Source: a virus
Strand: one strand, 5' to 3'
DNA length: 33,272 bases
IMG/VR virus record: IMGVR_UViG_3300044960_000285
Span: 1 to 33,272 of that record
The notes under the pieces were generated by a model. The model did not search any database. It saw only the letters and a list, made by a program, of their open reading frames with translations, and had not been told where the DNA came from. A program made the position numbers and the translations under genes. Shown one piece after another: positions 1 through 33,272 of the stretch. The stretch's first letter is position 1. Every line of letters begins with the position of its first letter.

Positions 1-28
1 CACGTTTGAGTGGCTGTAACACATGAAA
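1..28. repeat. Terminal direct repeat, left copy (circular overlap)
   Basis: The first 28 bases are identical to the last 28 (33245-33272). The copy spans the stop codon of the repeat-bearing tail gene (TAA at 17-19) and the ATG of the glycosyltransferase gene (23). The reading context is the same at both ends, so this is the expected signature of a circular or circularly permuted molecule rather than two separate biological repeats. Confidence 0.9.
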
Positions 29-3000
29 AGCTGTTCCGAAGCGCACTCCGGCATGACGCCGGAGGAAATGGTGGCCCTGATCGAAGCCGCACCGCCCGGC
101 CCGTGGCCCGAAGGATGGCGCGGCTGGCCGTGCGTGTGCGAAGCGCACCGCATCATGTTTCGCCGCGAAGCGCAGCGCGTCGCGTCGCTGGTCGATCCGC
201 CGATGGACTGGCAGCAGCCGCGCGGCATCGTGACCTGCGGCGGCGGCCTGAAATACTTTCCGGGCGTGTGGGTGCTGGCGCACGTGCTGCGCGACCTGGG
301 ATGCACGCTGCCGATCCAGGTCTGGTATCTGGGCAGCGCGGAAATGGACCCGGGCATGGCGCGACTGCTGGAGCCGCTGGGCGTCGAGTGCGTGGACGCC
401 TTCAAGGTCGCGGAGCGCTACCCGGCCCGCATCCTGTGCGGTTTCGAGGTCAAAATCTACGCCACGCTGTTTTCTCCGTTTCAGGAGGTGCTGTTTCTCG
501 ACGCCGACAACCTGCCCAGCCGCGACCCGTCGGACCTGTTTTCGTGGCCGCAATACCTGCGAACGGGCGCGGTATTCTGGCCCGACTACGCCTGCTGGAA
601 ACTCAAGTCCGACGTGTGGCACATCTGGGGCATGGAAGACATCCTCGAAGACGTGATCGACGATACGGCCTTCGAGTCGGGCCAGTATCTGATCGACAAG
701 CGGCGCTGCTGGCGCGAGCTGATGCTGAGCAAGTGGCTGGGCGATCATTCCGACTATGTTTTCGGCACGGTGTACGGCGACAAGGAATGCTTCCATCTGG
801 CCTGGCGGCGGCTTGGGCGGGAATACGCCATGCCGCGGTATGCCCCGGGCTGGGCGGGCCGGTGCTGCATTGTGCAGCACGATTTCGACGGCAAGCCGAT
901 TTTTTTCCACCGGTGCCAGGACAAGTGGCGGCTGGATGGGCGCAATCGGCTGGAAGGATTGCCGCATGAGGACCGGGCCTTTGCACTGCTCAAAGAGCTG
1001 CGGCAGAAGTGGTCGGGCGTGCCGTGGAGGAATAATCACCCGACGCCGCAGGAGCAGGAGGTGATCGCGCAGCTCCAGGGCAAGCGGTACATCTACCAGC
1101 GCGTTGGGCACGATCAGCGGGTGCTCGTGCTCGAAAAGGATCAGTGGATCACGGAAGGTTCGGCGGACTGCGAGCGACGCTGGGACGTGCACGTCGTGGA
1201 CGGCGAGCCGGTGCTGACCATCTCGGCCTATGACGGGCCGACCTGCCACCTGCGCCGTGACGAGGTGGGCATCTGGCGTGGCCGATGGCTGCACCACGAG
1301 CGCATGCCCATTGTGCTGGCGCCGACGGACCTTTTCGGGACGCTGGCCTGGCTGCCCCCGCCCGACCCGGCCGCGCAAATGACCGACGAGGAACGGGCGG
1401 TGTTTCAGTCGGTGGCGGGTCGCCGGCTGTTGTACGAGCGCGTGGGATACGACCAGCGCCCGATTAAGCTGGAGCCTGACGGAACCATCAGCGAAGGGGC
1501 CGGCGGGATGGAACGCACCTGGCACGTCCGCATCGTCGATGGTGCGCCGGTGCTGACGATCACAGACGGCCTGCGTCCGACGTGCCACCTGCGCCGTGGG
1601 GACGACGGCCGCTGGCGCGGCCAGTGGCTGCGGCATGAGCGGATGCCGATCCTGCTCAGTCCGATGGCGGACGACGGCCAGGGCGCATCATCGCGCCGGG
1701 AGGGCGAGAGCGCCGCATCGCCGCCCAGTGGTGACGGTTCGGAGTCTGGCGACGAGGAGGACGAGGACCCGGACGCAGACGCGCGCGGCGACCTGGCCGC
1801 GCTGGTCACGGTCGCCGTCGTCAGTTTTCGCCGATTCGCCTGCCTGGCGGAGCTGCTGCGGTCGATTCGCGCCCACTATCCGGACCTGCGCGTGATCGTC
1901 GCCGACCAGTCGGGGCCAGACGCCCAGACGGACGAGCGGGCGCAGTGGTGCCGCCGGCATCCGCAGGTGCAATGGCTCGACCTGCCCTACGACTGCGGAC
2001 TGTCGGCTGCGCGCAACGCGGCCATCGCCCACGTGCGCACGCCGTACGTGTGGCTGATGGACGATGATTTCCAGGTTTTGCCATGCACGGACGCCGTGGC
2101 CGCGCTGCACCTGTTCCAGGAGTTCGGCGGGACCGAGCTGGTGGCTGGTCCGCTGTACGACCTGGCCGCTGGCCGCATGACTGACTGGGCGGCCATGCTC
2201 ACCATCGAGCCCGGCACGCCGCCGGTCGTAACGGCCAGCGAGCCCGGGCCGTGGCGGCGGTCGAAGCGAGGGGTGCTGTGGCGGCCCGTCGGCCGGTTTC
2301 TGAACTCGTTCATCGCGCGGACCCAGACGCTGCGGCGCGTGCCGTGGAGGGAGCAATTGAAAATCCGCGGCGAGCATCGGGTGCACCTGGCCGACCTGGT
2401 GCGCCATGGCGTGTCCTGCATCGAGACGCCGTCCCTGACGCTGGCGCATCAAGCGCAGCGGCGCGGCGATGCGACCTACCAGCAGATGCGCTCACGCCGC
2501 GACTGGCACGAAACGCCGCTGTATCGGTTCGCGGGGAATTGGTCGGCCTCGGAGCAGCCGGCGCCCACGCCGGCTGTGACGCATCCCTGCCGCGGGGTCG
2601 TGGTGCTGACGCCTGGCCATACGGGATCGCGTGTGGTGGCGCGTCTGCTTGATGCGCTGGGGTGGCGGATGCCGGAGATCGACGTCGTGTTTGGCGAGCC
2701 CGCCGACGTGCGCGCCGTCAATCAGCGCCTGCTGCGTCGCGAGCGCGTGCCGTGGCACCAACTACGAGACACAGCGGCAGCGTGGCCGCGGCCGTGGTGC
2801 ATCAAGGACCCGCGGCTGTGCGACACGCTCGACGCATGGCTGCCGGCGCTGGCCGATGATGCCCCGCTGCTGGTCGTGGTGGAGCGCGACCCCAGCGCCA
2901 CCCGCGAAATCTGGCGCCGTCGCGGCGAGGCATTGGAACGGCTTCAACGGCGGCTTCAGCGGGTCGAATATCATTGGACCTATTGGCCCTGGGAACGCCG

Positions 3001-3091
3001 CCGCGTGGCGTTTGAGGCCATCTGCGCGGCCTGGGAGCGTATTCCCGAGCCCGGCCGGGAAGCCGAGTCGATGACCAGTGGCCCTTCGTGA
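23..3091 (+). CDS. Trifunctional glycan enzyme: GT71-like + GT2-like glycosyltransferases + sulfotransferase-like domain
   Basis: A 1022-residue multidomain protein. Residues about 65-330 resemble mannosyltransferase-type (GT71/MNN1-like) enzymes, with the nucleotide-sugar/metal motif FLDADN at 158-163. Two tandem repeats follow (about 348-433 and 458-547), sharing PTCHLRR, a WRG-x-WL step and HERMPI; they look like small beta-rich modules of unknown role. After an acidic Ser/Gly/Asp/Glu linker (550-590) comes a GT2-type domain (591-810) with an aspartate cluster at 680-682 and a late WREQLKIRGEH segment like that of GalNAc-transferase-type enzymes. The C-terminus (855-1010) has a sulfotransferase-like P-loop (PGHTGSR, 864-870) and CIKDPRL (926-932). 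The ATG lies 3 nt after the stop of the upstream tail gene across the circle junction, without a clear Shine-Dalgarno, suggesting translational coupling. Substrates are unknown. Confidence 0.8.
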   Translation: MKSCSEAHSGMTPEEMVALIEAAPPGPWPEGWRGWPCVCEAHRIMFRREAQRVASLVDPPMDWQQPRGIVTCGGGLKYFPGVWVLAHVLRDLGCTLPIQVWYLGSAEMDPGMARLLEPLGVECVDAFKVAERYPARILCGFEVKIYATLFSPFQEVLFLDADNLPSRDPSDLFSWPQYLRTGAVFWPDYACWKLKSDVWHIWGMEDILEDVIDDTAFESGQYLIDKRRCWRELMLSKWLGDHSDYVFGTVYGDKECFHLAWRRLGREYAMPRYAPGWAGRCCIVQHDFDGKPIFFHRCQDKWRLDGRNRLEGLPHEDRAFALLKELRQKWSGVPWRNNHPTPQEQEVIAQLQGKRYIYQRVGHDQRVLVLEKDQWITEGSADCERRWDVHVVDGEPVLTISAYDGPTCHLRRDEVGIWRGRWLHHERMPIVLAPTDLFGTLAWLPPPDPAAQMTDEERAVFQSVAGRRLLYERVGYDQRPIKLEPDGTISEGAGGMERTWHVRIVDGAPVLTITDGLRPTCHLRRGDDGRWRGQWLRHERMPILLSPMADDGQGASSRREGESAASPPSGDGSESGDEEDEDPDADARGDLAALVTVAVVSFRRFACLAELLRSIRAHYPDLRVIVADQSGPDAQTDERAQWCRRHPQVQWLDLPYDCGLSAARNAAIAHVRTPYVWLMDDDFQVLPCTDAVAALHLFQEFGGTELVAGPLYDLAAGRMTDWAAMLTIEPGTPPVVTASEPGPWRRSKRGVLWRPVGRFLNSFIARTQTLRRVPWREQLKIRGEHRVHLADLVRHGVSCIETPSLTLAHQAQRRGDATYQQMRSRRDWHETPLYRFAGNWSASEQPAPTPAVTHPCRGVVVLTPGHTGSRVVARLLDALGWRMPEIDVVFGEPADVRAVNQRLLRRERVPWHQLRDTAAAWPRPWCIKDPRLCDTLDAWLPALADDAPLLVVVERDPSATREIWRRRGEALERLQRRLQRVEYHWTYWPWERRRVAFEAICAAWERIPEPGREAESMTSGPS

Positions 3092-3098
3092 GGGAATT

Positions 3099-3914
3099 AT
3101 GGACGACGCGCACCGAACCGACCGGCAATCGCTGGAGCAATTCGCGGCCGCGCGTGCCAAGGCCGTCGGCTACGGCGACGGCGTGCTGTGCCGCGTGCTC
3201 GGCGACCTATTGGCCATCGTGGACCCTGCGGACCTGGCCGTCGGGCCGCGGCTGGCGATGGACGGGTATTGGGAGGCGTGGGTGACGGCCGCCCTGCTGC
3301 GGCACCTGCGCCCCGGGATGGCATGCGTGGACGTAGGGGCGCACGTCGGATATTACACGCTGGCTATGGCCCGCGCCGTCGGCCCGGAAGGCCGCGTGCT
3401 GGCGGTCGAGCCGTACCCAGTCAGCGCGCATCGTCTGCGACAGAACTTGGCTCTGAACGGTTTTTCTTGGGTCGAGACCGCGCAGGTCGCCGCGTCAGAC
3501 GCCGCAGGAACCGCCACCCTGCGCGTGCCGCGCTGCAACGTGGGCGGTGCATCGTTGCATTCTGCGGACAAACCGGACTACGCCGAGGAATGCGAAGTCC
3601 CGACAATCGCGCTCGATGACCTGCTGGGCGAGTGGACACAGCTCGACCTGGTCAAAGTGGACGTCGAGGGCTGGGAGGGCAAAGTCTGGCAAGGCACCGA
3701 GCGTCTGCGGCAGCGGTTCCCGGGGTCCGTGCTGGTCGTTGAGCTCCATGTCGGCATCGACCGGCGCGTGGTGGCGGACTTGCTACCAGAGATCGAACGC
3801 GGCGGCTACGTGCTGCGGCACGTGCGGTACGACGGGACGGTTGCGCCGATCACGCCTGACGCGATCCTGTCACGCCCCGAGAGCGGCTGCACGCTGTGGC
3901 TGACGCGGCGCTAG
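3099..3914 (+). CDS. FkbM-family SAM-dependent methyltransferase
   Basis: A 271-residue protein with a class I methyltransferase fold. The SAM-binding glycine motif DVGAHVGYYT lies at 78-87, followed by the acidic strand end AVEP at 102-105. The FkbM-type signature KVDVEGWEG is at 186-194. FkbM enzymes usually O-methylate hydroxyls of sugars or polyketides. I chose the ATG at 3099 because GAGGGA lies just upstream; a GTG at 3078 in the same frame would overlap the previous gene. The gene directly follows the glycosyltransferase/sulfotransferase fusion, so a sugar O-methyl group on the same glycan is the natural inference. The substrate cannot be read from sequence. Confidence 0.85.
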   Translation: MDDAHRTDRQSLEQFAAARAKAVGYGDGVLCRVLGDLLAIVDPADLAVGPRLAMDGYWEAWVTAALLRHLRPGMACVDVGAHVGYYTLAMARAVGPEGRVLAVEPYPVSAHRLRQNLALNGFSWVETAQVAASDAAGTATLRVPRCNVGGASLHSADKPDYAEECEVPTIALDDLLGEWTQLDLVKVDVEGWEGKVWQGTERLRQRFPGSVLVVELHVGIDRRVVADLLPEIERGGYVLRHVRYDGTVAPITPDAILSRPESGCTLWLTRR

Positions 3915-3927
3915 AGGGGACGCACCG

Positions 3928-4302
3928 ATGGCATGGATGCTGGCAGTGGTGGTCGCGTTGGCCGCGCACCCGGTCGATGACGTGCTGCGCGACCGGGTGG
4001 ACGTAATGGAACTCAATCATTTCTTTAACGACCACGGCGAGCTGATCTTCGATCAAATCATCTTCTGGGACTGGTGCCCCGCCACGGGGCGGCTGAAGGT
4101 GCGGGCGTGGCGACTGGTCAAATCGGCCTGGCAGCTTCCTGAGCGGGACTGGCAGCGTGGCGGCTGGTCGGCCCTGTGGCTGGACGGCGACCGGCTGCGC
4201 GCGATTTACGCGGCGGCGTACCGCGAAACGTGGACGCAGTACGACCCCGAGATTGAGGCCCGCCGGCTGCATGACGTGACCCTGCGGCGCAAGCTCCGCT
4301 GA
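3928..4302 (+). CDS. Small secreted protein of unknown function
   Basis: A 124-residue protein beginning with a short hydrophobic segment (about residues 2-13) ending near Ala-Ala-His, like a signal peptide or N-terminal anchor without a strong positive N-region. The body has the look of a compact beta-rich fold: ELNHFFNDHG at 28-37, then a Trp-rich stretch and a basic C-terminus. A GAGGGGA Shine-Dalgarno precedes the ATG. I have an impression of similar proteins in planctomycete genomes but cannot verify it. It lies 13 nt after the methyltransferase and belongs to the tail end of the late operon. Confidence 0.7.
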   Translation: MAWMLAVVVALAAHPVDDVLRDRVDVMELNHFFNDHGELIFDQIIFWDWCPATGRLKVRAWRLVKSAWQLPERDWQRGGWSALWLDGDRLRAIYAAAYRETWTQYDPEIEARRLHDVTLRRKLR

Positions 4303-4319
4303 CCGCGGCCCGGTCGGCC

Positions 4320-4342
4320 TGTCCCATTTTCCTAAGTGTCCA
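4320..4342. repeat. Short direct repeat, copy 1 (partner at 5016-5037)
   Basis: TGTCCCATTT, then CC, then GTGTCCA occurs here (23 nt) and again at 5016-5037 (22 nt), with one gap and three substitutions by hand alignment. The second copy starts one base after the end of the tRNA fragment. A related partial TCCCTAGGACACC lies near 4552. Possible integrase arm or regulatory sites; function unknown. Confidence 0.5.
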
Positions 4343-4371
4343 CTGGCTGTTTGGTGACGACGAAAGGATTT

Positions 4372-4464
4372 GTGCAGATTTTCGTCCGCGAGGCCAGCCC
4401 CAATACGATTTACGTGTACCTGCCCGACGATCAGATTTTGATCCGTCCAAACCCGCGGAAGTAA
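4372..4464 (+). CDS. Very small ORF (30 aa), last gene of the late operon
   Basis: GTG at 4372 is preceded by an AAAGGA Shine-Dalgarno at 4363-4368 and gives a 30-residue peptide with alternating hydrophobic residues (IYVYLPDDQILI) and a basic end (RPNPRK). An in-frame GTG at 4354 would add six residues. It sits between the secreted-protein gene and the terminator, so it would be cotranscribed. No function is recognised. Support is the ribosome site and position only. Confidence 0.4.
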   Translation: MQIFVREASPNTIYVYLPDDQILIRPNPRK

Positions 4465-4496
4465 TTCTGGGCGCGGCCGCACCGCGGGCCGTCTGG

Positions 4497-4535
4497 TCGC
4501 GGCTGGGGGGCGACAGTCCCCAGCCGCGATTCTTT
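4497..4535 (+). terminator. Rho-independent terminator of the late operon
   Basis: A perfect 12-bp stem (TCGCGGCTGGGG at 4497-4508 with CCCCAGCCGCGA at 4518-4529) and 9-nt loop are followed by TTCTTT. It lies between the rightward late genes and the convergent repressor gene, as expected for the end of a long operon. On the minus strand no T-tract follows, so it looks directional. Confidence 0.85.
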
Positions 4536-4555
4536 GCGCGATGCGCCCCCAGTCC

Positions 4556-4852
4556 CTAGGACACCAAATCGGCAGGCTCGCACCCGATGGCGGCAGCGAC
4601 CGACGCCAGCCTCGAAAGGCTGGGCAGCGTCCGGCCGCGCTCGAAGGCGGACCATGCCGCGGCCGTGATCCCGGCACGCGCGGCCGCTTCCTGAAGTGTG
4701 AGCCCGGCGGCCAAGCGGCGTTCGCGCAGGCGCTCACCCAGTATCTGGTGCAGGCGTGATGGGTACTTGGGCGGCGGCACCTGGCGCCCGCCGACGCCCA
4801 GTCTCGGATTATGCGGTCGAAAGTGGTGCTGTGCGATCATCTTACGCTGCAT
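4556..4852 (-). CDS. Xre-family HTH protein, probable lysogenic repressor
   Basis: A 98-residue protein and the only convincing minus-strand gene. Residues about 37-98 form an HTH_3/Xre domain (LGERLRERRLAAG, then the helix-turn-helix at about 52-72, ending CEPADL). It lacks a LexA/CI-type peptidase domain, so it is a minimal repressor. I chose the ATG at 4852; 4840 is an alternative, and the longer open frame to 5038 runs through the tRNA fragment and is not believed. A TACAAT overlapping the first start could be a -10 for a near-leaderless message from 4840, but no good -35 is visible. It is paralogous to the + strand protein at 9138. Convergent with the late operon and divergent from the early promoter, it has the position of a CI-type switch gene. 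Confidence 0.8.
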   Translation of the reverse strand: MQRKMIAQHHFRPHNPRLGVGGRQVPPPKYPSRLHQILGERLRERRLAAGLTLQEAAARAGITAAAWSAFERGRTLPSLSRLASVAAAIGCEPADLVS

Positions 4853-4883
4853 TGTAGCGCCCGCCCATCGGAAGGTGGACCGG

Positions 4884-4948
4884 TTGCCACAGCCTGCCCT
4901 AGGCTGAGGTGGCAAAGTGCGCAACTTCCGACTGCTGTGGAAGTTGCG
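4884..4948. promoter_or_regulatory. Two adjacent palindromes between repressor and attP
   Basis: At 4884-4915, TTGCCA-CAGCCT is mirrored by AGGCTG-(agg)-TGGCAA around a GCCCT centre. At 4920-4948, CGCAACTTCC is perfectly mirrored by GGAAGTTGCG around a 9-nt spacer. They lie between the tRNA fragment and the repressor start. No T-tract follows on either strand, so they are poor terminators. Operator sites for the HTH proteins, or integrase/excisionase arm sites, are the likeliest roles. Confidence 0.6.
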
Positions 4949-4959
4949 ATTCGCCAAGG

Positions 4960-5014
4960 TGGAGACGACCGGGATCGAACCGGCAACCCCAGCCTTGCAA
5001 AGGCTGTGGCGCTC
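4960..5014 (-). other. tRNA-Ala(UGC) 3' fragment, probable attP
   Basis: Read on the minus strand, 5014-4960 gives the end of a D-arm (GAGCGCC), an anticodon arm CAGCC-TTTGCAA-GGCTG (anticodon UGC, alanine), a T-arm with loop TTCGATC closed by a 5-bp stem, then the 3' acceptor strand CGTCTCC and discriminator A. The 5' acceptor strand (GGAGACG) and 5' D-arm are absent upstream, so this is not a working tRNA. A tRNA 3' end carried on a temperate phage is the usual attP core for tyrosine integrases, which restore the host tRNA on integration. The integrase lies about 4.6 kb away, which is unusual. Confidence 0.8.
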
Positions 5015-5015
5015 G

Positions 5016-5037
5016 TGTCCCATTTCCCAGGTGTCCA
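5016..5037. repeat. Short direct repeat, copy 2 (partner at 4320-4342)
   Basis: This copy of the TGTCCCATTT...GTGTCCA element begins one base beyond the truncation point of the tRNA fragment. It therefore marks the phage-specific flank of attP. See the copy at 4320. Confidence 0.5.
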
Positions 5038-5093
5038 TCTTCCTAGGTCCCCGGATTTTTTCGGCAATTTTCGCCCAAGGTCGGCCGCGGCTC

Positions 5094-5121
5094 TTGACGA
5101 CTATTTATCCGGCTGTATAAT
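5094..5121 (+). promoter_or_regulatory. Strong sigma70-type early promoter
   Basis: TTGACG at 5094-5099, a 16-nt spacer and TATAAT at 5116-5121, with no gene between it and the repressor region. It would start transcription near 5128 and drive the genes from 5211. The segment GCTGTATAAT is shared with the promoter at 8128-8156. The 5128-5210 leader has no gene that I can support. Confidence 0.85.
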
Positions 5122-5210
5122 TAAGGCGTCATCGGTGAGGGACCGATGGCGGTGGCCGCGGCCGACGCGGCGGAAATCAGCGGGCCGGGAAGACCGGCCG
5201 GGAGGGTCCG

Positions 5211-5471
5211 ATGAACGACAATCGCACGCTCGATCAGGTCTTGTATGCTCGGGGGAGCGCCCTGCCGAAGGGTTGGCGCTGGGGGGCGCAGTTTTCCGTC
5301 CGCGGCGGGGCCGTGCAAGGCCACTACGCCGTCCGCGAGAGCGATGGCGTCTCCGTCATGGTCGCCGAGTCTCCCGAATCTGACGCGCCGACCCCGGCGG
5401 CTGCGATTCGGGCCGCCATCGCCGACGGCGTGATTCCGCGGGCGCAGCGGCGGACCCGGGCGGAGCAGTAA
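5211..5471 (+). CDS. Small early protein, unknown function
   Basis: An 86-residue soluble protein with no recognised motif. It has two aromatic/Gly segments (GWRWGAQFSVRGG at 21-33, then a Val/Ser-rich strand), an Ala-rich helix (TPAAAIRAAIADG) and an Arg-rich tail, suggesting a small alpha+beta fold. GGGAGGG lies 4-10 nt upstream of the ATG. It is the first gene behind the strong early promoter, where phages often carry anti-repressors or host-takeover proteins; that is position only. Confidence 0.65.
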   Translation: MNDNRTLDQVLYARGSALPKGWRWGAQFSVRGGAVQGHYAVRESDGVSVMVAESPESDAPTPAAAIRAAIADGVIPRAQRRTRAEQ

Positions 5472-5482
5472 GCGGGCCGCGG

Positions 5483-5552
5483 CCGCCGCCGTATGCCCCC
5501 GAGCGGCGGCGGCCAATGCTCTATCGGGGGCGCTTCCGGCGCGCGGAGCGCC
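5483..5552 (+). ncRNA. Intercistronic structured element A (H-type pseudoknot candidate)
   Basis: CCGCCGCCG (5483-5491) can pair with CGGCGGCGG (5504-5512). GCCCCCGA (5495-5502), lying in the loop between them, can pair with TCGGGGGC (5524-5531). The interleaved order is that of an H-type pseudoknot. A further hairpin (CGCTTC/GGAGCG, about 5531-5550) follows. It starts 12 nt after a stop codon and has a close copy at 6239-6312. The rest of the gap to 5742 is GC-rich, holds a CCCCTAGGGG palindrome near 5705, and shows no gene I trust. Confidence 0.55.
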
Positions 5553-5742
5553 GGGTGACGGTCGGCTCCCCTTCCTGCGAGTGGAGCAAGCCTGCGGACG
5601 ACCGCACTGAGGCGCCAGTGCGACCGCGGGTGAGGTCCCGGAGAGGCCGGAGCCGGGGCGCGGGAATCGACCCGCAGTGGGGCGGCGGCGTGCGCGTTGC
5701 CTAACCCCTAGGGGCCGACCGTTTTTTCTAGGAGCTACGACG

Positions 5743-6228
5743 ATGAAAGAGGATCGCAAATGCCCTACATGCGGGGCGAGTTGGACGGTCGAGCTGGAGC
5801 GGGTGCGGGGCGATTCCGTGCCCAGTCCTGATGAGATGGGCACGCGCATCCAGTCGTGGACGGTCGAGCGCGTCGTGGAAGGGACGCCCTGCGATTGCGC
5901 GCGACGTGCCGAAGAGGATGCGGCGCGCCGCGCGAAAGAAGCGCGGGAAGCAGCCGCGCGACGGCAGCGCGATGCTGCCGCCCTGTATCGCGAGCTGATG
6001 AGCTATGGCGGTCCGCTGCCAGAGGACACGCCGATGCGGCTGCCCGACTACGACTGGGGCGGCTGGAGCGACCCGCGGCCGCTGGGGCGGTTTTCGTCGC
6101 GCTTCTGGACGTGGCATGGCGATCTTTACTACGTATCGCCAAGCGAGCAAACCGCGGTCAAATTGGACCGCGGGGCCAAGCTCGTCAATGGCGAGCTGCG
6201 CGTGTCCGACCCGTGGCTGCTGATGTAG
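5743..6228 (+). CDS. Small protein with Cys-rich zinc-binding-like motif
   Basis: A 161-residue protein of unknown function. CPTC (7-10) and CDC (about 50-52) could form a four-cysteine zinc ribbon split by a 40-residue insertion. An Ala/Arg/Glu-rich helix (about 53-85) looks like a coiled coil. The C-terminal part is Trp/Tyr-rich (DYDWGGW, FWTWHG, LYYVSP). AGGAG lies upstream of the ATG. It is bracketed by the two pseudoknot-like elements, which suggests that its message is specially regulated. Confidence 0.65.
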   Translation: MKEDRKCPTCGASWTVELERVRGDSVPSPDEMGTRIQSWTVERVVEGTPCDCARRAEEDAARRAKEAREAAARRQRDAAALYRELMSYGGPLPEDTPMRLPDYDWGGWSDPRPLGRFSSRFWTWHGDLYYVSPSEQTAVKLDRGAKLVNGELRVSDPWLLM

Positions 6229-6238
6229 TCTTCCCCCG

Positions 6239-6312
6239 CCGTCGCCGTGTGCCCCCGAGCGGCGGCGGTACCGCTGAGCTATCGGGGGCGCTGTGGGCGG
6301 GCGGACCGCCCA
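6239..6312 (+). ncRNA. Intercistronic structured element B (copy of A)
   Basis: CCGTCGCCG (6239-6247) pairs with CGGCGGCGG (6260-6268). GCCCCCGA (6251-6258) pairs with TCGGGGGC (6282-6289). Relative to copy A one C-G pair becomes U-G, so pairing is kept despite the change. A 7-bp hairpin (TGGGCGG/CCGCCCA, 6294-6312) follows, as in copy A but with a different sequence. It starts 10 nt after a stop codon. Confidence 0.55.
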
Positions 6313-6377
6313 GACGATCACCAGCCCAGGTGCTGGCGGCGATCCGGCTTGGCCGTGACGACCGGAAGGAGTTTGGT

Positions 6378-7142
6378 ATGTGTGCTGTCGTCAAAGTGAC
6401 CGTCCATCGGACCCCGGACTGGGTGCGCGCGCGGCGGATCGAAACCGGCGCGAATGTGCCCGAACGGATCGAGGTTGCGGTGGCCGTGGATCAGCTCCCG
6501 CGCGAAGTGCGGGAGCTGCTGATCGAGGCGGGCGGCGGGAAGTATCCATCGGATTTCGCGGGCGATTTCCGACAAGACTTCCGGTGGATGTATCGCTCCG
6601 ACTATCACCACGGCCAGGTGCCGATCATCGTGGACGCCGACCAGCCGACGCCCGCGGAGATTGCCGCGGCGATTCTGGCTGCTGACGCGGAGCGCCGGCA
6701 GCGAAAGGCGAAGGCCGAAGAAGAGGCCCGGCAGCGCGCCCAGCAGGAGCGGGCGATGGCCGAAGAGTGGGCGCGGCTGCCCCTACACCAGCGGGCCAGC
6801 GCGGCTGGCGTGTGCGTCGCCCGCGACCCGCAGACTGGCGCCATGAGCGCCTGCGGCGTGCAAGTATACGATGTTTCCGTGCTGCGGAAGTACGTTCCCG
6901 AGGCGCTGGCCGAGGCCGCAAAAGAGGTCGAACGCCTGCGCGAGATTGAGCGCGGCAAGGAAGCGATTGAGCATCGCGCGCTGCTGGCTGAACTACTTTC
7001 GCTGGTGCCGCAAGACGCGCTGCGGCACGCGCTGAAACTGGCGGCCGCCGAGGGAATCGGCGGCAAGCCGGCGCCCATCGAGGACGTTCGCCGGCAACTA
7101 CAAAGGGCGTGTGAAGCGGGCGGCGTCGCGCTGACGCTGTAG
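6378..7142 (+). CDS. Coiled-coil protein, unknown function
   Basis: A 254-residue protein. The first ~90 residues look globular (a beta-rich start, then a charged region with WMYRSDYHH). Residues about 95-135 form a long Ala/Glu/Arg/Lys-rich helix, a likely coiled coil. A second globular part carries a VCVARDP segment and helices (EALAEAAKEVERL). AGGAG lies 6-10 nt upstream of the ATG. It lies between structured element B and the methyltransferase gene. No family is recognised. Confidence 0.65.
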   Translation: MCAVVKVTVHRTPDWVRARRIETGANVPERIEVAVAVDQLPREVRELLIEAGGGKYPSDFAGDFRQDFRWMYRSDYHHGQVPIIVDADQPTPAEIAAAILAADAERRQRKAKAEEEARQRAQQERAMAEEWARLPLHQRASAAGVCVARDPQTGAMSACGVQVYDVSVLRKYVPEALAEAAKEVERLREIERGKEAIEHRALLAELLSLVPQDALRHALKLAAAEGIGGKPAPIEDVRRQLQRACEAGGVALTL

Positions 7143-7164
7143 GCCGCGTGGCGTTTCTTGCGAG

Positions 7165-7208
7165 GCGGCCGCTGCGCGAGCGAGCGGCGGCCGCCGTATC
7201 GGGAGCGA
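7165..7208 (+). repeat. Degenerate intercistronic element C
   Basis: GCGGCCGC occurs at 7165-7172 and 7187-7194 and can form a stem. Between and after them lie GAGCGGCGG and TATCGGGAGCG, matching the right part of elements A and B. The second pseudoknot stem is not preserved. TATCGGGAG recurs before the integrase start (about 9588), where GGGAG serves as ribosome site. Confidence 0.35.
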
Positions 7209-7235
7209 GTGAGCAGGGCGAACGGAGTCGGCCGA

Positions 7236-8069
7236 ATGCGTCGCAAGCTGTGTGCGTTTCCGTACTTCGGGGGCAAGTGGTACCAGCTCAAGGATATTCT
7301 GCCTCTGCTGCCTGACTGCCACCATTATGTCGAGCCGTTCTGCGGGTCAGCGGCCGTGCTGCTCAACCGGCCGCCGGCACCTATCGAAACCGCCAACGAC
7401 ATCAACGAGGACCTGGTAACGTTCTTTCGCATCTTGCGGGAGCAGCCGGACGCGCTCGTGGAAGCGCTGCGGCTGACGCCGTACGCCCGCGCCGAGTTGT
7501 GGCAATCGCACGCGGAAGTTCTCGACGATTTGCCGCCGGTGGAGCGGGCCCGGCGGTTTTTTGTGCGCACCATGCAGACGCGCGCCGGCCTGGGTGGCGG
7601 GGGCCGATACCGGAACTCGTGGAGTTACGGCGTGACAAGGTCGCCGGTTTCAAGGTGGCTATCGCATGTCGAGTCGCTGCACAAGCTGGCCAAGCGCCTG
7701 CGGCGAGTGCAAATCGAGTGTCGCGACGCGCTCGACGTAATTGTGGCGTATGATTCACCCGGGACGCTGTTTTTCATTGACCCGCCCTATGCGTTCGACG
7801 CGCGCGAAGACAAGTCCCGAAACGTCTATGCTGTCGAGTTCACGGACGACTGCCATCGAAAGCTCGCCGACCTATTGGGTCGCGTGGTGGGCAAAGTCGC
7901 GCTGACCACGTACGAGTCCCCGCTGATGCGCGCGCTGTACCCAGAGGACCGCTGGCAGTGGATCGAATGCGGACGGAATGTCGTCTATGCCAGTTCGGAC
8001 CGGAGCAAGCCGCGCAAATCCGAGTTCCTCGTGACGAACTACCCGCCGCCGCAGCGATTGCTGGTATGA
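7236..8069 (+). CDS. D12-class (Dam-type) N6-adenine DNA methyltransferase
   Basis: A 277-residue protein. It has the N-terminal FPYFGGKW (8-15) SAM-binding motif, EPFCGSAAVL (33-42), and the catalytic DPPY (182-185), in the order expected for D12-class adenine methyltransferases. It transfers a methyl group from SAM to adenine in a specific DNA sequence. ATG 7236 was chosen because GGAG lies upstream and the conserved motif begins at once; the frame is open further upstream without support. No endonuclease is adjacent, so it is an orphan, probably protecting phage DNA from restriction or marking it. Confidence 0.92.
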   Translation: MRRKLCAFPYFGGKWYQLKDILPLLPDCHHYVEPFCGSAAVLLNRPPAPIETANDINEDLVTFFRILREQPDALVEALRLTPYARAELWQSHAEVLDDLPPVERARRFFVRTMQTRAGLGGGGRYRNSWSYGVTRSPVSRWLSHVESLHKLAKRLRRVQIECRDALDVIVAYDSPGTLFFIDPPYAFDAREDKSRNVYAVEFTDDCHRKLADLLGRVVGKVALTTYESPLMRALYPEDRWQWIECGRNVVYASSDRSKPRKSEFLVTNYPPPQRLLV

Positions 8070-8127
8070 CGGCGCGCGGCGAAAGTACGCGGGCCGTGCA
8101 GCGGATGCGTGGACCTGCGGTCGGAGC

Positions 8128-8156
8128 TTGCACCAGAATATGACCCGCTGTATAAT
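8128..8156 (+). promoter_or_regulatory. Sigma70-type promoter
   Basis: TTGCAC (8128-8133), a 17-nt spacer and TATAAT (8151-8156), just upstream of the gene at 8210. It shares the GCTGTATAAT run with the early promoter at 5094, suggesting common control. The rest of the gap 8070-8209 shows no gene. Confidence 0.8.
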
Positions 8157-8209
8157 CCGCTGGGCGGCGTGGGCTGCCCGTTTCGCATGTCATTATTGGA
8201 GGCGCTGGG

Positions 8210-9166
8210 ATGACGCTCTATGTAATCTTTGGTGCGCCGGACCCGGAGGCGCAGGCGGCCAGGGAGCTGTGCGAGGCGTGCCGCGTGGCGTACGGTCAGG
8301 CCGTGTCGTTTATGACGGGGCGCGACGTGTGCGCCGCCGACGCCTACGAGGCGGAAAACTGGCGGTCGCAATTTGGATTGCCGCTGCGGCCGGGGTCGCG
8401 CGTCCTGCTGTTCGAGTGTGATGGGGACGCGCTCCGGAAGCATTTTCCGGCGGGCTGTTATGCCGTTCGGCTCGACCATCATCGGCCGCTTGATCGCGGG
8501 TGGGGCAAGCCGCCAGCCGAGTTCTGGTCGGCATCGTCGCTGGGGCAATTGGTCGCGGAACTGGCCAGTGAAGGGGTGCTGAAGGGCGAAGGGCCAGAGG
8601 CGAGCGACATGAAACCTGGCACCAGCACCTGGGACGCGCCGAGCGGGACGTGGCGCGTCGCCACGCGGCAGGGCACGTGGTGGACCGTTCCGACCGATTA
8701 CGTGCTGGCGGCAGCGGCCGATCACTGTCTGGCGGCGGCCTACCGGGGCGAGTGCCCGGGCGTCGAGCCCGACCAGCTCATGGCGTGGCGGGTCAAGTCG
8801 CGGGCCGAGTTCCAGGGACGGCCGGCCGAGGCGCTCATGGCGGACGTGGAGCGAGCCCGCGAGGCGTTGCGCCAGGCCCCGAAGATCGACCTGGGGGGCG
8901 AGCTGGTGGCCGACCTGCGCGGGCAGGTCGTGCCGGAGCTGCCGGAGGCGGCCGCCCGGGAAGGCGTCGCGTTTCTGGCCACGCCGCCGGTGCGGGCCGG
9001 CGAGCGGCGGAAGGTGGTCTTGCAGTGCGCGGGGCCGGCTGCGCTGGCGGCGTGGCGGCCCTGGGCGATTGCGCAGGGGCTGGTGGACCTGTACGGCGGC
9101 GACGCCAACCGCGGTTTTGCTGGAGGGTATATCCCAGATGGCCAAACGGGCAAAACACAAGCCTGA
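8210..9166 (+). CDS. Conserved hypothetical protein with DHH-like motif
   Basis: A 318-residue protein. The N-terminal half carries LLFECDGDALRKHF, then RLDHHRPLDRGWGKPPAEFW; the DHH triad and the following Ser-Ser-Leu-Gly-Gln-Leu resemble DHH phosphoesterases, which cleave phosphodiesters with paired metals. A second motif, ADHCLAAAYRGECPGV, is typical of this group as I recall it. Other canonical DHH aspartates are not obvious, so activity is uncertain. GGAGG precedes the ATG by about 10 nt, behind a dedicated promoter. The 3' end overlaps the next HTH gene by 29 nt. Confidence 0.65.
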   Translation: MTLYVIFGAPDPEAQAARELCEACRVAYGQAVSFMTGRDVCAADAYEAENWRSQFGLPLRPGSRVLLFECDGDALRKHFPAGCYAVRLDHHRPLDRGWGKPPAEFWSASSLGQLVAELASEGVLKGEGPEASDMKPGTSTWDAPSGTWRVATRQGTWWTVPTDYVLAAAADHCLAAAYRGECPGVEPDQLMAWRVKSRAEFQGRPAEALMADVERAREALRQAPKIDLGGELVADLRGQVVPELPEAAAREGVAFLATPPVRAGERRKVVLQCAGPAALAAWRPWAIAQGLVDLYGGDANRGFAGGYIPDGQTGKTQA

Positions 9167-9437
9167 CAAGTCGCGTGTGGGGACGAGTCGGGCGGGGATT
9201 GGTCGGCCGCGGGCGCTGGCCCCGAAGTATCGCTCGCCGCTGCATGCGACGTTCTGCGAGCGCTTGCTGGCGGCACGCCTGGCCGCCGGACTGACGCAGA
9301 AGCAGGCCGCCCAGCGCGCGAAAATTGCCGTCATCATGTGGTGCTTCTACGAGACGGGCAGGCGCCAGCCAAGTTTGGGGGCGCTGGAGCGGCTGGCGGC
9401 AGCGGTGGAGTGCGAACCCGCCGACCTGCTGCGGTAG
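9138..9437 (+). CDS. Xre-family HTH protein, paralogue of the repressor (Cro-like?)
   Basis: A 99-residue protein with a basic N-terminus (KRAKHK) and an Xre/HTH_3 domain at about 40-99 ending CEPADLL. By hand alignment it matches the minus-strand repressor without gaps over the last 71 residues, with about half identical (PKY, ERL, RLAAGLT, PSL, CEPADL). The recognition-helix region (IAVIMWCFYE) differs from that of the repressor (ITAAAWSAFE). GGAGGG lies upstream of the ATG. Position between the DHH-like gene and the integrase suggests a Cro-like or excision-control role. Confidence 0.75.
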   Translation: MAKRAKHKPDKSRVGTSRAGIGRPRALAPKYRSPLHATFCERLLAARLAAGLTQKQAAQRAKIAVIMWCFYETGRRQPSLGALERLAAAVECEPADLLR

Positions 9438-9457
9438 GCGATTGGTGGCAGTTCCGC

Positions 9458-9485
9458 TTGACGAGTTTCAAGTAAAAGATAAGAT
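9458..9485 (+). promoter_or_regulatory. Probable promoter of the integrase gene
   Basis: TTGACG (9458-9463), a 16-nt spacer and TAAGAT (9480-9485). This stretch is more AT-rich than its surroundings. The leader to 9601 contains a GC hairpin with a T-rich loop (CCGCGC/GCGCGG, about 9563-9585). An open ATG frame from 9514 has a ribosome site but runs out of frame into the integrase and is not believed. Confidence 0.6.
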
Positions 9486-9601
9486 GTAGGACACAGGAGG
9501 ACCACGAAGGACCATGGCGGGGCAGCGGCGCATGGACGGTAGGCATGAGGCCAGATCAAACAGCCGCGCCCGTCTTTTTGCGCGGGTATCGGGAGTGACA
9601 G

Positions 9602-10439
9602 ATGGGCAGTCTGCGTGTCGTCTTCGGCAACCAAGACTGCAGGGACGCGCCGTCGCCGCGGTGGAGTCTCACGGAACTATTCGAGCGGTGGTTTGTGCCA
9701 GTCGTCGCTGCGGCGGAGGGGCACGCACCCCATACGCTGGAGCTGTACCGCGTGGCGCTGGCACACTGGGTACGCCACACTGGCGACGATGGCCCGTGCG
9801 GGCCACAGGCCGCCCGGGGGCGGTCTGTGCGCCGGCATCGACCTTGCGCCCGTGGCATTTCCCCAGATTCGCGTGGTACGGCCCTGCAAGCTACCGTTTA
9901 CGCTCGACGAGGCGCGACAGATCGTGGCGGCGGCCGACCGTTTCCCGCGGCGCTGCGGTCGCTCCGACTGGCCCGCGGTCTGGCGAGGGCTTTTGTCGGC
10001 GCTGTATGTGACAGGGCATCGGATCGGCACGGTGCTTGCCGTCGAGCGGTCGATGTTTCGTCCGATGGGGACCGACTACCAGTTGCACCTTCCGGCGGCG
10101 CTAGTGCCCAAGACAGGCAAAGCCGCCGTGCAGCGCGTGCCGGCGTGGTGTGCTGGGGCGATCCTGGCGTTGCCCGGGCATCGGCCGCTGTCGCTGGGGA
10201 TCGACCGCCGCCACCTGGCGCGCCTGCATGCGGAGCTGCAGCGCCTGGCAGGCGTGGCGCCGCTGTCGTGGCAGGCGTGGCGCCGCACGCATGCGGCGAT
10301 GATGCAGCGTCTGGGCCTGGGTTTCGCGCTAAACTGTGCCGCGGCGTCGTTGCAGCATTCGGACTGGCGCACGACAGCCACGCACTACTGGGACATCACC
10401 GAGGAAGTGCGGCTCCGGTTGCCGCCTTTGTGGGACTGA
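9602..10439 (+). CDS. int: Tyrosine recombinase/integrase, split across two frames
   Basis: The N-terminal part reads from ATG 9602 (GGGAG upstream): LTELFERWFVPV and THLELYR-like helices of a core-binding domain, as far as about 9790. The catalytic domain reads in the +1 frame from about 9830 to the stop at 10439. It has the active-site Arg in TGHRIG (codon at 10020), Lys in PKTGK, Arg in AWRRTH, His in LQHSDWRTT and the nucleophile Tyr in THYWD (codon at 10386). The usual His of HxxR is Gln. The middle of the core-binding domain looks short. Two strong hairpins (9790-9828) sit at the frame switch. Either the gene is broken by a deletion, or there is an assembly error, or recoding joins the frames. 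If active it would act on the tRNA-Ala attP. Confidence 0.75.
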
Positions 10440-10441
10440 CG

Positions 10442-10519
10442 GGCGCCCCGCTACCGCGGCTATTCCTACCCGCGGATAGGCCGGCATCGGGACAAGCTGG
10501 CGGTGGGGCGCCGTTTTTT
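10442..10519 (+). terminator. Terminator after integrase, long-arm structure with T6
   Basis: GGCGCCCC (10442-10449) pairs with GGGGCGCC (10505-10512), followed by G and six T (10514-10519). The 55-nt interior contains a nested CCGCGG/CCGCGG hairpin (10454-10475). It begins 2 nt after the integrase stop codon. Confidence 0.7.
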
Positions 10520-10531
10520 CGTGTGTTCTGG

Positions 10532-10576
10532 GGTCGGTCTGGGACTGGGAAACGCGCATGCCTCTGCGGACCGACC
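10532..10576. repeat. Inverted repeat in structured intergenic region
   Basis: GGTCGGTC (10532-10539) is mirrored by GACCGACC (10569-10576) around a 29-nt centre. It lies between two terminator-like hairpins in a 226-nt gap without a believable gene. Confidence 0.45.
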
Positions 10577-10601
10577 GGCGGCGTAGGATGGGGCGTCGTC
10601 T

Positions 10602-10648
10602 GACCGGACGTGGCGGCCACGCCGCCCCGCTGCGTCCGGTCGTCTTTT
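10602..10648 (+). terminator. Second terminator-like hairpin, upstream of replication genes
   Basis: GACCGGACG (10602-10610) pairs with CGTCCGGTC (10633-10641), enclosing GGCGG/CCGCC (10612-10626), and is followed by GTCTTTT. It ends 18 nt before the next ATG, so it could also act as an attenuator or a ribosome-site control element for that gene. Confidence 0.6.
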
Positions 10649-10665
10649 CGCGCTGGGGTTCATCC

Positions 10666-11094
10666 ATGCCTTCAGTCCGTCGGTCTCACGTGCCCAGTGG
10701 CACGATTCGGCTTGGGGCTGCGGGCGGGCCCGTGCCGGCCCCGCCGCTGCCGCTGGTGCTCGAAATCTGGCGCGATGGGTGGGTCGTGCTGCGCGCCCCG
10801 CCCGATGCCCGGGTCCGTGTGCACGTGGCGCACTGCGTCTGGTCGCCCTATCCGTCGGTCCAGAGGCTGGGTGAGGAGCTGGCTTGGCTGGAAACGCCCA
10901 CCTGGGCCAGGCCGGCGATCAAGGTCGTGGCCACGGGGCTTGCGACGCTGTGCCCGACGGTCGAGGAATACGCCTGGCGGCAGATAGAAACGGGCGTCGT
11001 GTTGCCGGCGCTCGTCGAGTGCCTTCGGTCCCACGCACAAGCGGCCAAACGCCATGAACCGGGTCAACGGGTGGACGATCGACTGGGCGGCTGA
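10666..11094 (+). CDS. Hypothetical protein preceding the DUF3631 ATPase
   Basis: A 142-residue soluble protein of unknown function, with a Pro/Gly-rich N-terminus, a beta-like centre (LVLEIWRDGWVVLRAPP) and two likely helices in the C-terminal half (VQRLGEELAWLE; ATLCPTVEEYAWRQIE). No strong Shine-Dalgarno is seen; the start follows the terminator-like hairpin closely. Its 3' end overlaps the next gene by 41 nt in another frame, indicating coexpression with the replication ATPase. Confidence 0.6.
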   Translation: MPSVRRSHVPSGTIRLGAAGGPVPAPPLPLVLEIWRDGWVVLRAPPDARVRVHVAHCVWSPYPSVQRLGEELAWLETPTWARPAIKVVATGLATLCPTVEEYAWRQIETGVVLPALVECLRSHAQAAKRHEPGQRVDDRLGG

Positions 11095-12523
11095 TCGCGT
11101 CGGTCGCCGCGCCATCGTGCTGCTGCGACGCAATGGCCAGCCCGTCGAAAGCCAGCGCTGCGACGTTTTCGACGGCCAGCAGGTGCGCGACCTGGTGGGC
11201 ACGTGGTGCCAGCGGTACCGCATCCCGCAGGAGGACCTTCAGGCCGCGCTGACCGCGGCCGCGGCCGAGTGCTTCGCCGCGATGCGCTCTGGGAGGCCAG
11301 CGGGCCGCGAATCGTCGCCACCGCCGGATGCGGCCGCGTCGCTGGGGCTCGCGTGGCCGGAGCCGTGGCCCGACCCGGTCGCACTGGCCGACGTGCTCGA
11401 CGAGGCGATGCGGTACGTGCAGCGGTACGTCTGGCTGACACGCCATCAGGCGGCGGCCGCCGTCCTGTGGTCCGCGTGGACCTACACGGTCGAGCGGTCA
11501 GACGTCGCCCCCATTCTTATTCTCATTTCGCCCACGAAGCGCTGCGGGAAGACAACGCTGGTCCGGGTGGTCGCGTCGATGCTGCCGCGGGTGCTGGCGG
11601 CGGTTTCGATTTCGCCGGCGGCCCTGTATCGCGTCGTGGAGCTGGCGCAGCCGACGCTGGTCATCGACGAGGTGGACGCCTTCCTCGCCGATAGCGAGGA
11701 GCTCCGCGGACTGGTCAACGCTGGGCATACCCGCGACACGGCCTATGTGGTGCGGCTCGATGGCGAAAGCTTGTTACCGCGCCGGTTTAGCGTGTTCGGC
11801 CCGAAGCTCTTAGCGGGCATCGGTCGCCTGCCCGCGACCATCGAGGACCGGGGCATCATCCTGACCATGCAGCGCAAACCGCCCGGGGCGCACTGCGTGC
11901 GACTCGACCGCGACGCCCTGGCCCGAGGGGCGATCATCGCCCGCAAGCTGCGGCGGTGGTCGCTGGATGAGGGCGAGCGGCTGAAGCCGACGGACGATCC
12001 GCCGTGCCCGGAGGTGCTCAACGACCGGGAGGCGGATTCCTGGCGGCCGCTGTTGGCCCTGGCCGACCTAGCCGGGGCGTGGTGGGGCCTTACGGCCCGG
12101 CAGGCGGCGGTGGCCCTGGCTGGGGCGCAACAGGACGAGCAGGACCTGGCTGTGGCCCTGCTGCGGGACGTGGCGGGACTAGTCGCCGATGATGCTCGCT
12201 GCCGGTGGACGCCGGCCGAGCTGGCGGTGGCCCTGGCCGAGATGGACGACCGCCCATGGCGCGAATATCGGCACGGCCGGCCGATCAATGGGTTCCAAGT
12301 GTCGAAAACCCTTTCCCAGTTTGGACTTGAGACGAGGCGCAGCGACGGTCGGAGGGTGTTTGACGCGGCAGAGCTGCTAGCCGTCGCCGAGCGGTACGCC
12401 CCGGGGGTGTCCGCAAAACGCGCCCCTGGCGCCCCTGTCCAGCGCAACCTGTTCGAGGGCAACGAGTTACGCAGGGGCGCGTGCGATGGAGACTGGGGCG
12501 AGTTTGGCGCGGCCTGTGGCTGA
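11054..12523 (+). CDS. DUF3631-domain P-loop ATPase, probable replication helicase
   Basis: A 489-residue protein. The centre is a P-loop ATPase: Walker A SPTKRCGKTT at 159-168 and Walker B LVIDEVDAFL at 202-211. A domain with MDDRPWREY, a following wHTH-like segment and the C-terminal ETRRSDGRRVF region matches the DUF3631 architecture often found in phage and mobile-element replication proteins. The N-terminal 100 residues are a variable lead domain. No primase palm motif is seen. The last ~35 codons contain one of two copies of an inverted-repeat element (see 12418). With RusA downstream, a role in origin melting or helicase action is likely. Confidence 0.85.
   Translation: MNRVNGWTIDWAADRVGRRAIVLLRRNGQPVESQRCDVFDGQQVRDLVGTWCQRYRIPQEDLQAALTAAAAECFAAMRSGRPAGRESSPPPDAAASLGLAWPEPWPDPVALADVLDEAMRYVQRYVWLTRHQAAAAVLWSAWTYTVERSDVAPILILISPTKRCGKTTLVRVVASMLPRVLAAVSISPAALYRVVELAQPTLVIDEVDAFLADSEELRGLVNAGHTRDTAYVVRLDGESLLPRRFSVFGPKLLAGIGRLPATIEDRGIILTMQRKPPGAHCVRLDRDALARGAIIARKLRRWSLDEGERLKPTDDPPCPEVLNDREADSWRPLLALADLAGAWWGLTARQAAVALAGAQQDEQDLAVALLRDVAGLVADDARCRWTPAELAVALAEMDDRPWREYRHGRPINGFQVSKTLSQFGLETRRSDGRRVFDAAELLAVAERYAPGVSAKRAPGAPVQRNLFEGNELRRGACDGDWGEFGAACG
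12418..12482. repeat. 65-nt inverted-repeat element, copy 1 (coding)
   Basis: ACGCGCCCCTG (12418-12428) is perfectly mirrored by CAGGGGCGCGT (12472-12482), and CAACGAGTTACG lies inside. A second element of the same length starts 105 nt later at 12523. This copy encodes part of the ATPase C-terminus (APGAPVQRN). Confidence 0.55.
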
Positions 12524-12587
12524 CGCGCCCCTGTGCAAGTCGTGACTGGTCAACGAGTTGCGATCCAGAGGGGCGCGAGGGGCGCGT
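12523..12587 (+). repeat. 65-nt inverted-repeat element, copy 2 (intergenic, terminator-like)
   Basis: ACGCGCCCCT (12523-12532) is mirrored by AGGGGCGCGT (12578-12587), with CAACGAGTTGCG inside (12551-12562), and is followed by TTT. It begins at the last base of the ATPase stop codon and could form a weak terminator or a ribosome-site control hairpin before rusA. Confidence 0.5.
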
Positions 12588-12604
12588 TTTCCAGGGAGGG
12601 TGGG

Positions 12605-13093
12605 ATGGGTGCTGACAGGGACGAGTCGGCGGGGCCGGTGGAGCTGCTGATCGAGGGGCCGAAGCCGAAGACGCAAGGGAGCATGCGCGCATTTCCGTTC
12701 CGGCGCCGTGACGGGTCGCTGGGCGTGCGGGTGACCCACGACGGGGGCCGGCAGGTCGAGGACTGGCGGCTGGCGGTGCGACTGATTGCGCGCCAGCAGT
12801 GGCAGCGGCCGCCGACGCGCGGCCCGGTCAAGCTGGCCGTGCTGATCCGCGTGCCGCGGCCGAAATCGCACTACCGCCGCAGCGGCCTGTCGGCACAAGG
12901 TCGCCGGCAGCGCCGCCCGGGCCGGCTGGCGGGCGACGTGGACAAGCTGCTCCGTGCGGTCTGCGACGCCCTGACGGGCATCGTGTACGAGGACGACGCC
13001 CAGGTGGTCGAGGCGCTGGTGCGCAAGGTGTGGGCGGAAGACCGGGACGGGACATGGCGGACGGCGATTTGGATTGCGCCCGCCGAAGACTGA
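12605..13093 (+). CDS. rusA: RusA-family Holliday junction resolvase
   Basis: A 162-residue protein. LLIEGPKPKTQGS near the N-terminus is the usual RusA first strand. GDVDKLLRAVCDAL (110-123) and YEDDAQV (128-134) carry the catalytic aspartates that bind magnesium. RusA cuts four-way junctions formed by recombination or replication-fork reversal. The ATG at 12605 was chosen over 12533 because GGAGG lies 6-10 nt upstream and the extra 24 residues are low in character. Length is a little above the usual ~120 residues because of an N-terminal extension and a basic loop. It ends the replication module. Confidence 0.9.
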   Translation: MGADRDESAGPVELLIEGPKPKTQGSMRAFPFRRRDGSLGVRVTHDGGRQVEDWRLAVRLIARQQWQRPPTRGPVKLAVLIRVPRPKSHYRRSGLSAQGRRQRRPGRLAGDVDKLLRAVCDALTGIVYEDDAQVVEALVRKVWAEDRDGTWRTAIWIAPAED

Positions 13094-13188
13094 CAGCGGA
13101 AGACTGAAACGCGCAGCGTGTGGGCAGCGGTCAGAACCGGGGGCATTTATCACGCTGTCGGGGTGAGCAGGCAGTAAATCATAGCGGC

Positions 13189-13219
13189 TTGCAACGCGGC
13201 GCGCTGCGGTCTTTATAAT
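13189..13219 (+). promoter_or_regulatory. Probable late promoter
   Basis: TTGCAA (13189-13194) and TATAAT (13214-13219) with a long 19-nt spacer, in an otherwise empty gap (13094-13246). The non-ideal spacing suggests that it needs an activator. It precedes the exported-protein, head and tail genes. Confidence 0.55.
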
Positions 13220-13246
13220 GAGGCGACACCGACAGGGAGGTCACCA

Positions 13247-14059
13247 ATGCTTGCAAGGGATGCGATCTATCGGCTGGTGGAAGTCGTCAAGCCGACCGCG
13301 GACGAGGGGGAAGCGGCTACGCTGGCGCATCGGATCGGCGGCCGGCTGCTATTGGCCGTGAACGAGTCGCGCGGGCTGGGATCGGCGCGCTGGTCCGCGA
13401 TCGTCGAGGAAGTCCACGAAATCGCCGCCGATCAGGGCGGCCCGCCGCCGCACGTGGTGGAGGCCGTCTGCGCGCTGGTGCGGTACATGGCGGCGGGTTT
13501 CGTGCTTCTAGTCGCTCTATCGACTACGGCTGCTGCTGCCGCGGCCGAGCATGCCGCCACGATGGACATTCCGCCCGAGTATCGAGCGTGGTTCCGCAAC
13601 CCCGACGGGTCGTGCGTGCAATGCAGCATCGGCATGGTGGGCATGTGGAATAACCTGCCGAGCTGGACGTACGTTCTGTGGGACACGGAATATGGACCGG
13701 CGCAGCGGGGCGGGTCGTGGCCGGGCCGCGTGGCGAAGTACGCCCGGGAGCGGGGCATGAAGATGTACAACGTCACGGGGACCAGCTTCGAGGATACTCG
13801 GCCCTGGATGATTTGGGCGGCGCAGACGGGGCGTTTCGCGGCTATCGGGGCCGGCCGCGCGCATTTTCAGACGCTCTACGGATACGTGCCCGGCGATGCA
13901 AAACCCTGGAAAGTCTGCAACAATAACAGCACCTGGCGGGTGGACGAGTACACCGAGGAGGAGTTCCGGCGGCTGCATATGGCGAGCGGGCCGTGGGTCG
14001 TGATCCCAGACGAGCCGCCGGGACCGCCGCCGCCGAAAATCGTCGCGTGGTGGCAGTAG
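13247..14059 (+). CDS. Membrane-anchored or exported papain-like cysteine protease candidate
   Basis: A 270-residue protein. Residues 1-80 are soluble and helical; 82-98 are hydrophobic (AAGFVLLVALS, then an Ala run) and would be a membrane segment. Beyond it, GSCVQCSIGMVG (121-132), GRAHF (203-207, with His 206) and VCNNN (223-227) have the Cys-His-Asn order of papain-fold (C1/C39/NlpC-like) enzymes. That suggests peptidoglycan peptide cleavage or a protease. An internal in-frame ATG (residue 81, nt 13487) would start exactly at a signal peptide, so two products are possible. GGGAGG precedes the first ATG. It is the first gene behind the late promoter, followed by other exported proteins, and is a lysis-function candidate. 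Confidence 0.6.
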   Translation: MLARDAIYRLVEVVKPTADEGEAATLAHRIGGRLLLAVNESRGLGSARWSAIVEEVHEIAADQGGPPPHVVEAVCALVRYMAAGFVLLVALSTTAAAAAAEHAATMDIPPEYRAWFRNPDGSCVQCSIGMVGMWNNLPSWTYVLWDTEYGPAQRGGSWPGRVAKYARERGMKMYNVTGTSFEDTRPWMIWAAQTGRFAAIGAGRAHFQTLYGYVPGDAKPWKVCNNNSTWRVDEYTEEEFRRLHMASGPWVVIPDEPPGPPPPKIVAWWQ

Positions 14060-14123
14060 GGAAGGCCCGCGCTGGCGGGGGCCAGGTGGCCAGCAGCGAG
14101 CCCAAACGCAGGGAGGGCAGACG

Positions 14124-15131
14124 ATGAGCGCGATCTGGGCATCGGTGCTGGTATTGGCGGCCGTGGCGAGCCAGCCGGAGGGCCGCGACGTGCCGCCGGC
14201 CGCGGTGGCCGAGATTCTGCGGCGTGGGGCGATGGTGGAGCACGTCGCAGGGACACAAGGGGTCGAGGACGAGGGGACGTTGGCGTTCGTCGAGGCGGTG
14301 GCCCCGCCGCCAGACGATAGCCACAAGTGGTTTTTCACGCTGGTGGTGACGCGCGGCTGCCCGTGGTGCGAAAAGATGCGCGCGGATTTCGCGTCGAGCC
14401 CGTACCTGAAGCCGTGGGTAAACGTCAAAGAGCCGAAGGAGTCGTGGGCGCACTGGCAAGTCTTCCAGTTCGAGGACGAGTCGCAAAAGTGGCGATGGAA
14501 GGGGCTCGAGCTCAAACAGTTTCCCGTGCTGATCGTACAGCCGCCGCTGAACCGGGCGTTTGGGGACCCCGCGACAGTCGTGTACCTGCGCCAAGGATAC
14601 CTGGAGCCGCAGAAGCTCGATCAGGAAATCCGGGCGGCGATCCGGGCGTACACGAAAAAAGTCGCGCCGCAGTATCGGGCGTGGAAGCAGACGCAGCAAA
14701 GCAAAGAGCATGAGCAGGGGCTGGCGAAAGGCGGAATCGGCCAGGCGAGCGCCGAGCCGCCCAGCGGTGCGACCGGGCAGACGGAAGGCGGCTGGCGTCC
14801 GCCGGCCACGCCGCCGTCGCCATTGCCGGAGCCCACGGTCCCTTTTCAGGTTCCGCCGATGCCCAGTCCGCCGCCGAACCCAGCGGGTCCGCAGGACGCG
14901 CTGGCACCGCTGATCGTGGCCCTGCTGCGCAACATGCTACCCAGCACGCAGACGGTGCTGCTGCTGCTATTGACGCTGAGCAACGTCTGGATGCTGTATC
15001 GGGACCTCGCGAAGCAAAGCGGCGTCCGAATGCTGATCGACGACCAGACAGCGGACCGGATCGTGGCCGTCATCCGCAAGGTGGCGGGTGGATCGGGCGG
15101 GCAGCCGCCGCCGTCGCCGCCTTCTGCTTGA
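14124..15131 (+). CDS. Membrane-anchored thioredoxin-like protein with CPWC motif
   Basis: A 335-residue protein. A hydrophobic N-terminus (2-16) looks like a signal peptide lacking charged residues. Residues about 65-195 form a thioredoxin-like domain: FFTLVVTRGCPWCEKM with the redox pair Cys79/Cys82, and a cis-Pro candidate in KQFPVLIV. A Pro/Gly-rich spacer (200-260) leads to a transmembrane helix (about 275-295) and a short cytoplasmic tail. This predicts a periplasmic redox domain tethered to the inner membrane. Phage thioredoxins are usually cytoplasmic, so this topology is odd. GGGAGGG precedes the ATG. Disulfide formation or reduction in an exported phage or host protein is the likely job. 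Confidence 0.75.
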   Translation: MSAIWASVLVLAAVASQPEGRDVPPAAVAEILRRGAMVEHVAGTQGVEDEGTLAFVEAVAPPPDDSHKWFFTLVVTRGCPWCEKMRADFASSPYLKPWVNVKEPKESWAHWQVFQFEDESQKWRWKGLELKQFPVLIVQPPLNRAFGDPATVVYLRQGYLEPQKLDQEIRAAIRAYTKKVAPQYRAWKQTQQSKEHEQGLAKGGIGQASAEPPSGATGQTEGGWRPPATPPSPLPEPTVPFQVPPMPSPPPNPAGPQDALAPLIVALLRNMLPSTQTVLLLLLTLSNVWMLYRDLAKQSGVRMLIDDQTADRIVAVIRKVAGGSGGQPPPSPPSA

Positions 15132-15145
15132 GCGCATGGCAGTGG

Positions 15146-15247
15146 ATGAGCTGGTGGCTGTGGCTGCCGATGCGGCTGGAATCGCTGGCCTGGGCGCTGG
15201 TCGCAATTCTGGCCCTGTACGTGCTGGTGCGTTTGATTCGTGGGTAA
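15146..15247 (+). CDS. 33-aa single-span membrane peptide
   Basis: ATG 15146 gives a Trp-rich N-terminus (MSWWLWL) and one hydrophobic helix (AWALVAILALYVLV) ending with RLIRG. A TTG at 15128 overlapping the previous stop would add six residues. Positive charges lie at the C-terminal side. Size and position after two exported proteins suggest a small membrane accessory or holin-like peptide. Only the composition supports it. Confidence 0.5.
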   Translation: MSWWLWLPMRLESLAWALVAILALYVLVRLIRG

Positions 15248-15263
15248 ACATGGAGGACGGATC

Positions 15264-15974
15264 GTGACCGAGGAGCGGCGGCAATTCCTGGCGGCCTTGA
15301 TTGACGACGTGCGGACGAAATGGGAGCGGTGGCTGGATCAGCCGACGGCGTCTTTGGTGCCCGATCATCCTTTGCATCGGGCGCTGACGCTGCTGGCCGA
15401 GCAAGCGGAAATGGTGGTCCCGGAGCGGGCCGAACCCATCGAGCGATTGATCGAGCAGTTTGCGGAAGTGTGGCGGGAGTTCTTGCGCGATCAGGACCTG
15501 CTGGGCGACCCGTCGCTGCTGCCGCCGCCGGAGCTCTGGCACGCCCTAGGTCGTGTCGTGGAGCACCAGACGCAGGCGCAACTTCCGGCGCTGAAGTCCG
15601 TCGAACCGATTGAGGAGCTGCTGCGGCAAAACGTGCCCCGGTACCAAATCTGCCTGATTTACGGGTTTCTCGACGAGTACGGAAACCCAGACTATGTGAA
15701 ACTGGCCGAGGAAATATCACGGCCGGGGACGCACACGGGGCCCGGGTGGATCGCGCCGGTCAATCGGCATATTCTCGACCTGCGCCGGAAGATGACCGAG
15801 TCGGCGTCGCAGCTCAAAGCGAAGGCGGAGCGACTGGCACAGCCGCGGCCGCCGGAGCTAGTGGCCATGACCGAGGCGGACGACGTCGAGTCAGAGCCAG
15901 ACGCGACCGCCGCAGCGCAGGAGGACGTGCCATCTGCCGCGGAAGCGCAAGCAGGACGCAAGCGGCGGCGATAG
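15264..15974 (+). CDS. Unknown protein before the terminase genes
   Basis: A 236-residue protein from GTG 15264, chosen because GGAGGA lies 7-12 nt upstream; an ATG at 15240 in frame lacks a site. Helical N-terminal half; then RYQICLIYGFLDEYG and a downstream RPG turn, resembling a short winged or helix-turn-helix-like segment. The last ~60 residues are acidic, then basic (RKRRR). It directly precedes the small terminase and is probably a packaging or DNA-binding accessory. No family is firmly recognised. Confidence 0.6.
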   Translation: MTEERRQFLAALIDDVRTKWERWLDQPTASLVPDHPLHRALTLLAEQAEMVVPERAEPIERLIEQFAEVWREFLRDQDLLGDPSLLPPPELWHALGRVVEHQTQAQLPALKSVEPIEELLRQNVPRYQICLIYGFLDEYGNPDYVKLAEEISRPGTHTGPGWIAPVNRHILDLRRKMTESASQLKAKAERLAQPRPPELVAMTEADDVESEPDATAAAQEDVPSAAEAQAGRKRRR

Positions 15975-16044
15975 TCCGCCCCGGCCGACGCGCAAGGCGA
16001 AGCGCAAAGACAACGGGGGCGCTGGTCCACCGCCAGCGCTGACG

Positions 16045-16455
16045 GTGCGCGACTACCCGCACCTGCTGGCCGCATGGGCGAAAGGCCGCGGTTTAGCGGC
16101 CATCGCGGCGCAGTATGGCGTGTCGCGGTCGAGTGTGTGGCGGCACCTATGCCGCGCGCGGGCCCTGTACCGCGAGGAAGTGCGGCGGTCGCTGGCCGAT
16201 TTTTTCTACGAGCTCACGACGCTGCGCCGCACGCTATGGGAAGCGCTCGACGATCCGGAGGCCAACCGCGCGGCCCTGGCGCAGGCGCTGGTGAAGGCGA
16301 TCACGCTCGAGCTCGAGCTGGTGCGGGAGCTGACGGCCCGGGAAGCGGCGGACGCGGCGTTCCGCGTCGCGGGCGCGGAGCCGCAGGCCCTGGCTGCGGA
16401 AGCGGCATCGCGGCTGCTAACGTTACTCGATGCCAAAGCACGGTCCAAAGATTGA
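16045..16455 (+). CDS. Probable small terminase subunit (HTH protein)
   Basis: A 136-residue protein. GLAAIAAQYGVSRSSVWRHL (16-35) is a clear helix-turn-helix; the rest is helical with an acidic/Leu-rich centre typical of TerS oligomerisation regions. It overlaps the large terminase by 26 nt, the usual arrangement. The start is uncertain: GTG 16045 has no good ribosome site, and its frame is open upstream well into the previous gene, encoding a Lys/Arg/Pro-rich stretch. It could start earlier or be reached by coupling or frameshifting. TerS recognises phage DNA and loads TerL. Confidence 0.7.
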   Translation: MRDYPHLLAAWAKGRGLAAIAAQYGVSRSSVWRHLCRARALYREEVRRSLADFFYELTTLRRTLWEALDDPEANRAALAQALVKAITLELELVRELTAREAADAAFRVAGAEPQALAAEAASRLLTLLDAKARSKD

Positions 16456-18001
16456 GCGAGCGGCGGAGCTCGTGCTGGGCGATGCCTGGCTGACGGAATA
16501 CGCAGCGCGCAGCCGCGAGCTGGCCTATTTCACTTTTCGGCCGCGGCCGAACCGGCCGGAATTGGGCGACGAGCAGCAGGCTTTCGTCGAGTCGCGCGAC
16601 GTGGTGGCGTTTTTCATTGCCGGCAACGGGTCCGGGAAAACCGAGGCCGCCGCGGCCAAGTGCGCACGATTCCTGCTGGCGCGCCAGCCGCCGCCGCGGC
16701 GTGATACGCCCTTCTGGATTCTCACGGAAACGATGCACGTTGCCGGCGAGGTGCTCTGGAAGGAAAAGCTGCTCGGCCGTGGCCACCTGCCGCCCTCCGA
16801 AATCGACTGGGCACGGGTGAGCTGGCACGAAAAAAAGGCGAATCATCCGCGGATGGTCCCGCTGCTCCCGTGGCCCGCGTCCCGAGGAGGGGACGACGGG
16901 AAAAACTGGATGATCGAGTTCAAGTCGTTCGAGATGGGGCGGCGCGCGCTCCAGGGCGCGTCCATCGGCGGCTTCTGGTTCTCCGAGCAGTTCCCGGCGG
17001 ACCTGTTCACCGAAGTGCTGGTGCGTTGCCGCGACTACCTTTTCCCGGGCGGGCAGTTCGCCGAGTTCACGCCCTTGGACCCGGACCTGTGCGTGTGGCT
17101 GGAGCGGATCATGGAAGAGCCGCCGCCGGGCTGGGGATTTTACCGGGGCAATACCGAGTGCAATCGCGAAAACCTGGCACCTGGGGCCATCGAGGCGTTT
17201 CTGGCCACCACGCCCGAAGAGCTCAAAGAAACGCGGCTGCGCGGCGTGCTGGCATCGTTCGAGGGAGCAATTTATCCGACCTTCAACGTGAAGCTGCACG
17301 TGGTGGACGAGTCCGAGGTGCGCATCCCGCCGGGCTGCTGGCATTTTCTGGGCACGGACTGGGGATCGTCGGTCGAGCATCCCCACGTCACAGTCTGGGC
17401 GGCGATGGATGGCGCGGGCGACTGGATCGTTTACGACGAGCTATGGGACTGCGACCAGTCGCGCACCACGTACGACCTGGCGCAGGAAGTGGTGCGACGC
17501 TGTGCGAGCTGGGGCTGGCCTACGTGCGTCGAGCAGGTCGAGGGCCGGGCGGTGCAGCGGATCGTGACGGACGACCCGCACTACGGCATGAACTTCGCCG
17601 ACCCCAGCCGCCCCGGGGAAATCTATAGTTTCGGGCAGTATGGCGTCCCCACGGTCCCGGCATCAAATCGCGTGTACGATGGGATCAACGCGGTTCGGCT
17701 GCTGCTTAAGCCGCACCCGGTCACGGGGCGGCCGCGGCTGCGGATTTCGTCACGCTGCCGCCACCTGATCGAACAGATGCGCAAGTATCGCTGGCGGCGG
17801 TCGCGCTCGCCGCTGTCCGGCAGTGCGATCAATCCCGCGGTGGCGTCACCCGTGCCGCTGAAGCGCGATGACGACGCCTGCGACGCCCTGCGGTACCTGA
17901 TCGCGTCGTGCGGGATGGGCGAAACCCGGCCCGTGAGTCAGCCGACCCTGACGCCCAGGCCCCGGCGGTCCGCGATCTGGCCCGGGCGGCCGCTACAATA
18001 G
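16430..18001 (+). CDS. Terminase large subunit
   Basis: A 523-residue packaging motor. ATPase domain: Walker A GNGSGKT (65-71), then FWILTETMHVAGEV and a Walker B-like GGFWFSEQFP with acidic Glu, and a coupling-motif region. The RNase H-like nuclease domain begins at HFLGTDWGSS (catalytic Asp) and ends with KRDDDACDALRYLIAS (acidic cluster) near the C-terminus. It cleaves concatemers and translocates DNA into the prohead. Length and order are normal for TerL. The group (headful or cohesive-end) cannot be told from motifs alone. Confidence 0.93.
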   Translation: MPKHGPKIERAAELVLGDAWLTEYAARSRELAYFTFRPRPNRPELGDEQQAFVESRDVVAFFIAGNGSGKTEAAAAKCARFLLARQPPPRRDTPFWILTETMHVAGEVLWKEKLLGRGHLPPSEIDWARVSWHEKKANHPRMVPLLPWPASRGGDDGKNWMIEFKSFEMGRRALQGASIGGFWFSEQFPADLFTEVLVRCRDYLFPGGQFAEFTPLDPDLCVWLERIMEEPPPGWGFYRGNTECNRENLAPGAIEAFLATTPEELKETRLRGVLASFEGAIYPTFNVKLHVVDESEVRIPPGCWHFLGTDWGSSVEHPHVTVWAAMDGAGDWIVYDELWDCDQSRTTYDLAQEVVRRCASWGWPTCVEQVEGRAVQRIVTDDPHYGMNFADPSRPGEIYSFGQYGVPTVPASNRVYDGINAVRLLLKPHPVTGRPRLRISSRCRHLIEQMRKYRWRRSRSPLSGSAINPAVASPVPLKRDDDACDALRYLIASCGMGETRPVSQPTLTPRPRRSAIWPGRPLQ

Positions 18002-18026
18002 GGGCAAGGCCACGGAGGGACAGACG

Positions 18027-19058
18027 ATGCCGCTGCCGCGGTACCTACGAGCGCCCCTGGAGGGGGTGCGGCGGATTGTGCGGGGGATGCGCACCCGCCC
18101 CGCGGCGCCGCGCACCAAGGCGGCCAGGTCGCAGCGGCCGGCTTCCGCGGGGCAGACGGGCGCGGGGCAGACGGCGCGTCTGGCCACGCGGCCGATCATC
18201 CCGGCGGCCCGGGCCGGCGGTGGCGGTAGCGGCGGCCTGGAGCTACGGGCGGCCGACCTGGAGGCCCTGCTGCGGGCCGTGCTCGACGAGGGCTGGGCGT
18301 CGGAGGCGGACCTGGCCGAGTGGATCGACCGGCTCATCCGGGGCATCCCGCCGCAGGAACCGCCCCCGCCATCGGCGACAGCCGGCCACGCGCCGCCCGC
18401 GCTGCCCCCAAGTGGACCCAGCGGGACGGGCGGCGGTGGCGGCTGGTCACCCGGAGGGTTTGGAGGGTTTGGTGGAGTTGGTGGCGGTGGTGGCGCGGGC
18501 GGTGGACGCGGGCCGACGCCGCCGGGCGGCGGCCGGGGTGGTGTGCCGGTCAACGTGGACGGGCAGTGGATCACGTTTCCGGCGAATCACCCGATTGTCA
18601 CGGCCGAAATGGTCCCGGTGGCCAGCAGCAACATCTACAGCATCGGCTTCGACAACGACAGTCACACGCTGATGGTGCGGTTCGTGGGGCGCCATAGCCA
18701 CAAGGACAATTCCCGGCGCCCCGGGTCGATTTACGCTTATTTTCACGTGCCGGCGCGGCGGTTCCTGCAATTCCTGGATGCAGCCAGCAAGGGCAAGTGG
18801 CTATGGGACAACGTCCGCATCCGTGGCACGATCAGCGGGCACCGCTACGACTACGCCCTGGTGGGCATCGAGGCCGGCTACGTGCCGCGCAAGGCCACGC
18901 TAACGCCGCTGGGCGAGGCGTACATCCAGCGGCAAGTGTGGACCGACAAAAGCCGTCTGATTGCCAGTCCATTGCCGGAGCAGCTCGTCCGGCCGCTGGC
19001 CCCGGTTTTGCGCCCAGGCCGTCCGCCGAAGGACGGACGCCGCGGCCTAGGAGGATGA
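18027..19058 (+). CDS. KTSC-domain protein with Gly-rich linker
   Basis: A 343-residue protein. A basic N-terminus (1-55) is followed by a helical segment with acidic repeats (LEALLRAVLDEG; DLAEWIDRLIRG), then a very Gly-rich linker (about 130-172). A KTSC-like domain follows: VASSNIYSIGFDNDSHTL, then YAYFHVPARRFLQFLDAASKGKW. KTSC domains occur in phage and mobile proteins, sometimes linked to RNA or tRNA-related functions, but the role is poorly known. It sits between TerL and portal, with GGAGG upstream. It may be a virion or packaging-linked protein. Confidence 0.7.
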   Translation: MPLPRYLRAPLEGVRRIVRGMRTRPAAPRTKAARSQRPASAGQTGAGQTARLATRPIIPAARAGGGGSGGLELRAADLEALLRAVLDEGWASEADLAEWIDRLIRGIPPQEPPPPSATAGHAPPALPPSGPSGTGGGGGWSPGGFGGFGGVGGGGGAGGGRGPTPPGGGRGGVPVNVDGQWITFPANHPIVTAEMVPVASSNIYSIGFDNDSHTLMVRFVGRHSHKDNSRRPGSIYAYFHVPARRFLQFLDAASKGKWLWDNVRIRGTISGHRYDYALVGIEAGYVPRKATLTPLGEAYIQRQVWTDKSRLIASPLPEQLVRPLAPVLRPGRPPKDGRRGLGG

Positions 19059-19061
19059 CCC

Positions 19062-20516
19062 ATGCCGATCATGATGGACCTGGGACAGCTTCTCGCGGAG
19101 CAAGACCCGTCGAAACAGCCGGGCAATGGGCAGATGGTGCTGCCGCACGTGGCGACGTTCGCGGGCATGGCGACGAGTCTTGCCAAGGTGTACCGCATCG
19201 CCGACGAGGCCCTGCTGCATTCGCGCGAAAACGCTCGCGCGATGCGCAACGACCTGGCGATCATGGAATGCGTCGAGGCGCGGCAGCGCGCCGTGGCCCT
19301 GCTGAGCTGGCATATCGAGCATGACCCGTCGGACCCGGTGCAGCGTGCGCTGGCGGCCGACGTGACGCGCTGCCTGGAAGCGATCCCGCGGTTTACGGCC
19401 TATCGCGAAAACCTGCTGCACGCCGTGTTCTATGGGCGCTACGCCGTCGCGCAGCGGTGGCGCTGGCGATATGTGCAGTCGCGGCTGCGCCTTGTGGTGG
19501 ATGCGTGGCGGCCCGTACATGGCGATAAGATCGTCTATCGCGTGCCCGAGGATGCCGAGGACGAAGCGGACGCCGAAGCGTGGCGAATCGGCATCCTGGT
19601 CGGGTCGGCGTACAAGGCGGGCGACATGGTGGCGGGGCGATGGAAGGTCGAAGCCACCGACCGCGGGCTGGCGTACTTCCTGGAGCCGTGGCAGCGGCCG
19701 CTGCTCGCGGTCCATACGCACAGCATCGAGGACGGCGAGTTCGAGGTCCCGTATTCCGCCGACCGGCTGCATGGCGTGGGCTTGCGCTCCCGCATCTACG
19801 CCACGTGGTACCAGAAGCAGGAAACGCTGGCCTGGCTGATGGAATACATGGAGCGCTCCGCGCTGGGGTTCGAGATTTGGTATTACCCGTGGGGCAATCC
19901 GGCAGCGCGGGCCGCCGTGGTGAAAGCGGCCGAAGAGCGACGCGCGAACATCAATCAAATCCTGGTCCCGAAAATCATGGAAGGGGACAGTTTCACGCCC
20001 ACCTACGACCGGATCGAGCCGTCGATGGCGGGGGCCGAGGCCCTCAAAACGATCATCACGGAATACTTCGGGCATTCGATCAAGCGGTACATCATGGGGC
20101 AGACGCTGACCAGCGAGGCGGGCTCGACGGGCCTGGGCTCGAACCTGGCCGACATCCACCTGGCAACGTTCCTGCAAATCGTCCGGTACGACGCCGTGAA
20201 CCTGGAGGAAACGATCACGACCGATCTGGTGCGCCCGCTGCTGGCGTTCAATTTCCGCCGGACCGACCTTCCGCTGCGCTTCAAAATCGACACCGAGAGC
20301 GAGGACGCGGCCGAGCGGCTCGACGCCATCGAGCGCGCCGCCAAGCTCGGCCTGCGCATCCGCAGCGAGGACGTATACCGCATGGTGGGGCTCAGCAAGC
20401 CGACCACGCAGGACGAGGTGCTCAGCGGTGCCTATGGCCAGCCGGCCGCCGCAGGGGCCGGAAATCCCGCCGATCAGCCGCCCGCAAGCGCTCCCCCGGA
20501 ATGGGGAGGCGCTTGA
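19062..20516 (+). CDS. Portal protein (DUF935/Mu gp29-like)
   Basis: A 484-residue protein. The centre has the DUF935-like pattern: a helical stem region, then KRYIMGQTLTSEAGSTGLGS (340-359), the polar loop seen in Mu-type portals, and a C-terminal part with LPLRFKID and repeated short helices (AAERLDAIERAAKLG; EDVYRMVGL). The portal forms the dodecameric ring at the capsid vertex, the docking site of the terminase and tail. AGGAGGATGACC upstream of ATG 19062 supplies the ribosome site. Position after TerL and before the protease is standard. Confidence 0.88.
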   Translation: MPIMMDLGQLLAEQDPSKQPGNGQMVLPHVATFAGMATSLAKVYRIADEALLHSRENARAMRNDLAIMECVEARQRAVALLSWHIEHDPSDPVQRALAADVTRCLEAIPRFTAYRENLLHAVFYGRYAVAQRWRWRYVQSRLRLVVDAWRPVHGDKIVYRVPEDAEDEADAEAWRIGILVGSAYKAGDMVAGRWKVEATDRGLAYFLEPWQRPLLAVHTHSIEDGEFEVPYSADRLHGVGLRSRIYATWYQKQETLAWLMEYMERSALGFEIWYYPWGNPAARAAVVKAAEERRANINQILVPKIMEGDSFTPTYDRIEPSMAGAEALKTIITEYFGHSIKRYIMGQTLTSEAGSTGLGSNLADIHLATFLQIVRYDAVNLEETITTDLVRPLLAFNFRRTDLPLRFKIDTESEDAAERLDAIERAAKLGLRIRSEDVYRMVGLSKPTTQDEVLSGAYGQPAAAGAGNPADQPPASAPPEWGGA

Positions 20517-20570
20517 CGGAGGGGGGGATCAAGGGAGAATGCGAGGCGTAGGAGTCTGGAGTCACGGACG

Positions 20571-22067
20571 ATGCCGACGGCCACCGCCAGCCCGACCGCG
20601 ACAAGGCAGCGCTGGTATATCCTGCGTGACGTGCCGGTATTCGCCGAGCACGTCACGAAGGCCCGCAATGGCCGGACGCTGATTTTCAACCGGGAAAACC
20701 TCCAGCGGCTGGCCGAAAGCTGTAACCGCCGCATCCAGCAGACGGGCGACTATGCTGCGGTGACCATCGGACACACGCCCGACCGGGACGCCTTGGCGGC
20801 CGGCGCGACGCCGCCGAAGGTGGTCGGTTTCGCCGGTCCGTTCCGCGTCGGGCGTCTGGGGGAAGGCGAGGGCGCCAAGTGGTGCATCTTTGCCGACCTG
20901 CGGATTTTCCCGGAGTTTCGCGACCTGCTGAAGCATTACCCGCGGCGGAGCGCGGAGCTCTGGCTGGTAGGTGACTACGACCAGATGTACTTGGACCCGA
21001 TTGCCCTGCTGGGCGCCGAGACGCCGCGCCTCGACCTGGGGCTCGTGTACAGCGCCGAGCGTGCCGGGGTCGTGGTCGAAAAGTATGCAGCCGCGCATCC
21101 CTCGGCGACTAGTACGTGCCTGCCGGGCCCCATCGCGGCAAAGGCCGGCAGCTCGCCACAATCCAAACGGGAAGCATACGCCATGCCGACGAAGACCATC
21201 GCAACGGGGCTCGACGTGGACGAGATCGTGAAGGCCGTGCTGCAAGCGCTCGATGGCCTGGATTGGGTTCAGGCCGCCAAGCAGAAGGCGCAGGACGACC
21301 GAGCCGTCAAAATCGAGCCGGAAACCCCGAAGGACGCAAGCGGGACCCCAGCGCCAGAGGACGCGGCGGCCGGCACTGCGGATGAGGAGCCGGAACCTGC
21401 CGAAGAGGAGACGGCGGACGTGGAATCGTCCGCTGGCCAGAAAGCGCCGCCTGCGGGACCGGCCGCATCCGGCCGCCGCGCCTCGCCACCCGAGGACCAG
21501 CAGCAGGACGAAGAGCAGGACAAGGACAAGCCCGAATCATACGCCGCCGACGATGCCGCGCCGGCCGAGGCGGTGACGGAGCTGCCGGCCAACGACCCTG
21601 TGGCCAAGCTCCGCGCGGCCCTGGAAGCGGCGATGGCGCCGCTGATCCGGCGTCTTGAAATCGTCGAGTCCCAGCTCCGCGGCGAGGGGGCCAAGCTGCG
21701 CGACCTGGAGCGATACGCCCGGATCGAGGCGTTGCGGCGGGAAGGCTATCTGATTGACACGGAAGCAACGTTCCAGCGGCTGCGCTATGAGCGCTGCCCG
21801 TCCGACAAGGAGTTCGAGCGCTCGCTGGAGCTCTTGCGTTCGCAGGCCGTGCGGGCTCCGGCCGATTTGCCCATGCCGCCGACCGCGCCGCGGGGCGGTG
21901 CGGCAGCCGTGGGCAATGTATCGGAGGCGGTCGCGCGTGCGAGCGAACAGCAAGCACGCCAGGCCCGTGAGCTTTGCATGGAAGCGCGCAAGCGCGGTTT
22001 AACGCCCGATTTTCACAGCACGCTGGCCGCGGTCGTTGCCGGTCGGCCGGAAGTGCGCCTTAAGTGA
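20571..22067 (+). CDS. Prohead protease fused to scaffold
   Basis: A 498-residue protein. Residues about 14-180 resemble Mu-I-like/S78-type prohead proteases: TIGHTPD with the candidate catalytic His68, VVGFAGPFRVGR, and YPRRSAEL with Ser127. The C-terminal ~295 residues are low complexity and highly charged (Ala/Glu/Asp/Gln-rich, 240-340) and end in a coiled-coil-like scaffold (KLRDLERYARIEALRREG). The protease processes scaffold and capsid precursors. A nested start for the scaffold alone lies at 21183. Confidence 0.85.
   Translation: MPTATASPTATRQRWYILRDVPVFAEHVTKARNGRTLIFNRENLQRLAESCNRRIQQTGDYAAVTIGHTPDRDALAAGATPPKVVGFAGPFRVGRLGEGEGAKWCIFADLRIFPEFRDLLKHYPRRSAELWLVGDYDQMYLDPIALLGAETPRLDLGLVYSAERAGVVVEKYAAAHPSATSTCLPGPIAAKAGSSPQSKREAYAMPTKTIATGLDVDEIVKAVLQALDGLDWVQAAKQKAQDDRAVKIEPETPKDASGTPAPEDAAAGTADEEPEPAEEETADVESSAGQKAPPAGPAASGRRASPPEDQQQDEEQDKDKPESYAADDAAPAEAVTELPANDPVAKLRAALEAAMAPLIRRLEIVESQLRGEGAKLRDLERYARIEALRREGYLIDTEATFQRLRYERCPSDKEFERSLELLRSQAVRAPADLPMPPTAPRGGAAAVGNVSEAVARASEQQARQARELCMEARKRGLTPDFHSTLAAVVAGRPEVRLK
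21183..22067 (+). CDS. Nested scaffold protein (internal start)
   Basis: ATG 21183 is in frame with the protease (residue 205) and is preceded by GGGAAG. It would give a 294-residue acidic, coiled-coil protein lacking the protease domain, like lambda Nu3 within gene C. The scaffold would guide capsid assembly and then be cut by the protease. The internal start is an inference. Confidence 0.45.
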   Translation: MPTKTIATGLDVDEIVKAVLQALDGLDWVQAAKQKAQDDRAVKIEPETPKDASGTPAPEDAAAGTADEEPEPAEEETADVESSAGQKAPPAGPAASGRRASPPEDQQQDEEQDKDKPESYAADDAAPAEAVTELPANDPVAKLRAALEAAMAPLIRRLEIVESQLRGEGAKLRDLERYARIEALRREGYLIDTEATFQRLRYERCPSDKEFERSLELLRSQAVRAPADLPMPPTAPRGGAAAVGNVSEAVARASEQQARQARELCMEARKRGLTPDFHSTLAAVVAGRPEVRLK

Positions 22068-22080
22068 CGGAGACTAGGCC

Positions 22081-22491
22081 ATGCCGGAAGGTTTTCAAGG
22101 AATCGCCGCCAGTACGATCAACCTGGCACGTTTCGTCAAAAGCAGCGGCAGCGACCACGAGTTCGCGCAGGCGGGCGACAATGACCCCATCGTCGGGATT
22201 TCGGGTATCGGCAGTGCGCGTCCGCCAATTCCCGACGTGGCAACGCACGTCGCCGCGGAAGCAGGGCAGAGCTTCCGCATCCATCAAGAGGGCGAGCGCT
22301 GCCTGCTAACCGCAGGGCAGCCGTTTTCCGCCGGCGCGCGCCTCAAGTCCAATGCCGATGGCAAGGGCGTGGCGATTGCCAGCAGCGGGACGACCCCGCA
22401 GCGCTACGGCGCCGTGGCCTTGCAAGCGGCGACGGCCGCCGATCAACTCGTCGAAGTGGTGGTGGTGCTAGGGGTGGAGTCGCCGGCGTAA
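22081..22491 (+). CDS. Capsid decoration/stabilisation protein candidate
   Basis: A 136-residue Ala/Gly/Ser-rich protein with short hydrophobic strands and a late VVVVLGVE strand. Size, low charge and position between scaffold and major capsid fit DUF2190-type or lambda D-like decoration proteins. GGAG is upstream of the ATG. Assignment rests mainly on order and composition. Confidence 0.65.
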   Translation: MPEGFQGIAASTINLARFVKSSGSDHEFAQAGDNDPIVGISGIGSARPPIPDVATHVAAEAGQSFRIHQEGERCLLTAGQPFSAGARLKSNADGKGVAIASSGTTPQRYGAVALQAATAADQLVEVVVVLGVESPA

Positions 22492-22541
22492 CGTGATCGC
22501 CGCGACATGGACACGGACACCTACCGCGAAAGGATGCTACG

Positions 22542-23582
22542 ATGCCTGCTGCTTATCCCAGCGCGACCAACGTTTTCGTTCGCGATCATGCTGCGACCCA
22601 AGGCCTGGTCGTGGACTTTGCGCGCAACCCGACCGATTTTCCCCTCAATCAATACGTGCAGATCATCCCGGTTCAGAGCATCGCCGGCTATTATCTGGAA
22701 ATGACCGTCGAGGAAGCAGGTCGCATCGTCAACAACGACCTGCGCAACTTCGTCTGGCCGGACGGGAACCCGGCGCCCGAAGGGCACACGGGGACCGAGT
22801 CGTTCAACTGGAAGGAGTATCGCTGCCAGCGTTACGCCTACCCGGTCACGTTGGGCGATCTGACCGTCGATCAAGCGACCTGGCCGATCCTGGAAACACA
22901 CCGCCGCATCAAGGCGCAGCAAGCCATGACGGCGCGCGTTCAGGCCGTGATAAACGTGGCGCTCTCCACCGGGAGCTATCCGACAAGCCACGTGATCGAC
23001 GTGACGACGCTACCCGGCAACACGGGCAACTGGGCGCAGGCCACGACGGCCAACGGCAACATCAAGCGCTCGATCAACACGGCAGTGGCCCGGATCAAGC
23101 AGGACACGTTTTCGGCGGTTCGCCGTCAGGACATGGTGCTTGTCGTGAGTCTGGAACTCGCGCAGGCGATGGCGGAGTCGCAGGAAATCGTGGACTACCT
23201 GAAGAGCTCGCCGTATGCCCTGCCGGCCCTCCAGCAGCAGGCCCCGCAGTTCGTCGAGATGGGCTTGCCGCCCGTGCTGTTCGGCGTGCGCGTGGTGATT
23301 GAGGACACCTACAAGGTCACGTCGCGCAAGGGCGTCACGAGCACGGTGCGCTCGCCCGTGCTTCCGAAGGCCAACGCGCTTTTGGTATCGCGGCCTGGCG
23401 GGCTCGAAGGGGTCGCCAACACGCCCAATTTTTCGACGCTCGCCATTTTCGCCCAAGAGGAAATGACCGTCGAAAATCTGGAGGACCGGACCAACCGGCG
23501 CATCGTGACGCGCGTGGTCGATACCATTGGTGCCGCAGTGCTTGCGCCGGCTAGCGGCGTCCTGTTCACTGCGTGCGCCTAG
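22542..23582 (+). CDS. Major capsid protein
   Basis: A 346-residue protein. Order (after protease/scaffold and decoration protein), length, and the mix of a long helix (QAMTARVQAVINVAL), beta segments and a late DTYKVTSRKG loop suit a HK97-fold capsid protein of the Mu-like/planctomycete-phage kind. AAAGGA lies upstream of the ATG. It is likely the most abundant virion protein. Homology to a named family could not be verified. Confidence 0.82.
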   Translation: MPAAYPSATNVFVRDHAATQGLVVDFARNPTDFPLNQYVQIIPVQSIAGYYLEMTVEEAGRIVNNDLRNFVWPDGNPAPEGHTGTESFNWKEYRCQRYAYPVTLGDLTVDQATWPILETHRRIKAQQAMTARVQAVINVALSTGSYPTSHVIDVTTLPGNTGNWAQATTANGNIKRSINTAVARIKQDTFSAVRRQDMVLVVSLELAQAMAESQEIVDYLKSSPYALPALQQQAPQFVEMGLPPVLFGVRVVIEDTYKVTSRKGVTSTVRSPVLPKANALLVSRPGGLEGVANTPNFSTLAIFAQEEMTVENLEDRTNRRIVTRVVDTIGAAVLAPASGVLFTACA

Positions 23583-23589
23583 GTGATCT

Positions 23590-24096
23590 ATGCTCTATTG
23601 CGACGCGCCGACGCTGACGCGGTTTTTCGACGAGCGGTCGATTCGGGACCTGCTCTCGGACGACGGCGCGCCGTACGACGGCGACCTGGCGCTCAATGCG
23701 ACACTGGAAACGCTGCTGCAAGCGGCCAGCGGTCGGCTAGAGGCGGCCTGCTATTTCGGCGGCCTGTACACTGCGGACGACCTGGCGAACTTGCCGGCCA
23801 ATTCGCAGGCCCTGGCCGCCGAAATCTGCGCGCGACTGGCGATGGCCGCGCTCTTGTCGCGGCGGGCCAAGGACGCAGAACTCGCCACGAAGCTTGAGCA
23901 GTCGGCCGAGGAATACCTGGGGCAGCTCCGCGACGGCAAGCGGCTCTTCGATTTGCCCGCGCAGAAAGCGGCAGGCCATCCCTTTGTCGCGTGGCCGAGT
24001 ATCCGCTGGCTGACGACGCGCGAGGCCGTCACGGACCGCACGCCGCATTTCTACCCGCGGGCCGCGGATCGTCTGCCCGCGGACCGAAGGGGGTGA
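23590..24096 (+). CDS. Head-tail connector/adaptor candidate
   Basis: A 168-residue, mostly helical protein (ATLETLLQAASGRLEAACYFGG; EICARLAMAALLSRRA) with a Tyr-Leu-Gly-Gln-Leu segment and a basic end (RAADRLPADRRG). This pattern matches gp6-like/head-completion adaptors, which bind below the portal. It directly follows the major capsid protein. The ATG lies 7 nt after the previous stop codon. Confidence 0.65.
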   Translation: MLYCDAPTLTRFFDERSIRDLLSDDGAPYDGDLALNATLETLLQAASGRLEAACYFGGLYTADDLANLPANSQALAAEICARLAMAALLSRRAKDAELATKLEQSAEEYLGQLRDGKRLFDLPAQKAAGHPFVAWPSIRWLTTREAVTDRTPHFYPRAADRLPADRRG

Positions 24097-24099
24097 GCA

Positions 24100-24591
24100 A
24101 TGCCTGTCGAACCTATCGCCTATGGGCTTGCGACCGTGAAAGTCGGCTTCGGCGCCAGCGGGGCGTTGCAAACGCTCGGCTACACGCGGAACGGGGTTCA
24201 GATCAGCTTGCGGTCGATTATGATCCCGGTCCCTGGAGACGCAGGCGGTGGCGACGGCGGGACGCCTATCGACTATCAGTACCTCGGCGAAGAGGGCACC
24301 ATCCGCGCCGAGCTTACGTCGGTGGACATGGCAGTCTTGGAGTCGCTCAAGGGCATCTGGGCCAAGGCCGCGGGCGAAGTCACGCTGCATATCGGCAAGT
24401 TTATTTTCGGGCCTGGAAACTTCCTGCGTGTGAGCATCGAGACCCCCACGAAAATCCACACGTTCCCGCGGTGTACGCTGCTCAATGAACCCATCGAGAT
24501 CACCAAAGGCACGCGGTATGCCGTCCATGTGGTCAGTTTCCACGCGCACCCGTACGCGGGAAGCTTGTACTCAGTCAGCAACCCGAGCTGA
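24100..24591 (+). CDS. Tail tube protein candidate
   Basis: A 163-residue beta-rich protein with alternating hydrophobic strands (ATVKVGFGAS; GTIRAELTSVDMAVLESLKG) and a helix in the middle, typical of the tail-tube fold, placed just before the frameshifted chaperone. GGGGGTGA precedes the ATG. A tube protein fits; a completion protein is possible. Confidence 0.65.
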   Translation: MPVEPIAYGLATVKVGFGASGALQTLGYTRNGVQISLRSIMIPVPGDAGGGDGGTPIDYQYLGEEGTIRAELTSVDMAVLESLKGIWAKAAGEVTLHIGKFIFGPGNFLRVSIETPTKIHTFPRCTLLNEPIEITKGTRYAVHVVSFHAHPYAGSLYSVSNPS

Positions 24592-24597
24592 TGCCCG

Positions 24598-25056
24598 ATG
24601 ATCGTTGGCCTGATTGCGAAAATCGCGGACTGGTGGCGCCGTATTCGACCGCCGAGCAAAGCAGAGCGGTACCTGTTCCGGTACTGGGACGGGCGGCGCT
24701 TCCGCTGGGCCGACCCGCTGGTCGTGTTCCAGCGCCTCACGCACGACCCCGAGTTCTGCTACGGCAACGGCCCCGACGATCCGCGTTCGGAAATCGGCCC
24801 GGCCCTGGAGTTTCAGGAGCCGCATTTCTCGCGTCTGGTGGCCGCGGTGCATCGCGCGTTCGGGACGCATCCGTTCGACGGGCGGTATGGGCTCACCCAC
24901 GCCGAAGCGCTGCACCTGTTCAGCGGCTTTGTCTATTGGGTCGATGCCCTCATAAAAAAAAACAGCCCGTCATCGACCTCATCGCCACGTATGGACTCGC
25001 AGTGCTCGACCTGCCCGGAGTCGCCAGACGGGACTACGAGCTCACCATCGCCTTGA
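24598..25056 (+). CDS. Tail assembly chaperone, unshifted form (G-like)
   Basis: A 152-residue product when translation does not shift. Residues 1-120 are a compact aromatic domain (YLFRYWDGRRFRWADPLVVF; ALHLFSGFVYWVDALI). The last ~32 residues after the A-run are Ser/Pro-rich, low-quality sequence, as expected of a short unshifted tail. It lies between tail tube and tape measure, where G/GT chaperones are found. Confidence 0.75.
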   Translation: MIVGLIAKIADWWRRIRPPSKAERYLFRYWDGRRFRWADPLVVFQRLTHDPEFCYGNGPDDPRSEIGPALEFQEPHFSRLVAAVHRAFGTHPFDGRYGLTHAEALHLFSGFVYWVDALIKKNSPSSTSSPRMDSQCSTCPESPDGTTSSPSP

Positions 25057-25328
25057 CCCTCTTGGCGTGGCGTGTCGAACGGCGTAGGGCGTATCGCGTG
25101 CTGCTGGGGGCGCGCGGCGCCTTCAGCGCCGACGATGCGTTCTGGAACGCGGCCCTCTATGACACGCCCGAAGAGGCGCAATTCTGGACGGAATTGACGG
25201 CCAGCCGTCGCGCCGCCGCGGCGGCCACGCCGCCGCCGCTGGCCGATGTGGACCTGGGCGACGCCGAAGCAGTAGCTGCCCAGATGGAGCGCTTCGCGGC
25301 CGCGGCAATGCACGCAGCGGGAGGGTAA
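24598..25328 (+). CDS. Tail assembly chaperone, -1 frameshift fusion (GT-like)
   Basis: A -1 shift in the A-run (24954-24962) joins the first ~120 residues to a second helical domain starting about PVIDLIATYGLAV, with DYELTIALTLLAWRVERRRAYRVLL and an Ala-rich C-terminus, ending at 25328. This gives about 243 residues, the GT-like long form that binds the tape-measure protein during tail assembly. The second part has no start of its own that looks real. Confidence 0.75.
24952..24963 (+). promoter_or_regulatory. -1 ribosomal slippery site
   Basis: In the zero frame the codons are ATA-AAA-AAA-AAC; in the -1 frame, CAT-AAA-AAA-AAA-CAG. Nine adenines in a row sit in a GC-rich genome at the junction of two good frames. 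Repairing after a 1-nt slip keeps Lys codons, the classic slippery arrangement. Confidence 0.85.
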
Positions 25329-25331
25329 GCG

Positions 25332-26309
25332 ATGCCAGCGCCTGCACTAGCTGCCATCGCCCGCGTGCTGGCGGGCCTCGCGGTCCGAGCTGGAGCCCCT
25401 GCCGCAGGGCGAGCGCTTGCCGCCACAACGGGCGTTGCCGGTACGCGGGCCGCCTCGGCCGCCACGGCCGGCGGCGTGCGCCAGGTGCTCGAAGACACCG
25501 GGCTCACCAACGTGCGGCAGATTCTGGCGGCCGTGATGCAAGGCCCGCAGGCCGGCGGACGGCAACAGCAGCAGCCGCCACCCCAGCAGCCCGCGCAGCA
25601 GGCCGCGCTAGCTCCCCCACCGCCACAACCGCCACAACCGCCGCAGCAGCCGCAGGCGCCGCCACCGCCTCCCCCGCCCCCGGCCCCGCTGCCACCACCG
25701 CCGCCGCCGCCACCGCCACCGCCACAGCAGCCGCAGGCCCCGGCAGGTTCCGACCTGGGCGACATGCTCAAGCAATTGGGCGGTTCGCTATTGTCGGGCG
25801 CGAAAGGTTTCGTCACGGGGAGTCTGACATCGCCTGTCGGGATCGCGACCTCCGCTGTGACGTTGCCGATTGCGGCGGAGCGACTGGCAAACAAGTTCGA
25901 GCAGCTTGCGCGGCGTGTTGCCGAGGCGAACGACCAGTTCGGGGAGTTTTCCGGCCAGATTGCCGCATCGAGCGCCAGGCGTCAGATGGCTGAGCGGATG
26001 CAGCGTCGCGACATTGCGCTGGCCACCTCCAGCAGTGCCTCGCTGCTCAATCAACAGCTCGCCACGCTCACACGCGAAGTCACGCCGATCAAAGAAGCAA
26101 TCGCGTCAACGATGAACTACATCGCGACGGGTATGACGCTCATTGCGCGGGCCGCCGTGCTGTTCGTGAAATTGTCGCCGACGTTCATCCTGTGGCACCG
26201 CACGATGCAGAAGGCCGAGGGCCGCGGAAGTGCGAAGCCCGAGGAAACGCCGCTGCATGATTTCCTGCGTGACGTGCGCGCTGGCCATTTCCGGAACCGC
26301 GAACGATGA
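25332..26309 (+). CDS. Short tape-measure-like protein with polyproline linker
   Basis: A 325-residue protein. Ala-rich helical N-terminus; a Pro/Gln linker at about 78-140 with a run of 11 prolines; then an amphipathic/hydrophobic part (KQLGGSLLSGAKGFVTG; SAVTLPIAAERLA), a coiled-coil region and a second hydrophobic stretch (IATGMTLIARAAVLFVKL). Position after the chaperone fits a tape measure, but the length is very short for one, implying a stubby tail or a different length mechanism. The polyproline run would need EF-P. Its 3' end overlaps the next gene by 4 nt. Confidence 0.6.
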   Translation: MPAPALAAIARVLAGLAVRAGAPAAGRALAATTGVAGTRAASAATAGGVRQVLEDTGLTNVRQILAAVMQGPQAGGRQQQQPPPQQPAQQAALAPPPPQPPQPPQQPQAPPPPPPPPAPLPPPPPPPPPPPQQPQAPAGSDLGDMLKQLGGSLLSGAKGFVTGSLTSPVGIATSAVTLPIAAERLANKFEQLARRVAEANDQFGEFSGQIAASSARRQMAERMQRRDIALATSSSASLLNQQLATLTREVTPIKEAIASTMNYIATGMTLIARAAVLFVKLSPTFILWHRTMQKAEGRGSAKPEETPLHDFLRDVRAGHFRNRER

Positions 26310-28060
26310 CCGATGTGATCTACAACGGCGTGCGCATCAGCAACTGCATCACACGGCAGTTCCGGCAACTGGTGCGCTACGACGAAAGCGGGACCGACCT
26401 GCTCGGAACCGAAATCCATCTGGTGGTCGAAGGATACATACACGGCCAGCACAGTCTGTCGTTTCACGGCATCGGCCGCGGGACCTATCGCAACGTGGCG
26501 GACGAGTTCGCGGCCGTGTCGATGGCCTTGTCGCAGCCGCGAAAAGAGCTGCGCGTCTACTGGCGGACCGAAGCAGGCATGGTGCTTGTGATGCACGCGG
26601 TTCCGGGCACCAGCGAAAACACGGCCACCAACACCGACGTAGACCACGGCCCCAAGCCGACGGAGCTCGAAGTCGTGCGCGTGACGCCACGGGCGGTGCT
26701 GGTGCGCTGGGGCGTCAAGACGACGGTCAGTTTCTGCGCCGACAGTCAGCAGGTGCGCGGGCCCGCGAAAATCATCTACAACAAATGGCACGTCGAAGAA
26801 ACGCTCAATGCCGACTGGTACACCAGCCGCCGCATCACGGGCCGCATCCGATTTTCCGAGGGACTGACAGCCAAGCATGCGCTGCGTGGGGCCATCACGC
26901 CGATTCTGGAGCAGGGGTTCCGGCGCGAGATGGTGCAATACAGCGTCAGCGAAAACGGCCTGGAGGCCAGCTACGTCATCGAGGACCGTCAGGTCCATTA
27001 TTCGGCCCCGCCGCCCGCAACCGACATGCGGGTGACACACACGGACTCCAGCAACGACGGCGTGACGTGGCTTAGCCACGTCACGATTGAGCTCACGGGT
27101 TCGCCGGCGGCCAGCCGGCAAGCGCTGCTCCAGCGTCTGGTCGAAATCATGGACCAGCGGACCCGCATCCTGTCGGGCACGGACGAGCAGCGGAAAAACC
27201 TGAAGATCGAGCATGTGGCGATCACTGAGGAGTTCGGAGAAACGAACCGCGTCCGGGGCGACCTTACGGTTAAATACTTCTACGAAAAGACCTCCGATGT
27301 GACCTATACGCTGCGCGACCGGCAGATCGGCCAGCCGCTGGAGCTGCGCAGCTACAACCGCACGCAAAGCCAGACGCCGCCGCTGTTCGGCGAGCAGCCG
27401 CACGGCAAACAGCGCGATCCCTCGACGCTGTTTCTGCTGGAGTGCTACGTCCAGGACCCCTGCTCGACCGCCAAGACAATCGGCCGCAATCAGCCGTCAC
27501 GGTCGCAGCTCTACCAGCCACAGCAGGACAGCCAGTCGCCCTACGTCGAGGAAACGCCCCGCAGTCCGAGCCAGTCACGGCCGCAGCTCAGCTACAATCA
27601 ATCGCACGAGCAGGCGATGTACACGCTGGCGACGGTGCGTGTGACGTTCGATGCAGACTTTGGGCGCCCCGTCGTTCCGCTCGGAATCGACCGCGTGAAC
27701 ATCGACGGAAACTCAGACGCGCTCGTGGCAAAGCTTGTCCCCACGTTGCACGTGCCGGTATATCGTCGCATGGTGGATTGCGTGCTGGAGCGCGTCGGGG
27801 CGCTTCCGGAACTGCCCCGCCTCGATCAAGCCATCGTCGAGCATGACGGGGCCTACTTCATCCGCAATCGCTGGAAAGTAATTGCGGAGCCGCCGCGGCC
27901 GGACCCCAGCGGATCGCAGCTCGTCATGCGGGTCCGCGTCCTGATTTGGGAAACGCTGTTGGGGACCAATTTGCAGCAGCTCTGGATCGGCACGAACCCG
28001 ATTGTGAACGTCGAGCCCGCGCGGCTGCCCCTAAGCGGGCTAAACCCGCTCAACTTGTAG
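26306..28060 (+). CDS. Tail hub/baseplate candidate, large beta-rich protein
   Basis: A 584-residue protein, beta-rich throughout, with a Gln/Ser/Pro-rich spacer (about 365-430: QTPPLFGEQPHGKQ; SQSPYVEETPRSPSQSRPQ). The N-terminal half is the type of sequence seen in distal-tail or hub proteins, but no named family is recognised. It follows the tape-measure-like gene directly and so is probably a central tail-tip part. The ATG overlaps the previous stop. Confidence 0.6.
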   Translation: MTDVIYNGVRISNCITRQFRQLVRYDESGTDLLGTEIHLVVEGYIHGQHSLSFHGIGRGTYRNVADEFAAVSMALSQPRKELRVYWRTEAGMVLVMHAVPGTSENTATNTDVDHGPKPTELEVVRVTPRAVLVRWGVKTTVSFCADSQQVRGPAKIIYNKWHVEETLNADWYTSRRITGRIRFSEGLTAKHALRGAITPILEQGFRREMVQYSVSENGLEASYVIEDRQVHYSAPPPATDMRVTHTDSSNDGVTWLSHVTIELTGSPAASRQALLQRLVEIMDQRTRILSGTDEQRKNLKIEHVAITEEFGETNRVRGDLTVKYFYEKTSDVTYTLRDRQIGQPLELRSYNRTQSQTPPLFGEQPHGKQRDPSTLFLLECYVQDPCSTAKTIGRNQPSRSQLYQPQQDSQSPYVEETPRSPSQSRPQLSYNQSHEQAMYTLATVRVTFDADFGRPVVPLGIDRVNIDGNSDALVAKLVPTLHVPVYRRMVDCVLERVGALPELPRLDQAIVEHDGAYFIRNRWKVIAEPPRPDPSGSQLVMRVRVLIWETLLGTNLQQLWIGTNPIVNVEPARLPLSGLNPLNL

Positions 28061-28069
28061 GAGGCGACG

Positions 28070-29719
28070 ATGGCCCTGATCTATACCCGCCCGCAAGGCG
28101 ACGGCATTTTCGACGTGCTGGGCAAGCTGATCGGCGCGATCGAGCAGGCGCACGAGTGCTTTCGCACACACGAGACCGGCGGCCACCGCACCGCCCTTGA
28201 CCAGTACAAGACCGACGAGGACTACACGGACGACACGGAGCGCGCCATTGCGCCGATGGTGGACGCGCTCTTTGGGCTCGAAACGGCCACGACGGACTAC
28301 GCCGAGCGCGTCCGCCGAGTCGCTGGCAGTTATCTGGTCGCGGCGGTCGAGCGCGGCTTGAACCTGGCCAGCAAGTCGCTGTCCCTGCCGGATGCCTTGC
28401 GCCTGCTGATCCAAGAGATGCGCAAGGACGGGCAGACGGTGAAGCGCGATGCGCCTTTCATCTCGGCGCCCCAGCTGTCGAATATCGGCTACGACGGGTG
28501 GTTGTGGGTCGAGGATGTCGGGCCCAATAACGCGATGCGCGAGCGCATGATCGGCGAGACCCTCGACGTGACGTGCGTGTCGCAGCAGCCGGTACGCTTG
28601 GAGATTCGGTCCCGGCGGCCGCTGCTTCCCGCGATGGCGCACAACTGGCCCGGCGGGAGCGGCGCGGCCGTGACGCTGAAGGAAACGACCGAAACCGACG
28701 GCCGTCTGCTCAACGCAGGTTTTGAGCTCGTGGATGCGACCGGCGCCGCCACCAACTGGTCGGTGGTCGATGGGTCATGGAATCTGCACTGGGAAGTGAC
28801 GCACTACGAAGTGCAGTCCATCGTCAAAAGTACGATGACGACCGGCCAGTATCGGCTGAAGTTCCAGCCGCCCAGCGGCGGGCTGCTGGTGACGCGGTGG
28901 CTGCCCTACGACGCCGACATGGTCGCGGTGCAGGCCGCGCTGCGTGAGTTGCCGGGGCTGGAGCGCGTTGAAATCACGGAACCCATTGCCGGCGCGTGGT
29001 ACGTCCATTTCGTCGGAGTTCCCGGAGACCTGGCCCTGCTCACGGTAGACAATTCGACGGACGGTATCTTTTCGATCAACACGATTACCGATGGGTCGAG
29101 TCTTTTCTGGCGCGGGCGCACGTTGACCGTCTTCGGCAACGATGCACCAAACCGGCGCATCATGCAGCGCATCGAGCCGGGCACGCTGGAACCGGGCCGG
29201 TTGTATTTTCTGCTGGCGCGCTTGCGGAAGAGCGCCGCAACGACCGGCGGCGTGCTGCGTGCCGGCCTGTACGACGCGCTCGACAAGGCGGCCCTGAGCC
29301 AGCACTATGAGGCGGGCCAGTACGTCTGGCCCCTCAACGAAAGCGGCGCACCGATTGACGACGACCTGCTGGTCCCGACGGACCGTTTCGCGGCGGTCAA
29401 GCTGGCGACCTTTCGCGTGCGCGAAACGGACGCCAAACGTCCGATGTACTTTGTCCTGAACGTCAAGGACCTGGCAAGCGGCGTGACGTTGTACATTGAC
29501 GACGTGCTGCTGGTCGAGGGCGTCGAACTGTACCCGGGCGGCCCGCTGGTGGTGCTGCAAAGCGGGAGTAATGTCCCCGACCTGGGCGCGAGTTTGCCGC
29601 TGACCATCGCCGTGGACCAGACGCAGGGCAAGTGGCAGAAGTGGTTCGGGCGCCTGTTCGGCGGCCCGCAGCTTCCGTCGCATTCGAGCCCGACGATTCC
29701 CGATTCCCTGATCCCCTGA
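28070..29719 (+). CDS. Tail protein with possible carbohydrate-binding-like region
   Basis: A 549-residue protein with a helical N-terminus (1-115) followed by repeated beta-sandwich-like segments: FELVDATGAATNWSVVDGSW near 225, and FVLNVKDLASGVTLYIDDVL near 465, like jelly-roll carbohydrate-binding modules. A Pro/Ser-rich tail ends the protein. GGAGG lies upstream of the ATG. A host-recognition tail part is likely; the precise role is unknown. Confidence 0.6.
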   Translation: MALIYTRPQGDGIFDVLGKLIGAIEQAHECFRTHETGGHRTALDQYKTDEDYTDDTERAIAPMVDALFGLETATTDYAERVRRVAGSYLVAAVERGLNLASKSLSLPDALRLLIQEMRKDGQTVKRDAPFISAPQLSNIGYDGWLWVEDVGPNNAMRERMIGETLDVTCVSQQPVRLEIRSRRPLLPAMAHNWPGGSGAAVTLKETTETDGRLLNAGFELVDATGAATNWSVVDGSWNLHWEVTHYEVQSIVKSTMTTGQYRLKFQPPSGGLLVTRWLPYDADMVAVQAALRELPGLERVEITEPIAGAWYVHFVGVPGDLALLTVDNSTDGIFSINTITDGSSLFWRGRTLTVFGNDAPNRRIMQRIEPGTLEPGRLYFLLARLRKSAATTGGVLRAGLYDALDKAALSQHYEAGQYVWPLNESGAPIDDDLLVPTDRFAAVKLATFRVRETDAKRPMYFVLNVKDLASGVTLYIDDVLLVEGVELYPGGPLVVLQSGSNVPDLGASLPLTIAVDQTQGKWQKWFGRLFGGPQLPSHSSPTIPDSLIP

Positions 29720-29722
29720 TCC

Positions 29723-30202
29723 ATGCCCAGCGAATCCGAAATCCTGCAAGGCGTGCTGCGACACTACCGCGAGCGCTCCGGCCTTCCGGCCGATGCGGTG
29801 CACCTGGCCATCGAGCCCTTGGCCCCGCCCATGATCCCCAAGGGCGGCGGCTACTGGCTGACCGTCGCTCCGGGCGCCTCGCATTTTCCGCACGACGAAG
29901 TCCACGACGCGGTAACGATGCGCCAAATCCTTGACCTGCACGTAACCGGCTACGTGCGGATGCGCTTGGATCGGCCTGACCGGGAAACGTCGCTGATCCT
30001 TGACCCGGACCGCGGCGTGGGGAAGATCAAGCGCCTGATTCTGACGCTGTCCCACGTCGTGATCTATGACGAGTCTGATCTGCCGATCAACGTTACGATT
30101 TCGCCCGTCGGGGCTAGTGCCCCGAGCTATGACCCCGAGCAGGGGATCGGCTGGCTGTCCGTCCAATTCGCCGCGGAGTTCGACTGTTGCCTGCCTTCGT
30201 AG
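29723..30202 (+). CDS. Small tail-module protein, unknown
   Basis: A 159-residue soluble protein with alternating strands (YWLTVAPGASHFP; YVRMRLDRPDRETSLILDPD) and a conserved-looking acidic/basic mix. No family is recognised. The start lies 3 nt after the previous stop; the 3' end overlaps the next gene by 16 nt. It is probably a minor tail component or chaperone for the large neighbours. Confidence 0.6.
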   Translation: MPSESEILQGVLRHYRERSGLPADAVHLAIEPLAPPMIPKGGGYWLTVAPGASHFPHDEVHDAVTMRQILDLHVTGYVRMRLDRPDRETSLILDPDRGVGKIKRLILTLSHVVIYDESDLPINVTISPVGASAPSYDPEQGIGWLSVQFAAEFDCCLPS

Positions 30203-32205
30203 CGTGGAACGGCCAGGCGCTGCCCATGATCGGGGCATCGCCTGAGCTTCACCAGTGGCTGACGCTGCTTGATTTTCCGGCGGCCGTGTGGCCGACGCGG
30301 CCACGCACTGCGCCGTTTCCAGGCGCTGTGCATAGTGACCCGCAGTACCCGCAGAATCCGTATCCGCTACCGACCCACCCGCCAGAAGTCCGGCTCAATT
30401 CGCTGTGGTGGCCTTCGGGCCTGGGCCGCTGGTCCGTCGGATATTTCGCGATCCCGCCGCAGGACGATCAGGAGCAGTCGCAATCGCCCATCAAGCAAGC
30501 CGAAGCCAGCCGCGAAATCGGCGTGCTGACGATGGGCGACGGCATCCAAGCGGTGGAGTATTCGCCGATGGTGATCGTGCGCCGGATCGGATTGACCGGG
30601 AGCGCCACACGGGGCGGAGGATTTGAGCATGGCCCGCTGCAAATCGCCAGCGTCACGGACGTGCGATTTTTCTGGAATCAGATTCCGATTCCGACGCACC
30701 GTTTGGCGTACGGCATGGACTGGGAGCAGTTTTTCACCGCCCTATTGATGCCGCTATTGCGCGACGAAGAGTTTGCGAAAGACTGGGCGCAGTATTTCGT
30801 GCGCAAGTCGAACGCAGGGCATCGTACGAAAATCCGACCGGACATCACCTATTACAAGACCGCGACGCTGAGCGTCGGCCAGGCCCTCGACCTGGCCGCG
30901 GCGACCATTGGCGTATCGCTGCTATTGATGCCAAAGGCAGTCATCGACAAGGAGCCGCAAGAGGCCTTCAAGGGCGAAAAAATCGAGTATTCCATCGTGG
31001 CGGCCGATTACGATGACACGCAGCGTCTGGAAAATCAGCCGCTGCTGTGGAGCGCGGGCATCGGGTTCAGCCGTGAGGGCGGGCAGTACCCGGACGAACA
31101 GATTCCGGTCCGCGTGCTGTTCCCGTACTCGCACGGCGGCGCGCTGCATGGCGACGGTCGATACTGGGCGAGCGACTGGCAGAACCTGCCGCAGGATGAT
31201 GAGGAGCCCACCGAGGACGAAGACGACCAGGAGGAGCAGCAAAGCCAGAGTGGGAACCCGGAACAGGAGGAGCTGAGACAGCCGGCCATCGAGCAGTCGG
31301 ACGACCCGCTGTTTCCCATCGCCGTCTGGTGCACCTACCCGGCCCTGCGCGAGCGCCCGCTGCCGCAGCTCGGCGTGCGCGACCCTGACAACCGGGACGA
31401 TCTGCTCCAAGTGGCGGAGCATATTCGGGAAATCTACAAGCACCGCGCGCGGCAGTGCGCGTGGGGTGCGCTCGTCTATTCGGGCGTGCCGTTCAATCAG
31501 GGCATCGACTGGCGACGATTCCCGCAGCAGCGCGGATTTTTCCCCAACGCGCTATCCCATACGGGATCGGAGGAATCGTTCTGGCTGCTGCTGGGCGTCC
31601 CCGGCCCGACGGTGGCGCATGGCACGGCCGGCGGCCTGCGGTGCCAGACGCTAGTCCGCGCGCTGCCCGCGCCCTTCGTGCCGACCATCTGGCCGGTCAT
31701 CCCAGCCGAGACTCAGGAGCAGTCGCAAAATCCCGAGAATCAATCGCAGAGCGGGCCGGGAAATGGCGATGATCAGTCTTCGACGCGCCCGGTGCATCGC
31801 GTGCGGCCCTCGGAAATCGTCGCCGCGCAACTTCTCGAAGGCTGGAAGTTCGAGCGGTCGAAGAAGCGCACCGCGTACGCCATGGCGCGCCTTGTGTACG
31901 ACGAAAAGGGCGACGGCAAATACGTCCCGATGGGCAAGGACAAGGTGCGTGTGTACGACCCGATGGACCTGCGGCACGGCACCAAGCCGAAGGACATCGT
32001 GTGGGTGGCCGTACTGCCGCCCGATACCAGCCGGCTGGTACTGGTCAGTCGCCACGCGGACACGCTGATTGTTCGCACGACGAACCCCATCCCGAACGAC
32101 GATGGGTATTACGAGGGCATCATTCAGTTCTGGAACGCGCGCAAGAAGCGCTGGGAGGATGGCCCGAGCTGCTACGTGCTCGACGCCAATGACCCGGGAA
32201 GGTAA
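30187..32205 (+). CDS. Large tail/adsorption protein with acidic linkers
   Basis: A 672-residue protein from TTG 30187 (GGAG about 8 nt upstream; ATG 30226 is an alternative). Globular regions are separated by Gln/Ser/Glu/Asp-rich linkers (about residues 93-105, 335-362 and 502-530), a design often seen in modular tail-tip or receptor-binding proteins. The C-terminal 130 residues look like a compact beta domain (WVAVLPPDTSRLVLVSRHADTL). No enzymatic motif is recognised. Confidence 0.6.
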   Translation: MPAFVAWNGQALPMIGASPELHQWLTLLDFPAAVWPTRPRTAPFPGAVHSDPQYPQNPYPLPTHPPEVRLNSLWWPSGLGRWSVGYFAIPPQDDQEQSQSPIKQAEASREIGVLTMGDGIQAVEYSPMVIVRRIGLTGSATRGGGFEHGPLQIASVTDVRFFWNQIPIPTHRLAYGMDWEQFFTALLMPLLRDEEFAKDWAQYFVRKSNAGHRTKIRPDITYYKTATLSVGQALDLAAATIGVSLLLMPKAVIDKEPQEAFKGEKIEYSIVAADYDDTQRLENQPLLWSAGIGFSREGGQYPDEQIPVRVLFPYSHGGALHGDGRYWASDWQNLPQDDEEPTEDEDDQEEQQSQSGNPEQEELRQPAIEQSDDPLFPIAVWCTYPALRERPLPQLGVRDPDNRDDLLQVAEHIREIYKHRARQCAWGALVYSGVPFNQGIDWRRFPQQRGFFPNALSHTGSEESFWLLLGVPGPTVAHGTAGGLRCQTLVRALPAPFVPTIWPVIPAETQEQSQNPENQSQSGPGNGDDQSSTRPVHRVRPSEIVAAQLLEGWKFERSKKRTAYAMARLVYDEKGDGKYVPMGKDKVRVYDPMDLRHGTKPKDIVWVAVLPPDTSRLVLVSRHADTLIVRTTNPIPNDDGYYEGIIQFWNARKKRWEDGPSCYVLDANDPGR

Positions 32206-32207
32206 GC

Positions 32208-33263
32208 ATGGCCGAAGATTTCCCGCAGCGGATACTGGCTCGCCCCTTTGGCTGGCACGACGGCAAGCTCATTGTGGCCAGGGCGTGCGCTGCCCCCGAC
32301 GAAACCGGCAAGCGGTGGCTAGGAGTCATTGGCAGCGCTAGCGCACAGAGCGGCAAGCCGATTGTGATCGGTACGGAGTGCGAGTTCCCGTCCATGCGCC
32401 GGCAGCTCGGCCGCTGGGTATCGTGGCCGCACGGCCAGCGCGCCATCTACGCCATCGCCTGCTGCCAGCACGGATCGAGCGCTGGATCGAGCGGACCGTC
32501 TAGCGGGCCGAGTTCCGGGCCCTCCAGCGGGCCGAGTTCCGGCCCCTCCAGCGGGCCGTCGAGCGGGCCGAGTTCCGGCCCCTCCAGCGGGATGCGCAGC
32601 GGCCTGGAAAGCGGGCCGTCGAGCGGGTTCAGTTCGGGCCCCTCCAGCGGGCCCAGCAGCGGCCCCTCCAGCGGTCCGTCGAGCGGGCCGAGTTCCGGCC
32701 CCTCCAGCGGCCCCAGCAGCGGCCCGTCGAGCGGGCCGCGCGGGGGCTGCCGGCTGTATCCGTGGCGGTTCTACACGACCGGCGGAGCTCAAATCCTGTC
32801 GGAACCCGAAGACTGGATCGTGCGCTGGAAAACGGCGCCGGATTCCTATGCTCAATCGGCCGCCGGGGATCGGTTTGTCGAATGCTGGGGCGAGTACCGG
32901 CGCCGGTTCCGCGTCAGCGTGACCGCAGAGTTCGCGACCGCCCATCGCGGATCGCTGCGCGTGTGGATCGAAGTGTGCGGCGGCGTGGTGACGCAGCATG
33001 ACCCTTACATGATCACGCTCGATACACCACAACACCCGCCGCAGTGTCAGTGGAGCTTCGAGGATTCCGGATCGCGCGAAGCCGAAGTGGACACGGCCTT
33101 TTGCGGGTGGGTGAACGAGGAAGACTTGCCGGCGACGGCCGAAGACATCAATCACCCGCCGTCGATCCGCATCCATTGGGAGTATCACCTGCTGTTCGAG
33201 GGTCCCGAGTATTGCAATCCCGAGAACGCAAGCCGATTGACCTTCACGTTTGAGTGGCTGTAA
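32208..33263 (+). CDS. Repeat-bearing tail fibre-like protein with GPSS repeats
   Basis: A 351-residue protein in three parts. Residues 1-86 are a small beta-rich head ending in CysCys (85-86). Residues 89-175 are a low-complexity rod of Gly-Pro-Ser-Ser units (20 four-residue units at 96-175, 17 of them exact), flanked downstream by another Cys (178). Residues 180-351 form a beta-rich C-terminal domain with WRFYTTGG and repeated Trp/Tyr, like a receptor- or sugar-binding head. Serine density makes the rod a plausible O-glycosylation target. The stop codon lies 3 nt before the ATG of the glycosyltransferase fusion across the circle junction. A translation-coupled cassette is inferred. Confidence 0.7.
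   Translation: MAEDFPQRILARPFGWHDGKLIVARACAAPDETGKRWLGVIGSASAQSGKPIVIGTECEFPSMRRQLGRWVSWPHGQRAIYAIACCQHGSSAGSSGPSSGPSSGPSSGPSSGPSSGPSSGPSSGPSSGMRSGLESGPSSGFSSGPSSGPSSGPSSGPSSGPSSGPSSGPSSGPSSGPRGGCRLYPWRFYTTGGAQILSEPEDWIVRWKTAPDSYAQSAAGDRFVECWGEYRRRFRVSVTAEFATAHRGSLRVWIEVCGGVVTQHDPYMITLDTPQHPPQCQWSFEDSGSREAEVDTAFCGWVNEEDLPATAEDINHPPSIRIHWEYHLLFEGPEYCNPENASRLTFTFEWL
32493..32732 (+). repeat. 12-bp tandem repeat encoding Gly-Pro-Ser-Ser units
   Basis: Twenty 12-bp units (240 bp) encode 17 exact Gly-Pro-Ser-Ser and three variants (GMRS, GLES, GFSS) in the centre. Serine codons vary from unit to unit (TCGAGC, TCCAGC, AGTTCC, AGCAGC), so the amino-acid pattern is conserved rather than only the DNA. 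Some paired units (GGGCCGAGTTCC, then GGCCCCTCCAGC) repeat as 24-mers, showing past expansion. Confidence 0.95.
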
Positions 33264-33272
33264 CACATGAAA
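33245..33272. repeat. Terminal direct repeat, right copy (circular overlap)
   Basis: Identical to bases 1-28; see that entry. The unit genome is 33,244 bp. Confidence 0.9.

Follow-up and report, generated by a model that had tools for sequence, protein, structure and literature searches.

A serine-rich tail protein gene adjoining a glycosyltransferase and methyltransferase cassette in a phage of probable planctomycete hosts

What are enzymes of glycan synthesis doing directly behind a phage tail gene with a serine-rich repeat, and might the tail protein itself be their substrate? The question is raised by a viral sequence of 33,272 nt (IMG/VR record IMGVR_UViG_3300044960_000285), analysed here over its whole length and called the window, in which all genes described below lie on the plus strand. 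The record is regarded as a circular contig because its last 28 bases (33245–33272) are identical to bases 1–28, as an end overlap. On the joined circle, the stop codon of the 351-aa ORF at the right end is located 3 nt before the ATG (position 23) of a 1022-aa enzyme, and in two relatives (L003 and L004) this junction is continuous, with the gene order of the window. The 3-nt gap given in the first-pass annotation is thereby borne out, and the overlap and the two relatives spanning the junction rule out an artefact caused by the ends of a linear piece.

The tail module and its serine-rich protein

By its terminase large subunit (16430–18001; phrog_2), the phage groups with phages of Planctomycetota, the phylum in which most of the terminase relatives occur, and its hosts are probably planctomycete bacteria. 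Among 50,697 deposited phages, the terminase matched 367, all below 60% identity, and neither the enzyme nor the tail proteins tried had a match. The phrase "planctomycete phage" or similar wording was not found in the open-access literature searched; a phage of a planctomycete isolate is described in the excerpted text of PMC10945688. The tail module includes a 584-aa protein (26306–28060), which served as the query for relatives without the GT71 enzyme, and, directly upstream of the Ser-rich gene, a 672-aa protein (30187–32205), whose residues ~626–669 are similar to the product of a ~223-aa gene preceding the Ser-rich gene in other phages.

The 351-aa Ser-rich tail protein (32208–33263) follows this module and is 95% and 79% identical to its counterparts in L003 and L004, respectively. 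Its N-terminal part (residues 1–88; 32208–32471; dN/dS, 0.05–0.20) is akin to an RYLxR..PLYAxxCC type common to Ser-rich proteins of other phages, and evolves more slowly than the C-terminal part. Residues 89–178 (32472–32741), the proposed glycan acceptor, contain 17 GPSS units and 42 Ser, whereas none of 2000 residue shuffles of the protein gave more than two GPSS. The tract is encoded by five different Ser codons, which argues against a recent DNA duplication, and its peptide is the same in the window and L003 despite differing codons; the tract of L004 is shorter. A chance or artefactual origin is ruled out by the shuffles, the varied codons, and the comparison with L003 and L004. The repeat in a tail-position protein thus stands as first described, but its description as a rod is not confirmed, the AlphaFold2 (AF2) model showing no structure there (pLDDT below 50 for residues 1–177). 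The C-terminal region (residues 179–351; 32742–33260; pLDDT mostly 70–84) is modelled as a carbohydrate-binding- or adhesin-like β-sandwich, the proposed tip, with structural matches to Bd1399 (8okh; Z-score, 9.5, the best), CBM61 (Z-score, 8.8), and the phage K2-2 tailspike (Z-score, 8.1); matches at Z-scores of 7–9.5 may reflect just a common arrangement. No phage tail-tip family is named at the top of the match list, and a PHROGs search with the Ser-rich protein gave no match.

Enzymes of the cassette

Pfam identified in the 1022-aa enzyme (23–3091) the two glycosyltransferase domains that had been proposed (PF11051, E 4.9e-32; PF00535, E 2.2e-14); in the initial PHROGs scan of eight proteins, six had no match or at most a weak GT2 match. 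The GT71-type GT-A domain (~residues 62–340; 206–1042) matches PF11051 (GT71 / Mannosyl_trans3) over residues 67–191 (111.8 bits; curated cut-off, 22), as do all 28 aligned relatives at E ≤ 0.001, and has a DxD motif at D160/D162, with D160, A161, and D162 invariant in 28/28 enzymes. The AF2 structure prediction, one of the checks suggested at the outset, agrees with this assignment: the best PDB match of the domain is MNT2 (7xjv; Z-score, 23.4; rmsd, 3.1 over 279 aligned residues), and glycogenin and GlyE are also among its structural matches. The domain is under purifying selection (dN/dS, 0.03). The GT2 domain (residues 596–687; 1808–2083) has a dN/dS of 0.22–0.44 and, among the 28 enzymes scanned, is present only in those of the window and the two close relatives; past residue 552, the enzyme is poorly modelled by AF2. 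Two tandem β domains overlooked in the first-pass annotation lie between the glycosyltransferase domains, the first (residues 352–434; 1076–1324) being common to about half of the enzyme's relatives and the second (residues 466–547; 1418–1663) being a further copy, whose likeness to the first was read from the sequence.

The enzyme gene is followed, as annotated, by that of an FkbM methyltransferase (3099–3914; PF05050, E 1.1e-18; 68.4 bits, cut-off 22.7). The next ORF (3928–4302) encodes a 124-aa protein whose hydrophobic N-terminus agrees with the secreted protein expected there. As for the terminator placed at 4497–4535, a strong hairpin is present at approximately 4495–4531 at the end of the operon (−30.9 kcal/mol; z, −3.08), but it is absent from the terminator-scan listing and its T run is short.

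The sulfotransferase-like domain claimed for the C-terminal region of the enzyme (residues 855–1012; 2585–3058) fared less well. No sulfotransferase was recognised there by Pfam (E 0.05), NCBIfam (E 1), or PDB sequence searches, the pLDDT is mostly below 60, and a single hhalign comparison with the Sulfotransfer_3 region of locus L258 gave a weak match (probability, 29%; E 0.00058). A confirmed sulfotransferase in the window is not supported by these searches, and the assignment is left unconfirmed. Genuine sulfotransferase domains, of two Pfam-confirmed types, are present in sibling cassettes. Of the proposed combination of glycosylation, sulfation, and methylation, the first and the last are supported as the common form, but sulfation is not supported for this phage, the C-terminal domain being unrecognised.

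Recurrence of the serine-rich tract with glycan enzymes

A scan for the GPSS pattern returned 39 stretches, nine with an in-frame (GPSS)4 ORF, of which five lay opposite an Ala-rich repeat frame (29–48% Ala), one was a 56-aa fragment, and three were real, namely those of the two close relatives and of L026/G015, which opened the way to the wider family; deep-relative scans with queries A2 and A1 returned just the two close relatives. GPSS alone was rejected as a marker of the system, the signal being carried by other Ser tracts too. With any 40 aa holding 16 or more Ser counted as a Ser-rich tract, 30 of 36 viral enzyme loci had one on the strand of the enzyme within the 1.5 kb upstream, against 20 of 287 other tiles of these loci, an enrichment for which the Fisher test overstates independence because the 36 loci are mutually related. 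By clusters, the tract was present in 12 of 18 at 80% identity and in only 5 of 10 at 60% identity, one of these five having it in one of two members. An FkbM domain lies downstream of, or fused to, the glycosyltransferase in 25 of the 28 loci that have sufficient sequence (25/36 overall), the fusions being confirmed by Pfam; some tract and FkbM calls come from frame-wise reading (for example, the Ser genes of L119, L142, and L148, and FkbM of L119, L126, and L133). The gene pair sought in related phages was thus found, uninterrupted in L003 and L004 and, over the enzyme family, as a tract upstream of the enzyme in 30/36 loci. The order of tract gene, glycosyltransferase, and FkbM is repeated across different tail contexts, with the genes abutting or separated by one short gene, and tape-measure homologues lie upstream in 18 of the 36 loci, the remainder being cut or of other tail types.

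When 27 paired tail proteins were compared (excluding L130, L134, L136, and L137, in which the tract starts more than 1.7 kb from the glycosyltransferase), the Ser-rich tract was the sole feature common to all. Its flanks are exchanged: the N-terminal parts are unrelated, the C-terminal parts fall into six types, and in six loci a C-terminal part is almost lacking. Since the N-terminal parts were read from stop to stop, that of the group L146/L147/L150 may not be translated. Ser accounts for 28–49% of the tract throughout, while the next commonest residues besides Gly vary (Pro, Ala, Thr, Leu, Val, and others).

The same pairing appears from the tail side. A search with a 261-aa tail protein lacking a Ser tract gave 370 relatives, of which the best 80 were kept; 37 of these loci extend at least 3 kb downstream, and 35 of the 37 carry the tract. 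In all 35 (best 80 of 370), a glycosyltransferase follows it, of GT71 type in 23 and of GT4, GT2, GT64-like, or GT25 type in 12, the latter including two Pfam-confirmed sulfotransferase types. A GT25-sulfotransferase fusion also occurs in the tail-first loci. In the two of the 37 without the tract, GT71, GT4, GT2, GT64-like, GT25, and sulfotransferase domains were not found, and no tail-first locus has GT71 without the tract; L220 lacks the tract but carries an FkbM gene. At a cut-off of 2.5 kb, two tract loci (L255 and L284) appear without a glycosyltransferase, both ending 2.6 kb downstream.

In planctomycete genomes, all ten nearly full-length copies 60–80% identical to L128 have the Ser-rich gene, glycosyltransferase, and FkbM in order, with a tape-measure gene within reach in eight. 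The enzyme was found in 2 of 392 genomes of a phylum draw (query A5, E ≤ 1e-30; one being G025 itself) and in 27 of 397 of a class draw (query L128, E ≤ 1e-40; at most four candidates scored per genome), two draws that differ in query and E limit. The tallies of 30/36 viral loci, 10/10 close host copies, and 35/35 tail-first loci sustain the earlier proposal of a late virion-decoration cassette of tail protein and glycan enzymes. The further expectation that the enzyme always accompanies a repeat-bearing tail gene holds for the 30 viral loci but not for divergent relatives: no tract lies upstream in five viral loci (L140, L149, L151, L152, and L153) or in 22/22 host-genome relatives below 50% identity, three of which have a differently oriented Ser-rich gene close by, and six broken or partial host-genome copies also lack it. 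In L138, the tract is 4.4 kb from the enzyme, outside the 1.5-kb limit. The divergent host-genome members sit apart from the tract and these tail genes. A rule that the tract invariably accompanies the enzyme was rejected for this reason, and the coupling is, as judged from these sequences, confined to a phage clade.

The site after the tail-tip genes varies greatly in content among phages. In two terminase relatives, the tail module encodes Ser-rich proteins, GT71 is absent, and other sugar genes adjoin the module (GT25 in G014 and a cytidylyltransferase in G008). Two tail relatives of the window (G003 and G007) have no strong tract, and Pfam detected no sugar enzyme in the five neighbouring proteins scanned; three G003 neighbours and one G007 neighbour had no Pfam family, and a 1679-aa G007 protein contains collagen repeats. 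G010 has a sugar gene and a short Ser run, and Pfam assigned no family to the G006 neighbours of 403 and 538 aa.

A proposed glycosylated tail stalk and its alternatives

We consider it reasonably likely that the cassette produces a tail stalk that resembles a mucin and is glycosylated and methylated by dedicated enzymes, and infer that the acceptor is the tail protein through its Ser residues. The 351-aa protein would be a tail tip or fibre, attached to the tail by its N-terminal part and bearing a carbohydrate-binding-like tip at its C-terminus, with the Ser-rich (GPSS)n tract as the stalk between them. Before tail assembly, the cytoplasmic GT71-type enzyme would use a nucleotide sugar to place or extend O-glycans on the tract; the GT2 domain would probably add a further sugar, and the FkbM methyltransferase would cap the glycan by O-methylation. 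The unconfirmed C-terminal domain might add sulfate in this phage clade. The phage could benefit because the stalk becomes stiff and extended, because it is protected from proteases or from recognition by the host, or because it binds lectins on the host surface.

Tracts of Gly, Ser, and Pro are typical of linkers, and both the composition of the present tract and its lack of structure in the AF2 model would suit a flexible linker, the enzymes then acting elsewhere on the tail protein or another virion protein (a Cys-rich or C-terminal domain, or the tail tube protein). The glycan sites reported for mycobacteriophages in the excerpted text of PMC12619734, the C-termini of capsid and tail-tube proteins, point the same way. 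We regard this reading as unlikely, in that the tract alone is common to 27/27 paired proteins while the parts on either side of it are swapped or missing, its Ser content stays within 28–49% as other residues differ, and a glycosyltransferase accompanies it in 35/35 tail-first loci, with none found in the two loci without it. Rather improbable, in our estimation, is a cassette that edits a host surface glycan, whether to mask the receptor, exclude superinfection, or bring about lysogenic conversion, and that lies beside the tail genes for expression timing. It would accord with the relatives in planctomycete genomes, apparently prophages, with the divergent members lacking the tract and these tail genes, and with the alteration of host serotype by temperate-phage glycosyltransferases described in part in PMC12619734; against it stand the tape-measure homologues upstream in half of the viral loci and most close host copies, the pairing of the enzymes with the tract in the enzyme-first and tail-first loci, and the persistence of the tract while enzyme families swap. 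Moreover, a lipid-carrier enzyme is absent among the eight proteins near the cassette scanned with Pfam, and hydropathy averaged over 19 residues peaks at 1.8 in the glycosyltransferase, in a stretch with two Arg where the GT2 domain begins, and at 1.4 in FkbM.

A cargo region after the tail-tip genes that collects Ser-rich and sugar genes independently at a shared insertion site would explain the variable content of the site and the FkbM gene of L220 without a tract, but appears very improbable given the recurring gene order across tail contexts, the GT-FkbM and GT25-sulfotransferase fusions, and the lack of any tail-first locus with GT71 and no tract. Extending the preferred reading of a mucin-like stalk, we are inclined, with less assurance, towards the view that a "mucin tail" system is widespread among the phages of Planctomycetota, in which variable Ser stalks fused to or beside tail proteins would each be served by an exchangeable glycan cassette (GT71 and FkbM; GT4/GT2/GT64-like with radical SAM or sulfotransferase; or a GT25-sulfotransferase fusion), with virions wearing methylated or sulfated O-glycans that diversify like surface glycans.

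Glycosylation of virion proteins is known from few phages, and we know of no general rule for locating the glycan acceptor in phage virions. As expected of such systems, the glycosyltransferase gene here lies in or beside the structural operon. Mycobacteriophages (Che8 and others) likewise have their own glycosyltransferases, thought to decorate virion proteins including capsid and tail (Freeman et al. 2023, as cited in PMC11256854 and PMC12619734). Their glycans are placed at capsid and tail-tube C-termini (PMC12619734, in part), in contrast to the Ser-rich tract of a tail-tip-type protein proposed here. For one related phage, the genes are reported to lie close to the genome's 3' end (PMC11256854, in part), in contrast to a GT71/FkbM cassette with exchangeable enzymes adjoining the tail gene. 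The present phage also differs in having its relatives mostly in Planctomycetota.

The GT-A fold and DxD motif are shared with GT71 α-mannosyltransferases (yeast MNT2/MNN1 type) and GT8 glycogenin, from which the window enzyme differs in its ~15% identity in structural alignment and in its fusion to β domains and to GT2 or FkbM domains. Glycogenin glucosylates a protein, and GlyE of S. pneumoniae, another structural match of the GT-A domain, acts on PsrP. Co-location of a Ser-rich repeat protein with glycosyltransferase genes, found here, is also a feature of the serine-rich repeat proteins (SRRPs) of Gram-positive bacteria (GspB and PsrP; PMC6973325, in part), which also combine a Ser-rich stalk with a binding domain, clustered glycosyltransferases, and variable extra enzymes. 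The SRRP systems have a GtfA/B/C set and a surface adhesin as product, whereas here GT71 and FkbM accompany a phage tail protein, so that no export would be needed; a GtfA/GtfB-type priming enzyme was not found among the two cassette enzymes scanned, which matched PF11051, PF00535, PF05050, and further GT2-like and methyltransferase models.

A sequence rule emerges: where a tail gene contains a Ser-rich tract, an adjacent glycosyltransferase cassette of any of several enzyme families is to be expected (35/35 loci that have the tract and 3 kb of sequence, within the best 80 of 370). If the proposed stalk is real, tail glycans would evolve by enzyme exchange on a generic Ser acceptor, as in Gram-positive adhesins, and the part played by virion glycans in adsorption and evasion would become testable.

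Gene order and domains of the enzyme

The terminal 28 bases are identical at both ends of the 33,272-base record and, read as a circle, the ORF of the 351-aa Ser-rich tail protein (32208–33263) ends 3 nt ahead of the ATG at 23 that opens the 1022-aa ORF of the GT71-type enzyme (23–3091), followed by the FkbM methyltransferase ORF (3099–3914) and an ORF at 3928–4302. In two close relatives (L003 in G001 and L004 in G002) these genes keep their order, with the junction unbroken. The 3-nt spacing given in the first-pass annotation is thus borne out by the circular reading and by these two loci.

In the enzyme, Pfam places PF11051 at residues 67–191 and PF00535 (GT2) at residues 596–687; the protein after it has PF05050. 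The structure prediction proposed for the 1022-aa protein was run with AF2 (28-sequence alignment) and succeeded in part, giving a GT-A domain with high confidence for most of residues 1–340 and two β domains with good confidence (352–434 and 466–547), but a poor model past residue 552. The GT-A domain matches best yeast MNT2 (Foldseek, 6.4e-12; Z-score, 23.4; rmsd, 3.1 over 279 aligned residues), followed by glycogenin, WbbM, UGGT, LgtC, and GlyE, and Asp160, Ala161, and Asp162 are unchanged in 28/28 sequences. Searches with Pfam, NCBIfam, and PDB sequences did not identify the C-terminal domain, annotated at first as sulfotransferase-like, as a sulfotransferase, and its resemblance to the genuine Sulfotransfer_3 region found in a sibling phage is weak, so that assignment is not confirmed. 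The dN/dS values computed for the window against two relatives (GT domain, 0.03; FkbM, 0.07–0.12; GT2, 0.22–0.44; C-terminal domain, 0.29–0.33; linker ahead of GT2, 1.0–2.6) indicate that all four domains are constrained, the last two more loosely, and that the linker is not. Averaged over 19 residues, hydropathy peaks at 1.8 in the enzyme, in a stretch with two Arg residues where the GT2 domain begins, and at 1.4 in FkbM.

Association of the enzyme with Ser-rich tracts

The gene pair was sought in related phage genomes using a four-sequence alignment of the first 456 residues of the enzyme, a tract being defined as at least 16 Ser per 40 residues. The pairing recurred in 30 of 36 loci in viral contigs, which have a same-strand tract no more than 1.5 kb upstream, versus 20 of 287 when the other 1.5-kb tiles of these loci are counted; the six exceptions are L138, L140, L149, L151, L152, and L153, of which L138 has an SSEP-rich protein 4.4 kb upstream. 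The 36 loci are mutually related, and counts were also made by identity cluster: 12 of 18 clusters (including the window) have the tract at 80% identity, and 5 of 10 at 60%, one of these in 1/2 members. FkbM lies behind or is fused to the GT in 25/36 loci, is absent from L149, L152, and L153, and cannot be judged in 8 that end too early; PF11051 and PF05050 share one protein in 7/28 scanned. Set against the window enzyme, 15 of the 36 match it via one β domain and 13 in the GT-A part alone; another 6 are truncated where the contig stops, and the last 2 belong to the near relatives. Together with the occurrence of GT2 in 3/28 enzymes scanned, these patterns indicate that the window's clade has added GT2 and the C-terminal domain.

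A 14-terminase alignment found relatives at 38–53% identity on 15 public genome contigs; the label is Planctomycetota or a planctomycete group for 14 of these and Saprospiraceae for the remaining one. Close enzyme copies occur among genomes of the class to which G025, a Schlesneria assembly, belongs. In a draw of 397 genomes of this class, the enzyme was present at E ≤ 1e-40 in 27. Of the 38 loci read (every place from the draw, plus L168), 10 have the tract upstream, versus 8/221 other tiles. All ten copies are 60–80% identical to L128, the common form of the enzyme, with nearly full coverage (L194 in two frames), and have the FkbM gene (10/10) and, in 8/10, a tape-measure homologue in reach. 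Six further copies (52–84% identity), fragmentary or interrupted, have no tract, with an FkbM match in 5/6, and the other 22 loci (<50% identity) have none upstream. Enzymes without a repeat-bearing gene in the 1.5 kb upstream thus exist, in 6/36 viral loci, among the host copies below 50% identity, and in the six damaged copies, and the pairing is a trait of the phage clade rather than of GT71 enzymes at large.

Three of the 22 divergent host loci have Ser-rich genes nearby in other orientation (L165, 411 aa; L167, 2258 aa; L168, 227 aa). The L167 protein (1220–7996, minus strand), which reads as RHS/YD-like, is Ser-rich in a stretch of its N-terminal part and lies two genes away from a GT71 relative. 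L168 (1409–7363, in G065, from the planctomycete draw) combines a GT9-like gene with genes for a SPASM-domain protein, for a 901-aa protein whose two halves are both GT71-like, and for the 227-aa protein, which has a long run of pure Ser and an RRSFVKG-type leader that we take to be a Tat motif; the whole resembles a cellular locus for Ser-polymer modification. A stretch resembling the β domain of the enzyme is, as read from the sequence, fused to FkbM (by Pfam) in L167 (11477–12568, plus strand); in L125 (251-aa ORF) such a stretch is separate from the GT.

For a search not begun from the enzyme, the query was a 261-aa tail protein, free of any Ser tract itself, whose gene comes before the Ser gene in many such phages. 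Among the best 80 of 370 relatives, 37 loci have at least 3 kb downstream (those with less were left uncounted), and 35/37 have the tract, 23 with GT71 and 12 without; 10 of the 23 sit on contigs that the enzyme-based test had also covered, and some loci are near-duplicates. L220 and L293 have neither tract nor GT71, L220 having an FkbM gene. In the 12 loci without GT71, the tract is fused to the next tail protein, and each has other glycosyltransferase relatives downstream; ten representative proteins gave Pfam matches to GT4-type, GT2 (some below cut-off), GT64-like, GT25, and radical SAM families, as well as to Sulfotransfer_4 (in L242) and Sulfotransfer_3 (in L258). With a 2.5-kb cut-off, the tract is present in 38/41 and a glycosyltransferase in 36/38, both exceptions ending 2.6 kb downstream. 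L258 encodes a 491-aa GT25–Sulfotransfer_3 fusion (10120–11592, plus strand) with a Ser-rich tail protein shortly upstream and one 183-aa ORF between, the clearest candidate seen for glycan plus sulfate. A Sulfotransfer_4 gene (L242, 12697–13284, plus strand) sits among GT4- and GT2-type genes in a tail glycan cassette, and L245 and L250 carry relatives of it. The tail glycan cassettes of L234, L235, L236, and L262 include a radical SAM gene or a relative of one.

The Ser-rich protein and its flanks

The 351-aa protein contains 17 GPSS units, against at most 2 in 2000 shuffles of its own residues. The tract is identical to that of L003 in amino acids but not in codons, and the L004 protein lacks 36 residues, every one of them within or bordering the tract; the tract is thus maintained as a peptide of variable length. 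The C-terminal domain is a β-sandwich in the AF2 model, closest to Bd1399 (Z-score, 9.5), CBM61 and CBM16 (about 8.8), and the K2-2 phage tailspike (8.1), which fits a glycan-binding tip, but Z-scores of such size can reflect a common arrangement. Between the window and L004, the tip (32742–33260, plus strand) has dN 0.245 and dS 0.69, with a far less divergent N-terminal part, suggesting that the tip is exchanged or fast-changing.

Among 27 Ser-rich partner proteins (26 of the 30 tract-bearing loci plus the window), 21 N-terminal parts fall into four unrelated groups, one possibly untranslated, the rest having nearly none; 21 C-terminal parts fall into six groups, with nearly none in L126, L127, L128, L132, L141, and L145. 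The tract contains 28–49% Ser, with Gly, and the next commonest residues vary. In an 18.6-kb fragment (G015), the window ORFs tried found homologues only for 11054–12523, the end of the 672-aa tail protein, the Ser protein, and the enzyme. A tract that stays constant amid differing flanks and contexts is what one would expect were Ser the acceptor, with enzymes and tips open to exchange.

Among the 14 terminase-related records, several fragmentary, the enzyme occurs in just the two near relatives. G014 encodes a 786-aa Ser-rich protein, then GT25, a methyltransferase-bearing gene, and an epimerase, and G008 several tail proteins with Ser-rich tracts and a cytidylyltransferase; both show the theme repeated with other enzymes. 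G010 has a UDP-GlcNAc 2-epimerase, yet its Ser run is short. G003 and G007 have no strong tract and no sugar enzyme in the scanned neighbours, and thus represent Ser-poor tails without a detected cassette. The G007 tail module, itself without a strong Ser tract, includes a 1679-aa protein with collagen repeats (PF01391; L088, 129–5165, minus strand). Five (GPSS)n matches (L011, L018, L024, L038, and L043) lie opposite Ala-rich (AARDAAWAAA-like) repeat frames. In 50,697 deposited phage records, no match was found to the enzyme, the Ser protein, or the 672-aa tail protein of the window, or to the L128 enzyme or the 261-aa tail protein.

Proposed modification and known systems

Phage tail proteins assemble in the cytoplasm, and a cytoplasmic nucleotide-sugar enzyme could therefore act directly on the tail protein. 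Going by the enzyme families, a sugar would be placed on Ser, GT2 would add a further sugar, and FkbM would cap the product with methyl; GT71 may either prime Ser or extend a sugar put on by a host enzyme. In the open-access library searched, none of the matches listed dealt with Ser-rich phage tail glycoproteins, and no paper with the phrase phage sulfotransferase or a similar one was found. Glycans on mycobacteriophage capsids and tail tubes are cited in two reports (PMC11256854, PMC12619734), and glycosylated Ser-rich stalks of SRRP adhesins, the serine-rich repeat glycoproteins of Gram-positive bacteria, with glycosyltransferase genes in one cluster, are described in a review (PMC6973325). 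Because no GtfA or GtfB was seen among the enzymes scanned, the cassette is not classed as an SRRP member; it is placed here with virion glycosylation, as a proposed variant that lies outside that family but would work like an SRRP cassette.
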